From Botryococcus braunii (lineage: Eukaryota > Chlorophyta > Trebouxiophyceae): 64,000 nt of DNA. Within the stretch, counting starts at the first letter, position 1, and each line of letters starts with the position of its first letter. Of this stretch, positions 1 through 64,000 are shown in pieces. The translations under genes and the position numbers were made by a program. Under the pieces are notes generated by a model. That model was not told the origin of the DNA. It did no database searches and saw only the letters and a list, made by a program, of their open reading frames with translations. The stretch is taken from contig KV908575.1 of NCBI GenBank assembly GCA_002005505.1, positions 1 through 64,000 on the forward strand, given 5' to 3'.

Positions 1-138
1 CACATCAAGTGATTGGGCCAACTTCTGTGTGTTATAGACTGGGTTTAGTGGGTCTTTTGTGCTGCCTGATACAACAGCTGCAGTAACACCTGTACCAGTT
101 GCTCCACCAGGAGCAGATGCACCAGCTGACCCACTCAT
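1..138 (-). CDS. Copia element D, gag N-terminus (cut by window edge)
   Basis: The first 46 codons of a gag protein, read leftwards from the ATG at 138 to the window edge. The N-terminus is Gly/Ala/Ser-rich, followed by DPLNPVYNTQKLAQSLDV. This aligns with NPVYTNLKLVQALEL in the gag of element B (9228 onward), so D and B belong to related copia families. It lies downstream of D's primer-binding site and extra ORF, where gag should be. Gag would form the cytoplasmic particle. The rest of D lies outside the window. Confidence 0.8.
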   Translation of the reverse strand, partial: MSGSAGASAPGGATGTGVTAAVVSGSTKDPLNPVYNTQKLAQSLDV

Positions 139-149
139 GAAGGCAATCT

Positions 150-599
150 GTGATTAAATTCAGCAGCTAATGACTTAAGGATCTCAATTACAATTAACAA
201 GCGATACAGCGATGTATTCAAGGGACGTTCAATGCCAGAGTTTGACAGCTCTTCAGCTTCTTTATGCAGTGAACCAACCCAATACATGTGCTGTACAAAA
301 TTCAATTCCCAGAACTTTCAAGCTCAGTCAACCAACGGCTCCCTAAACGGTCGATAGGGATACTTTACTTCACTTCCAATGCGTACGTTTGTTTGTGTTT
401 CTTTCTAGGCAAGTCCAATGCCACAATATCGTTCAAATAGATAACAGGCACGATCCAGGGCCGATGCAACTTGCACTAACGGGACTTTCCCAACAAAATA
501 CTTTTCGCACGCGTCACAGCAGAAGCCTCCTCTGCGGAGATGTTCAACGTCAAAGAGGGTGGCGTTGGCTCGCTGCGCCTCTAAGCGTCGAGATACCAT
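150..599 (-). pseudogene. Copia element D, extra ORF upstream of gag (degenerate)
   Basis: It starts at ATG 599, just after D's primer-binding site, and is open for 64 codons to a stop at 405. The N-terminal part has GGFCCDACEKYFVGKVPL, matching GHFHCDLCNKWVSGKVPI of the intact ORF in B (8642-9262), including the CxxC pair. Further leftwards, in shifted frames, similarity continues (KYPYRPFREPLVD; LLIVIEILKSLA against LLIEYATLLALS). D thus has a broken copy of the same protein. Function is unknown; the single CxxC pair could be half of a metal site. Confidence 0.7.
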
Positions 600-603
600 G
601 GAT

Positions 604-619
604 GTGGGCCCATAACCAT
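604..619 (-). other. Primer-binding site of D (half-tRNA type)
   Basis: On the minus strand this reads ATGGTTATGGGCCCAC, complementary to the anticodon arm of eukaryotic initiator tRNA-Met (GTGGGCCCATAACC) rather than to a tRNA 3' end. It immediately follows D's 5' LTR. Internal initiator-tRNA priming is established for Drosophila copia and yeast Ty5. Confidence 0.8.
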
Positions 620-625
620 TGTGAT

Positions 626-676
626 CTGCAAAGATCCAAAGGTGTTAGATTAATCATAAATGATGACTATACTCAC
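626..676 (-). other. Candidate intron at the 3' end of D's LTR
   Basis: On the minus strand the sequence is ACTT|GTGAGT at 676, an internal CTAAC about 20 nt before the end, then TTTGCAG| at 626, giving a 51-nt GT...AG unit. Only ATCACA separates it from the primer-binding site. The position matches the last splice junction inferred in B's LTR (TTGCAG|GATCCACA). All sites fit consensus; no transcript has been seen. Confidence 0.6.
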
Positions 677-831
677 AAGTATATCATCCATGTACTTAAT
701 CAGTTTGACCAAGACATACATAGTCGACAGCGTCAAACTGATGAACAATTCACGTATAGCAATTGCTTCCACAGAAGTTACTCACAACAAGTGAGAGAGA
801 AAGAAAGCAATTCACATGAGTCCATTCAGGA

Positions 832-836
832 GTCGG
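832..836. repeat. Left TSD of element B (gtcgg)
   Basis: The 5-bp target duplication directly before B's 5' LTR. The same gtcgg directly follows B's 3' LTR at 54113-54117, which proves that the 53-kb interval is one nested insertion. Confidence 0.95.
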
Positions 837-1933
837 TGTTGGAGTTTGTGTACTGTCAGGACAATCCAAAGATGACAATTCTAACAAGAATAAATTAGCT
901 GTATAGTTGACCATGTGCTCAACCCAAGGGAAACTCTTTGATAAACAGCTAGTGGTCTTTTGGCCACAAGCAGTAATGTATAAAGTATCTAAGAACATGG
1001 TAGAGAATGTCCTTCCTGTTGTTTGTGGCTATTAAAAATGAGTTTATCCTAATTGTTAATAACGTGATAAACTCATATTGGGATAAGGGCCAATTTCAAG
1101 GCTCTGAACCTCAACTCTGATACGGATTCATGAAAAGGGCCAGAACAGCGCAATTCAACGCGCTAATCTGATAATACTAGGAGCGACTGACCGAAGTCTC
1201 AAGCAGTCAATCCGTAGTGTTTGTGAAACGTCTTTGTTGTCTCAAACACTGACTCTCAGCCTGATCTCAATTAACTCTCATCTGTGTTGGCATCGTGGAT
1301 GCATTGTTTCAGATCAAGAGGAGATCAGACTGGTGAGGCGCATGTTCGTCGTTTACGTTATTCTAACAGCCATAAGTGCTGTTTGTTGATTTTAACTAAG
1401 AAATATTCTTGCTAATGTGCAGGCCTGTTAAACTGCTTCGATCATACCATGTTGTTGATGTTGAAAGTATTTACTTACTTGGTAAGCAGTTTACGCTGCA
1501 CGTTGGTTCGCAGACAAGTAATCGTGTGTGAATTACCAGCAAGATACTGATTGTGTAACATGCACATGATGACACATGTATATGTCTCATCATCTGTGAT
1601 CTATAATATTAAATACAAACTGGATCTTGCAGGTAATCGTTAGATAGACCAGTTTCGTATACTACCCGGTGTAAGTCAATCCGTAGTGTTTGTGAAACGT
1701 CTTTGTTGTCTCAAACACTGACTCTCAGCCTGATCTCAATTAACTCTCATCTGTGTTGGCATCGTGGATGCATTGTTTCAGATCAAGAGGAGATCAGACT
1801 GGCCTGTTAAACTGCTTCGATCATACCATGTTGTTGATGTTGAAAGTATTTACTTACTTGGATGACACATGTATATGTCTCATCATCTGTGATCTATAAT
1901 ATTAAATACAAACTGGATCTTGCAGGATCCACA
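837..1933 (+). repeat. 5' LTR of B with unspliced and spliced leader copies
   Basis: A 1097-bp LTR. After a U3-like part with an A/T-rich box (ATAATACTA, 1171-1179), a segment at 1205-1632 reads exon 1 (1205-1332), intron 1 (1333-1422, GT...AG), exon 2 (1423-1481), intron 2 (1482-1567, GTAAGC...; ends AT here but AG in the 3' LTR) and exon 3 (1568-1632). The start of intron 3 (GTAATC, 1633-1673) follows. Then come exon 1 again (1674-1801), exon 2 (1802-1860) and exon 3 (1861-1925), joined without introns and followed by GATCCACA. Exon lengths match exactly between copies: 128, 59 and 65 bp. Confidence 0.9.
1171..1179 (+). promoter_or_regulatory. Possible TATA-like box of B's LTR
   Basis: ATAATACTA lies 26-34 bp before 1205. 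That is where the duplicated segment begins and where I infer the RNA 5' end. The spacing fits a TATA box; the match is weak. Confidence 0.35.
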
Positions 1934-1949
1934 ATGGTTATGGGCCCAC
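1934..1949 (+). other. Primer-binding site of B (half-tRNA type)
   Basis: ATGGTTATGGGCCCAC begins right after the LTR and is complementary to the anticodon arm of initiator tRNA-Met. Element A is inserted one base beyond it. The first downstream B sequence (cccATGGAG) resumes at 8639. Confidence 0.8.
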
Positions 1950-1950
1950 G

Positions 1951-2316
1951 TGTTGAGTTCTGAACATTATTATTGAATGCCTTGTGCTTTAAGTGATCTT
2001 CATGTGTGCACTATTAGGATATGGGTCCATTGAGAACATAAGGTACCTTGAGACACGGCAGATTCTGGACGTTTTCGAACATAAGGTACAATCCTATCTA
2101 GATCACACGTTTGTCGGATGAACTCTTAAGGCTGCCCCACCGGAGTGAATACCAACTGGTTGTGAAAGATGCTGGGCATCACCAGATGCTAGTCTTGTCC
2201 GACAGTTGTGTGTGGCACTCAGCAGACAGTCGTACGGACTGTAGCTGGAGTAACTTCGTCTATTGACGACCTGTCTGCTTTGTACAGGGAAAGCCGATTG
2301 CCCATAACCTTTCACA
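1951..2316 (+). repeat. 5' LTR of A (single-exon form)
   Basis: 366 bp, TGTTGAG...TTTCACA. It has one copy of a 134-bp exon-like segment (2154-2287, ending GTACAG) followed directly by GGAAAGCC and the LTR end. The 3' LTR has two copies of this segment with intron-like DNA between them. It includes two copies of CATAAGGTAC (2036-2045 and 2080-2089). Confidence 0.9.
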
Positions 2317-2325
2317 GGTTATGGG
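2301..2325 (+). other. Primer-binding site of A inside an LTR-end hairpin
   Basis: CCCATAACC (2301-2309, LTR) and GGTTATGGG (2317-2325, primer site) form a perfect 9-bp stem with a 7-nt loop spanning the LTR boundary. GGTTATGGGCCCACG is complementary to the initiator tRNA anticodon arm; the LTR half is the same sense as the tRNA loop. Confidence 0.8.
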
Positions 2326-2706
2326 CCCACGCCCTTCCAGCTGAGCCAAGTAAAAGCAGGAGTGAAGGTCGTCTACGGATGGGTCAGACGTAAGCGTCAA
2401 CAAAGGAGCTCGAGCATGGCGCAGCGGCGCAAGGGAACTCGAGTGTACCAGGACCATTATCTTACTCACAGTTTACCTTTCTGGGAAATTCATAATTGAA
2501 GTTTTAGCTGTGCTTTATCATTCATAGACGTTGTCTAGAAGCACTGAGTGAGTCGGGCCGGACTCCGGCGCAAACTTCTGAGGGGAACATATCTGCTACT
2601 ACTGTGCAAGACTGGCTGGTAAATTTCCATGACATGGAGGGAATTGTAGGGTATTGCTGCATTCCAGAAGTTTATGAGTAAGTTTGGCTGGTGAAGTGAC
2701 AATAGT

Positions 2707-5649
2707 ATGACAAAAAGGGGCAAAGAAAAGGAAAGTAGCAGTGAAACAGCAATGTCTCAACCTGGAGAAGTCAGTGGGGCCACTCCAGGGCAGTCTATGA
2801 CCGGGACACAATCAGCCACTGCAGAACCAAAGGTGGAGATTGACAAGGCAGCCTACATCCCCAATACCTCTAATCCAAAGATGACTGTCATGCTTGATGA
2901 TGGAGGGCGCAATTTTGAATTTTGGTATGAAAATTTGGAGGCGTGCGCAAACACCAAGGGGGTCAGAGCGGCTTTGGAGAGGCCAATGCCAGGGTCGGTG
3001 GAGAACTCAGCCATCAAGCAGTGGCTGATCCAGTCAGTTCCAGTCATCTGGCATTCTCAGATCTCATGCCACAAAGCAGCGTTCGACTTCATCGCGTGGG
3101 TGAAGAACAGTCACACTGGAGGGAGCAACCAAGACATCAACCTTGAGTGGTACAAGGAAATGGAGCAGGGCATCAAGACAGGGGAGACACTCAAGGTCTA
3201 CCTCTACAGAATGATGGATCTGGCTACAAGTCTCAGAAACAACGCGTTCATCCTCTTGGACCACAATGTTGGGGAGCTGATGGTGAAGGGCCTCCCTCCT
3301 GTGCTGAGGCTCGAGTCCCTGGAGGTTATGGCAACCGACAAGCCGCCATTGGAGCTGATTCAAAGAATCCTGCGCGCCGCAGCCAGCCGTGGGTACAAGG
3401 ACCCACCTGCAGAGGGAACACCTCAGGCCATGGCAGCTGCAGCAGTGGCTGGTCCCTCTGGGGGGGTAGCTGGAGCGTCATCAAGCGCTGGAGCTGCACC
3501 AGGAGTGGGAGCAGTACCGGGAGTTGGAGCAGCACTACCAGCAAACGAACAGCCTCCCGCTGGCCCCTCTGCAACGACTTTTGGTGGCAGGGGGCGTGGA
3601 CCTGGCAGGGCAAGAAGGCCCAGAGAGGAGCTTACATACCACTTCTGCAAGGCAAAGGGCCACTTCATGACTGACTGCGGACCGCTCAGGCAGCTGCAGG
3701 CTCTGCATCAAAACATGCAAGCGGCAAGCGTTGGGCCTGCAGCTTACTGGGGCCAGGGAGGCCCACAGTCGTCTCCTCAAGCCTGGTGGGACCATGGATC
3801 TGGCCGGGGTGGCCCGCCTTCATCCGCTTCCAGCCCTGGACCTCCTTCAGCATATAACTATCCAACAAGTCAACACACGTTTCCGGGGTGGCATTTACCA
3901 CCTCCACCCCCTCCTTCTGGTGAGGCGATGTTTATCTCTCTCAATGTGCTTGCCCCAACTTCGCATGGAGCTAGCAGCACATCTTGGTTAATAGATAGTG
4001 GTGCCTCTGTGCATATAGTCAATGATCTCTCATTGCTCCATAATCCAGTTATGCATAGACAGCCTCTTCCTCTGCACTTGGCAACCTCAGACGCCAAGGG
4101 AGGAATCATTGCATCTGGGTCTGTATGCCTTGTGAATGCAAGGCACGAAGTATTCTGGCTACACAATGTGCAGTGTGTTCCTTCTGCGCATACCAACCTC
4201 ATTTCAGTCACTGGTGCAATTCAGGATGGAGCATCTTTCCTGACTGACACTGCAGGTGGTTACACAGCCATGAAGGGACCTGAAGGGTGGTGTGGAGATA
4301 TCACCCGCGCACGAGGTCTGTTTTTTTTGGAGTTTGTTAGTCCTGTCAGAGGGCAGCAAGTTGACTGCAGACATATTGATCACATGGCTGAGGCGTCTCA
4401 TCTTAGGAAAGGACACGTGTGTAGCGAGAGATCTCTGTGGCATGCTAGGTTAGGTCATCCTGGTGCCAGCAGCATGCAGAGGTTCTCCAAGGAAGATCTG
4501 GTTACAGGAATCAATATCTCCCTTGCTCCCTGCTCTGAGTGCCCCAAGCACTGTGAATCGTGTATACAAGGGAAACACTCCAGACCTCCTTTCCCGGTAT
4601 CTTCCAGGCCTGCACATCACCCACTCGATAGAGTCCATGTGGATACTGTGGGTCCCATATCACCTCCTGCCATCACAGGTGAACGATATTGGGTCACTGT
4701 AGTGGATGAAAGTTCACACCAAGTTGCCTCCCTGCCTGTGAAGTCAAAGGATTGCATCCCAAAGGCTGTGATAGACCTGCTCCGTTTTTGGCAGACCCAA
4801 CGAGGCACGGTTGTGAAGTGTGTGAGGACTGACAGGGGTTCAGAGTTCCTGAACCAGCAATTCAAAGAGTTTTGTGCTCAGCAGGGCACTAAGATGGAGT
4901 CCTCAGCGCCCTACACGCCTCAGCAGAATGGGGTGGCGGAGAGGATGAATAGGACCCTGAAGGAGCGAACAAGGACTCTGTTGGTCCATGCTGCAGCAGA
5001 CCCCTCCCTTTGGAAGGAGGCGCTTGAGACAGCTACCCTCCTCTACAATGTGGGTCCTACTTCAGGCAGGTCCCTGACCCCCATGGAATTATTCTTTGGT
5101 GTCAAACCTGATGTGTCTGTGCTGCGCACGTTTGGCTGTGTAGCCCATGTGCACATTCCCAGTGGCCAAAGGTCTGTTTTTGGGCCCAAGACCATCCCTG
5201 GGATGTTTACTGGTTATTGTCCCCAGTCTAAAGCGTATCGTGTGTACGTGGGGAATGGAGTGTGGAAGGAGAGTAGGGACGTCAGCTTTATCGAGCACTT
5301 GAGGGGGGCTGAGAGAGTGGGTCTATCAAAGGTCCAGCCTGGGTCTGTCTATGATTCTAGGATATCACCCCCCTTGGCAGTGAGAATCTGGCAACGCCTC
5401 AAGCAATTCCCTCTGCTGCTCCACCCACGTTCTGGGATGAGGAGGATGACCATGGAGTGGAGACGCTTTCCACTGGGGCTCCTGGGACCTCTGGACTTTG
5501 TGCTGGGGATCAGTCTGGAGACGGGACCACAGCAGCACATGACCAAGGAAACCCCACCAGCCTGGATTCTACTGTTGGGACCCCAGAATCATCTCAGCAC
5601 TCGTGGTCGGTGCTTGAGCATATGCAGAATCTGGCCAGGGGGGGTGTAG
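2707..5649 (+). CDS. A gag-protease-integrase polyprotein part
   Basis: Starts at ATG 2707. In order: a copia-type gag region (residues ~30-230), an Ala/Gly/Pro-rich linker, and a zinc knuckle near 311-324 reading YHFCKAKGHFMTDC, where Tyr311 replaces the usual first Cys. The aspartic protease is IDSGAS near 430. Integrase follows with an HHCC zinc region (LWHARLGHP...CPKHCESC), then the catalytic acids in VHVDTVGP, RTDRGSEF and QQNGVAERMN. The frame leaves the ancestral one at a C6 run (5368-5373); the residues after that are out of frame. The polyprotein would package RNA, process itself and integrate the cDNA. Confidence 0.9.
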   Translation: MTKRGKEKESSSETAMSQPGEVSGATPGQSMTGTQSATAEPKVEIDKAAYIPNTSNPKMTVMLDDGGRNFEFWYENLEACANTKGVRAALERPMPGSVENSAIKQWLIQSVPVIWHSQISCHKAAFDFIAWVKNSHTGGSNQDINLEWYKEMEQGIKTGETLKVYLYRMMDLATSLRNNAFILLDHNVGELMVKGLPPVLRLESLEVMATDKPPLELIQRILRAAASRGYKDPPAEGTPQAMAAAAVAGPSGGVAGASSSAGAAPGVGAVPGVGAALPANEQPPAGPSATTFGGRGRGPGRARRPREELTYHFCKAKGHFMTDCGPLRQLQALHQNMQAASVGPAAYWGQGGPQSSPQAWWDHGSGRGGPPSSASSPGPPSAYNYPTSQHTFPGWHLPPPPPPSGEAMFISLNVLAPTSHGASSTSWLIDSGASVHIVNDLSLLHNPVMHRQPLPLHLATSDAKGGIIASGSVCLVNARHEVFWLHNVQCVPSAHTNLISVTGAIQDGASFLTDTAGGYTAMKGPEGWCGDITRARGLFFLEFVSPVRGQQVDCRHIDHMAEASHLRKGHVCSERSLWHARLGHPGASSMQRFSKEDLVTGINISLAPCSECPKHCESCIQGKHSRPPFPVSSRPAHHPLDRVHVDTVGPISPPAITGERYWVTVVDESSHQVASLPVKSKDCIPKAVIDLLRFWQTQRGTVVKCVRTDRGSEFLNQQFKEFCAQQGTKMESSAPYTPQQNGVAERMNRTLKERTRTLLVHAAADPSLWKEALETATLLYNVGPTSGRSLTPMELFFGVKPDVSVLRTFGCVAHVHIPSGQRSVFGPKTIPGMFTGYCPQSKAYRVYVGNGVWKESRDVSFIEHLRGAERVGLSKVQPGSVYDSRISPPLAVRIWQRLKQFPLLLHPRSGMRRMTMEWRRFPLGLLGPLDFVLGISLETGPQQHMTKETPPAWILLLGPQNHLSTRGRCLSICRIWPGGV

Positions 5650-7919
5650 AAACTCAATCCCAGGTAGAAAAAATGCAGAAGGTACAAGAGGGGTTGCGAA
5701 TGCAGGGGAAGTCACAAATTCCCCTTCCTCCAGGGACCACCCTTACAAGGGAGCAGCGTTATGTACAGCGCGTGGCTAGGAGAGAGCATTCTGACATCCC
5801 ATTGCATGCCCCTGACCCAGGTCAGGCAATTGTGAGTGAGCCAAACATGGTTGGTCTCCCTGATATGCAGGGGCAGGTTGAGACAGTCGAGGCTATGTTC
5901 GGTGCAGATGTAAGAGATGAGAGCAGTGGGTTAGACATGCCAGCAGTAGGGGAAGCTGGTGCCCAATCCCAGTCACTGGCTAGTCATGCTTATGGTGTGC
6001 AGGCTGACATTGTAGGCGCAGCTCAGGCAAGTCTGGGTAGTGTGCCCAAGTGTGAGTCCAGGAGAGAGAGAGAGCTGCTGCTCCCCTCTGCATTGCGGAA
6101 GGTGCGAGAATGTAAGGGTGCTGCACATGAGTCCAGTAGTCAAGGAGAGAGAGAGAGACTTGAGAAGGAATCAGATAATCCCGGCAGTACTGCCCAGTCC
6201 CAGCATAAGGTACATAATGTACCTTATTCTGGCAACCAGGGAGAGAGAGAGAGAGAAGGGAACAGCATCAGTAAGGCTGACAGCCCTGCTGCACCACAGC
6301 ATAAGGTACAGAGTGTACCTTCTGTCACGTTGGGAAAAGTTCACGTGCCCTCAAACTTGAGGGAAGCCCAGCGCTCACCTCAGTGGGAGTTTTGGCAGCA
6401 GGCAATGCAAGAGGAGATGGAGTCTTTAGACACCCATGAGGTTATGCAGTATGTGGAAAGACCCCATGGGCAGAAAGTTATCCCTGTTCATTGGATTTTT
6501 TCTACAAAAAACGATGCACATGGGAATGTCACTCGGTTTAAAGCAAGATTGGTTGCCCAGGGTTGCAGACAGATTCCTGGTATAGATGTTGGTGAGGTTT
6601 TTGCACCTACCAGCAGCTATGGTGCTAGGAGAGCTGTGTTGGCAGTGGCTGCCACACAAAATCTTGAGATCCACCAAGTGGATATCAAGACAGCTTTTCT
6701 CAATGGGGAGTTGGAGGAAGAGGTCTATGTGACCCAACCACCAGGATTTGAGAATGGCAACACGAGAGTTGTGTGCAAGCTCAGGAAGGCACTCTACGGT
6801 CTTAAGCAAGCCCCACGGGCTTGGCACAAGACCTTGAGCGACAAGTTGAGCGTGATGGGGTATAGTGTGTGCAAGAGCGACGCTGGGGTATACATCAGGA
6901 GGGCCCCTGATGGTAATCTGTCGTTTATTCTTGTTTATGTCGATGATCTTCTCATAGTTGCCAGAGTGGTTGCAGAGATTGAGTGGGGGAAAGAGTTATT
7001 GAAGAAGGACTTCACCATCCATGATTTGGGAGAGGTGAATGATTTCCTGGGGTGTCAGGTCCTACGCAATAGAGTTCAGGGCACTATTTCCATGAGTTGC
7101 ACTCCCAAGATTGATGCTCTTGTGGAGAAGTTTGGCGTTGCTGATGATGGACGTGGGGTTGATACCCCCATGTCCAAGGACTTCGTGGCTAGCAGCAGAC
7201 CCGAGTCCTCAGATGGTATGTCACATGGGGCTGGTACCCCTCTGCCACCTGGTCATCGATACTGCGAGTTAATTGGATCGTTACTGTACATAGCCAATAC
7301 GACCCGGCCTGACATTTCTCAGGCTGTTGGAGTGTTGTCAAGGTATAGAATGACACCCACTACCTCACACTGGAATGAGGCCATTCGAGTGCTGAAGTAC
7401 TTGAGAGATACCAGAGAGTTAGCTCTTACTCTGGGTGGAAAGGGCCCTGAGCTAGAAGGCTATGTTGATGCCGACTATGCTGGGGACCTGGACCACAGGT
7501 ATTCCACCACTGGCTATGTTCTATCAGTCTATGGTAGTGCCGTGGTTTGGGGAAGCAAGAAGCAGAGCTCAGTTGCTACCTCAACTGTGCAAGCTGAGTT
7601 TATGGCAGCTGGCCATATTGTGAAGGAAGCCAACTGGCTAAGGGGCTTCTTGGAAGAGATAGGGGCTGCACCTTGGAGGGTCAAAATTTTCTGTGACAAC
7701 CAAGGATGCATTTCTAATTTACGGAACCCCCTGTATTCCAAATTCACAAAGCACGTTGCAGTAAGCTTCCACTACGCTAGGGAAGCTATGGCACTTGGGC
7801 AGGTAGATATCCTCTATGTGGAATCTGCACGCAATGTGGCTGACATTATGACCAAGCCACTTGCCAAGCCCGTGTTTGTTGGTCATCGTGATTCACTAGG
7901 TTTGAGAAGATACACTTAA
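5371..7919 (+). CDS. A reverse transcriptase-RNase H polyprotein part
   Basis: This continues A's polyprotein in the frame reached after the C6 run; translation across the run gives TPLGSENLATP. A low-complexity acidic linker with GERERE repeats is followed by copia RT (WIFSTKNDAHG, QVDIKTAFLNG, catalytic YVDDLLIV) and RNase H (YVDADYAGDLDHRYSTTG, STVQAEFMAA), ending IMTKPLAKPVF...RRYT. All RT/RNase H motifs are present. The first downstream ATG is 5457, but the normal product would be the gag-pol fusion. A one-base repair of the C run would give a complete polyprotein, so the break may be a sequencing error. Confidence 0.9.
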
Positions 7920-7929
7920 AGCATGCAGG

Positions 7930-7939
7930 CAAGGGGAAG
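7930..7939 (+). other. Polypurine tract of A
   Basis: A purine run (caaggggaag) directly before the 3' LTR, the plus-strand priming site. Element E has the same caaggggaag before its 3' LTR, and B has a close variant. Confidence 0.85.
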
Positions 7940-8633
7940 TGTTGAGTTCTGAACATTATTATTGAATGCCTTGTGCTTTAAGTGATCTTCATGTGTGCAC
8001 TATTAGGATATGGGTCCATTGAGAACATAAGGTACCTTGAGACACGGCAGATTCTGGACGTTTTCGAACATAAGGTACAATCCTATCTAGATCACACGTT
8101 TGTCGGATGAACTCTTAAGGCTGCCCCACCGGAGTGAATACCAACTGGTTGTGAAAGATGCTGGGCATCACCAGATGCTAGTCTTGTCCGACAGTTGTGT
8201 GTGGCACTCAGCAGACAGTCGTACGGACTGTAGCTGGAGTAACTTCGTCTATTGACGACCTGTCTGCTTTGTACAGGTACGGTGCGGCAGTGTGTGTTGT
8301 ATCATTGTTGCTATTGTGAGAGTGAACAAGCTTAGTGTACCCTGTAGTCACTCAAACAGATAAGGGACAGTGACTTCAGGGAGTATAGGCATGTACTTGA
8401 ACGTAGCCGTCTAGAGCCTTATCTAGTGATTGCTTGATCGGTGCTTGTGTACAAGATAATGATGTAACGGAACTGGTTGTGAAAGATGCTGGGCATCACC
8501 AGATGCTAGTCTTGTCCGACAGTTGTGTGTGGCACTCAGCAGACAGTCGTACGGACTGTAGCTGGAGTAACTTCGTCTATTGACGACCTGTCTGCTTTGT
8601 ACAGGGAAAGCCGATTGCCCATAACCTTTCACA
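7940..8633 (+). repeat. 3' LTR of A (duplicated-exon form)
   Basis: 694 bp. It matches the 5' LTR through the 134-bp exon (8143-8276) and then continues with a donor-like GTACGG and 194 bp of unique DNA (8277-8470) ending GATGTAACGG. The 134-bp exon then repeats (8471-8604), joined to GGAAAGCC and the same LTR end TTTCACA. The extra piece begins exactly at a GT donor after CAG. TSD ccacg follows. Confidence 0.9.
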
Positions 8634-8641
8634 CCACGCCC

Positions 8642-9262
8642 ATGGAGCGACGACCACCTCTGTTAACTGACGACGAACTTAATCTGCTCCGCGAAGGGCA
8701 CTTCCACTGTGATCTATGCAATAAGTGGGTGTCAGGAAAGGTTCCCATTGAAAACGTGAATCGTGCTATTGAACGTGGAATCGTTGTGTTTGAAGACTTT
8801 TGCCGAGAAGGTATTGAGCAAGAACGTCACTATCAAGCGAAGTTTAACCATCACAAGCTTAAGTTAGTTCAATCCCTTGAAAACTCGAAGTATCCTTTTC
8901 CTAAGGGTTCGCGTCGAACCTTTTCTCTTGACACTTGGGAAGCTAGACTGATCGATAGAGAAGTTTACTCTCAAAGGCTTCAAGAACAATATACCACATT
9001 AGCTAGATACGAGATCCCGTTGGACTTCTCACATCACTGTCTATTGATTGAGTATGCTACCCTCCTTGCATTAAGTAAAGGAGCAGGTGTATCGTTGAGT
9101 CCTTGGCTTGCACGAGACGAATCACCTTACGAAACTTTGAAAGATAAGCTTGCTGAGACGATCGCTTCAATTGTGAATGATTTAGAAGACGGTACAGAGC
9201 AAAAGGGCAGGTGTTACATTCCCAGGCATGGCAACATTGGCTACGAACCCTACCCCAGGTAA
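8642..9262 (+). CDS. B extra ORF upstream of gag, unknown function
   Basis: A 206-residue protein starting at ATG 8642, 3 bp after B resumes beyond A, making it B's first ORF after the primer site. I do not recognise the family. Near residue 20 it has GHFHCDLCNKWVSGKVPI with one CxxC pair; a Leu-rich segment (CLLIEYATLLALS) follows near 140. It is hydrophilic with no signal peptide. The end overlaps the gag ATG at 9228 by 35 bp in another frame. A degenerate homologue in D (150-599) shows that the ORF belongs to this copia lineage. It could be an RNA- or metal-binding accessory protein; this is inference only. Confidence 0.75.
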   Translation: MERRPPLLTDDELNLLREGHFHCDLCNKWVSGKVPIENVNRAIERGIVVFEDFCREGIEQERHYQAKFNHHKLKLVQSLENSKYPFPKGSRRTFSLDTWEARLIDREVYSQRLQEQYTTLARYEIPLDFSHHCLLIEYATLLALSKGAGVSLSPWLARDESPYETLKDKLAETIASIVNDLEDGTEQKGRCYIPRHGNIGYEPYPR

Positions 9263-10264
9263 TCCATCTAATCCACAAGTAAATCAACCCTCACCTGGTA
9301 ACACCAGTCAGTCTGCCCAGTCAGGTAATAGTATAGATCAGACAAACCCTGTCTATACTAACCTAAAACTAGTTCAGGCGTTGGAACTGGACTGTGAAAA
9401 TGGTTTCAGGTGGCAGAAAGATGTTCTGAATGTTGCTAATAGCAAACGTATTAAGATGTGTCTTGATGAAGAGCATCCTAATACAGCTAGAGACTCTCTT
9501 GCTATGAGTCTTCTTACTGAGAAAATTCCTGACGTTTGGGTGGACAGGGCATTGGACATGCCAAACGCAAAGCATGCCTATGACTGGCTGCTGCGCAAGT
9601 TCACTGGTGGCCACAATGAGGAGTTGATGAGAAAATGGTCCAAGGTCTTGGACTATGGGCGTATCGATGAGGGTCAGGAGTACCATTCATATGTTGCTAG
9701 GAAGTTCAGGCTTGCAAGAGGTCTGCAAGCCAATAATCACCCATGCTCTGATGGTAGGCTAAAAATGGGGATTGTAGAGGGTTTGCCCAGGCAGTTTGAT
9801 CATTCAAAATCAAATCTCCTCACCTCTTGCCTTGGTGAGGATGAGGACAAAGTCACACTCAATATTCAGGCATGTTCAAGGTTGCTTGGAATTGATGAAT
9901 TTAAGGCCCCCTCACCATCAGTCAATCTGGCAAACCCAGTCAGAGGTCCCCCTCGTCCCAGGAATGCTCCAGGATCCAGGCCACAGGGGATGCAGAAGAT
10001 CTGCCTGACAACTTCAGGGGCTGCTGGCATTGCTTGGAAGATGGACATACCAGAAACGTGTGTCCAAAACTCATAGATGAGAAAGAAAAAAGGGCTGCCC
10101 TCATTGCAGCACGCAAGAATCAAGCCAATCCAGTTGGAGGTATTGCATTGGGGGACTCTTCTGACTCAGGTAATCCATTCTCTAGATGGGTGGTAGACTC
10201 AGGAGCCTCAACGCACATATGCAATGATGTTAGACTCATGCAAAACATTCATTGGTACACACAG
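9228..10264 (+). pseudogene. B gag and protease start (frameshifted, cut by F)
   Basis: Gag starts at ATG 9228 and shows a copia gag core (KFTGGHNEELMRKWSKVLD). The frame ends at 10076, but the zinc knuckle CWHCLEDGHTRNVC is in the next frame, which implies one lost G near 9986-9990. Protease WVVDSGASTHICND follows. At 10264 the gene is split by gypsy F and resumes at 16788, after the TSD copy. Confidence 0.85.
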
Positions 10265-10505
10265 TGTAACAGGGGTTCAACGATCGGGCGAACCTCGTGA
10301 CGCGTAACGGCGTTACACGTGCAGTAGCGCACCGGTGGTGCTGCTGTGCGGGCAGAGATTGGACAAGATAGAGAGTTACTAGGATAGTGTAGGCACCTAA
10401 AGGCTTGGGTTTAGAGTTATAGAGACCTTGGGTGAGAGGTGGAGCCCCATTATGTAAGGTTCGTGGCAGTCGGGGTTTGGGACCTTTGCCGATCGGTCCG
10501 TGACA
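10265..10505 (+). repeat. 5' LTR of F
   Basis: 241 bp, TGTAACAGGGG...TCCGTGACA. It differs from the 3' copy only in a t/c and an a/g near its end. Confidence 0.95.
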
Positions 10506-10506
10506 A

Positions 10507-10519
10507 TGGTATCGGCGAG
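10507..10519 (+). other. Primer-binding site of F
   Basis: TGGTATCGGCGAG begins with TGG, the complement of a tRNA CCA end. It fits a tRNA 3' end CTCGCCGATACCA, giving an A1:U72 pair typical of initiator tRNA-Met. G, X/Y and J use the identical 13 nt. Confidence 0.85.
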
Positions 10520-10706
10520 AGGGGCTTAGGCCCCTTTCGTGATCCGACTGGGTCTAGATAGGTATATTTATTTATGTAATTTAATAGAAGAGGAATTTGC
10601 CGCTTGGGAGTTAGATTTAGCGAGGAGACGTCGTGAAGTCTCACAGGGCCCCCAACTCGACGATCCCTCTCGTTCCGTACAATCTGATGCCTCAATAACT
10701 TCAGAA

Positions 10707-11961
10707 ATGGCCCGGAGAGAACTTGATGATTTACGTGCGCAGCTGGATGAGTCCCGAGAGCGGGAAGACGCGCTCCAAATTCAGATCGACGAACTCCGTG
10801 CGGAACAAGAGGCACGACCCACTCCCGTAATTCGTACGCATATGCCTGACAAATTTGAGGGCCGAAAGGATGATTTGGAGCAATTTTTAGAGGATGTGCG
10901 TTCGTATTGTGTGCTTACTAATCTCCCGCTTGACAAGCGAGTGGATTACGCGGTGCGGTGCCTGGGGAAGTCCGTGAAAAAGGTATGGCTGGCTAAGAAA
11001 GCCAATTACCTTAGAACAAACCCAGGTACAGCCCTGACTCTTGAAATTTTTGGACAACTTCTGGGCAGTGTCTATGACAATAGTGATAAAATCACCAAGG
11101 CAAGGGGACAAGTTGGATGGGGTTTTTCAGGGTTCTGATACCCTAGAACGTTATGTCGAAAGGTTCACAACACTGCTTGCAGAGGTGGAAGTGGGGGGAG
11201 AGCTGTCTGGGGGGGAGAAAATTCATCGCTTTAGAAAGGGGTTGCGCGACGACTTAAGAAAGGTGGCTGTCCTTGACCCCACCACTGGGGCTCCTTACCA
11301 AGACATAGATGCATTGATCAGTGCACTAACAAAGTATGATGCTGCCGTGGGAGGCACGGCGCAGGGGAAAAGACAACGTCTTGGGGGCCCTAGTGTGGCA
11401 GCCACCACTGCCGTCGAATATGCCTACCCCACAGCCACCCCGGACGGGACATGGACAGGATACAACTATGGCTATGGTTATCAACAAGCCCCAACGTATG
11501 CTGCGGCTCCCATGGCCATGGCCCCAGTCTACCCTCAAGCAGGTCCATTAGCCTCCATGGCAGGTGGGCCTTCCCTGTATCCCCTTAGGGATGGGGTACC
11601 ACCCTCAATGCGGGTAGATCGCCACACCGGGTTCAACCCCGAGAGGCAGTGTTTCTCGTGTCAGAGCATGGGTCATGAGGCGTGGGTGTGCCCTTTCAAA
11701 CAAATGGCTGAACACCCTGAGATCCCCCTCACTGCTTTTCAGTTGCACATTGCTCAACAGATTGTGAGGGACCGGCGGGCTCGGGGAGTTCCACTTCCTG
11801 TCATCCCTGCACAGTTTGCAGAGATGGTGAATAAGGGCCAAGCATATGGTGGGGTGGGAACGGGCGGGACTGGACCAGGTGGTAGGACTGGGCGTGGGCG
11901 CGGACGGGGCCGGGGACGAGGACGGGGCTACGGAAGAGGGCGGAGACGGGCTAGAACATGA
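10707..11961 (+). pseudogene. F gag (one-base frameshift)
   Basis: Start set at ATG 10707 (MARREL), which aligns with the first ATG of G's gag (MARRQV). Upstream codons are open but have no ATG. It has a coiled-coil-like charged N-terminus, then the retrotransposon gag domain (CLGKSVKKVWL), an extra G near 11103 that shifts frame, LERYVERFTTLLAEVEV, a Tyr/Pro/Ala-rich stretch, the zinc knuckle CFSCQSMGHEAWVC and a Gly-Arg repeat tail suited to RNA binding. The TGA stop overlaps the pol ATG. Confidence 0.88.
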
Positions 11962-14900
11962 ACATGGAACAATACCTCACCACATTTTCTCCTTATCCTA
12001 ATTTTTATTCTTCTTTAAAACAGCAAGCGGGACAACTTTTAGATTGTTTATTTTCTTGTAGCACTTCTTTGGAAATTCAGCCCGATGGTACACACTTACC
12101 ACAGTTTGTTGTTGTTAAACGGGGGGAAGTTGAACAAACATTATCACGCTTTCGGCAAGACCAACTTGGGGCACCTCAAATGCATGCTTGCTTTGTCTTA
12201 GGGGCAAAAGTTGCCAAAAGTGCGACCATTTTTCCCTTTTTGAAGGGCATGCGTGTGCTCCTGCAAGGGAAAAAAGATAGGAATATTCCCTATTCCTATG
12301 TCGTTTACTATGCACCTCCCCAACATTGCATATCATTTTGTCAGGCACTAGCACATCCAGACCTTGCCTTCATCTTCAATATCAGGTGTGGGGGGGTCAG
12401 TGGAGTCGCTCTGGTAGATACCGGGGCAACCCACACATTTGTGCGCAGGTCTTTTGTGAACACTTTAGGCCTTCGGCCGGTGAACACTCCGGTGTCTGCC
12501 CAATTGGCAGATGGCCAAACAATGACCTCTGCCGGCACTGTTTCTTTAAGGTTGCATTTGTCAAGAACTTACGTTGAACAAAGGAAATTCATAGTCTGTG
12601 ACAGGCTCTTGGATGGTATAGATGTCATTTTAGGAAATGATTTCTTGAAAGACCGGGGCGCATTCATAGACTACGCGCAAAATGCCTTGCATTTGAAGCC
12701 GGCACACTTCCCTCACTACATAACTCTCCGAAATAATGCGATTGTGCCCGAGACAAGCCCAATAAATCATACTAAGATTATTTCAGCAATAAGTGCAAAC
12801 AGGGCTTTACGGAAGGGTGCTCAAATGTTTTGGGGAGTCGTGCGAGAGGAGACAAAGGAGGGGACAATGGGGAATGGAAGGGACCAGTCATGGGAGGAGA
12901 TTGTATTGGGGAAGGTGGCCTCGGCTACCATGAAAGAAGAACCTCCCCCATGGGATACAGATGAAGCCACCGACCTTCACCTAAACTCTCGGGATGCAAT
13001 TGGTAGTATGACTGGCAAACCAAAGGAGCTGCGAGAACTTCTGTTGCAGTTTCTAGATGTTTTCCCAGATAAGCTGCCAGAGTTGCCACCAGATAGGTGG
13101 GTAGCTCACACTATACCAATGGAACCAGGCCATGTACCCCCGTGCCGACCCACCTATAGGCTTGCTGAACCTGAAGTCAAAGAATGTAGGCGGCACGTCG
13201 AAGAACTCTTAACCCAAGGGTTCATTAGGCCTAGTTCCTCTCCTTATGGCAGCCCAATTCTGTTTGTTAGAAAAAAGGATGGTTCTTTCCGTATGGTCAT
13301 CGACTATCGAGCGGTCAATAATCTCACAAGGAAAGACAAATATCCATTACCAAGAATTGACGATTTGCTAGATAAACTACAAGGCTCACAATATTTCAGT
13401 TCGTTTGACCTGTTGTCGGGTTACCACCAAGTACGACTGCATGAGGCGGATGTACCCAAAACAGCATTTAGGACACCTTTTGGGTCCTATGAGTTTTTGG
13501 TTATGCCCTTTGGGCTAACGAATGCTCCGTCAACTTTTCAAAGGTTGATGAATTCAATATTTCACGACTTTATTCGTGAAGGCTTCGTTGTTATTTATCT
13601 AGATGACTTGTTAATCCACAGTCAATCCTTAGAGGATCATTACCAACATTTGGCACGTGTGCTCGAGCGGCTCCGGGAACAGAAACTGTATGCTAAGTTA
13701 TCCAAATGTGACTTCCTAACGTCAGAGTTGTGTTACTTGGGACATGTTGTTGGACGGGACGGGCTGAAAGTGGATCCGGCTAAAGTTAAAGCTATCAAGG
13801 ACTGGCCAACTCCCACTACGGCGACGCACGTACGGCAATTTCTGGGGCTAGCCAACTACTTCCGCAAGTTTGTCAAAAACTATAGTACGATAGCTGCCCC
13901 ACTTACCCATCTAACTGGCAAGACTCCATGGATTTGGGGCAACCCCGAGCAACATTCTTTTGATAGTCTCAAGAATGCCTTAGTCAATGCTCCCACCTTG
14001 GTATTGCCAAATCCACAAAAGCCGTACCGTGTCGTTACCGATGCTAGTGACATAGGAGTTGGTGCAGTTTTATTACAAGACCAAAAGCCGGTCGCTTATT
14101 TCAGTAAAAAATTCAATTCAGCTGAGACGCGATATAGCACAACTGAAAAAGAACTTTTAGGAGTCTTATATGCTTTGAAAGAGTGGCGCTGCTATGTCCT
14201 AGGCACCTCATTTGTTGTTGTCACTGACCATAAGGCTAACAGCTTTTTACAAACCCAATCTCTCCTTTCACCCAGAAGGGCGCGGTGGGCCGAATATCTG
14301 CAACAATTTGACATTAAGTGGGAATGGTCACCTGGGGTTGGCAACCCAGCAGACCCACTTTCAAGATGTCCTAATCTGGCCGTGGCCAACGTGTCGGGTG
14401 GACATCTGGGGGAGCACTCTCTCCTTGTCGAAGCGGATATGATGGGGGCAGGGGAGGCTGCAGACTCTCACTCCCTACCCTCGCAACTGGAAGGAATGGA
14501 AGCATGGGTGCGGGTTCTAAAGGATGCTTATTTAGTTGATGGATGGCTCTCGCGTAAACAAAACCGTCGGAAATTGGCCCACCGGAACGGGTTCTGGTAT
14601 AAAAACTCGCGTTTGTATGTGCCCTCGCATTACGTTTCAGTGGACGGGGCGGAAAGGAACCTCCGTAGGGAAATACTTGAAAATCTTCATGGACCCCCAA
14701 TAGTGGGTCATCAAGGGCGGGACAGGACAATCGAGCTGGTCGCCAGATCTTGGTGGTGGCCAGGGGTAAATGCAGATGTAACCGACTATGTAGCGCATTG
14801 CGACTCGTGCCAAAGAGTAAAACCTTTTTCAGGCTTACCTGTAGGGTTGTTACACCCCTTAGAAATCCCTTCTCGAAAATGGGAGTCCATGTCCATGGAT

Positions 14901-15251
14901 CTCATCACGGGATTACCTAAGACCAAATCTGGGTACAATGCAATTTGGGTTGGGGTTGATAGATTATCTAAATTTGCCCATTTTGCGCCGACGTCACAGG
15001 AGGCCGACGCCGCTGACATTGCCCAACTATTGCGCACGCGTGTCTTCACTTTACATGGCTTTCCCCGTGAGATAGTTTCAGATAGAGACCCACGTTGGGT
15101 GGGCAAGTTTTGTCAGGAGTTGTTTAGGCTCACGGGGTGCCGGTCCGCCTTGTCTACTGCTTTCCACCCCCAGAGCGACGGCCAGACTGAACGCATCAAC
15201 AGAATCTTGGAAGATTACCTTCGGCATTATGTGGGGGGGGAGACAGACTGA
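11958..15251 (+). CDS. F pol: protease, RT, RNase H, integrase core
   Basis: The ATG at 11958 overlaps the gag stop (ATGA). Protease is ALVDTGATHTFV. RT runs from VIDYRAVNNLTRKDKYPLP to the catalytic YLDDLLIHS. RNase H has TDASDIGVGAVLLQ and ends with NPADPLSR. The integrase zinc region is GHQGRDRT...CDSCQRVK; the catalytic acids lie in SMDLITGLP, VSDRDPRW and DGQTERIN. All D,D,E residues are present. The frame is broken at a G8 run (15233-15240), where seven G would keep it open into the chromodomain part. Confidence 0.92.
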   Translation: MNMEQYLTTFSPYPNFYSSLKQQAGQLLDCLFSCSTSLEIQPDGTHLPQFVVVKRGEVEQTLSRFRQDQLGAPQMHACFVLGAKVAKSATIFPFLKGMRVLLQGKKDRNIPYSYVVYYAPPQHCISFCQALAHPDLAFIFNIRCGGVSGVALVDTGATHTFVRRSFVNTLGLRPVNTPVSAQLADGQTMTSAGTVSLRLHLSRTYVEQRKFIVCDRLLDGIDVILGNDFLKDRGAFIDYAQNALHLKPAHFPHYITLRNNAIVPETSPINHTKIISAISANRALRKGAQMFWGVVREETKEGTMGNGRDQSWEEIVLGKVASATMKEEPPPWDTDEATDLHLNSRDAIGSMTGKPKELRELLLQFLDVFPDKLPELPPDRWVAHTIPMEPGHVPPCRPTYRLAEPEVKECRRHVEELLTQGFIRPSSSPYGSPILFVRKKDGSFRMVIDYRAVNNLTRKDKYPLPRIDDLLDKLQGSQYFSSFDLLSGYHQVRLHEADVPKTAFRTPFGSYEFLVMPFGLTNAPSTFQRLMNSIFHDFIREGFVVIYLDDLLIHSQSLEDHYQHLARVLERLREQKLYAKLSKCDFLTSELCYLGHVVGRDGLKVDPAKVKAIKDWPTPTTATHVRQFLGLANYFRKFVKNYSTIAAPLTHLTGKTPWIWGNPEQHSFDSLKNALVNAPTLVLPNPQKPYRVVTDASDIGVGAVLLQDQKPVAYFSKKFNSAETRYSTTEKELLGVLYALKEWRCYVLGTSFVVVTDHKANSFLQTQSLLSPRRARWAEYLQQFDIKWEWSPGVGNPADPLSRCPNLAVANVSGGHLGEHSLLVEADMMGAGEAADSHSLPSQLEGMEAWVRVLKDAYLVDGWLSRKQNRRKLAHRNGFWYKNSRLYVPSHYVSVDGAERNLRREILENLHGPPIVGHQGRDRTIELVARSWWWPGVNADVTDYVAHCDSCQRVKPFSGLPVGLLHPLEIPSRKWESMSMDLITGLPKTKSGYNAIWVGVDRLSKFAHFAPTSQEADAADIAQLLRTRVFTLHGFPREIVSDRDPRWVGKFCQELFRLTGCRSALSTAFHPQSDGQTERINRILEDYLRHYVGGETD

Positions 15252-16041
15252 TTGGGATAAGCATTTGTGTGAGGCCGAGTTCGCATATAATAATACTTAC
15301 AATCAATCTATCAATACTACTCCGTTTCGCTTAACTTTTGGGCAGGACCCTGTGATCCCTTTTCAAGAAATCTATGATGCACCTGTTCTTGGTCGTGGTA
15401 TCGAGCAAGAATATGTTCCAGCTGCGGCTGAGTTTGTCAGACGTATGCGGTGGGACTTAGAACGGGCCAGGACTTGCCTTAAGGCAGCCCAAGAAAGACA
15501 GAAGGCGTACGCCGATAAAAGGCGGCGGGACCTACCAAGCTTTGAAGTAGGTCAACAAGTCCTGCTTTCGTCAAAGAATATTAAGTTCAAACATTCCAGG
15601 ACTAAGAAATTGTTGCCAAGGTACATTGGCCCCTTTCCCGTCACCCGGGTTATTTCCCCGGTAGCATACAAGTTGCTGCTACCTACGCATTTGCGCATGC
15701 ACGACGTATTCCATGTTTCCCTTCTCAAACCTTATAAAACTGACGGAAGCGTGCAACCCTCACCTCCTCCTGAAACCATAGATGGTGAGCTAGAATATGA
15801 GGTGGAGGCAGTGCTTGCACATAGAGAGCGGAAACTTAGGGGCAAGAAAGTAGTGCGCGAGTATCTTATTAAGTGGTCCGGCTATGAGAGCATCCATAAT
15901 ACCTGGGAACCCGAGGAAAACTTAGTGCATTCTCGAGAGGCGGTACAGCAGTACTGGAGTCTAACCACGGGGCGTGGGTCGGAAGCTAAACGGACAGGAA
16001 CGGAAGCTACATCTCAACGCAAGCGTGCTAGGCGTGCTTGA
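15241..16041 (+). CDS. F pol C-terminus: integrase tail and chromodomain
   Basis: Continuation of F pol in the frame after the G8 run (TDWDKHLCEAEFAYNNT). It contains the integrase C-terminal domain (IGPFPVTRVISPVAYKLLLP, HDVFHVSLLKPY) and a chromodomain near the end (EYEVEAVLAHRERK...YLIKWSGYESIHNTWEPEENL). Chromodomains of chromoviral integrases bind modified histone H3 and direct integration. The tail is basic (QRKRARRA), as in G. Confidence 0.92.
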   Translation, partial: RQTDWDKHLCEAEFAYNNTYNQSINTTPFRLTFGQDPVIPFQEIYDAPVLGRGIEQEYVPAAAEFVRRMRWDLERARTCLKAAQERQKAYADKRRRDLPSFEVGQQVLLSSKNIKFKHSRTKKLLPRYIGPFPVTRVISPVAYKLLLPTHLRMHDVFHVSLLKPYKTDGSVQPSPPPETIDGELEYEVEAVLAHRERKLRGKKVVREYLIKWSGYESIHNTWEPEENLVHSREAVQQYWSLTTGRGSEAKRTGTEATSQRKRARRA

Positions 16042-16541
16042 CGCCCTGGCAGGTCGGGTCGGCCCCTTGGTGCTCCTTTTGTGGGAAGCTCTGGAAGTGG
16101 CAATCAGAGTGCACCTTGGGGGTACTCCAGTATGGGTAGACCTTAGGAGTGGAACGGACATGGGAACAGACGAGAGTGAGGGGCGTGGCCCCTCTCGGGT
16201 GCGTGCGGTGCTAACCGCTCACCCTGGACAGGACACATGTGTAGAGTGTCGCGACTTGTGTTTACCCTGATGTATCGTGATGTGGAAAGGACCAGTGGAA
16301 AGGACTGGACTAGTTGTCGTATCGGTTCCCGGGTTCGCGTAAAGGACAGGACTGGACATGTAGGAACATACACGGACTGGACTGGATATGTAAGGACTGG
16401 ACAGGACAAGGGGTCCGGCTGGGGCTGGGGACGCCGGACTAGCGACTCTCGGTCTCTAAAGCTCCAAAACCTAAAGCCTTGGGTGGTTAGGTTAGTCTCC
16501 TTACCTACTTGGCCGGGACGTCCAAGATAGGAGGGGGAGGA
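16042..16541 (+). other. F 3' untranslated region with GGACA-type repeats and purine tract
   Basis: 500 bp without a gene. From about 16225 to 16405 it is full of degenerate GGACTGGACA/GGACAGGAC units. It ends in the purine tract gaggggggagga-like run at 16527-16541, just before the 3' LTR. G has the same kind of repeat in its 3' region. Confidence 0.7.
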
Positions 16542-16782
16542 TGTAACAGGGGTTCAACGATCGGGCGAACCTCGTGACGCGTAACGGCGTTACACGTGCA
16601 GTAGCGCACCGGTGGTGCTGCTGTGCGGGCAGAGATTGGACAAGATAGAGAGTTACTAGGATAGTGTAGGCACCTAAAGGCTTGGGTTTAGAGTTATAGA
16701 GACCTTGGGCGAGAGGTGGGGCCCCATTATGTAAGGTTCGTGGCAGTCGGGGTTTGGGACCTTTGCCGATCGGTCCGTGACA
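16542..16782 (+). repeat. 3' LTR of F
   Basis: 241 bp, near-identical to 10265-10505, followed by TSD cacag. Confidence 0.95.
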
Positions 16783-16787
16783 CACAG

Positions 16788-18832
16788 CCAAAGGGTCTAA
16801 ATCTGGCAACTGGTGAACATGTTGCACAACGCAACGCATGTGGTTCTGTGTGCTTAGTAGATGAAATGGGGAACATGTGTAAACTCAAGAATGTAGAATA
16901 TGTACCTACTGCTCTTGAAAATCTGTTGTCGGTCTCTAGCGCAGTAACAGATGGCATCATGTTTACAAATAATTCACATGGAGAGATCATCAGTATGTAT
17001 AGTAATACCTCAAAATTCATCTCTGAAGTTAGAAAAGAAAGAGGACTGTATTTTGTTTACTGCTTGTGCTGCAAAATTCAGCCCTCACATAGTGTTGGTT
17101 ATGCTCCCAAATGCTCTGAATATGATTTGTGGCATCAACGCTTGGGACATCCAGGAAGTAAAAACCTGGAACGACTGCAGACTGAGGATCTGGTGAAGGG
17201 AATATCTACATCTCTTTCTCCTTGCTTACATGGTCATTCACTGTGTGATGTGTGTGTGATGGGCAAGCAGGCTAAAGAGAGCTACCAAAGATCCCCAGTA
17301 TCAGCAACTGAACGTCTTCAGCTGTTGCACTTGGATGTAATTGGTGAGCTACCAATTCCAGGAGCTGAGGGTGAACGCTACATGCTCACAGTACTAGATG
17401 ATTACTCTAGAGCTGGTGAATCCGTAGCATTGACTTCCAAGTCCCAGGTGGGTGGTGCTGTTAAGTCAATCATCCTGTACTTGGAAAATCAGACTAATCA
17501 CAATGTCAAGGTGGTTAGGTCTGATAGGGGAAGTGAGTTTGTAAATGCTGACTTGCTTGACTTTTTTCAGTCTAAAGGGATCAGACATGAAACGTCTGCT
17601 CCTTATACCCCTCAACAAAATGGAAGAGCAGAACGTTTTAACAGATCCTTGAAGGAGAAAGTTAGAATGCTTCTTTTGCAGGCAAAAGCTCCACAAGGAA
17701 TGTGGGCGGATGCACTTCCAACAGCTGTTAGGTCGTTAAATCTCAGAGCAGTAAAGGGGAAGACAGCCACCCCCTATGAACTGCTGTTTGGGAGGAAACC
17801 ATCAGTGCACTATTTAAGAGTGTGAGGATGCTTGGCGTTTATTAAAATACCAGATAAGGATATATCAGCCTTTTCGGCTAGATCTGAGGCTGGAATGTTT
17901 GTGGGATATGAGCCTGCATCAAAGGCCTACAGAGTTAAGGTGGGCAACAAGGTAAAAGTGTCAAAGAACGTCAAATTCTTTGAAGATAAGCTAGGAATTC
18001 ATGCTCTCACTCCCAATAATTTCCTCACTGCTGAATTCTCACATGAAATTAATTTTGATCAAGTTCCATGCACTGATGATGGGGATGATTGGGATTTTGT
18101 ACCGGTAGACCTCACAGGTGCATTGGAATTAAACAGGGAAGCAGGAAGGGGTACTGCCCCAACTCTCCCAGCCAACATAGAAGTCATGCAAATGATGAAT
18201 GATATCCTGAGAGGCTTGGGAACAGCGGAAGAGAGTGGTCCAAGTGGGTTATCTGGGCCAGGAGCTCCAGGGGAAGGAGTAGTGGGCACTGGGAACATGG
18301 AGAATCCAGGGTCACACACATCAGACAGTTCAGGTGAAGAGTCAGATAATCAACCTTCTGCTGAAACCAGTGATTCAATTGAGGAAATGCAAGGTGGTGC
18401 CAGGAATGGTGGAGGTAGATACGAACTGAGGCAAACGTTGGCAGAACCAGACAGGTATGTTCCGGGTACATACCACATTGGGGAAGCGCCAGTCACAGAT
18501 GCATCAGAAATAATCCCTCCAAGTCAAAATGGGGCACAAGAGCAAGTGAAATTATCATCCAAGAATATCAAGGTTCCAGAGGACTGGTGGGAGGCTAAAA
18601 AATCCCCACAGTGGCCATATTGGTTAGAAGCTATGAATGAAGAGATGGATTCTATTGACTCTCATGAAACGTTTGAATATTGTGAGAGACCCCCTGATGC
18701 CAAAATCATTCCTTTGAAATGGGTCTATGCTCTAAAGACTGACAGTTTTGGTGATATTGTCAGATTTAAGGCGAGACTGGTGGCACAAGGTTGCAAGCAA
18801 AGGCCAGGTGTTGACTACTTTGAGACCTTCGC
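16788..18832 (+). pseudogene. B pol, integrase and RT start (nonsense mutation, cut by G)
   Basis: Resumes B's protease-integrase coding after F. It has the HHCC zinc region (LWHQRLGHPGS...CDVCVMGK) and integrase acids in LHLDVIGELP, RSDRGSEF and QQNGRAERFN. A TGA at 17823-17825 replaces Trp in the expected LRVWGCLAFIKI. After it, reading continues in frame through an acidic linker into RT (SPQWPYWLEAMNEEMDSID, WVYALKTDSFGDIVRFKARLV). At FETFA the gene is split by gypsy G and resumes at 25700. The TGA makes this copy unable to encode full pol. Confidence 0.9.
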
Positions 18833-19129
18833 TGATACAGTAGAAACGGCCAAAGGATGCGGGAACAATGGTTACAACTTGTTTGGGCTCCACCTCAGTA
18901 CCCGTCCAGTCCGGCCCGGTCCTTCCTCTGCCAAAGCCTTATTCTATCCTGTTCTAAGTGTACCTGTCTCCATCGCCAATGCGCCTTGTCAAGTAAGGGA
19001 TCACTCCCTTGGCGCGTGAAGCAGCCACTTCTTGGCGTGGAGGACCATAACTCACGAAGGGACCTTTATGGAGGTCCAAATCCTCGTGGTCCGGTCATTT
19101 TCCTATAACACGCGACTATTCTTGTTACA
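18833..19129 (-). repeat. 3' LTR of G
   Basis: 297 bp, matching 25398-25694 apart from about two substitutions. The minus-strand purine tract (from ccctccccccc at about 19130-19140) lies immediately inside it. Confidence 0.95.
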
Positions 19130-19719
19130 CCCTCCCCCCCTTAGCTTGGACGTCACGGCCAAGAGGGAGACTCACTCTAAACAACTACACTACGCACCTA
19201 ACACACTTGGCAGAGGTACGGTCCTGTCACGTCCTGTCCGCGGGTACTAGTCTGGCGTCCCCAGCCCAATGCCAGACCCCTGTCCTGTCCTGTCTTGTCC
19301 AGCCCTGTCCGTATAACAATGTAAAATCTGTCCCGTCCATACATAAATTCGCCCGTCCTGTCCAATAGGAATTCTACCCAACGGCAGTGGGGCCACCCAT
19401 CTGCGTCGGGCGTTACGCTACAGCGCGAGCTAGCACGGATGTCGCGACATTACATGATTGACGTCCGAAACCTGACAAGGGTGAGCAGTCAGCACCGCAC
19501 GCACCCGAGGTAGACGACACCCTACCTCGACGAGTCCTGTCCAGGGTGAGCGGTCATCACCGCTTGCACCCGAGGTAGACATTCTACCCCGCTTACGTCC
19601 TATTCATCCGAGTGCGCTCTAGTACTGGGATACCCCCAGGGTACACTCTAAGGGCCAAGCTTAGAGCTTCCAAGGTGGCCCAAGGACGCACCGAGGGGCC
19701 GACCCGACCTGCCAGAGCA
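19130..19719 (-). other. G 3' untranslated region with GGACAGGAC repeats
   Basis: 590 bp with no gene. On the minus strand it is rich in GGACAGGACAGG units (around 19220-19370 and 19525-19550). A paired segment ending in the same cgaggtagac motif occurs near 19500 and 19570. It parallels F's 3' region. Confidence 0.65.
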
Positions 19720-20511
19720 CTAAGCGCGCCTAGCGCGCTTCCGCTGCTTCTCAGCATTTTTTCCACGTCCTTTACGTTTCTTGTCCACCTTTTCTTTTTG
19801 TTCCGGCCTGTGCTCCGTGGTTAAATCCCAGTACCGCTGTAACGCCGCCCTGGCGTGTTCTAAGTTATCCTCTGGCTCCCAAGTATTATGAATATCCTGA
19901 TACCCGGTCCACTTTACAAGATATTCTCGCGCAGTTTTTCGACCTCGTAACTTTCGTTCCCTATGAGCTAGCACAGCCTCGACCTCATACTCCTCTTCTC
20001 CATCAATAATCTCAGGTAGAGGAGGAGGTTGTACCGTCCCACCTTCCTTATAAGGCTTAAGCATAGAAACATGGAAGACATCATGAACCCTCAGAGTTTT
20101 TGGAAGCCTAATTCTGAAAGCTACCGATGATACCTCCTGGACGATGGGAAAAGGCCCAATAAACCGAGGTAAGAGTTTTCTTGTCCGAGTATGCTTGAAT
20201 TTCAGATTCTTTGTTGAGAGGAGGACAGGTTGGCCTATTTTTAAAATAGGAGCATCTTTTCTCCTCGCGTCCGCATATGCCTTCATGCGGTCCTGCGCAG
20301 CTTTGAGACATGTCCGCGCTCTTTCTAGATCCCATCTCATCCTTCGTACAAACTCTGCTGCTGCTGGTACATACTCACGTACAGAAGATGTCACACCTTC
20401 ATAGACTTCCTGGAAGGGAATCGTGGGATCCTGACCGAAGGTCAATCTAAAGGGAGTAGTGTTGATTGATTGCTGAAAAGTGTTGTTGTAAGAAAATTCA
20501 GCCTCACACAA
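19720..20511 (-). pseudogene. G pol C-terminus: integrase tail and chromodomain
   Basis: Continues G pol in the same frame after a TAA (20512-20514) that replaces the Lys seen in F (WDKHLCEAE). It contains the integrase C-terminal domain (IGPFPIVQEVSSVAFRIRLP, HDVFHVSMLKPY), the chromodomain (EYEVEAVLAHRERK...YLVKWTGYQDIHNTWEPEDNL) and a Lys/Arg-rich tail ending KRARRA. Without readthrough it would not be made as part of pol. Confidence 0.88.
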
Positions 20512-20514
20512 ATG

Positions 20515-22911
20515 TTAATCCCAGTCGTTGTGTCTTCCAGTGACGTAATGACGCAAGTAATCGTCCAAGATCCTATTAATTCGTTCCGTCTGACCGTCGG
20601 TCTGCGGATGAAACGCTGTAGATAGCGCAGAGCGACAACCGGTCAACCGAAAGAGCTCTTGACAGAAGCGACCCACCCACCTAGGATCTCTGTCTGATAC
20701 AATGTGAGTGGGAAACCCATGCAAGGTGAAAACCCGGGTCCGTAACAGTTGAGCTATCACTTCTGCACTTGCGTCAGTGGTCGTCGGAGCGAAGTGCGCA
20801 TACTTTGACAACCTATCAACAGCAACCCAGATAGCGTCATATCCTTCCTTAGTTCTTGGCAGTCCAGTGATTAGGTCCATAGACATTGATTGCCACTTTC
20901 TGTCAGGTATTTCTAGAGGGTGTAGTAACCCTACAGGTAAGTGTGCTGGGGCTTTGACATGTTGACACGAGTCACATTTGGCCACAAAGTCAGCCACATC
21001 TGAGGCCATCCCTGACCACCACCAGGAACGTTGCACTAATTCGAGGGTCCTGTCCCTGCCTGGATGACCAACTATAGGTGGTCCATGCAAATTTTCCAGG
21101 ATTTCTCTACGAAGGTTACGTTCGACACCGTCAGAACTCATATGGTGGGAGGGAACGTAAATGCGCGCACCGCGCTTCCACAAGCCACTATGGAAGCTTA
21201 ACTTGCGGCGATTTTGTTTACGATGGAGCCAATAATCTATCTCATATGCCTCACTTAAAACCCTTCCCCATCCCCTCAACCCGTCCATCGGCGTGGGTAG
21301 GGTGGTGGAGTCTGCAGCCTCCCCAACCCCCATCGCTCCTACTCCGACAGGGGGAGAGTGCTCCCCCAGGGGCCCTGCCCTAGCCTGAACCGACGCCTGA
21401 ACCCCAGCCTGGGCCCGAGCTAGGGCTCGGACGTGGGCCCCGGCTAAGTGAGGACTCCTAGACAATGGGTCAGCAGGGTTAGTGGATCCCGGCGCATATT
21501 CCCATTGGATGTCGAATAACTGTAGAAACTCCGCCCAGCGCGCCCGTCTGGGTGAGAGTAGGGTTTGGGTTTGCAAAAAACTATTCGCGCGATGGTCCGT
21601 AACAACTGTGAAAGTTTGCCCTAATAAGTAACACCTCCACTCCTTGAGGGCATACAACACACCTGCAAGCTCTTTCTCAGTTGTGGAATAATTGCGTTCG
21701 GCATTACTAAGCTTTTTACTGAAGTATGCTACAGGTCTACCTTCTTGCAATAGTACTGCACCCACCCCATAGTCACTGGCATCTGAGATCACTTTGAAAG
21801 GCTTGCTACTGTCTGGGAGTGCTAGTACAGGAGCATTGGACAAAGTTTCTTTTAAACTTTGAAACGCGTGCTCTTCAGCTTCTCCCCACGTCCAAGGAAC
21901 TTTGCCAGTGAGCCGGGTTAAGGGGGCCGCAAGCGTACTGTAACCCGGGACGAACTTGCGGAAGTAGTTGGCTAGTCCCAAGAATTGTCGTACGTGCGTG
22001 CTCCCCGTGGGTGTTGGCCAGTCCACAATAGTCCGAACTTTGGCAGGGTCAACTTCGATGCCGTCGCGCCCCACGAAATGTCCCAAATACCGCAACTCGT
22101 CAGCAAAAAACTCACACTTGGATAATTTTGCCTCTCTCAGCCGAGTAAGGATGCGAGTTAAGTGCTCTAAGTGCTGTTCCCTGGACTTGCTGTATACCAA
22201 CAAATCATCTAGGTAAACCACAACAAAACCCTCTCGAATGAAATCATGAAACACACTGTTCATCAGTCTCTGAAACGTGGAGGGAGCATTCGTGAGACCA
22301 AAAGGAAGCACCAAAAACTCAAATGAACCTAAGGGTGTTGTAAAAGCGGTTTTGGGAACATCAGATTCATGTAATCGCACTTGATGGTAACCTGACAAGA
22401 GATCAAAAGAGGTAAAGAACTTTGAACCCTGCAGCTTGTCCAGAAGATCGTCTATCCGTGGCAACGGATATTTGTCCTTCCTTGTTAAGTTATTAACTGC
22501 CCTGTAATCTATAACCATTCGGAATGTTCCGTCTTTCTTTCTCACAAACAATATGGGGCTACCATACGGTGATGCACTCGGCCTGATGAAACCCTGTGCT
22601 GGTAATTCCTCAACCTGCCTCCGACACTCCGCCACTTCTGGTTCAGCCAACCTATAAGTGGGGCGACAGGGCGGCGTATGGCCGGGTGTCATAGGTATAG
22701 TGTGCAAGATGCCCCTGTCTGGAGGTAAATCTGGCAATTTCTCTGGAAAAACATCCAAAAACTCTAACAACAATTGCTTCAAGTCTTGTGGCTTGTCAGT
22801 CATACCCTCAATAACACGCCGGGAGTTTTCGTTTAAATTTAGGCCGGTGGCTCCGCTGTCTTCGTCCCAAGGATTATCCCCCTCTGTAGTTGCCACTGCA
22901 ACCCCATGGAG
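20515..22911 (-). pseudogene. G pol: RT, RNase H, integrase core
   Basis: Lies between two in-frame TAA codons; the first ATG is at 22896. RT has VIDYRAVNNLTRKDKYPLP and the catalytic YLDDLLVYS. A short stretch after LREAKLSK is 3-4 residues shorter than in F. RNase H has SDASDYGVGAVLLQ. Integrase has GHPGRDRT...CDSCQHVK and acids in SMDLITGLP, VSDRDPRW and DGQTERIN. The domains are intact; only the flanking stops break the polyprotein. Confidence 0.9.
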
Positions 22912-23853
22912 TTAGTGTGTTGCACAAACTGAGTCCTGTCCACTCCTTGCCTCTCGCACAACCCCCCAAAACCCTGGACAACGCTTTCGCATAGCCCGCC
23001 TAGCTTGACCCTCACTTATAACATTCACTTTTTGCGCCGGTAAGGTACCTCTTTCACTAGGGGGCAGCGGGTTGAGGAGTGTAATGTAGTGTGAGGAATG
23101 AGGCGGTTTAAGATGAACTGCGCCATGATTGTAGTCAATTAACGCTTTTCTTTCTTTCAGAAAATCCTCACCAAGGATTAAGTCCACCCCATCCAACAGA
23201 GTTTCGCAGACAATGAAATCCCTCTGTTCCACATATGTTTGAGATAAGTGCACCCTGAGCTTAGCTGTCCCCGCCGAGCGCATGGTCTGTCCATCTGCCA
23301 GCTGGACATCCACACACTTCTTTGACAGCCGCACTCCGAGAGTAGCTAGGAAGTCTTGTCTGACGAACGAGTGCGTCGCCCCGGTATCGACTAAAGCGAC
23401 GCCCTTCACACCAGTACAGTTAACATGAAAAAGCATTGCTAAATGCATATTTGAAAAAGCTTGAGCAAAAGATACGCTAAATTTGGGTCCGGCATGGTAA
23501 ACTACATAGGAGTAGGGGACATCAGGTCCCTTGGTACCTTGCAGGATAACTCTCATGCCTTTTAGCCATGGGTACACTGCCTTGGATTTCGCCACTTTAC
23601 TACCCATTAGAAAACAAGCACTTAAATGTTTATTTGCTTGTTGCTCACGAGCGAAAGTGGATAAGGTGTCCTCAGCTTTACCTATAGGTATTGCAACAAA
23701 TGTCGGTTTAGACCTTCCATCGGGTAGGGTATTGTCAAAGGGGCCTCTAGAAAAAGAACAATGCAAAAACTCAGAACAACGTTGCTCGATAGAAGAATGA
23801 AAAGATTCCCAAGGAACAAAAGTGTGGAGGTTTCCTTCTCTAACTCCACTCAT
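22912..23853 (-). pseudogene. G pol N-terminus: aspartic protease
   Basis: ATG at 23853 overlaps the gag TGA (ATGA). It contains ALVDTGATHSFVRQDF, the protease active site, with ILGEDFLKERKALIDY downstream. It ends at TAA 22912-22914, where F continues without a stop, so this is a nonsense change within pol. Downstream RT remains in the same frame. Confidence 0.88.
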
Positions 23854-25181
23854 GGCCTACCGCGTCCCCTTGCCCGGCCCCGTCCACGGCCCCGTCCTCT
23901 GATTCTCCTCCCCCGTCCGGCCCCACCCTGTGCTGTCCACCCTTGCATAGGGGCTGCTCCCACACCAAGGGACCTAAAGTTGTTGTGGCCCCCTCCTACC
24001 CGTCGCCGCAGCAAATCACCAGCCAGACCTGGAATTGGTGGAGCAGGCTGGTTTACCTCCTGTCTGGCCTTCACAATGTGTTGCAAGATGTCCCACTGTT
24101 GTTGATTAAGATAGGCGTTAGGGTCCTCTCTAAGTTTTTTGAGTGGGCAAAACCAAGATTCATGGCCAGGGGTATTGCACGCGTAACAGCTTCTGTTGAG
24201 GGGAAAGGCAACTCTAGTGTCCCTCCGATACTCGGGAGGTAAACCATCCGCGCGGGGATAAGGAGTCGCGCCTTGGATCGCGGCGACCGTGGCGAGCGGC
24301 GCAGGGTAACCATGGGCCATCTGGATTGGCGCTGCCACCATCGGTGCAGCTGCCATCATCCCAAATTCATGACTGTAGTAGGGGATTGTCCAGTCCTGTC
24401 CGACGCCAGCAACGTGCGGTGCTGGGCCAACGGTGGCGGTTGCAATGCTTGAGTTAGGGCCCCCGGGGCCGGTTCTCAGTCTCTTTGCCTGTAAGGGCCC
24501 GCCCACCGCGGCATCGTACCGTGTGAGTAAACTTATCAAGGCATCCAAATCATCAAAACCTTTGCCTGTTGTAGGGTTAATTGCTGAATATTTCTTTAAA
24601 TCCTCACGTAGGCCTTTACGAAACCTATGGATTTTCTCCCCCATGGATAGGTCCCCACTGACTTCTACCTCTGCTAGCAAGGTTGTAAAGCGCTCAACAT
24701 ACTTCTCAACTGATTCGTTGCCCTGATATACGGAATCAAGTTTATCCCTTGCCTTTGCAACCTTATCAGTGTTATCATAGACAGAAGACAACAGATCCCC
24801 AAAGAGAGCTAAATCCACGACAGCACCTGGATTTTGCCTCACGTAAGCTGCTTTTTTGGTTAACCACACCTTTTTCACGCTCTTTCCTAAGCAGCGCACT
24901 GCGTAGTCAACCCTGAGGTTCGCGGGCACACCGGTGAGCTCACAATATGACCTCACATCGTCTAGGAATTGTTCGAGATCGTCCCTGCGTCCCTCGAATT
25001 TTTCCGGTAAATGCGTTCGAACTGTCGGGATTCTTGCCTGTGGGTTCGCGGGGTTTTGAGCCGCGACTTCAGCGTTTTCTGCCTGTTGTCGTAACTCAGC
25101 CAGTTCGGCAGCCATTGCCGCTTCACGCCCCTCGGCCTCGGCCAAAGCAGCCTGCAGCTCTTCAACTTGTCGTCTAGCCAT
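23850..25181 (-). CDS. G gag
   Basis: Start at ATG 25181 (MARRQVEELQ), a charged heptad-rich start likely to form a coiled coil. Gag core with CLGKSVKKVWLTKK and YVERFTTLLAEVEV, then an Ala/Pro-rich linker, zinc knuckle CYACNTPGHESWFC and a Gly-Arg tail. 443 residues, uninterrupted, unlike F. Upstream in-frame codons to 25292 contain no ATG. Structural protein of the particle. Confidence 0.9.
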   Translation of the reverse strand: MARRQVEELQAALAEAEGREAAMAAELAELRQQAENAEVAAQNPANPQARIPTVRTHLPEKFEGRRDDLEQFLDDVRSYCELTGVPANLRVDYAVRCLGKSVKKVWLTKKAAYVRQNPGAVVDLALFGDLLSSVYDNTDKVAKARDKLDSVYQGNESVEKYVERFTTLLAEVEVSGDLSMGEKIHRFRKGLREDLKKYSAINPTTGKGFDDLDALISLLTRYDAAVGGPLQAKRLRTGPGGPNSSIATATVGPAPHVAGVGQDWTIPYYSHEFGMMAAAPMVAAPIQMAHGYPAPLATVAAIQGATPYPRADGLPPEYRRDTRVAFPLNRSCYACNTPGHESWFCPLKKLREDPNAYLNQQQWDILQHIVKARQEVNQPAPPIPGLAGDLLRRRVGGGHNNFRSLGVGAAPMQGWTAQGGAGRGRRIRGRGRGRGRARGRGRP

Positions 25182-25383
25182 TTCTGAGCTGTCAGTGCTG
25201 GCGAGGCTCGGTGACACAGGAAATCGAGAAAGTCCGGGTGGGGGCCCTAAACTCGGTGACCCGAGTCGTAGGCCCCTAAAAGCGCCACACACACCACAAC
25301 TAACCCAATCCGAATCTATAGAATTCTCTGAAAAACTTCTTTGGGAAATTTTTTCAACGAGAGGAGCTCAAAATTTGGCCCCT

Positions 25384-25396
25384 CTCGCCGATACCA
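25384..25396 (-). other. Primer-binding site of G
   Basis: Minus strand TGGTATCGGCGAG, one base from the LTR end; identical to F, X/Y and J. Confidence 0.85.
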
Positions 25397-25397
25397 G

Positions 25398-25694
25398 TGA
25401 TACAGTAGAAACGGCCAAAGGATGCGGGAACAATGGTTACAACTTGTTTGGGCTCCACCTCAGTACCCGTCCAGTCCGGCCCGGTCCTTCCTCTGCCAAA
25501 GCCTTATTCTATCCTGTTCTAAGTGTACCTGTCTCCATCGCCAATGCGCCTTGTCAAGTAAGGGGTCACTCCCTTGGCGCGTGAAGCAGCCACTTCTTGG
25601 CGTGGAGGACCATAACTCACGAAGGGACCTTTATGGAGGTCCAAATCCTCGTGGTCCGGTCATTTTCCTATAACACGCGACTATTCCTGTTACA
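25398..25694 (-). repeat. 5' LTR of G
   Basis: 297 bp, TGTAACAGGAATAG...CTGTATCA on the minus strand, followed on the plus strand by TSD ttcgc. Confidence 0.95.
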
Positions 25695-25699
25695 TTCGC

Positions 25700-26942
25700 T
25701 CCAGTAAGTACACACACATCTAGGAGGGTGCTGTTAAATCTTGCCACGTCAAATGGGTGGAAAACTCACCAAGTTGATGTGAAGACAGCATTCCTAAATG
25801 GAACACTGGATGAGGAAGTGTATGTAGCCCAACCTTCATGTTTCTTTAATGGCGATTCTAATGTTGTGTGCAAGCTACTGAGATCCTTGTATGGTCTGAA
25901 GCAAGCACCACGTGCATGGCACAAGTGCCTCGTTGAAGAGCTTGAAAAGTTTGGGTTTATAGCCTGTCAGTGTGATCCAGCGCTCTTCATTAACAAGGAG
26001 TCATTCAAGTCACACGTATACTTGTTAGTATATGTGGATGATTTGCTGATTGTGAGTGAGGATGTGGAATCTATTCAGTGTGTTAAACAACAGCTGACTA
26101 GTATATTCTCAATTCACGATCTTGGTGAGTTAAAGTCATTTTTGGGTTGTGAAATCAAGATAAATGAATCATCACACACTCTGAAAATGACTAATGTTCT
26201 AAAAATCGAGAAATTGGTGGAAGAATATGGGCTGCCTGATCAAGGGAAGGAGGTGGATACACCCATGTCAGGTTCCTTCTTGCCTACTCAAATGCCTGAA
26301 CCTCCTAAAGGGATGACTGGAGAGCAGATTGGATCAGGAGTTCCCTTACCAGAAGGTCACAGGTATTTAGAATTAATTGGTTCACTACAGTATTTGTCAA
26401 CAACTACAAGGCCTGATATTTCTCAAGCTGTGGGGATGTTGAGCAGATTTAGAGGAAAGCCAACAACATCCCATTGGAATGGAGCAATTAGAGTACTGAG
26501 GTACCTCAACTGCACCAAATACATGGGAATCAAGTATACTGGATCAAATAAAAATGAACTGGTATGCTTTGTGGATGCAGATTTTGCAGGTGATCTGGAC
26601 AGTAGAAAATCCACAACTGGGTTTGTGTTTCTACTAAACGGATCTGCTGTATCCTGGTCAAGTAAGAGGCAAACTTCCATAGCAACATCACTGTGGAGTC
26701 TGAATATATTGCTGTGAGTGCAGCAGTGAAAGAAGCCATGTGGGTGGGAAGTATGCTCTGTGAGTTGGGAGAAGAGATCACATGTGTAACCATGTATTGT
26801 GATAATCAGGGGTGTGTGTCAAACCTGAGAAATCACATGGTCTCAAAACACACTAAACACATCAGTGTGAGTTATCATCATGCACGAGAGAAGGTGGTTT
26901 GGGGTCAAATTGATCCTACATATGTGCCAACTACTGAAAATG
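25700..26942 (+). pseudogene. B pol, RT and RNase H (frameshifted, cut by E)
   Basis: Resumes B's RT after G (F-A|PVSTHTSRRVLLNLA). It contains HQVDVKTAFLNG, the catalytic YVDDLLIVS and RNase H CFVDADFAGDLDSRKSTTG. A one-base loss near 26690 shifts the frame within the expected SIATSTVESEYIAVSA; the remainder reads VESEYIAVSAAVKEAMW and SKHTKHISVSYHHAREKV. It breaks at TTEN|V where E is inserted; the last codons are at 52907-52980. Confidence 0.9.
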
Positions 26943-27637
26943 TGTTAGGTTGTGGGCTTGGCGTATTCCTGTGTGGTGGCAGCACGGAGGGTGTTAGACC
27001 AGTGTCGGCTCTACTGTGCGAAGAGAAGTAGAGAAGGAGACACTGTCAATCAAGGACTGATTGGCAACGTGAGAGAAGCACCCGAAGTGCTGTGATAGTC
27101 CCAATCAAGTCTATTACAACATGCTCTCTATCACTCTCGTAACAACGGAATTCAAACTACCCTAGTCTGTTCTCACTCAGTTACGGGCAGTCTCATTGTC
27201 CGATGAAAGGAAAGTCAAGCACATACACCTAACATGATAAACTAAAAGCGTTCAGAGCCTCAAACAAGCTATCCTTTCTACACACACATTACCTGTGTGG
27301 TGGCAGCACGGAGGGTGTTAGACCAGTGTCGGCTCTACTGTGCGAAGAGGAGTAGAGAAGGAGACACTGTCAATCAAGGACTGATTGGCAACGTGAGAGA
27401 AGCACCCGAAGTGCTGTGATAGTCCCAATCAAGTGCCTTGCCTTGCTGCGCAGCCACCACTACCTTCTTGCAGCAAACGTGTGTGTAACTTGCGTTATTG
27501 CTATCCACATTCAAATGTACACAACCTAGTGCTGAGTCACGTTTCTGCCCTATTTGTCTTGTATTATTGTCTCTGGCGGAATCGCCACTATTACTCCTCT
27601 GAGGGAAAGGCACTAAATATTATTATCTATCACAACA
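26943..27637 (-). repeat. 3' LTR of E with duplicated exon
   Basis: 695 bp. On the minus strand: U3-like part, then a 142-bp exon-like segment (27434-27293) ending CACACAG, followed by donor-like GTAATG and 182 bp ending GTTGTAATAG. The same 142-bp segment then repeats (27110-26969), joined to GAATACGCC and the LTR end. Same plan as the LTRs of A and B. Confidence 0.9.
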
Positions 27638-27655
27638 CTTCCCCTTGCCTTTTCC
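27638..27655 (-). other. Polypurine tract of E
   Basis: Minus strand ggcaaggggaag directly abuts the 3' LTR, as in A. Confidence 0.8.
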
Positions 27656-28160
27656 TCACAGAAACTTAGCAAGTCCCAGTGAGTTACGATGACCCTGAAA
27701 CACTAACTTAACCAGTGGCTTGGTAAAGATGTCAGCTATGTTTCTAGCAGATTGAACGTATTTAAAGTCAACCTGCCCCTTTGCAATAGCTTCACGTGCA
27801 AAATGACAGCTGATTGCAATGTGTTTCGTGTGTTTTGAATACACAGGATTCCTAAGGTGATTGATGCACCCTTGGTTATCACAATGGATTTTCACTATCC
27901 AAGGCAATATTCCAATTTCCTCCAGGAATCCTCTCAACCAGTTAGCCTCCTTCACTACAGCACTTGCTGCCATGAACTCAGCTTCTACTGTTGATGTGGC
28001 TACAGCAGATTGCTTCTTGCTCCCCCACACCACAGCACCTCCAAATACTGTAAGGACAAAACCGGTGGTGGAAAACCGGTGGTCTTGATCACCACCATAA
28101 TCTGCATCTACATATCCCTCCAACTTTGTTTCTTTTCCACCAAGGATCAGAACCAGGTCT
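27656..28160 (-). CDS. E RNase H C-terminal part
   Basis: The end of E pol, after the X/Y insertion. It reads RDLVLILGGKE, then GYVDADYGGDQDHRFSTTG (RNase H), STVEAEFMAASAVVKEANWL and SKHTKHIAISCHFAREAI, ending in NIADIFTKPL...GLAKFL. The motifs are intact. The preceding residues (VRVLKYLKGT) are in the inverted 34-bp piece at 33846-33879. Confidence 0.92.
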
Positions 28161-28165
28161 CGGGT

Positions 28166-28654
28166 TGTAGTGAGGTGACGCGTGCGGTGCCGCGTCTGCG
28201 TACCTCATGCGGCTCGCCTTTCGAATTATGTGCAGGTCTTTCGAATTACGTGCACGCCTGCATGTGTGCGCATGTGTCTTCACGCACGTCGTACTACGAG
28301 AAGCTTCACAATATAGGATGTTCATGAAATGTCCAAAAGGATGCCCTCTCGTCATCCTTCTCGTGGTGCTCGCGAGAGCATCACATAGAAGGGCGATGTA
28401 GCCGGGTTCACCACAAGTTGGACTCACACTTCGAGAGACACACTTATCTTTGGGGCCTGGATATATCTGTTGCATATTATATTGTATTGGCGTTGGCCAT
28501 ATTGTTTATTGGAGACTCGGAATCGCCTGCGTGAGGAGGAGCTGCGTATTGTAAGAGGAATCGGCGTCACGTTTACTGTCTCGCGGTGTCACCCCTTCCT
28601 TAAACCCTAATATCTCTTATTATTAAACTTGCATACACGTCTCCCTTTGTTTCA
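28166..28654 (+). repeat. LTR L (gypsy X)
   Basis: 489 bp, TGTAGTGAGG...TTTGTTTCA, preceded by TSD cgggt at 28161-28165. It agrees with M, not R, at the one variant base I could check near its 3' third. Confidence 0.93.
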
Positions 28655-28656
28655 TT

Positions 28657-28669
28657 TGGTATCGGCGAG
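28657..28669 (+). other. Primer-binding site next to LTR L
   Basis: TGGTATCGGCGAG two bases after the LTR. The mirror copy on the minus strand is at 39838-39850. Confidence 0.85.
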
Positions 28670-28734
28670 GCGGTTAGAGCCTCGGTTCGAAGGGAGACGT
28701 AAGGAAGGTTGCCATCGGATTGTCCCTTGCGAGT

Positions 28735-29934
28735 ATGGCGTCCGTCAGGAAAGGAAGCAAGTACGCTGGTATCCCTTTGTTGGAAAAGGAAGTGTTGGAA
28801 GGGCTTGAAAAGGAGGGTGTCGAAGTGGACGATCTCATGCAAGAGGAGTTTGAAACGGAACCAGCTCCACCGCCTAAACCCACACCCAAACGGAAAACCA
28901 AGCTTGCACCAATGAAGAAACCCTTGAAGAAAGACAGAACCCAAATTTTGATTGCTAAGCTACTCAAAAGGATCGAGGCCTTGGAGGGTCAACGAGCTTC
29001 CCAGCGGACGCCATCCTCAAATCACGTAGTGCGTGTGCCTACACGCGCAATGTTCACGGGCAAACGGGGGAGTTTCCAGTTCTTTGCTAGCAAAGTAGAA
29101 TCTTATGCTGACATCTCGAATGTGGCACGTGACAAGTGGGTGGCAGTCGCACTCCAGTGCATGGAGGAGCGACCTACAAAGGTGTGGGGAACTCACTTAA
29201 AAAGGAAGGAACGGGAAGGGGATCAAATGGAAGCAACTTGGGAGGAGTTCAAGACTTTTATGGGGAACCGCTATGACTCAACCGACCTTGTTATGGCCGC
29301 ACGCCAAAAGCTTGATCATGTCTATCAAGGCCATGAAAGTGTTGAAAAATATATCGAAAGGTTCATAACGCTCTTGAGTGACGTTGAAACTGAGTATGAG
29401 ATATGCGAAAATGATAAAATATACATGTTTCTCAAAGGCTTGAATGCTCATATTAGAGTTGCTTGCACGATAAACCCACAAACTGGTGTTAGATTCTCAG
29501 ACCTCGACGTATTGTGCACTTATGTGGTGCAATATGAAAGTAACTTAAAGTCAGGGGGGATGCTGAGGGGACAGGAAGGAAGGAAGGTTCTCAACGCTGT
29601 GAAGAGGACTCCCATAAGCACGCCGGCACACTTTCCGGGATTCACCCAGGGGCCTGTGCTTGGAGCCGTCGGCCACAGCGTTGGTGGGAAGTTAGATTCT
29701 CGGACTAGCGTCCCCTCCGAGCGCCAGTGTTACTTCTGCAAAAACTTTGGTCACGAGCAATGGCAATGTCAGGCCAAGCGGGACTACTTGCAAAGGAAGA
29801 GCAGGCGCGACAGTCAATTGCCCCCACCTCCTCCTTTTCCCTCTAATCAAGCTCGAGGTGGGCAGTGGAAGGGCCGTGGTGGCCGGGGAGGACATTGGAA
29901 GGGAAAAGGGCCGGGGCATAATCCTCAAAAGTAA
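28735..29934 (+). CDS. X/Y family gag, left copy
   Basis: ATG at 28735 (MASVRKGSKYAG), 399 residues. Acidic/Pro-Lys-rich N-terminus, gag core (WEEFKTFMGNRYDSTD, VEKYIERFITLLSDVE), zinc knuckle CYFCKNFGHEQWQC, and a Gly/Arg/Trp-rich tail. The stop is 12 bp before the pol ATG, without the overlap seen in F and G. The protein is identical to the right copy. Confidence 0.9.
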   Translation: MASVRKGSKYAGIPLLEKEVLEGLEKEGVEVDDLMQEEFETEPAPPPKPTPKRKTKLAPMKKPLKKDRTQILIAKLLKRIEALEGQRASQRTPSSNHVVRVPTRAMFTGKRGSFQFFASKVESYADISNVARDKWVAVALQCMEERPTKVWGTHLKRKEREGDQMEATWEEFKTFMGNRYDSTDLVMAARQKLDHVYQGHESVEKYIERFITLLSDVETEYEICENDKIYMFLKGLNAHIRVACTINPQTGVRFSDLDVLCTYVVQYESNLKSGGMLRGQEGRKVLNAVKRTPISTPAHFPGFTQGPVLGAVGHSVGGKLDSRTSVPSERQCYFCKNFGHEQWQCQAKRDYLQRKSRRDSQLPPPPPFPSNQARGGQWKGRGGRGGHWKGKGPGHNPQK

Positions 29935-29945
29935 ATTCTGAAGCC

Positions 29946-32900
29946 ATGGATGCCACTTGCTTGCATGAATTGCACTCTCTTGTGGCCTCCAAATTGGGAA
30001 AGGAAGGGGTAAACCTTGTGGTGCCAAATGTTAGGAAGGCTGAATCTGAGATTTCCAAGTTTTTAGGGGAACAAAGGTGCAACCCGTCCCTCACTTGTTG
30101 TTTCATTGTGGGAAGGAAAGCTTGGAAAAGTAAGAGTCTCTATGCTCACCGTATGCAAGGAAGGATTGTGGAAGTGTGTTCAGGAAGGAAGGGACAGGCG
30201 GTAGACATGAATGGTCAAACTAGTGTATACCCATTCTCTTTTATATGTTGTGTGGTTCCCCCAAGACCCACACTCACCATGGGAAGTGTTACTACTGACT
30301 CTCCGCTCGCTATGACCTTTCCTGCGAATGTTAAGGGGAAAATCCTTTCAGTGTTGTTTGACAGTGGGGCGTCTCATTCCTTTATTAAAAGTGATACTTT
30401 GCAAGGACTTGGGGTGCGCTATAAACCCTCGAGTATCTCAGTGACTCTTGCGGATGGAAGTGTGTCTGATACGAAAGGAACGGTCGATGTGTCATTTACG
30501 CTTAAGCCCGGTGTAAGCTCCCGTCATAACTTCATTGTAAGCCCTGCCATGATTGATGGGGTAGACATGACTTTGGGGCAGGATTGGATGGAAGCAAGGG
30601 GAGCCTCCATTGATTTTCGTGTGAAAGCTGCTCACTTTAGACATCATGGGAAGTGGGTTACCTTAACACGAGCAGATTCACCCTTGCCGGTTGGGCCAAA
30701 ACTTGTTTGGGGTCTTCAAGCAAAAGAAAGGAAGGAGGGAAGGAAGGACAGGAATGGAAGGGGATGGAAGGGGCAAGATGTATGGAAAGTTTGCTTGTAT
30801 ACTGTGCTTGTGAATGACCAGGCTGAGTTGGTGGACATCACCGGGGAGGACGCCTCAAGTGGGGTCGACCTGGCGGATACCGACCAATCTGTGGACGACA
30901 CGCCCGTCGTCACAAAACCCACCAGTGGTACCGGTATGACTTTCACTCAACAAATAAATGATATGCTGGAAGGAAAACCGCAGGCATTGAAGGAGTTGTT
31001 ACGTGCTAATGAGGATTTGTTTGCCAAGCAACTCCCGGGGCTACCTCCGGAAAGGGAAGTATTTCACACAATAAATTTGGAGGAAGGACATCGGCCTCCC
31101 AATAGGCCCGCGTACCGGCTAGCTCCAAGTGAGCTTGCGGAGTGCGAGAAAACAGTGGATGAGTTGTTGAAATTGGGATTGATCAGGCCAAGTTGCTCCC
31201 CTTTTGCTTCACCTGTTTTGTTCGTTAGGAAGAAGGATGGAAGTTTACGGATGGTTATAGATTACCGTCCCCTCAACAAAATCACTATCTCTGATAGATA
31301 CCCTCTACCCAGAATTGATGACCTGTTAGATAAACTTAAGGGAGCAAAAGTGTTTTCAAGCTTGGACTTACTGTCTGGATACCATCAGGTCAGGCTTCGG
31401 AAGGAGGATGTGCCAAAGACTGCCTTTCGGACCCCTTTTGGTTTGTACGAATTTCTTGTTCTCCCCTTTGGTCTGACAAATGCCCCTGCCACATTTCAGA
31501 GGTTGATGAATGAAGTCTTTCATGACTTTATAAGGGAAGGATTTGTGGTGGTGTATTTAGATGATGTGCTCATTTGCAGCAAAACGGAAGATGAACACTT
31601 GGGGCAGTTGGAGAGAGTTTTCACCCGTCTGCGTGAACATCAACTCTTGGCAAAACTTGTTAAATGTTCTTTCTTTGAGAACCAATTGAAGTACTTGGGA
31701 CACATTATTGGTGCAAATGGATTGGAAGTGGATATGGATAAAGTCAAGGTGGTGCAAGAGTGGCCTTCACCCACAAACGTAACGGAAGTTAGAAGGTTTT
31801 TGGGGTTGTCTAACTATTTTCGCAAATTCATCCAAAACTATAGTATCCTAGCAACCCCATTGACCGCTCTCTCTGGAGCAAAGGCACCTTGGAAGTGGGG
31901 ACAGGAGCAACAGGAAGCATTCACCAAAATCAAGGAAGCATTGGTAAGAGCCCCTATCCTGACACTCCCGGATGTACGTCGGCCATTCAAGGTGGTGTGC
32001 GACGCATGCGATTACGGCGTGGGAGCTGTGTTGTTTCAAGATGGGAAGGTTTGTGCTTATTTTAGCAAGAAGTTGGGAGCAAGCGAGAGGAACTACAGTG
32101 CCACGGAACGGGAATTATTGGCTGTGGTGTATGCTCTCACGGAATGGAGATGTTATCTTTTGGGGAAGCCAGTGACAGTGGTAACGGATCACAAGTGTAA
32201 TACCTTCTTGGGTCAACAGGTTGGGCTTAGTCCTCGGAGGGCTCGGTGGGCCGAGCGCCTGCAGGAGTTTGAGATTGAATGGGTATGGGAACCGGGAAAG
32301 ACCAACATTGCGGACCCGCTCTCCAGGTGTTTCACTCAACATGGTCACCCTGGATCTGGGGGGAGGGACAATGGAGTAGTGGCCGGGGTTGCCCTCCGGC
32401 GCAAGCGTACGCGCCCCTCTCCGGACTGCCTCACCCCCTCCAGATTGGATGCAGCTCGGTCCCGCAAGGTTCGAAAAGTCACGGAGCCCGCTCAGGAGGT
32501 CCAAAACCCCCTCGGCACGATGGAGCAAATTGGGTTGGCCAGCCCAAGTGAGCTCACCCCCGATACCGATGGGTACGAAACCTTACTTGGAAAACTTGGG
32601 AAGGCTTACACAGATGATCCTTGGTTGGCAGTGCGCGCGAATCGTCGGAAGGTTAGTCTTAAGGGAGGCTTTTGGGAAAGGAATGGACGGAAGTATGTTC
32701 CTGCATTGTTTGAGGAAAGGAAGAATGGGGAACTTGGTGTTGAGAATCTGCGACATGGAATTTTGGAAGCATTGCATGACCCGCCTCATGTTGGCCACCC
32801 TGGAGTAACTCGCATGTATGAACTTCTCACAAGGGAATGGTATTGGCCTGGAATGTATGAGGATGTCAAAGCCTATGTTGCTCATTGTGACTCTTGCCAG

Positions 32901-33614
32901 CGGGTCAAGGCTCGGAATACTTTGCCTGCTGGTCTTCTTCACCCTTTACAAATACCAGTCAGGAAGTGGCAAAGTTTGTCCATGGATTTCATTACTAATT
33001 TGCCAAAGACTCCCAATGGAAATGATGCTATTTGGGTTGTCGTGGATAGGCTTAGCAAGTGTGCTCATTTTGCAGCTACAACCATGAATGCGGGTGCTTA
33101 TACGGTGGCACAATTGCTAAGGACACGGGTATGGATGTATCATGGATATCCGGAGGAAATTGTTTCTGATCGGGACCCCCGCTTTGTGAGTAAGTTTATG
33201 AAGGCGTTACATGAACTTACGGGATGTCGGCCTGCCCTTTCAACTGCCGCCCCCGCCTGGTATCATCCGACCGTGAATGTCAACTTCCTCACCCCCTACC
33301 GTACCGCTGATGTCGCACGTGTGCGTCCGCCGCCGCCGCCCCCGCATCTCGTCAACGACCATATCGAATACGAGATTGGTGGCATTGTGGACCACAAGCC
33401 ACTCATGGACGACCGCGGCCGCACTCTCTACGACCCGGATGGAACCCCGCATATGCAATACCTTGTGCGATGGAAAGGTTACACGCCCGACGACGATACG
33501 TGGGGACCACTCACGAATTTTACGCGCTGCCGCCAGCAAGTGGAGCAGTACAGAGGGAGTCACGGGTTGCCTCCATTGCCTCCCAGGGGCACAATCCCTC
33601 GGATTCGCCCTTAG
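29946..33614 (+). CDS. X/Y family pol, left copy, integrase deleted
   Basis: 1222 residues from ATG 29946. Protease is FDSGASHSFI. RT has VIDYRPLNKITISDRYPLP and YLDDVLICS. RNase H has CDACDYGVGAVLF, and NIADPLSR follows. The integrase zinc region is GHPGVTRM...CDSCQRVK, and two acids are seen in SMDFITNLP and VSDRDPRF. After RPALSTA the sequence jumps to APAWYHPTVNV, so the expected FHPQTDGQTE block with the third catalytic residue (Glu) and about 100 residues are missing. A chromodomain follows (YLVRWKGYTPDDDTWGPL). Frame is preserved, so the polyprotein is translatable but integrase is dead. Confidence 0.92.
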   Translation: MDATCLHELHSLVASKLGKEGVNLVVPNVRKAESEISKFLGEQRCNPSLTCCFIVGRKAWKSKSLYAHRMQGRIVEVCSGRKGQAVDMNGQTSVYPFSFICCVVPPRPTLTMGSVTTDSPLAMTFPANVKGKILSVLFDSGASHSFIKSDTLQGLGVRYKPSSISVTLADGSVSDTKGTVDVSFTLKPGVSSRHNFIVSPAMIDGVDMTLGQDWMEARGASIDFRVKAAHFRHHGKWVTLTRADSPLPVGPKLVWGLQAKERKEGRKDRNGRGWKGQDVWKVCLYTVLVNDQAELVDITGEDASSGVDLADTDQSVDDTPVVTKPTSGTGMTFTQQINDMLEGKPQALKELLRANEDLFAKQLPGLPPEREVFHTINLEEGHRPPNRPAYRLAPSELAECEKTVDELLKLGLIRPSCSPFASPVLFVRKKDGSLRMVIDYRPLNKITISDRYPLPRIDDLLDKLKGAKVFSSLDLLSGYHQVRLRKEDVPKTAFRTPFGLYEFLVLPFGLTNAPATFQRLMNEVFHDFIREGFVVVYLDDVLICSKTEDEHLGQLERVFTRLREHQLLAKLVKCSFFENQLKYLGHIIGANGLEVDMDKVKVVQEWPSPTNVTEVRRFLGLSNYFRKFIQNYSILATPLTALSGAKAPWKWGQEQQEAFTKIKEALVRAPILTLPDVRRPFKVVCDACDYGVGAVLFQDGKVCAYFSKKLGASERNYSATERELLAVVYALTEWRCYLLGKPVTVVTDHKCNTFLGQQVGLSPRRARWAERLQEFEIEWVWEPGKTNIADPLSRCFTQHGHPGSGGRDNGVVAGVALRRKRTRPSPDCLTPSRLDAARSRKVRKVTEPAQEVQNPLGTMEQIGLASPSELTPDTDGYETLLGKLGKAYTDDPWLAVRANRRKVSLKGGFWERNGRKYVPALFEERKNGELGVENLRHGILEALHDPPHVGHPGVTRMYELLTREWYWPGMYEDVKAYVAHCDSCQRVKARNTLPAGLLHPLQIPVRKWQSLSMDFITNLPKTPNGNDAIWVVVDRLSKCAHFAATTMNAGAYTVAQLLRTRVWMYHGYPEEIVSDRDPRFVSKFMKALHELTGCRPALSTAAPAWYHPTVNVNFLTPYRTADVARVRPPPPPPHLVNDHIEYEIGGIVDHKPLMDDRGRTLYDPDGTPHMQYLVRWKGYTPDDDTWGPLTNFTRCRQQVEQYRGSHGLPPLPPRGTIPRIRP

Positions 33615-33845
33615 GCCCCGTCGACCGGTTGGCCCTCCTTGGAGGGGTCTCTCTGTATGGCCATATGGACTGTGTATGGGCTAGGGTAAGGCTGCCTTAC
33701 CCGGTAGGGTGGACCATGGGTCCCTTACCTGGATAGATCATTGTGCACATTAGGCTCGACATGGCCGCTTCACTTCATTGCCACTGGACACGGACCTTTG
33801 GACTCTGGAACTTTGGACTCGAACTTGGTTTGAACCTCACTTGAA
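33615..33845 (+). other. Left-copy 3' region, truncated without an LTR
   Basis: It matches the start of the right copy's 3' region (34892 leftwards) to CACTTGAA, where the right copy continues about 290 bp further to its purine tract and LTR M. Here it stops and gactg/cagtc of E begins. At least two base differences from the right copy occur in the last 100 bp. Confidence 0.8.
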
Positions 33846-33879
33846 CAGTCCGTGTGCTTAAATATCTCAAGGGAACCCG
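33846..33879 (-). other. 34-bp inverted fragment of E's pol
   Basis: Read on the plus strand it encodes VRVLKYLKGT, the RT/RNase H link of E, although E lies on the minus strand everywhere else. It starts cagtc and ends acccg, the complements of the outer flanks gactg and cgggt. This is the key evidence for an inversion. Confidence 0.92.
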
Positions 33880-34368
33880 TGAAACAAAGGGAGACGTGTA
33901 TGCAAGTTTAATAATAAGAGATATTAGGGTTTAAGGAAGGGGTGACACCGCGAGACAGTAAACGTGACGCCGATTCCTCTTACAATACGCAGCTCCTCCT
34001 CACGCAGGCGATTCCGAGTCTCCAATAAACAATATGGCCAACGCCAATACAATATAATATGCAACAGATATATCCAGGCCCCAAAGATAAGTGTGTCTCT
34101 CGAAGTGTGAGTCCAACTTGTGGTGAACCCGGCTACATCGCCCTTCTATGTGATGCTCTCGCGAGCACCACGAGAAGGATGACGAGAGGGCATCCTTTTG
34201 GACATTTCATGAACATCCTATATTGTGAAGCTTCTCGTAGTACGACGTGCGTGAAGACACATGCGCACACATGCAGGCGTGCACGTAATTCGAAAGACCT
34301 GCACATAATTCGAAAGGCGAGCCGCATGAGGTACGCAGACGCGGCACCGCACGCGTCACCTCACTACA
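33880..34368 (-). repeat. LTR M (3' LTR of X, now inverted)
   Basis: 489 bp, minus orientation. Its outer side is acccg, the complement of L's flank cgggt. On the inner side the purine tract (minus strand aggggggggagta) abuts it. Confidence 0.92.
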
Positions 34369-34892
34369 TACTCCCCCCCCTATTCCTGTGCGTCCCCGCG
34401 CAGAAGGCAGAGCGCAACAAAACAACAAAAGACCTTCCAACATGCGGAGACTCAGAACACTACCTACGGGCAACCCGCCTCCCGTGTTGCCAGACCCCAG
34501 CCGATCGCTGCGTATCGGGGTCCCCACCATATAGAAATAAGAACAAGTATCATTCATGACAAACATGACAAAAGACGAAACAGAGGAAAAAGCGAAGTCC
34601 ACGTAGAGCCAAAAGTCCAGAAGTTCATAAGTCGAGAAGTCCACAAGTCCATAAGGCAAAGTTCAAGTGAGGTTCAAACCAAGTTCGAGTCCAAAGTTCC
34701 AGAGTCCAAAGTTCCGTGTCCAGTGGCAATGAAGTGAGGCGGCCATGTCGAGCCTAATGTGCACAATGATCTATCCAGGTAAGGGACCCATGGTCCACCC
34801 TACCGGGTAAGGCAGCCTTACCCTAGCCCATACACAGTCCATATGGCCATACAGAGAGACCCCTCCAAGGAGGGCCAACCGGTCGACGGGGC
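34369..34892 (-). other. Right-copy 3' untranslated region
   Basis: About 520 bp with no gene. It contains degenerate short tandem units on the minus strand (GGACTTTGG/GAACTTTGGACT near 34600-34720) and ends with the purine tract before LTR M. Confidence 0.7.
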
Positions 34893-37800
34893 CTAAGGGC
34901 GAATCCGAGGGATTGTGCCCCTGGGAGGCAATGGAGGCAACCCGTGACTCCCTCTGTACTGCTCCACTTGCTGGCGGCAGCGCGTAAAATTCGTGAGTGG
35001 TCCCCACGTATCGTCGTCGGGCGTGTAACCTTTCCATCGCACAAGGTATTGCATATGCGGGGTTCCATCCGGGTCGTAGAGAGTGCGGCCGCGGTCGTCC
35101 ATGAGTGGCTTGTGGTCCACAATGCCACCAATCTCGTATTCGATATGGTCGTTGACGAGATGCGGGGGCGGCGGCGGCGGACGCACACGTGCGACATCAG
35201 CGGTACGGTAGGGGGTGAGGAAGTTGACATTCACGGTCGGATGATACCAGGCGGGGGCGGCAGTTGAAAGGGCAGGCCGACATCCCGTAAGTTCATGTAA
35301 CGCCTTCATAAACTTACTCACAAAGCGGGGGTCCCGATCAGAAACAATTTCCTCCGGATATCCATGATACATCCATACCCGTGTCCTTAGCAATTGTGCC
35401 ACCGTATAAGCACCCGCATTCATGGTTGTAGCTGCAAAATGAGCACACTTGCTAAGCCTATCCACGACAACCCAAATAGCATCATTTCCATTGGGAGTCT
35501 TTGGCAAATTAGTAATGAAATCCATGGACAAACTTTGCCACTTCCTGACTGGTATTTGTAAAGGGTGAAGAAGACCAGCAGGCAAAGTATTCCGAGCCTT
35601 GACCCGCTGGCAAGAGTCACAATGAGCAACATAGGCTTTGACATCCTCATACATTCCAGGCCAATACCATTCCCTTGTGAGAAGTTCATACATGCGAGTT
35701 ACTCCAGGGTGGCCAACATGAGGCGGGTCATGCAATGCTTCCAAAATTCCATGTCGCAGATTCTCAACACCAAGTTCCCCATTCTTCCTTTCCTCAAACA
35801 ATGCAGGAACATACTTCCGTCCATTCCTTTCCCAAAAGCCTCCCTTAAGACTAACCTTCCGACGATTCGCGCGCACTGCCAACCAAGGATCATCTGTGTA
35901 AGCCTTCCCAAGTTTTCCAAGTAAGGTTTCGTACCCATCGGTATCGGGGGTGAGCTCACTTGGGCTGGCCAACCCAATTTGCTCCATCGTGCCGAGGGGG
36001 TTTTGGACCTCCTGAGCGGGCTCCGTGACTTTTCGAACCTTGCGGGACCGAGCTGCATCCAATCTGGAGGGGGTGAGGCAGTCCGGAGAGGGGCGCGTAC
36101 GCTTGCGCCGGAGGGCAACCCCGGCCACTACTCCATTGTCCCTCCCCCCAGATCCAGGGTGACCATGTTGAGTGAAACACCTGGAGAGCGGGTCCGCAAT
36201 GTTGGTCTTTCCCGGTTCCCATACCCATTCAATCTCAAACTCCTGCAGGCGCTCGGCCCACCGAGCCCTCCGAGGACTAAGCCCAACCTGTTGACCCAAG
36301 AAGGTATTACACTTGTGATCCGTTACCACTGTCACTGGCTTCCCCAAAAGATAACATCTCCATTCCGTGAGAGCATACACCACAGCCAATAATTCCCGTT
36401 CCGTGGCACTGTAGTTCCTCTCGCTTGCTCCCAACTTCTTGCTAAAATAAGCACAAACCTTCCCATCTTGAAACAACACAGCTCCCACGCCGTAATCGCA
36501 TGCGTCGCACACCACCTTGAATGGCCGACGTACATCCGGGAGTGTCAGGATAGGGGCTCTTACCAATGCTTCCTTGATTTTGGTGAATGCTTCCTGTTGC
36601 TCCTGTCCCCACTTCCAAGGTGCCTTTGCTCCAGAGAGAGCGGTCAATGGGGTTGCTAGGATACTATAGTTTTGGATGAATTTGCGAAAATAGTTAGACA
36701 ACCCCAAAAACCTTCTAACTTCCGTTACGTTTGTGGGTGAAGGCCACTCTTGCACCACCTTGACTTTATCCATATCCACTTCCAATCCATTTGCACCAAT
36801 AATGTGTCCCAAGTACTTCAATTGGTTCTCAAAGAAAGAACATTTAACAAGTTTTGCCAAGAGTTGATGTTCACGCAGACGGGTGAAAACTCTCTCCAAC
36901 TGCCCCAAGTGTTCATCTTCCGTTTTGCTGCAAATGAGCACATCATCTAAATACACCACCACAAATCCTTCCCTTATAAAGTCATGAAAGACTTCATTCA
37001 TCAACCTCTGAAATGTGGCAGGGGCATTTGTCAGACCAAAGGGGAGAACAAGAAATTCGTACAAACCAAAAGGGGTCCGAAAGGCAGTCTTTGGCACATC
37101 CTCCTTCCGAAGCCTGACCTGATGGTATCCAGACAGTAAGTCCAAGCTTGAAAACACTTTTGCTCCCTTAAGTTTATCTAACAGGTCATCAATTCTGGGT
37201 AGAGGGTATCTATCAGAGATAGTGATTTTGTTGAGGGGACGGTAATCTATAACCATCCGTAAACTTCCATCCTTCTTCCTAACGAACAAAACAGGTGAAG
37301 CAAAAGGGGAGCAACTTGGCCTGATCAATCCCAATTTCAACAACTCATCCACTGTTTTCTCGCACTCCGCAAGCTCACTTGGAGCTAGCCGGTACGCGGG
37401 CCTATTGGGAGGCCGATGTCCTTCCTCCAAATTTATTGTGTGAAATACTTCCCTTTCCGGAGGTAGCCCCGGGAGTTGCTTGGCAAACAAATCCTCATTA
37501 GCACGTAACAACTCCTTCAATGCCTGCGGTTTTCCTTCCAGCATATCATTTATTTGTTGAGTGAAAGTCATACCGGTACCACTGGTGGGTTTTGTGACGA
37601 CGGGCGTGTCGTCCACAGATTGGTCGGTATCCGCCAGGTCGACCCCACTTGAGGCGTCCTCCCCGGTGATGTCCACCAACTCAGCCTGGTCATTCACAAG
37701 CACAGTATACAAGCAAACTTTCCATACATCTTGCCCCTTCCATCCCCTTCCATTCCTGTCCTTCCTTCCCTCCTTCCTTTCTTTTGCTTGAAGACCCCAA

Positions 37801-38561
37801 ACAAGTTTTGGCCCAACCGGCAAGGGTGAATCTGCTCGTGTTAAGGTAACCCACTTCCCATGATGTCTAAAGTGAGCAGCTTTCACACGAAAATCAATGG
37901 AGGCTCCCCTTGCTTCCATCCAATCCTGCCCCAAAGTCATGTCTACCCCATCAATCATGGCAGGGCTTACAATGAAGTTATGACGGGAGCTTACACCGGG
38001 CTTAAGCGTAAATGACACATCGACCGTTCCTTTCGTATCAGACACACTTCCATCCGCAAGAGTCACTGAGATACTCGAGGGTTTATAGCGCACCCCAAGT
38101 CCTTGCAAAGTATCACTTTTAATAAAGGAATGAGACGCCCCACTGTCAAACAACACTGAAAGGATTTTCCCCTTAACATTCGCAGGAAAGGTCATAGCGA
38201 GCGGAGAGTCAGTAGTAACACTTCCCATGGTGAGTGTGGGTCTTGGGGGAACCACACAACATATAAAAGAGAATGGGTATACACTAGTTTGACCATTCAT
38301 GTCTACCGCCTGTCCCTTCCTTCCTGAACACACTTCCACAATCCTTCCTTGCATACGGTGAGCATAGAGACTCTTACTTTTCCAAGCTTTCCTTCCCACA
38401 ATGAAACAACAAGTGAGGGACGGGTTGCACCTTTGTTCCCCTAAAAACTTGGAAATCTCAGATTCAGCCTTCCTAACATTTGGCACCACAAGGTTTACCC
38501 CTTCCTTTCCCAATTTGGAGGCCACAAGAGAGTGCAATTCATGCAAGCAAGTGGCATCCAT
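34893..38561 (-). CDS. X/Y family pol, right copy, integrase deleted
   Basis: 1222 residues, identical in protein sequence to the left copy and with the same in-frame integrase deletion (RPALSTA|APAWYHP). Protease, RT (YLDDVLICS), RNase H and chromodomain are intact. Either both elements descend from one deleted master mobilised by another element's integrase, or one copy converted the other. Confidence 0.92.
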   Translation of the reverse strand: MDATCLHELHSLVASKLGKEGVNLVVPNVRKAESEISKFLGEQRCNPSLTCCFIVGRKAWKSKSLYAHRMQGRIVEVCSGRKGQAVDMNGQTSVYPFSFICCVVPPRPTLTMGSVTTDSPLAMTFPANVKGKILSVLFDSGASHSFIKSDTLQGLGVRYKPSSISVTLADGSVSDTKGTVDVSFTLKPGVSSRHNFIVSPAMIDGVDMTLGQDWMEARGASIDFRVKAAHFRHHGKWVTLTRADSPLPVGPKLVWGLQAKERKEGRKDRNGRGWKGQDVWKVCLYTVLVNDQAELVDITGEDASSGVDLADTDQSVDDTPVVTKPTSGTGMTFTQQINDMLEGKPQALKELLRANEDLFAKQLPGLPPEREVFHTINLEEGHRPPNRPAYRLAPSELAECEKTVDELLKLGLIRPSCSPFASPVLFVRKKDGSLRMVIDYRPLNKITISDRYPLPRIDDLLDKLKGAKVFSSLDLLSGYHQVRLRKEDVPKTAFRTPFGLYEFLVLPFGLTNAPATFQRLMNEVFHDFIREGFVVVYLDDVLICSKTEDEHLGQLERVFTRLREHQLLAKLVKCSFFENQLKYLGHIIGANGLEVDMDKVKVVQEWPSPTNVTEVRRFLGLSNYFRKFIQNYSILATPLTALSGAKAPWKWGQEQQEAFTKIKEALVRAPILTLPDVRRPFKVVCDACDYGVGAVLFQDGKVCAYFSKKLGASERNYSATERELLAVVYALTEWRCYLLGKPVTVVTDHKCNTFLGQQVGLSPRRARWAERLQEFEIEWVWEPGKTNIADPLSRCFTQHGHPGSGGRDNGVVAGVALRRKRTRPSPDCLTPSRLDAARSRKVRKVTEPAQEVQNPLGTMEQIGLASPSELTPDTDGYETLLGKLGKAYTDDPWLAVRANRRKVSLKGGFWERNGRKYVPALFEERKNGELGVENLRHGILEALHDPPHVGHPGVTRMYELLTREWYWPGMYEDVKAYVAHCDSCQRVKARNTLPAGLLHPLQIPVRKWQSLSMDFITNLPKTPNGNDAIWVVVDRLSKCAHFAATTMNAGAYTVAQLLRTRVWMYHGYPEEIVSDRDPRFVSKFMKALHELTGCRPALSTAAPAWYHPTVNVNFLTPYRTADVARVRPPPPPPHLVNDHIEYEIGGIVDHKPLMDDRGRTLYDPDGTPHMQYLVRWKGYTPDDDTWGPLTNFTRCRQQVEQYRGSHGLPPLPPRGTIPRIRP

Positions 38562-38572
38562 GGCTTCAGAAT

Positions 38573-39772
38573 TTACTTTTGAGGATTATGCCCCGGCCCT
38601 TTTCCCTTCCAATGTCCTCCCCGGCCACCACGGCCCTTCCACTGCCCACCTCGAGCTTGATTAGAGGGAAAAGGAGGAGGTGGGGGCAATTGACTGTCGC
38701 GCCTGCTCTTCCTTTGCAAGTAGTCCCGCTTGGCCTGACATTGCCATTGCTCGTGACCAAAGTTTTTGCAGAAGTAACACTGGCGCTCGGAGGGGACGCT
38801 AGTCCGAGAATCTAACTTCCCACCAACGCTGTGGCCGACGGCTCCAAGCACAGGCCCCTGGGTGAATCCCGGAAAGTGTGCCGGCGTGCTTATGGGAGTC
38901 CTCTTCACAGCGTTGAGAACCTTCCTTCCTTCCTGTCCCCTCAGCATCCCCCCTGACTTTAAGTTACTTTCATATTGCACCACATAAGTGCACAATACGT
39001 CGAGGTCTGAGAATCTAACACCAGTTTGTGGGTTTATCGTGCAAGCAACTCTAATATGAGCATTCAAGCCTTTGAGAAACATGTATATTTTATCATTTTC
39101 GCATATCTCATACTCAGTTTCAACGTCACTCAAGAGCGTTATGAACCTTTCGATATATTTTTCAACACTTTCATGGCCTTGATAGACATGATCAAGCTTT
39201 TGGCGTGCGGCCATAACAAGGTCGGTTGAGTCATAGCGGTTCCCCATAAAAGTCTTGAACTCCTCCCAAGTTGCTTCCATTTGATCCCCTTCCCGTTCCT
39301 TCCTTTTTAAGTGAGTTCCCCACACCTTTGTAGGTCGCTCCTCCATGCACTGGAGTGCGACTGCCACCCACTTGTCACGTGCCACATTCGAGATGTCAGC
39401 ATAAGATTCTACTTTGCTAGCAAAGAACTGGAAACTCCCCCGTTTGCCCGTGAACATTGCGCGTGTAGGCACACGCACTACGTGATTTGAGGATGGCGTC
39501 CGCTGGGAAGCTCGTTGACCCTCCAAGGCCTCGATCCTTTTGAGTAGCTTAGCAATCAAAATTTGGGTTCTGTCTTTCTTCAAGGGTTTCTTCATTGGTG
39601 CAAGCTTGGTTTTCCGTTTGGGTGTGGGTTTAGGCGGTGGAGCTGGTTCCGTTTCAAACTCCTCTTGCATGAGATCGTCCACTTCGACACCCTCCTTTTC
39701 AAGCCCTTCCAACACTTCCTTTTCCAACAAAGGGATACCAGCGTACTTGCTTCCTTTCCTGACGGACGCCAT
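38573..39772 (-). CDS. X/Y family gag, right copy
   Basis: 399 residues from the ATG at 39772, identical in protein to the left copy (zinc knuckle CYFCKNFGHEQWQC). Lies just inside LTR R and its primer site at 39838-39850. Confidence 0.9.
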   Translation of the reverse strand: MASVRKGSKYAGIPLLEKEVLEGLEKEGVEVDDLMQEEFETEPAPPPKPTPKRKTKLAPMKKPLKKDRTQILIAKLLKRIEALEGQRASQRTPSSNHVVRVPTRAMFTGKRGSFQFFASKVESYADISNVARDKWVAVALQCMEERPTKVWGTHLKRKEREGDQMEATWEEFKTFMGNRYDSTDLVMAARQKLDHVYQGHESVEKYIERFITLLSDVETEYEICENDKIYMFLKGLNAHIRVACTINPQTGVRFSDLDVLCTYVVQYESNLKSGGMLRGQEGRKVLNAVKRTPISTPAHFPGFTQGPVLGAVGHSVGGKLDSRTSVPSERQCYFCKNFGHEQWQCQAKRDYLQRKSRRDSQLPPPPPFPSNQARGGQWKGRGGRGGHWKGKGPGHNPQK

Positions 39773-39852
39773 ACTCGCAAGGGACAATCCGATGGCAACC
39801 TTCCTTACGTCTCCCTTCGAACCGAGGCTCTAACCGCCTCGCCGATACCAAA

Positions 39853-40341
39853 TGAAACAAAGGGAGACGTGTATGCAAGTTTAATAATAAGAGATATTAG
39901 GGTTTAAGGAAGGGGTGACACCGCGAGACAGTAAACGTGACGCCGATTCCTCTTACAATACGCAGCTCCTCCTCACGCAGGTGATTCCGAGTCTCCAATA
40001 AACAATATGGCCAACGCCAATACAATATAATATGCAACAGATATATCCAGGCCCCAAAGATAAGTGTGTCTCTCGAAGTGTGAGTCCAACTTGTGGTGAA
40101 CCCGGCTACATCGCCCTTCTATGTGATGCTCTCGCGAGCACCACGAGAAGGATGACGAGAGGGCATCCTTTTGGACATTTCATGAACATCCTATATTGTG
40201 AAGCTTCTCGTAGTACGACGTGCGTGAAGACACATGCGCACACATGCAGGCGTGCACGTAATTCGAAAGACCTGCACATAATTCGAAAGGCGAGCCGCAT
40301 GAGGTACGCAGACGCGGCACCGCACGCGTCACCTCACTACA
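39853..40341 (-). repeat. LTR R (5' LTR of Y)
   Basis: 489 bp, minus orientation, followed by gactg (40342-40346). It has caggTgattccg near 39978 where L and M have caggCgattccg, so R belongs to a different insertion from L and M. Confidence 0.92.
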
Positions 40342-41331
40342 GACTGCCTCATTCCAGTGTGCTGTGGTAGGGGACATACGATACCGTGACAACACTCCCA
40401 CAGCCTGAGCTATATCAGGACGAGTCGTGTTTGCTATATACAGTAGAGATCCTACGAGCTCACAATAACGATGCCCGGGAGGAAGGAGACTCCCAGCACC
40501 AATACTATTACTCCCATCCTTGGGAGCTGGCATCTGAGACATCACAAAATCTTTTGTCATTGGGGTGTCTGGCCCAACTGACTCAAGATCTAAGCCAAAC
40601 TTCTCCACGAGTGCATCTATTTTGGGAATGCAGCTCAAGGAGATTAGCCCTTTTTCTCTATCTCTTGTTACCTGACATCCCAAGAAGTCTTTCACCTCTC
40701 CCAAATCATGAATGGTGAATTCCTTCTTGAGAAGTCCTTTTACTCTCTCAACCTCTGACATTCCTTTGGACACAATCAAGAGATCATCAACATATATCAG
40801 CACATAGGATTTACCACCATCCTCGGAGCATTTCACATACACACCAGCATCACTCATACACACCTCATACCCCATGATTTCCAGCTTCTCATTCAGGGTT
40901 TTATGCCAAGCACGAGGAGCCTGCTTCAGCCCATACAGGGCCTTCTTTAAGCGACACACAGTATTGCGATCACCATTCTCAAAGCGTGGAGGTTGTGTGA
41001 CGTACACTTCCTCCTCCAATTCTCCATTCAGGAAGGCAGTCTTGACATCTACCTGATGAATTTCAAGCCCCTCTCTGGCAGCAACGGCCAGTAATGCTCT
41101 CCGGGCCCCATAGCTGCTGGTTGGAGCAAACACCTCCATGACATCTACTCCAGGGATTTGCCTGCATCCCTGCGCTACCAATCTAGCCTTAAATCTCACC
41201 ACATTTCCATGAGCATCCATCTTCACTGAGAAGATCCAATGCACAGGAATTACTTTGTGACCATGAGGTCTTGGAACATACTCCATAACCTCATGGGTGT
41301 CAAGTGAATTCTGCTCTTCTTGCATGGCAGC
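40342..41331 (-). CDS. E reverse transcriptase part
   Basis: First ATG at 41325 (MQEEQNSLDTHEV), though normally part of gag-pol. RT motifs: VIPVHWIFSVKMDAHGNV, HQVDVKTAFLNG and the catalytic YVDDLLIVS; it continues to TTRPDIAQAVGVLSRYRM. It breaks at HWNEAV where LTR R is inserted; the out-of-element C-terminus is LTR sequence. Upstream, one missing C in a C run near 41350 separates it from the linker frame. Confidence 0.92.
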
Positions 41332-41720
41332 CTTCCAATATTCCCACTGTGGGGCTCTCTTAAACTAGAGGGAACATGAATCTTGCCAAATCTTACACCA
41401 GTGTGCTTCCCCTCATCTCCCTGACTCTTTGGAGACTTGTTACTTGCAACATCTGAACCCACTACTCTTCCACTGACACTCGCCGCACTACAGCTAGCAA
41501 TTCTCTCAGCAGTGTCAGGGTTCTCTCTCATTCTTCTCTCTCTGGAGGATTCACACTGTGCACTGCTCAGCTTAGTGCTCCTCACACTCCCATCATCTTC
41601 CCAAGCACAGGTACCTCCCAAGAAGCTTTTGTAATTAGGATACTTTCCACACTGTCTGAGCTTCTGGTTCACCTCCACATTCACACTCTTACATGCCACT
41701 TGGGGCTCAGGCTCCAAGGG
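41332..41720 (-). CDS. E integrase-RT linker, part after J
   Basis: Continues E's linker after J (ACERP|LEPEPQVACKS). It contains RQCGKYPNYKSFLGGTCAWE, a diverged second copy of the RQCESVPNYQCKLRGTCAWE module at about 48235-48320. Ser/Arg-rich, then GKIHVPSSLREP, which aligns with GKVHVPSNLREA of A just before RT. Low complexity; no enzymatic role is expected. Confidence 0.8.
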
Positions 41721-41922
41721 TGTAACGGCAGGAAGCTGCCAGGTCCTGAAATGTGTAGGATTTTGGGCAGGAAGCTGCCGGGTCCTGAAATGAAGGTTCT
41801 GGAAAGTGGCACGCGTCTTGGCGTCGAAGGAAGTCCCGGTGCTGACCGGCTTGTAACAGATTCCGCCGAATGCTCTAACCTGACTGGTGTCTCGTCTCTC
41901 TCTCTCTCCCTTTGCCACTATA
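41721..41922 (+). repeat. 5' LTR of J
   Basis: 202 bp. It contains two tandem-like copies of GGCAGGAAGCTGCC (each itself an inverted repeat) with GGTCCTGAAATG, then a (CT)n tract near its end. It ends CACTATA rather than CA. Confidence 0.88.
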
Positions 41923-41925
41923 AGG

Positions 41926-41938
41926 TGGTATCGGCGAG
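41926..41938 (+). other. Primer-binding site of J
   Basis: TGGTATCGGCGAG, the same 13 nt as in the other three gypsy families, three bases after the LTR. Confidence 0.85.
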
Positions 41939-41974
41939 TAAAGCAAGGTTTTGCTAATCTACCTGTTGGGTATA

Positions 41975-44900
41975 ATGTCGGCAGCTACTTTCACCACGTT
42001 GGTTACGTCGTATTGTGAGAAGTTGGGGGCGGCCAGCGATGTTGCCGAGCTTGATGCACTGGATCTCACGCTTGATAGTGACTACCCAAGGTTTCGTAAG
42101 AAGGATTTTGATGAACTGATGGCGAAGTGTAAGGTCGAGGTGGCGCGCGATAACTACGATGTCGGCGATCATACGGATCTGATCATTAGTTCGATTGCCC
42201 AGTTTTATGTCGCTACTGTTAAATTTCTAAAGATAGGTGCTCTTGCTGCTTTTCGTCCTGTCTGGGCTACAAGTTATGCGCGAAAGGTTTTTATGACGGA
42301 GGTTGCTCGTGATCCTGCGGTGTCGCACAAGCTTCCGTCTAATGCGTTAGGCAAGCCGCCGGTGTTCACGGGAAATAACACTAGGCACTGGGTTGCTATT
42401 GTTAAGAATTATGTTGAGGCACAGGGAATCAACGATGACCAGCAAAAGCTTCGCGTTGGCGTCTCATTTCTCTCTACAAGCATTCAGGGTCACTGGTCCT
42501 CGTATGTCGTAACCCATCCTTCCCCTACTTTCGAAGATTTTCAGCAATTCCTGTTTGATTTTTATGACAAGAATGTAGGGGTGACGGAGGCCCGCCGCCA
42601 CTGGCAGGGGGTTCGTCAAGGTTCGAAGTCTGTTCAGGAGTATGCCTTGGCGTTTAACTCCGCTCTTGTTGACCTGAATTCCATGCCTGGTGGGGAGGTC
42701 ACGGAGAATGAGAAGGTTACGAATTTTCTGAATGGGTTGCGTGCATCGTTGCATTCTCAGTGTCGAATTAACCACAAAACTGGTCGTGCTTTCGATTCGT
42801 ATATAGAGCTCTACCAGATCGCTCATGGGCTCGATGATACTGTCGCTGAAGGGTTTCGTTCGCGCGGTTCCGATATGTTTCCTTCGTATCACCTTGCTTA
42901 TCGTGGGTTTGGTCGTTTCGATCGTGGGTTTGGTCGTCCGCGCGGTGTGTTTAAGGCTCGTGGGTTTCGTGCTCGTGGTCGCGGTTTTGATCGCGGTGAT
43001 CGCTCGCATCATTGCCATGTCCCCGGTTTTCATCATGGGTCTTTTCCATCCCAGTCCATGCCGCTCACTTGTTATGGGTGTGGCCTCCCTGGCCACAAAC
43101 AGTCCGAGTGCCCTATGACTCCCGGGTTCTCTCAAGGATCTGCGCAGGTACCCCAAGCCCCTGCACATCACGCCGGTCCCCCAAATTCTGGTCGCGGCAA
43201 TGCACCGAGTGGGCGTGGATCATCTCGTGGGCGTGGACGCTTTGGCTGGTATGAAGACTTATCTTTCTCAAAACTTGTGGCTGCTCATGTTTGTTTGGAA
43301 TGGGGACCTGGAATTGAAATCCTTGTTTGTGAAGATACCCCGCAAGTGACCATGCAAGATGGTCATGTGTATGCGTTCGTGCTTAAGCCCGAAAAAGCCC
43401 ATGAAGTGCTCTCTGAGTATAATGCCCTGAAGAAGAATGCCCGTCAGATTGGCGCTTATTTTGTTTTGCCCAAACGAGTTGCTAAGGCAGTAAGTGTTGC
43501 TCCCCTTTTAAAAAGTAAAGAGAGAATTATGGAGGGGAGGCGCAACGAAAGTGTAGCTTTGAAAAGTGCGCATGGGGAAGAGAGAATTGTGGCCCCGTGG
43601 TCTTTTGAAGTGTGGTATGACAAGAAGAGGCCCAGTACATCAATGGTGAGAAAAGAACACCCCGAAGCGCAAATGGTCTTGCGCGGTATGGTTGCAGGGG
43701 CAACCGCTGATTGTTCAGTTGATACCGGGGGAGAACTCTCATTCATCTCGGCAGAATTTCTGAAGAAAGTGAACATAACCCCGCAACAAGTGGATGAATT
43801 GGAAGTGGAAGTGGCCACGGGTGACATTGCGAAAGTGGTGCATCAAGTGAAGTTGAGAACAGTTTTCAAGTCTTTGCCTTGTGTGCATACTTACTATGTG
43901 CTACCAAAATTGGCTGGTGACTGTGATGTCTTGTTGGGCATGGATTTCCTTAAGCGTTATAAGGCCAAGATTGATGTAGCGGAAGATACGTGTACATTTT
44001 GGAACAGAGGGCGAGGCGTGATTGTTAAGTCCATTTCTGCTACTGCTAAGAGCGCTAGAAAGAAGTCCCCTGTCATCTCTGCGAGGCATTTGGCGCGCTG
44101 TATGAAGCAAGGCTGTCCAGTGTTTGTGGGCATGGTAAGCAAGAATGAAGGGCATGATAACGAGACACGCTCGGATGAGCAAGGGCATGAACATGTTGAT
44201 AGGCAAGAGGGCAACGAAGCGCGTAACGAAGGGCATAGCGATTATGATCATGATGTTAAAGTGTTCGAACCTGCTTTTGGGCCTACAAACAAGGCCGATG
44301 TCCCTTCTGATAAAAGTGGATTGAATCACCCCATTTGTCAACATCTTCGTGCTGAGTTCAGTGATGTCTTTTCTGAGAAATTAGAAGGCCTACCTCCTGA
44401 CAGACATCTGTTCCACACTATCCCATTGTATAGTGAACATGTTCCTCCATCCCGACCTGGTTACCGTTTAGCTTTGCCTGAGTTGCAAGAAGCACAGAGA
44501 CAGGTTGCTGAACTTCTTGAGCAGGGATTGATTCAACCAAGTTGCAGTCCGTTTAGCAGCCCTGTTCTGTTTGTGAAGAAAAAGGATGACACGTTGCGTA
44601 TGGTTATCGACTATCGTGCGTTAAACCGCATTACTGTCCCTGATCGTTATCCTCTCCCGCGGATTGATGAGTTGCTCAAACTGCAAGGTGCTGTGTGCTT
44701 TACAAGTCTTGATTTACTCTCTGGTTATCATCAAATTCGCTTGCAAGAGGAAGATGTTCCCAAAACTGCTTTCCGTGTTCCTTTTGGCCATTATGAGTTC
44801 AAAGTTCTACCCTTCGGTTTGACAAATGCCCCCGCTACTTTTCAACGTATGATGAATCGCGTATTCCATGACTTTGTGGCTGAAGGCTTTGTGGTAGTGT

Positions 44901-46828
44901 ACCTTGATGATGTTTTGATCTTCTCTAAAACCGAGGAAGAGCATAAAGAGCATTTGCAAAAAGTTTTCGAGCGCCTACGTGAAGAGAAATTGTTTGTGAA
45001 GCTAAAGAAGTGTTCTTTTTGTCAGCCTGAACTACGCTATCTTGGCTTTATTGTGGGGAAGCATGGAATCAAGATTGATCCGGATAAAGTCGCAGCAGTG
45101 ATGAAGTGGGTCGTACCGACGACGGCCACTGAGGTACGACAGTTTTTGGGCCTCTGCAATTTTTCGCGGAAATTTGTGCAAGGGTATAGTCAACTTGCTG
45201 CCCCGTTGAATCGCTTATTGCGAAAAGGTGTCCCTTGGCTGTGGACTGATGCATGTCAAAAAGCCTTTGATGGGTTGAAGTGGGCCATCACAAATGCCCC
45301 AGTGTTGGCAATCCCTGATCTCTCCCCGGATGCGCCTAAGTTTCGGGTCGTGTGTGATGCCTCAAAGAATGGTGTTGGTGCTGTGCTTGAGCAAAATGGA
45401 CGCCCATGTGCCTATATGAGCCGGAAATTTTCTGATGCTGAGAGAAATTATCATGTCACCGAGCAAGAGTTGGCTGCAGTGTGTATGGCATTGACTGATT
45501 GGCGATGTTATCTCCTTGGGAAACCCTTTGAAGTGGTCACTGATCATGCAGCAAACACGTTTTTGCCGTCCCAATCGGTTTTGAGCCCTCGGCAAGCCAG
45601 GTGGTCGGAGTTGCTCCAGATGTACTCTATAGAGTGGAAGTATGAGCCCGGTCGTACTAATGTTGCGGACCCTTTGAGTAGGAATCCAGCGTTCGTCGTT
45701 AGTTCTTTGGTGCACACTCCTAGGGGCTCTGTTCAGCGTAGGGCCGCGATGGGGGGGCGCGGCATAGGTCATCGTATTAGGTGTGCTGTACTTACGCGCA
45801 AGGGGGCGCGTTCCACTGGAGGCGGTACGGCCCCGCCATTAGGTGGGGTGGTCCCTGGAGCAGCGAGTGACTCGGGCGACGCGTGCCCGGATGGGTTCAC
45901 CATGTGGTGCCCCGAGGGGGAAGACTGGTTGCACCGCATACGGACCGCGTATGAGAAGGATCATCTTCTAAGGGATGGGCGTAAAAGACAAAGAGCGAAG
46001 TTGGTCGCTAAAGATGGTTACTGGTTCCGTGGAAAAGCAATGTATGTTCCCGAAATGGCAGATGGTAAAGATAAAGAGCTCAAAGAAGCCATTCTCAAAG
46101 AAAACCATGAAGTGCCACAGGCAGGCCATGTGGGCCGGACTAAAATGTTGGAGAAAATACAACGGTATTTTTGGTGGCCGAAGCTGAGGGAAGGTGTTGA
46201 AGATTTTCTTCGCGTTTGCGATGCGTGCCAGCGCAACAAGGTGGATACCTCACTGCCAGCTGGTCTGCTGCAGCCTCTACCAATTCCTTCACGAAGGTGG
46301 GAAAGCATCTCCATGGATTTTATTACTGACTTACCCAAAACGGTGAACGGGAATGATGCTATCCTTGTGGTTGTGGACAGACTGTCTAAATATGCGCATT
46401 TCATCCCAACAACTGATCAGCTGTCTGCTGAAGGTCTTGCAGATGTGTTTGTGGATCGTGTGTTTAAGCTGCACGGTATGCCTAAAGAGGTGTTGACTGA
46501 TCGCGGAACAGTGTTCACGAGTGCCTTCACTAAAGCGTTGTTTAAAATTTTGGGCACGAGGTCTGTCTTTTCAACGGCTTATCATCCACAGACTGATGGC
46601 CAAACTGAGCGTGTGAATCGCATTGTGGAAGACATGTTGCGGCATTATGTTAGTCCTACAAAACATGATTGGGATGTGCATGTGCCAGCCGCACAATTCG
46701 TTTATAACAATGCTTATCAAGAATCCGTTCGCACAACTCCATTCCGGTTGGTGTATGGGGAGGATCCTATTAAGCCGTTTGCAGTGATTTCTGGGACCCT
46801 TTTCCGTCAGCTAAAAGATTTGCTATAA
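41975..46828 (+). CDS. J gag-pol fusion polyprotein
   Basis: First ATG at 41975 (MSAATFTTLV); about 1617 residues in one frame. Gag core (FLFDFYDKNVGVTEARRHW, VQEYALAFNSALVDL), an Arg/Gly/Phe-rich stretch, and zinc knuckle CYGCGLPGHKQSEC near residue 367. Protease CSVDTGGELSFIS is near 582. RT has VIDYRALNRITVPDRYPLP and YLDDVLIFS near 976; RNase H has CDASKNGVGAVLEQ. Integrase has GHVGRTKM...CDACQRNK and acids in SMDFITDLP, LTDRGTVF and DGQTERVN. The frame ends early because one G appears lost at about 46793. The gag-pol fusion differs from the two-ORF plan of F and G. Confidence 0.93.
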   Translation: MSAATFTTLVTSYCEKLGAASDVAELDALDLTLDSDYPRFRKKDFDELMAKCKVEVARDNYDVGDHTDLIISSIAQFYVATVKFLKIGALAAFRPVWATSYARKVFMTEVARDPAVSHKLPSNALGKPPVFTGNNTRHWVAIVKNYVEAQGINDDQQKLRVGVSFLSTSIQGHWSSYVVTHPSPTFEDFQQFLFDFYDKNVGVTEARRHWQGVRQGSKSVQEYALAFNSALVDLNSMPGGEVTENEKVTNFLNGLRASLHSQCRINHKTGRAFDSYIELYQIAHGLDDTVAEGFRSRGSDMFPSYHLAYRGFGRFDRGFGRPRGVFKARGFRARGRGFDRGDRSHHCHVPGFHHGSFPSQSMPLTCYGCGLPGHKQSECPMTPGFSQGSAQVPQAPAHHAGPPNSGRGNAPSGRGSSRGRGRFGWYEDLSFSKLVAAHVCLEWGPGIEILVCEDTPQVTMQDGHVYAFVLKPEKAHEVLSEYNALKKNARQIGAYFVLPKRVAKAVSVAPLLKSKERIMEGRRNESVALKSAHGEERIVAPWSFEVWYDKKRPSTSMVRKEHPEAQMVLRGMVAGATADCSVDTGGELSFISAEFLKKVNITPQQVDELEVEVATGDIAKVVHQVKLRTVFKSLPCVHTYYVLPKLAGDCDVLLGMDFLKRYKAKIDVAEDTCTFWNRGRGVIVKSISATAKSARKKSPVISARHLARCMKQGCPVFVGMVSKNEGHDNETRSDEQGHEHVDRQEGNEARNEGHSDYDHDVKVFEPAFGPTNKADVPSDKSGLNHPICQHLRAEFSDVFSEKLEGLPPDRHLFHTIPLYSEHVPPSRPGYRLALPELQEAQRQVAELLEQGLIQPSCSPFSSPVLFVKKKDDTLRMVIDYRALNRITVPDRYPLPRIDELLKLQGAVCFTSLDLLSGYHQIRLQEEDVPKTAFRVPFGHYEFKVLPFGLTNAPATFQRMMNRVFHDFVAEGFVVVYLDDVLIFSKTEEEHKEHLQKVFERLREEKLFVKLKKCSFCQPELRYLGFIVGKHGIKIDPDKVAAVMKWVVPTTATEVRQFLGLCNFSRKFVQGYSQLAAPLNRLLRKGVPWLWTDACQKAFDGLKWAITNAPVLAIPDLSPDAPKFRVVCDASKNGVGAVLEQNGRPCAYMSRKFSDAERNYHVTEQELAAVCMALTDWRCYLLGKPFEVVTDHAANTFLPSQSVLSPRQARWSELLQMYSIEWKYEPGRTNVADPLSRNPAFVVSSLVHTPRGSVQRRAAMGGRGIGHRIRCAVLTRKGARSTGGGTAPPLGGVVPGAASDSGDACPDGFTMWCPEGEDWLHRIRTAYEKDHLLRDGRKRQRAKLVAKDGYWFRGKAMYVPEMADGKDKELKEAILKENHEVPQAGHVGRTKMLEKIQRYFWWPKLREGVEDFLRVCDACQRNKVDTSLPAGLLQPLPIPSRRWESISMDFITDLPKTVNGNDAILVVVDRLSKYAHFIPTTDQLSAEGLADVFVDRVFKLHGMPKEVLTDRGTVFTSAFTKALFKILGTRSVFSTAYHPQTDGQTERVNRIVEDMLRHYVSPTKHDWDVHVPAAQFVYNNAYQESVRTTPFRLVYGEDPIKPFAVISGTLFRQLKDLL

Positions 46829-47484
46829 AGTTGCATGATGATCTCGCGTTAGCGAAGCGCAACCTGATTGAGGCACAAGATAGGCAGCGCAGTTATGCTA
46901 ACCAGGGGCGCAGACATGTTGAGTATGAAGTTGGGCAAGAAGTACTCTTGTCCACTAAGAATATTCGTTGGAAGCATCCTGGCACCAAGAAGTTTTTGCC
47001 TCGTTTCATTGGGCCATTCAAGATTTTGGCTAGGATTGGCGCTGTTGCATATAGGCTGGAGTTGCCTGATGAGTACACCATTCACAATGTGTTTCATGTG
47101 TCGCTGTTGAAGCCATATCATAAGGGTGTCAATGTGGCTCCCTCACCTCCGCCAGATTGGATTGATGGTGATTGGGAATACGAGGTGGAGTGCATTCTGA
47201 TGCATCGAGAGAAGACGGCTGCGCACCATGCGCCGAAGAAAGAATATTTGGTAAAATGGAAAGGTTACGGGCCTGAGCGTAACTCATGGGAACCAGAAGC
47301 AGGATTAATAGAACATGCCCAAGAGGTTGTCCAGGAGTACTGGGCTGGTCGCGCTCTCAATGAGAAGGTGGGAACAAGGAAGCGCACGAATGGTGTCGCG
47401 GCTGCAGGCAACGGTACTAAGAAGCGAAGTAATGCGCATGCCTCAGCAACTACGAATACTGCGCCTATGAAGATGCGGAATTAG
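46796..47484 (+). CDS. J pol C-terminus: integrase tail and chromodomain
   Basis: Continuation of J pol after a one-base shift; the restored reading is DPFPSAKRFAIKLHDDLALA. It has the integrase C-terminal domain (IGPFKILARIGAVAYRLELP, HNVFHVSLLKPY) and chromodomain (EYEVECILMHREKT...YLVKWKGYGPERNSWEPEAGL). The tail is Lys/Arg/Asn-rich. The first ATG in this frame is at 46834. Confidence 0.92.
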
Positions 47485-47911
47485 ACACGGAGAGGCGATC
47501 TTTTCCTTCACTTGTTTGTTGCGGGTACAGCATTGCTGCCCGCCGGGGAGAGGGAGAAGGGCTTAGTTGCTCCCCGCGTGTCACCCCGTTGTTATACAAG
47601 TGGGAAGTTCAGTACGGTGAGCTGTATAGCGCGCGCATGATGTTAAGTGTAGATCATCGATCCACTTTGAAGCCCGCCATGACAATTTCAAGCAATGAAT
47701 GATGATGAACAAAGCTCACTGACGTACCCTGGCGTACCTCACCATTGGAGGCTCAACAAATTTGTCGCCTAAGCTATGTGTGTAAAAAAATATTGTTGCT
47801 TGAGTGTAGACGGCATGTACACTGCTTGAAGAACTCTTACCTTACAGAGTCTTGCTCGTGATGACTGCTCTGATGTGAGCGAGGACGCTCCCATGTAGGG
47901 GAGGGGGAAGT
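47485..47911 (+). other. J 3' untranslated region and purine tract
   Basis: About 430 bp with no gene seen. It ends with a purine run (taggggagggggaag, about 47896-47910) before the 3' LTR. Confidence 0.7.
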
Positions 47912-48113
47912 TGTAACGGCAGGAAGCTGCCAGGTCCTGAAATGTGTAGGATTTTGGGCAGGAAGCTGCCGGGTCCTGAAATGAAGGTTCTGGAAAGTGG
48001 CACGCGTCTTGGCGTCGAAGGAAGTCCCGGTGCTGACCGGCTTGTAAGAGATTCCGCTGAATGCTCTAACCTGACTGGTGTCTCGTCTCTCTCTCTCTTC
48101 CTTTGCCACTATA
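47912..48113 (+). repeat. 3' LTR of J
   Basis: 202 bp, about three differences from the 5' LTR, followed by TSD aaggg. Confidence 0.88.
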
Positions 48114-48118
48114 AAGGG

Positions 48119-48712
48119 TCTCTCACAAGCAGTTGAGGAAGGGCACTGTGCAGTGCCTAGCTTCCCCTCATCCTCATATTGGGAGAGTCCAGAACTCCCA
48201 CACGTTGTCACATCAGGATGTGACCTCTCACCCCTCACAGGATCCTCCCATGCACAGGTACCTCTCAGCTTGCACTGGTAATTTGGCACACTCTCACATT
48301 GTCTGTGCAGCTGATTCACCTCCTCATCATGTCTCTTACATGGGTACTGAGAGGCTGTCCCAGTAGTGCTCTCACATGCATTGCTGACTGTCCCTGAGAA
48401 GTTGGAGATGCACCTCTCAGGTCTGTGGCTGTCACCACTTTCCCTCCCGTGTTCACGTTGCAGGAGAAGGGAGCCAGCCTCTCTCAAATCAGATTCATCC
48501 CTTACAAACATCTCATTCACTGGACAGGACCCTTCCATGCAACTCAGCTCCCCGGGACCATTTTCAGCCAAGTTTGTGGCTGCTCCTCTCACAGCACTAA
48601 CATTCAGAACATGTCTCTCACGGTGAAGTCCCTCTGCCTGCACTTCCCCTGGTCCCAGTGACGGTGTGTCACTTTCAGTAATCCCCTCTTCTCCCTTGCA
48701 CTCTCCCACCTC
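48119..48712 (-). pseudogene. E integrase-RT linker, part before J
   Basis: Follows a TAG (48713-48715) in the same frame as the upstream linker. Ser/Glu/Arg-rich, with RQCESVPNYQCKLRGTCAWE (about 48235-48320), whose diverged repeat is at 41590-41665. It breaks at TACERP where J is inserted. Its position is the variable linker of copia polyproteins. Confidence 0.78.
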
Positions 48713-49170
48713 CTATGACAGCAGGAGTTCTTTGGTTTGGGTACGTTGCTCAAGCCTTTGAGCTCTGGTTAAACCACCAGAAGGTAAATTAGGATTCTTC
48801 AGTGCGGCAGGTCTCAGCAACTCCTGTGCTCGCAGCATTTGTTGCTGTCGTTCGTTGTCAGGAAGAGTGCCACGAGCCAGCTCCAGTGCTGCCTCAATGG
48901 TCTGTCGGATTTCCCGCGGGTCTCCCTCTCTTTGATGATCAGGCTCGGGCTCAGCCTTCTCAGAGGGTTCTTGGCCGTCTGGAACAATGGCCTGCTGTGG
49001 ATTAAGAGCTGGCTCTGCCTCGCAGTCTGCTTCCTGAGTATCTGCCTCAGTAGAACTTGGACTGGGAGAGGTAACTGACACAGGGAACTGACGGGAAATG
49101 TGGTTCCCAGAGGGACTGGGGCACTGGAACTCCAGGGATTGGGTTGGAAGGGCACTCATGCCCACTTTGG
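48713..49170 (-). CDS. E integrase-RT linker, first part
   Basis: Glu/Gln/Pro-rich segment in a different frame from gag-integrase, so a frameshift lies near 49150-49200. It ends TKELLLS before an in-frame TAG. Its LTRAQRLEQRT resembles LTREQRYVQRV of A at the same place, which supports the frame choice. Confidence 0.7.
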
Positions 49171-51593
49171 AAGCTCCTGAGATGTTCCACAAAGACAACA
49201 TCCCTACTCTCTCTCCATACCCCTCCACCCATGTATATGCGGTAGGCTTTGGAAGATGCAAAATATCCTGTGAGCATGCCTGGAGCAGTTTTCGGAGCAA
49301 ATACAGGTCTCTGCACGTCTGGTACGTGGACATAAGCCAGGCAGCCCCAAGTGCGCAGAAGTGACACATCAGGCTTGTAACCCCAAAATAATTCAAGAGG
49401 AGTAAGGTTCCTGCCTGAACAAGGGCCCATATTGAGTAGGGTACAAGCTGTCTCGAGCGCCTCCTTCCAGAGAGTTGGGCTTGCTGCTGCGAAGGCAAGG
49501 ATAGTCCGGGTTCTCTCCTTCAGCGTGCGGTTTGCTCGTTCTGCTACTCCATTTTGCTGTGGGGTGTAGGGGGCTGAGGTCTCCAGCTTAGTTCCCTGAG
49601 ATGCACAGAACTCCTTGAACTTGGCGTTAATAAATTCTGTGCCCCGATCACATCTGATGCACTTCACTGTCGTTTTCCTTTGGGTTTGCCAGTATACTAA
49701 AAGGTCTCTGACAGCAGCACTTATGGTGTCTTTGGATTTTACTGGAATGACAGCTTTCCACTGTGAGGATTCATCCACCACTGTAACCCACAGACGTTCC
49801 CCAGTAATGGCTGCAGGAGTGATGGGACCCACTGTGTCAATGTGCACTCTGCCAAGAGGTTCAAGGGCAGGTCTGCTGCTAATCCCGAAGGAGGGTCTGG
49901 CTGTCTTTCCCTCAATACACGCCTCACAGTGCACTGGACAATTATCACAGGGAAAAAGGGAAGTGTCAATTCCAGTCACCAGTTCTTCCTTTGCAAGGCG
50001 CGGCATCCATGGTTCTCCTGGGTGCCCCATCCTGCTGTGCCACAAGTAGCGTCTGGAGCAGTTGTGGGACGAGTTGCTGGGTTTTGAGATCTTGGCTGCA
50101 TTGACAGTCAGCTTGGGGTGACTGCTTCCCCTGACCGCCACTAAATGATGGATATAGTACAGGCCCGTTTCAGCAACAACAGAAACCCTCCAACTGTTTG
50201 GACCACTGACATGCACGAATGCCCCAACACTGTCTGTGTGGAATACTGCACCATCCCTTAAGGCAGCTGAGACAGATAGGATATTTGTACTGGCTGAAGG
50301 GACACACTGCACGTGGTGAATCCAAAAAGGAATGCCTTGGGGGCTTAAAACGCAGACTGATCCAGAGGCAATGATGCTACCAGTAGCATCAGAGGTAGCT
50401 AGATGCAAGGGAATTGGTTTGGAATGGACAGTGGGATTATGCAGTAGGGCTGGATCATTCACAAGGTGGACTGATGCTCCACTATCCACCAGCCAAGAGT
50501 GCAGAGGGGGTTTGCCCAAGGTCTGGTCCAAGATATTATGGGACACTGCATAGGGCCTACCTTCAGGTGGGGGAGGAGGAGGAGCAGGCGGTTGGAACCA
50601 GGCAGGGAAGGCATCCGCCTGAGGGTGAGCCATCTGAGCAGCAGGTGGGGGAAGACCTCCCACTGGTGGCTGCCCCTGGGTCCACATACCCTGCAGCTGC
50701 TGCACTGCTGCCACAACGTTTCTCTGGGTCTCCTCATCTCTGCGCCTCTTGCGACAATCCCTCCAGTAATGCCCCTTTTTATTGCAATAGTTGCACACTC
50801 CTCTGGCATCCGACTGTCCGGTTGAGGGTGAAGGATTGGCTCCACTGGGTGCTGCAGGGGTGCAGACTCTGTTGCTGCCCGAGGGAACAGGTAGGACTCG
50901 TGGCTGACGTGGGGCAGTCTCATCAAACCCCAGGGCGACGGCTGTGGTCCTCAGCAGGTCTGCCAGCTTGTTGAGTGGGGTCCCTGCTGCTGTTGACAGG
51001 CTGCCTGTCTCCTTGGCTGCTTCAGGTAGACCCTGCACAATTTGGGTAGCTACAAAGCTATCCAGAAGAGGATGATTATTCCTCTGAAGGCATGCCTTCA
51101 AATTCAGCATGCGGCTCACATACTGTGAAATGGTCTCGTCGTGCCTCATCCCTTGACTCATTTCCAACAGCCAGTCCATGTTGGCTTGGAGATTATAACC
51201 CCCAATGAACTTCCTACAGATATATTCATATGCAACATATGCAGAGGATAACTCAGACAATTCCCCGTGCCACTCTTCTGGAACAGATTCATACAGCAAC
51301 AGTAGTGCTGCAGCATCATGCGTGGTCCCAGGCATGTCCTCAAGTACTGCAGGCAGTGATCCCTTGGCTTCATTTGCTGCAAGGTAGGCATTCTTCCAAG
51401 TCATTATGTTGTGTCCCTTTTCTTTTAACTTGATATGTACCTTCACAAGTGTAGGAATCACCTTCGGCAACTCATCACCTTCTCCCCTAGACGTGCTGGG
51501 AGTGCAAGGCTCTCTCACAGGTGTCGAGGTAGTGGTCTCACTCACGGACGCAAAGGTTCCACTAGATGACTGACTCTTCTTCTTAGTAGTCAT
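49155..51593 (-). CDS. E gag-protease-integrase
   Basis: ATG at 51593 (MTTKKKSQSS). Gag core (WLLEMSQGMRHDETISQYVSRMLNL), zinc knuckle CNYCNKKGHYWRDC (all four ligands), Pro-rich spacer, and protease WLVDSGASVHLVND. Integrase has LWHSRMGHPGE...CPVHCEAC and acids in VHIDTVGP, RCDRGTEF and QQNGVAERAN. Close relative of A throughout. The frame is lost near 49170, after the SRDVVFVEHLR motif; the same frame stays open to 49047. Confidence 0.92.
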
Positions 51594-51644
51594 AGTGTAA
51601 ACACTGAATGTCAATCTCTAGAGTCTGAGGCACACTTAAACCAC

Positions 51645-52175
51645 TTACTCCACAAGGCCTTCAAGGTCTGAATCAGTTTCCCACTCAGACTCGTCACGAA
51701 TGTTAGGGATCAGCAAATCCTGAAAGGCCTTCACTGGAATAGTTGCCAATGCAGACTCAACAGCCAAATATGCCGTGTGCTCAGCAAATTCTTGCTCTTT
51801 GTTGAGCCACTTCGTTACACTACAATACCTCCGAAATTTCTCTCTGGTGATGAAACCTGGCTCCAAATTAACAAATGATTGCTCCCAAGGAGTGAACTTG
51901 TATGCTGGATACGTGGGAAATCTTGAACCAAACCACGCTGGCAGAGGGAGAGGTCGGCCAACGTACAAATGAAACACGAAGTCTTTTACGATGGCAGCCC
52001 GTTCGTCAGGGGTCCGATCTCCTTGTAGTCCTCCGTTTCTGATTCTATCGTTGTACGAAGGTGGACCGGTTCTTAAATGTACAGGCACGTTGACGTTGGT
52101 AGTTTTGCGAGCAGTTGCTTCGGTCTGCGGTGCTTGGCCATTCAGCTTCTCGTCTCCGATTCTTGAGCCAGCCAC
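51645..52175 (-). CDS. E extra ORF upstream of gag, no ATG
   Basis: An open frame of about 176 codons between the primer site and gag, in the same place as the extra ORF in B and D. It contains no Met codon at all; the frame is open from a TAA inside the LTR end, with GTG at 52175. Weak resemblance to B and D: DERAAIVKDFVFHLYVGRPL against DDELNLLREGHFHC..., and a central WEQSFVN region against WEARLID. The acidic C-terminus is DESEWETDSDLEGLVE. The start may be lost, non-AUG or supplied by splicing. Function unknown. Confidence 0.5.
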   Translation of the reverse strand: MAGSRIGDEKLNGQAPQTEATARKTTNVNVPVHLRTGPPSYNDRIRNGGLQGDRTPDERAAIVKDFVFHLYVGRPLPLPAWFGSRFPTYPAYKFTPWEQSFVNLEPGFITREKFRRYCSVTKWLNKEQEFAEHTAYLAVESALATIPVKAFQDLLIPNIRDESEWETDSDLEGLVE

Positions 52176-52190
52176 ACACTCAACGAGAGA

Positions 52191-52221
52191 GTGGTGGGCC
52201 CATAACCTGTTAGGTTATGGG
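52191..52221 (-). other. Primer-binding site of E inside an LTR-end hairpin
   Basis: Minus strand GGTTATGGGCCCACCAC (52207-52191) is complementary to the initiator tRNA anticodon arm. With CCCATAACC in the LTR end (52221-52213) it forms a 9-bp stem with a 5-nt loop, as in A. Confidence 0.78.
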
Positions 52222-52901
52222 CTTGGCGTATTCCTGTGTGGTGGCAGCACGGAGGGTGTTAGACCAGTGTCGGCTCTACTGTGCGAAGAGAAGTAGAGAA
52301 GGAGACACTGTCAATCAAGGACTGATTGGCAACGTGAGAGAAGCACCCGAAGTGCTGTGATAGTCCCAATCAAGTCTATTACAACATGCTCTCTATCACT
52401 CTCGTAACAACGGAATTCAAACTACCCTAGTCTGTTCTCACTCAGTTACGGGCAGTCTCATTGTCCGATGAAAGGAAAGTCAAGCACATACACCTAACAT
52501 GATAAACTAAAGCGTTCAGAGCCTCAAACAAGCTATCCTATCTACACACACATTACCTGTGTGGTGGCAGCACGGAGGGTGTTAGACCAGTGTCGGCTCT
52601 ACTGTGCGAAGAGAAGTAGAGAAGGAGACACTGTCAATCAAGGACTGATTGGCAACGTGAGAGAAGCACCCGAAGTGCTGTGATAGTCCCAATCAAGTGC
52701 CTTGCCTTGCTGCGCAGCCACCACTACCTTCTTGCAGCAAACGTGTGTGTAACTTGCGTTATTGCTATCCACATTCAAATGTACACAACCTAGTGCTGAG
52801 TCACGTTTCTGCCCTATTTGTCTTGTATTATTGTCTCTGGCGGAATTGCCACTATTACTCCTCTGAGGGAAAGGCACTAAATATTATTATCTATCACAAC
52901 A
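52208..52901 (-). repeat. 5' LTR of E with duplicated exon
   Basis: 694 bp. The 142-bp exon copies are at 52698-52557 (followed by GTAATG) and 52375-52234 (followed by GAATACGCC). Same arrangement as the 3' LTR; about five differences between the two LTRs. Confidence 0.92.
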
Positions 52902-52906
52902 AAATG

Positions 52907-52980
52907 TAGCTGACATGTTCACAAAGCCACTAGCGTCTACTGTGTTGGAAAGGCATCGTAACAAGTTGGGAATGCAGTAA
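52907..52980 (+). CDS. B pol, last codons
   Basis: After the TSD copy, B pol resumes with VADMFTKPL...RHRNKLGMQ and stops at 52980. This completes B's RNase H tail. Confidence 0.9.
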
Positions 52981-53018
52981 CTGAATGTTGGCATGTCCTG
53001 AAAGTACAAGGGGAAGAT
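52981..53018 (+). other. Polypurine tract region of B
   Basis: 38 bp ending acaaggggaagat directly before the 3' LTR; close to the tract of A and E. Confidence 0.75.
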
Positions 53019-54112
53019 TGTTGGAGTTTGTGTACTGTCAGGACAATCCAAAGATGACAATTCTAACAAGAATAAATTAGCTGTATAGTTGACCATGTGC
53101 TCAACTCAAGGGAAACTCTTTGATAAACAGCTAGTGGTCTTTTGGCCACAAGCAGTAATGTATAAAGTATCTAAGAACATGGTAGAGAATGTCCTTCCTG
53201 TTGTTTGTGGCTATTAAAAATGAGTTTATCCTAATTGTTAATAACGTGATAAACTCATATTGGGATAAGGGCCAATTTCCAAGGCTCTGAACCTCAACTC
53301 TGATACGGATTCATGAAAAAGGCCAGAACAGCGCAATTCAACGCGCTACTCTGATAATACTAGGAGCGACTGACCGAAGTCTCAAGCAGTCAATCCGTAG
53401 TGTTTGTGAAACGTCTTTGTTGTCTCAAACACTGACTCTCAGCCTGATCTCAATTAACTCTCATCTGTGTTGGCATCGTGGATGCATTGTTTCAGATCAA
53501 GAGGAGATCAGACTGGTGAGGCGCATGTTCGTCGCTTACGTTATTCTAACAGCCATAAGTGCTGTTGGTTTTAACTAAGAAATATTCTTGCTAATGTGCA
53601 GGCCTGTTAAACTGCTTCGATCATACCATGTTGTTGATGTTGAAAGTATTTACTTACTTGGTAAGCAGTTTACGCTGCACGTTGGTTCGGAGACAAGTAA
53701 TCGTGTGTGAATTACCAGCAAGATACTGATTGTGTAACATGCACAGGATGACACATGTATATGTCTCATCATCTGTGATCTATAATATTAAATACAAACT
53801 GGATCTTGCAGGTAATCGTTAGATAGACCAGTGTCGTATACTACCCGGTGTAAGTCAATCCGTAGTGTTTGTGAAACGTCTTTGTTGTCTCAAACACTGA
53901 CTCTCAGCCTGATCTCAATTAACTCTCATCTGTGTTGGCATCGTGGATGCATTGTTTCAGATCAAGAGGAGATCAGACTGGCCTGTTAAACTGCTTCGAT
54001 CATACCATGTTGTTGATGTTGAAAGTATTTACTTACTTGGATGACACATGTATATGTCTCATCATCTGTGATCTATAATATTAAATACAAACTGGATCTT
54101 GCAGGATCCACA
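53019..54112 (+). repeat. 3' LTR of B with unspliced and spliced leader copies
   Basis: 1094 bp. Same structure as the 5' LTR: exon 1 53388-53515, intron 1 53516-53601, exon 2 53602-53660, intron 2 53661-53746 (here ending CACAG, a proper acceptor), exon 3 53747-53811, intron 3 start 53812-53852, then spliced copy 53853-54104 and GATCCACA. TSD gtcgg follows. Confidence 0.92.
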
Positions 54113-54547
54113 GTCGGCTTAACAAGCCAAAGAGATCGAATGACTGCCTGGTGGTCCGGGTTCTCTGGCTATCTGTACTCCGATCAGCTTGTGGGAAACG
54201 CGCTGTCCAGCACTGCTACTGGCCTTTTTCACGAACATTAGGACATGCTCAGGGTTCCTATCCACTGAATTTGGACCCTTATCCTACAGTAACACATCTA
54301 TTAACTCTAGATGCATGTCTTCCAGCCACTAAAGGCTGGAAGGTATTTACAGCCATAGAATAAATACCTCTCAATGCATTAATACTCATAGATTGATCTT
54401 TCATAGCCATTGTCAAGATGTCTTTACCTTGAGAGTTAACTGCTTGGTTAACTTACAGCTAATTATTACATGTGATTGTACCTTCACGCACGCACGTGCA
54501 CGCACGCACGTTAATTAACATGACATAATGAAGTACAAAACCCAACA
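54113..54547 (-). mobile_element. 5' LTR of D, start part
   Basis: The U3-side part of D's LTR after the B insertion, starting on the minus strand at 54547 with TGTTGGG. It contains a 9-bp hairpin (CTTCCAGCC...GGCTGGAAG near 54314-54342) and a CACG/CGTG-rich run near 54485-54512. The flank gtagg (54548-54552) is the presumed TSD; its partner is outside the window. Confidence 0.8.
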
Positions 54548-57500
54548 GTAGGGGAGGAAGTAGAGGAGAGGGGAGCGGAAAGGGGGAGGAGGGAAACGAA
54601 GGATCTTGCTCAGGGGTGTTTTCCAACCCCGTAAGTTATCTAAACCAGCCCCAACTTCTAGTCGGGTAACCCGAGTTTCCCTTGCAGATTGGCGCGGGTA
54701 CTCCCCATAGAACGACCCCTGCAACAGAGGCAAAACGTGTGGGGTGAGCAACGGACTCTCGATTTGCGGCCCCGCATGCCAAGCCCACTCCTTGTACGTG
54801 ACCCGCACAGGGTGTCGTAGTACGACTCGTACACTGCATCATAGGGACAGATATTTGTCCCTATGGGCATTAATGGGCCATCCCGTGCAAAAACGAGAGT
54901 CTGCACGACGCTCCTTTCCAACTTCAAACAGTGTTTGCTATCACTCCACTCAGCGCAGCTCGTTGGAGATGGCTTTCTTGCAAGTCCTACAAAAGTTTCC
55001 GGGCTTGCCTACAGTTTTACGGTTGAAATCACGTGTGGGACTATGGAAACTACGATTCAACCACAGGGTTTGGAGGCTATGGCCCGTTTACTGGGACAGG
55101 GGTATAACGAGTACTGCTTTCGGGCACACTTCACTAAGTTAAATTTCAAAATATCACCTCCATGTTTGCTATCATACGTCTGACCTGTTAAGCGCATGCG
55201 GGTATTTCGGGGCCGTGTTGGCAACCTTACATCATCACGTTGGAAGGGACAAAAAGTAGTTTCCGTCGCGCTTGGGGGATGTAGACACCAGGCGGGGTCG
55301 AACGTCGGAGCATGACGTTTGCTACATACAATTCCCACCAGTTGGGAATGGTGTATATCTGTAGGCCCCGAATTTGCTCCCACAGATCCCAGGGGGACTA
55401 GCTTTACAGCATTGCCATCGCTTGGTCCTGTTTAGAAACTCCCTTGCTCTATCATAGGAGGCGTGTAATTTATGGGCGTACTTTCAGAAGCAATTCCTAA
55501 GCTTACAAGCTCTGCGAGAGAGGGCTAGTATACCCCGTGTATGCGGGCACCTACATGATTACCCGCCGGCAAGATAATCATGTCATTTCTGCAGACATGA
55601 GGTGTGCCGGCAAAGTACTATCACGTGTGCCCGCCCGGTTGCAACCGGTCCTGGAGTCCCTTGGACCAAATTGTTTCATAGCCCATCCTGATAATATATG
55701 TTTTAGGGACGACAAAAACTGGGTCTTTCCTTTTGCTCACGGAGCATCTTCTTATACAACTTGCGATAAGGCATGACGAATTTCTGCTGAAGTGCAGGTT
55801 CAGAGCTGCGCGAGTGCTGAGGAAGATTCTAACTCACCTGTGAAAGTTCCACAGGAGTGCCGGTGTACAGACTACACCAGGGTCAAGATGTCAACCAATG
55901 TACTCTTGATGATACCAAAACTCTCTTCGGCAAGGCATCCTGCATTGCAGCCGCCCAGCGAACTTTCTGCTCATGACTTGACCACTGTGCTTGACCACAT
56001 GTGTGGGTCCAACTCGCAGGCCTTGCCGAAAATTGTAAACACTTTGTTGATGTCTTGAAGGCCACAAACAGTATGTTTGCTGTAAGTGACAGCCATCAGA
56101 TTATCCAGAGGGCCTTGGGGATTCACAATCGGGTTGTGAACATGTTGTTCCGGGGAACCGAACCCCCGTCGACTCGCCCCTCAGTTGGGAGTTCTAACCG
56201 ATCGGCTAAAAAAGTACCAGGGCACTTGTACGAGTAATTGCCCGCTTATATACCCGTGCCGGCCTGGGGGAATGCCCCCAGCACACACTCGCTAGGCCCG
56301 ATCCGCTCCGCACTACACGAGGAGTACAACCTTTAGGAGGTCGGTATTGCAGCCGTACCCTATTGCTTAGGTATATGTGTCCTTGCTGCATGTTCAGTGC
56401 TTGCTACTGTAGGGTGGATGGCAGTAACCTTGGTGTCAGGGAGCCATTGGAGGGAGAATGCACTGCTGGTATGGGGTACCCGGGCCACTGGTTCGGAGAA
56501 GTGCTAGCACTAGCACTTGTTCGCAGGCTATAGCCTGCGGGCTCACAGCTGCCATGTACACTTCCGATGTTGCAATCCAGTAGCTCCCCAGGACAGGAAT
56601 CCGGACTGTTGTAGTAGCGGATCTGCTACTACAACCCTGATGGTCCGTGACTGGAATTCTGTACATGTAGGCAGAAGAGTCCCTTCTCGAGCCTCTCTGT
56701 AACTTCGTCTGTGGAAGAGGTCCTGTTCCTGCAAATAGAAATGGCAATTTCTGAAAGAGTGCACACGTGTGAATTTGGTACATGAACTTCTGTCTTCGTG
56801 AATTTTTTATTCGTGATGACGGAGAGGCCCTTGCCTGCATTTACCTCGCTTCAAGGGGAACGGAGTGTGAGGAAAACAGTCTGCTGTAAGGTTGTACCTC
56901 GGTACCTAGTACGGGATTGTACGTACGTACCTGTACAGGATCTAGCCGTACAATGGTTATCATGTGGATGCCATAATCGGCCGTCTACCTTGCGTGTAGG
57001 CTCGCTCTGTCCATCATTGTAATCAGACTCCGTTTTGAGATCGACTTCAAAGTCGATTTCAAAACGGAGTCTGATTACACTTGCGAGTCCACTTGCGAGC
57101 TCTCGAAGTCTCCCTTGATGTTTCTATCTCTCCCGGTGTTGTTCTCTTAGAGCCTAGTGTAATCAGGGCCTAGCTCACCGTCGAAAAATGTCTCAAAAAC
57201 TTGCCGTCAGAAGTGTCTCAAAATGGACAAGTTTCTCACAAACGTGGATTGACATACAAAAATATTGCACCTTCAATTCATTCATGTCTGAGGAAAACAA
57301 ATCTGGTCAGATTATACAGATGCTGTATATATGCTCATAGGTGCCTCTCGTGATCCTTCCTGCACATAGAGTAAGAGATCTCATTCTGGAGAGGCTGCGA
57401 GATCTAGATGGTAAGATGAATGTGGTAGACTTGCCAGGAGAATAGAGGTAATAGTAGGTAATACACACACAGTCACTAGTAGTGACTCACTACCCCCATT

Positions 57501-60206
57501 TTTGTCTTTGAGCCCCTAGATTCCGCGTACCCGCATGCACGATTTCTGGTGTGCAATTAGGATAGGCTTCACTCTTTCTTTCAAACAACCCTGGATGTTA
57601 ACCATCAATCTTGATCGCCAAAACTGTACTGTTTATTACAGTTTGTGTAGCATGAAGCAATCCCCTCGGACTCCCAACTGCTCCAAGATATGCCCTAGCT
57701 TTAGACGCGATACCCCTGTCATAGGCTTTGGAGAGGTAAAGGAATGCAAAATGGCCATGGAGTGGAGTGATGCCCCCATTGCTATGACGCCCACTGGGCG
57801 AGAACGATGACAGCGCGGTTCCAACGCTGTCCATGAAGTCGTCTCCCTAAATAATGCTTCCAACCGGGGCTTCTGCATACCAGCATGTATGCCAGCATGT
57901 ATAACACACGGTTTACGGTTAAATGAATGACGCACGGGTAATTCGACCTTTAACCTAGCGTGCAATACTGCACCTCAGAATTCAAAAGGATGCCCGGCAG
58001 CGGATAATTTCCATGTCGTGGGAACTCTTGGGGGAGCAAGCGAGGGCTCTCGCACTGCTTCTTTTTCAGATTTCAAACGGTAACGATGTGACAAGACATC
58101 TTGTCAGGGGTGATGAGATGCCGGTCGGTAGTACCGACTCGGTACCCAACTTGGATAAAATGATGCTGTGCTCTAGTAAAGATCTAATTGCCAGCAATTC
58201 CAACACAAACTTCATCTGTTCCCCAACATGGGTGCCAGGAACGGCCCCTAGAACTCGGATGGATTAGTCCAACTGTTGGCTCATTCATGTGCTTTAATTG
58301 AAAGGAACGGGCCCTTGCAAAATTCGTAGCTGGCAGAATCTCCTTGTGAGGAAATTCTCCCACTGTCAGATGCCCGTCGGTGATGAGGATCTACGTAATC
58401 GCGAAGATATTAGGTCCAATTCCTGAGAGCGAAATGGCACGTTGCCGGCTTTGACCTGTTCAAAGGTGTAGTGTGACAAATCGCGGCGACCTGCGCAGGA
58501 TAGGCATCATGGCTCTGCCCATGAGCAGTCTTAGTCAATAACATTGTGCCCTAGAAATTGTTGACAGACTCGTGACACCTCTCTTCAAGTTCCCTGCCGG
58601 GCCTGAGGAGAAGGTCGCAGCGACGCCGTTGCGGCGCTCCGTCTCTTCATAGGGTTGCCAGAAGTACGTGATATTTTCAATACAAAACACCTCTCAAATT
58701 CGTAAGTTTTTCCTTCTTCTTCTCTTCTCTGTCCTTTTATCTATTATTTCTGGTCAGCTGTGATGTTCTGGTTTGTCCGGCGTTGGATTGATGCTGGTTA
58801 GGAATTGTGATGGTGTACTAGAACATACTTGCATGGCTTTGTATCACCTTCTTAGACTACATTCTTTGTTCAACCATCACTGGTACGTCGTAGTTTCTAA
58901 CTAGGTCAAAATTTGCGAATAAGCTAGCCTACTCGAGCTTGTAAACTGAGTTCGTCTTGCAAAAGTCGGTGTGGGTTGCACTATTAATTCATCAACGTAA
59001 AACAATTAATCTTTCTATATTTTAGGAGTACAGACAGGTTATTGACACGACGTCTTCCTTGTCGAACCTCTGGTTGTACGAAGAGCGGAAGAACCCTAGC
59101 TTCATGTAGGTGCAGAAAATTGGTGATAATCTCATTCTGACATATTTGTTGAAGTTAGTCTGTGCTGTCGCTGATCGACAGAGGGCTTTGAGGCAAAAGG
59201 AAAGCCTCTAATCCGACCGCATCAGAGTGCGCGCCTGAAGAAGTTTGTTCACGGGCAGGCAAGTCTTACGAATATTTTCGTACAGGCGCAGGGTTTCAGG
59301 ACCCCGGAAAAGAGAAGCCTGTGCAACAAGGTCGCAGCTATGGGGGCCCGCTCGGCGGATGTTGCGGTCTTACTGTCTTTTACAGTAGCTACCCTGTTGG
59401 TAATCCCTGTTTTGTCTGCATCTTCGATCACTGGATAGGAATTTGTGGCAGACAGTAGAAGGCTTCACGGGTTTTGGTCGTCAGGCACTCGCTTCAAAAT
59501 TAGGGCCTGCATGTCGAAGCAGAAATTGATGTAATTTCCTTTTTGAACCTGGTACATGCAATGTGACAAACGACATGTCGTCATCCACTAATAGCGGGCA
59601 CATGCCTGCCTGAAACCATGAATACTCGGGGTGTGGGTCGGTCTTGGCGCTGCGCTAGGCCGCGCGCCTTGCGGGAGGCCGGGCGGTGATTCAGCAGGTC
59701 TTGAGGAACACCTTTCAACCTCTGGGAGGGCTAGACTTCAGGAATCCCTTAGGTCTATGCAGCAATTAGATCGGTAGTATTGCGAGGAGGTAGTTTGAAT
59801 TGAATTAGTCCTTGCGTGTTCACCTCAGTCTTCTACCTCTACTGGAGGTAAAACTTCTGTTGGTTCTTTGTGCATTCTTGCAAGCACTGGCCAGCATTTG
59901 CCACACTGCAACGTGTTACCTAGGGTTAGGTTAGGGAGCCCTCAGGATGACAGGCTTGCAGCCTTCTGAGGGCATCCTCTCCAACGAATGTGTCAAGGGT
60001 ACTGTACACATGCTCCTTGGTTCTAAGACTGTTTTGAATGGCGGAGAGAGGATTTGCATGTACTAACAGTCTAAAGGACAGAGGATAGGACTCATCATCA
60101 CTAACGGGATACCTTCATCCCAACTGATTTAATTATGACATGAAATATAACATGGAACTCTGTCTCCATATCTGATTGTGGATAATGTCAGAAGAGCATG
60201 TGAGGT
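54548..60206. other. Non-LTR flank, no gene recognised, rich in short perfect inverted repeats
   Basis: 5.7 kb without a coding region I can support; the longest open frames are short and match nothing I recognise. It holds many perfect inverted repeats with tiny loops: 54840-54865 (10-bp arms), 55553-55583 (9), 55635-55648, 56499-56518 (9), 56522-56539 (18-bp palindrome), 56608-56635 (11), 57018-57079 (30), 57471-57487 (8), 57621-57644 (8), 58089-58106 (8) and 58124-58138 (7). It may include introns or ancient repeats. Confidence 0.5.
57018..57079. repeat. 62-bp near-perfect palindrome
   Basis: 30-bp arms (57018-57047 and 57050-57079) separated by CA, with a single mismatch that would be a G-U pair in RNA. 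Arms begin TGTAATCAGACTCCGTTTTG. A further TGTAATCAG occurs about 70 bp downstream near 57157. It could be a foldback element or a hairpin RNA precursor. Confidence 0.8.
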
Positions 60207-60212
60207 TTGGTG

Positions 60213-60587
60213 ATGCAGGGAGTTCACAGTACCGTTGCACAAAGACCCTTGCTGATTGGTGAAGAGCCAGTGCTGTCCGTCCGTGCACCTACGCAGCACC
60301 GCAGGCTTGCCCAAATTGATCTGCCTCCATCCCCGCCCGATCTCCCAAATCCGTTCCCCTCTCCTCCACCAGCTCCACCTCCTCCGCCGCCCATAGTATG
60401 TGGCGCCCTGGGGGAAGACCCAACTTGCGCCAACTGCAACGCCGGGTGCTTTGCAGATCCTACGGTGGGGGGGGGCTGCCCTGGTACCATTGCACCCAAT
60501 TGCGAGTACGTTGGAGTGACGTGCTGCGTAGATACAAGCATTTCAGGCGCCTGCCCCACTGCTGGCTTGGTACGCACACACTTTTGA
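60213..60587 (+). CDS. Pro-rich / Cys-rich secreted-type protein segment
   Basis: An open frame from ATG 60213. After about 45 unremarkable residues come a proline-rich stretch (LPPSPPDLPNPFPSPPPAPP) and a compact Cys-rich segment (CGALGEDPTCANCNAGC, then CEYVGVTCCVDTS) with ten or so cysteines. Pro-rich plus Cys-rich organisation is common in algal cell-wall or extracellular proteins (pherophorin-like and extensin-like). The start is uncertain, no clear signal peptide is seen, and splice sites may exist; the end at 60587 may be intronic. It may be part of one gene with 61881-62440. Confidence 0.45.
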   Translation: MQGVHSTVAQRPLLIGEEPVLSVRAPTQHRRLAQIDLPPSPPDLPNPFPSPPPAPPPPPPIVCGALGEDPTCANCNAGCFADPTVGGGCPGTIAPNCEYVGVTCCVDTSISGACPTAGLVRTHF

Positions 60588-60618
60588 TCCCCGCTTGGCT
60601 GTTGTTGATATAAGAAGG

Positions 60619-60620
<2 letters not shown>

Positions 60621-60708
<88 letters not shown>
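60621..60708 (+). repeat. (TC)44 microsatellite
   Basis: 88 bp of uninterrupted TC just after the Pro/Cys-rich frame. Confidence 0.98.
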
Positions 60709-60714
<6 letters not shown>

Positions 60715-60863
60715 ACCTTCAATATTTGGCCCCTAGATTCTGCGTCCCTGCATGATGGATTTATGGTATGCGGTTGGAATAGGCTTCACTCTTATGTTAA
60801 CAAAGGAATGTGTCGTGCGACAAAAATCCATGACGGACATGGCCACATGCACTGGACAGTTTT

Positions 60864-61156
60864 TTTGGGGGGGGGGGGGGAGACGGAAACCCTCCACGCC
60901 CTCCCCTTCCCAGGAGTTTTTTTTTGGGGGGGGGGGGGGGCGGGGGGGGGCAAGGGAAATTGATACCATAGAATCAGTTGCAGAGTTTATAGTGGATCAG
61001 GACTACCACATCCCCAGGGCACCAGGGCTTTTGGGTACACTTTCATTCGTCAAGTTCCTTACCCGCAAGTGGGGAATGTTTTTCTGGAGACATTGCACGG
61101 AGGAAGTCAACCCTGGCCCTCGTCGGGGGGTTTTCTCGGGGGGGGGGGGGGGGGGC
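60864..61156 (+). repeat. Poly-G tracts
   Basis: Three long G runs (about 60868-60880, 60927-60948 and 61137-61155) in otherwise unremarkable DNA. No gene is supported here. Confidence 0.9.
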
Positions 61157-61880
61157 TAAGTGGATCTGTGCCCACATCTCATTGTTGGACACGAGGAGAA
61201 ATTCGAATCGCAAAAGAGCTTTTCTGAAGACTTCGGCTTCTCTTATACAGCAGCACCAGGGTTTATCTCATTGTTACAAGTCGACCTACAGGAACTGTAG
61301 CTGTCTGTGACCATCATTTGTCTTTCTAGTCTGGCACCAGAGGGTCTTGATGATGGGATCATGGTGTTGATTGTCCTGCCCCTCCAAACATGATGGCACT
61401 GCAACAACATTGATCATGCAAGCCCCCCAACCTCCCCCCACCCCCCGCGCCTTTTCGCGGCCCACACACATACATTTTGTGGCATCCCAGCTTGCCGAGG
61501 CTACCTACCTTGTCAAGCTCAGGTTTCCAAGCAAGAGATGTAGATTTAATGTAATGGCGAAAGATGTCCTTGATACCCTCCTCTGATTGTTGTCATGGTG
61601 TGTTGAGCTGTTAAGCTGAGGAGTGACCGTAAAGAATCAGTGATGGACCTTATGTGGATGCAGTGAAAAAGCCAGGGGATTGCAAGCAATGTAGGTGCCA
61701 GAATTTTGTAGAAAATTTGTTCATGGGAGCCCTACTGCTCAGCATATCTTTCAATGGCCTTTGAAGAAGCTGGCGGCCCTGTAGGGAAATGTGACCTGGT
61801 GGGGGAGGAACCCCGTGTCCCAGTGTCGGCGTTCCCCCTACCACCACCTCTTCCCAGCAATCTCTCGATCAATCTGAGTT

Positions 61881-62440
61881 GTGCAGGTTTGCCTGCCAGT
61901 GCTGGAATTCCCCCCTCCACCTCCTAACCCGCCTCCACCTCCTTTTAGCCCGCCTCCACCTCCAGACAGCCCACCTCCACCTCCAGCCAGCCCACCTCCA
62001 CCTCCAGCCAGCCCACCTCCACCTCCAGCCAGCCCACCTCCACCACCGACCCCAATACCCAGCCCGCCTCCACCTAACAGCCCGCCGCCACCGCCAACCC
62101 CAATCCCCAGCCCGCCTCCACCGAACAGCCCTCCTCCGCCTCCGGCGCCGACCACAATTCCCAGCCCGCCTCCACCTAGCAGCCCGCCCCCCCACCTAGC
62201 GGCCCGCCCCCACCGCCAACCACAACTCCCAGCCCGCCCCCACCTCCACCGCCGCCTAAAAGCCCACCTCCACCGATTGTGTTCTCTCCTCCACCGCCGC
62301 CGCCTCCGCCCGTGCCCGTCCCTCCTCCCCCGCCGCCACCCCCCGGCCAAGTTTGCGCTGGCATCCTTGGGGTATGCCCCCCCCCCCCCCCGCCTCCCAG
62401 GTGGGGGCATGGAGCAGTTGAGTAGATGGGGATGGAAGGA
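61881..62440 (+). CDS. Proline-rich SPPPPP-repeat coding segment
   Basis: Frame with ATG at 61881 and 20-odd PPPPP blocks separated by SP, AS, NS or TPIPS, typical of hydroxyproline-rich wall glycoproteins. After about 62185, in a C run, the Pro-rich reading passes to another frame (KSPPPPIVFSPPPP, then GQVCAGILGV), so one base may be wrong or the repeat has shifted. The PIV...VCAGILGV end resembles PIVCGALGE at 60395, which suggests repeated exons of one gene. The N-terminus and splice pattern are unknown. Confidence 0.45.
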
Positions 62441-62925
62441 GTGAAGGACCTGTGCATCAACTGGAGTCACTGCTTCTCCCCCCCCCCCGCCCCCCCCACA
62501 CACACACACACACACCCAAGCGCGCACACACGCACGCATGCCCACACACACGCGCGCGCAGGGCGCGCTCGTTTTTTTCATTGCCTTGTGTGAGGAATAT
62601 GCCGTTCTCACATGATTGACAAATTATGGACCCTTGGAGGAGTCATGGATGCCTGAGCAGGAGCGGAAGCTGACCTCGTAGGTAGGTGGAACTAAGCTGT
62701 TGCCTCAGATGACTTGTCAGCATTCCAGACAGGCTGCAAGTTTTGCCTGTTCTGGTACATTAACACGTGAAGCTAGTTGGTGCAGTGTTGATGCTTGTGT
62801 GCTGTGAGAATGGGAATTCTCTGAGGATTCAACCGTAAAAGGTTAGTGTGGATTGGCCAATAATAGTGAGATGTCATGGAAGGACATGTTGTAAAGCACG
62901 GGCTCCCTTCATATATCTTTACCGC

Positions 62926-62939
62926 CCCACCCCCCCCCC

Positions 62940-63011
<72 letters not shown>

Positions 63012-63062
63012 GAGAGAGAGAGAGAGGGGGGGGGTGGGGGGTAGGTAGGGACGGGGGAGGGG
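62926..63062 (+). repeat. (C)n-(CA)33-(GA)n-(G)n compound microsatellite
   Basis: A C run to 62941, CA repeats to about 63008, a short GA repeat to about 63026, then G-rich sequence. Confidence 0.97.
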
Positions 63063-63447
63063 GGGAAGGAGAAGGTTGTTTGTGGGACAGGGCTGACGAG
63101 GGTTGGACGGGGGCTTGGCACAGTGCGTCGTATATGGAATCTACCAAGTGCTTACCTTCCCTCTGCGAGTCTTCCAGAACATCATCGACTGGAAGATCAG
63201 CTTCTGGAACTCTGTCTTCAACTTCTTCAATGGGTTCGGATAAGGAGCAGGCAGATGGACGCAGCCAGCTCTGGGTATATACCTTCTACCTGCCCTTCCT
63301 GGTCATCCCGCCTTCCTAATTAAGGCTTGAGTGCCCATGATGCTCACAATTGTTGAAGTTCCCATGAAGCTCATTGTAGAAACTCGACTTGAGGCTCGAG
63401 AGAGTGTTCTGTATCCCTCCAGTTCCCACAAACCCCCTCCCCCTGTG

Positions 63448-63452
<5 letters not shown>

Positions 63453-63493
<41 letters not shown>

Positions 63494-63505
63494 CACGCAC
63501 ACACA

Positions 63506-63586
<81 letters not shown>

Positions 63587-63657
63587 CCTCCCTCCCCCCC
63601 CTTCCCTCCCTCCCTCCCTCCCTCCCCTTCCCTCCCCCTGCTTCTCCCCCCTCCTCC

Positions 63658-63726
<69 letters not shown>

Positions 63727-63772
63727 GGGGGACACACACACATACACGTACGCTCGCCCATACACCCGCCCC

Positions 63773-63847
<75 letters not shown>

Positions 63848-63850
63848 ACA
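63453..63850 (+). repeat. Compound (CA)n-(CT)n microsatellite array
   Basis: CA repeats 63453-63508, CT repeats 63509-63581, CCCT/CCCTC-rich DNA, CT repeats 63669-63717, then CA repeats about 63774-63840. The long CVCV/SLSL open frames here are repeat translation, not genes. Confidence 0.97.
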
Positions 63851-64000
63851 GCATGCGCATGCGAGGTGCAATTCACCATCTAGCCTAGGAGGTTTTGTAC
63901 GACCAAAGAATATTGCCATGCTTTTGTGCCAAAGGGTTATTTTCTTGCAATGTGCATTTTCATATCTGAGGTCATCATGCGGGTTCATCTGTGGGCTTGC

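Follow-up and report, generated by a model that had tools for sequence, protein, structure and literature searches.

A spliced copy of the leader beside its intron-bearing counterpart in the LTRs of Copia elements of Botryococcus braunii

Results

Element B and its surroundings

The window, by which we mean the whole stretch of 64,000 nucleotides analysed (Botryococcus braunii contig KV908575.1), contains a Copia-type insertion, element B, at positions 837-54112. Its interior is broken up by nested elements. The following features were assigned.

832..836 (5' copy) and 54113-54117 (3' copy), + strand: target-site duplication (TSD) GTCGG
837..1933, +: 5' LTR of element B, TG..CA
837..1204, +: U3 of the 5' LTR, bounded by the predicted transcription start at A1205; 78 U3 copies aligned
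1205..1332, +: R1 exon 1 (128 bases), with the putative cap site at 1205
1333..1422, +: R1 intron 1 (90 bases), GT..AG, GTGAGG..GTGCAG
1423..1481, +: R1 exon 2 (59 bases)
1482..1567, +: R1 intron 2 (86 bases), GT..AT here, GTAAGC..GCACAT
1568..1632, +: R1 exon 3 (65 bases)
1633..1925, +: intron 3 of the 5' leader as predicted from the sequence, spacer 1633-1673 (41 bases) plus R2; donor CAG/GTAATC, acceptor TTGCAG/GATC
1670..1674, +: TGTAA, putative poly(A) signal, at the R2 start
1674..1925, +: R2, the exact spliced copy of R1; a putative short terminal redundancy occupies its first ~8-13 nt
1926..1933, +: U5 (8 bp), GATCCACA
1935..1950, +: primer-binding site TGGTTATGGGCCCACG
25692..26288, +: what remains of the reverse transcriptase (RT) of element B itself, between nested elements, 96% identity, query residues 54-252
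53006..53018, +: polypurine tract ACAAGGGGAAGAT
53019..54112, +: 3' LTR of element B, same build (R1 53388-53811; TGTAA 53849-53853; R2 53853-54104)

We take the primer-binding site to be complementary to the anticodon arm of the initiator tRNA-Met. The coding sequence at 2695-7919 was considered as part of element B and rejected, as it belongs to element A, a very abundant second Copia element nested directly behind the B primer site (1951-7919 and onward), with the integrase upstream of the RT. Across the listed matches with a score (the best 150 of 2897 candidates), the RT piece of element A was 100% identical, and element A has thus probably been active very recently. A scan of 1951-2320, within the LTR of element A, found no direct repeat of at least 20 bases. 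Open frames at 28678-33614 (+) and 34893-39829 (-) are equal in length (418 and 1230 aa) and in mirror order; judged by frame lengths and order alone, they look like a large inverted duplicate.

Splice-exact relation of R1 and R2

The earlier note had read the 5' LTR as an unspliced and a spliced copy of one leader, and the alignment agreed in every letter: 1674-1925 equals 1205-1332, 1423-1481 and 1568-1632 joined (128+59+65). The pieces missing from R2, of 90 and 86 bases, have the intron-like ends GTGAGG..GTGCAG and GTAAGC..GCACAT, and the same R2 was obtained by aligning 53388-53811 with 53853-54104 in the 3' LTR. What comes after exon 3 also differs, GTAATC in R1 and GATCCACA in R2. The third intron suspected in the note, which would comprise the spacer and R2, is supported by a GT donor after the last R1 exon and a CAG-type acceptor ending R2 in 7 of 7 families. 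The missing pieces showed no sign of being insertions flanked by TSDs of their own.

Splice precision was assessed in the 71 LTRs that carry R1 and a complete R2. The gaps in R2 coincide with the introns in these LTRs, and the intron lengths differ by subfamily (86-95 bases for intron 1, 78-87 for intron 2). Intron 2 has GT-AG ends in 70 of the 71, CACAT being a private change of the window 5' LTR. Intron 1 was called GT-AG in 67; the other four (L041, L065, and two L046 copies) have the donor GTGAG and a private R2 change beside the join. Reverse transcription of spliced leader RNA, as the earlier note had proposed, is the best explanation of this relation.

Spread through the genome and across families

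Copies were searched for in the same genome (176 Mb, 989 contigs). A DNA search gave at least 46 matches (best 40 of 142 candidates scored), and a pattern search allowing at most two mismatches found 62 joins of exon 1 to exon 2 (controls 0) and 88 of exon 1 to intron 1 (controls 0 and 1). The build is not confined to one copy: it is present in 71 of 86 parsed locus-strand sets, 63 of them U3-R1-spacer-R2, six the same without a matched U3, and two with R1-spacer twice, then R2. A spliced-only form was found in four sets, representing two elements. The 11 remaining sets are truncated or fragmentary. Since 71 of the 86 sets carry R1 with both introns and a complete R2, a chance origin of the arrangement is excluded.

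Among 17 further loci (L090-L106), ten have R1 and a complete R2; the rest comprise a tandem form, a short form, a copy split by an insertion, a rearranged locus, and three truncated ones. L095, one of the ten, has 32 extra R2 bases; these were considered as intron sequence and rejected, as they bear no likeness to an intron by eye. L077/L078 was dropped as a candidate natural splice-site mutant, since R2 is truncated there and the locus is uninformative. Neither an R2 with an intron nor an R1 lacking just one intron beside R2 was found among the 86 sets and L090-L106, the truncated ones being uninformative. The nearest to such intermediate forms are the rearranged locus L093 and the 5' LTR of a Y-family element at C44.

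Six more Copia families have the same build, at RT identities from 80% to about 52%. Their exon sequences differ, and the exons number one, three, or four. R1 and R2 begin at the identical base in 7 of 7 families. In viral_contigs, the peptide patterns used gave no match.

Short, long, and recombinant LTRs

Short LTRs (U3-spliced copy-U5) were identified at C35, C322, C20, C48, and C598, in the one LTR seen at C365, and in the solo LTR L106. They lie on both sides of the element, with matching TSDs, at C35 and C322 (GCCAC in both), C20 (GTGGA), C48 (CCTCC), and C598 (ACCTC). The C35 and C322 LTRs have 2 differences over 633 bases, and both nest among canonical copies in the U3 tree. The U3 of the C48 5' LTR is identical to two canonical copies over 446 bases, which indicates that the change to a short LTR was recent. 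Short LTRs fit either transfer of spliced strong-stop DNA to R1 or recombination between the two exon 1 copies.

Long LTRs, with R1-spacer twice and then R2, are L026 (C261), L068 (C264:165800-168500), and L097 (C228). They fit transfer of unspliced strong-stop DNA to the other repeat, or homologous recombination. At C261, only the 3' LTR has the tandem form, so that unequal exchange at the DNA level is likely there. Neither class was counted as proof, because homologous recombination between repeats yields the same products.

The two LTRs of the Y-family element at C44 (L111/L112, TSD GGTCT) are unequal: the segment from intron 2 to R2 exon 1 is missing from the 5' one. This deletion is the expected product of recombination between two exon-2 copies and shows that such recombination happens.

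Poly(A) signal and the R2-start scar

TGTAA, the chlorophyte poly(A) signal, stands directly before R2 in 7 of 7 families. In two families the bases from TGTAA to R2 are hypervariable, and the U3/R1 border is not. These features bear on where the RNA ends. If splicing and reverse transcription hold but the RNA ends past R2, in U5 or beyond, the whole of R2 would act as a long R. The B family has an ATTAAA in exon 3, 19 nt before the R2 end, and its scar at the R2 start is nearly constant, both of which would suit such an RNA end. Against it stand the position of TGTAA, the R2-start scar of the two families, and exon 3 of the X and Y families, which by eye contains neither ATTAAA nor AATAAA. 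We regard this long R as rather unlikely. End-to-end joining, in which the RNA would end before R2 and strong-stop DNA would jump onto the poly(A) tail without homology in every cycle, seems to us improbable. We prefer transfer of strong-stop DNA to the start of R2, on the combined evidence of the scar, the TGTAA position, and the likeness of R1 and R2 at insertion.

Concerted evolution and time of equalisation

We compared R1 exons with R2 in 64 LTRs (the 71 minus both L046 copies, the L017 minus strand, L050, L056, L059, and L062, which are truncated or have large indels). The mean difference was 1.06% within an LTR and 10.1% between LTRs. R1 had 988 minor states over 64 polymorphic columns, of which 967 recurred in the R2 of the same LTR, subfamily variants being common to both, and for 45 of 64 LTRs the nearest R2 was their own (ties allowed). 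None of 10,000 shufflings came close to the observed R1-R2 value. This concerted evolution, together with the shuffling result, excludes an old duplication in which R1 and R2 had independent fates.

For the time of equalisation, 17 element pairs were chosen. Ten were TSD-checked by eye and seven paired by position and strand only (C18, the B-family pair at C44, C48, C164, C193, C318, and C424); the C43 copies were excluded because their flanks mismatch, and some other possible pairs were left unused. Outside exons, the 5' and 3' LTRs differed at 63/9248 positions, as against 48/8549 within them (p 0.34). R1-R2 divergence inside LTRs was 50/8548 (0.58%), not different from all 5'-3' differences (111/17797, 0.62%; Fisher p 0.74). 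The two divergences match, and read most simply this means that the R1 exons and R2 were alike when the element inserted and afterwards diverged like the two LTRs, R2 having been set at replication and not through later conversion. For the window element (837-1933 vs 53019-54112), nine 5'-3' differences were counted, all outside exons (p 0.005), a bias that is absent when the 17 pairs are pooled.

Gene conversion deserves mention here. One old reverse-transcription accident might have made R2, with chromosomal conversion keeping R1 exons and R2 alike since; concerted evolution taken alone would fit, and repeat recombination does happen, as at C44. However, R1-R2 divergence matches the LTR-LTR divergence of the same element and rises in proportion to it, so that homogenisation ends at insertion, and the intermediate forms sought among the 86 sets and L090-L106 were not found. 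We consider this account very improbable. An ordinary tandem duplication R1-spacer-R2 with later insertions or deletions and no splicing is strongly disfavoured and hardly credible: direct-repeat changes do occur (C44, and the tandem forms L026, L068, and L097), but the gaps are splice-exact in families with different exons, one, three, or four in number, and R1 and R2 were alike at insertion.

The copying of spliced RNA by reverse transcription, as first proposed for this LTR, is therefore supported, whereas its fusion as a single past event is not. R2 would be rewritten in every cycle, given the match of R1-R2 and 5'-3' LTR divergence, the shared subfamily variants, and the recurrence in seven families.

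Discussion

The DNA itself shows the build, its recurrence in seven families, the concerted evolution, the initial likeness of R1 exons and R2 in a new insertion, and the variable R2-start scar in two families. The likeness at insertion and the border scar point to replication through RNA by strong-stop transfer. We consider it very probable that the whole cycle consists of splicing of the leader, strong-stop transfer to the R2 start, and rewriting of R2 each time. An LTR of the form U3-R1 (with introns)-spacer ending in TGTAA-R2 (spliced R1)-U5 would be transcribed from the first base of R1. As R2 strongly suggests, the 5' leader would lose all introns, including the one formed by spacer and R2, giving an RNA that begins E1-E2-E3-U5-PBS. 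The last leader intron would take the poly(A) signal of the 5' LTR away, and that of the 3' LTR would be used. Cleavage past UGUAA, ~8-13 nt into R2, would form the 3' end of the RNA and leave a terminal redundancy of the first few R2 bases only.

Strong-stop DNA templated by the spliced leader would then transfer to these first bases of R2. The new LTR would receive U3-R1-spacer, with introns, from the RNA 3' end, and its R2-U5 would be made anew on the spliced 5' leader. Because R2 would derive from the spliced 5' R1 and R1 from the 3' copy, both concerted evolution and intron survival would follow. The R1 introns of the 3' copy would have to escape splicing; one idea is that a cap-defined first exon at the 5' end is treated differently from a very long 3' exon. 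On balance, we lean towards a broader view, in which the host spliceosome is obligatory for reverse transcription in a whole clade of Copia elements and part of each new LTR is solely a splicing product. The introns would be inherited indefinitely via RNA, with the intron-bearing copy at the 3' end and the spliced copy made at the 5' end.

Reverse transcription of RNA normally removes introns, and introns in copied retrotransposon ends should therefore vanish. The R1/R2 build shows how they can persist. It also offers a possible answer to the old LTR problem of a silent 5' and a used 3' poly(A) signal, since the signal would lie within a 5' leader intron. The families provide a natural system in which to study how, of two identical sequences, only the 5' copy comes to be spliced. 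They also offer a genomic footprint, readable from DNA alone, of the cap site, the splice products, and first-strand transfer.

Comparison with known systems

The B family shares with Ty1/copia (Pseudoviridae) an RVT_2-type RT (two pol pieces, L088:1-1083 and L088:1084-2166, hit PF07727 with E values of 1.7e-44 and 6.6e-13), paired TG..CA LTRs with a 5-bp TSD (GTCGG in the window and nine more B-family pairs, by eye), and a polypurine tract. In the copies whose flanks were read, the primer site ATGGTTATGGGCCCACG follows the 5' LTR (changed in one copy) and CAAGGGGAAGAT precedes the 3' LTR. The primer site is presumably half-tRNA-like, as in Drosophila copia. Among the 120 RT relatives listed, the nearest are metagenome proteins. 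The named relative with the best E-value comes from the plant Tanacetum, at 44% identity, and the next ones are from green algae: Chlamydomonas eustigma (50%), Gonium (46%), and Haematococcus (47%). The genome also gave 35 matches to the chlorophyll a/b-binding family, for which the cyanobacterium was the sole positive among 14 control genomes, and the host is thus photosynthetic. Taken with these relatives and the place of TGTAA, the matches make a green alga the likely host. Unlike Ty1/copia, the B family has introns within the LTR, an exact spliced copy adjoining them, and a redundancy that probably covers the first R2 bases only. In place of a single collinear U3-R-U5, each LTR holds R as intron-bearing R1 and spliced R2. 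Element B stays with Ty1/copia by its other features, and the doubled R is a new one.

Some retroviruses (HTLV, foamy viruses, HIV) carry a splice donor in the leader or in R, and they resemble the B family in two ways: the 5' poly(A) signal can be silenced by a nearby 5' splice site, and first-strand transfer is known to cause base errors where U3 meets R. Spliced RNAs of these viruses, however, are without the primer site or are not known to be the usual template of strong-stop DNA. Penelope-like elements resemble the B family in that retained introns persist in a retroelement. They have another RT and no LTR strand transfer, and the RT pieces of the B family match RVT_2 only; we know of no paired spliced and unspliced copies in them.

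A search of open-licence PubMed Central full text found no paper on introns kept in LTRs beside a spliced copy, and the one apparent match (PMC5542766) was a vector name. According to passages of a review (PMC12786077), plant LTR elements are generally without introns, Ogre and EVADE being exceptions. Spliceosomal splicing of LTR-element RNA, as described there for Ogre, EVADE, and Cer1, would be common to these elements and the B family. In those passages, splicing leads to subgenomic or other spliced mRNAs, whereas in the B family the spliced form would serve as the strong-stop template and the introns are retained in the LTR.
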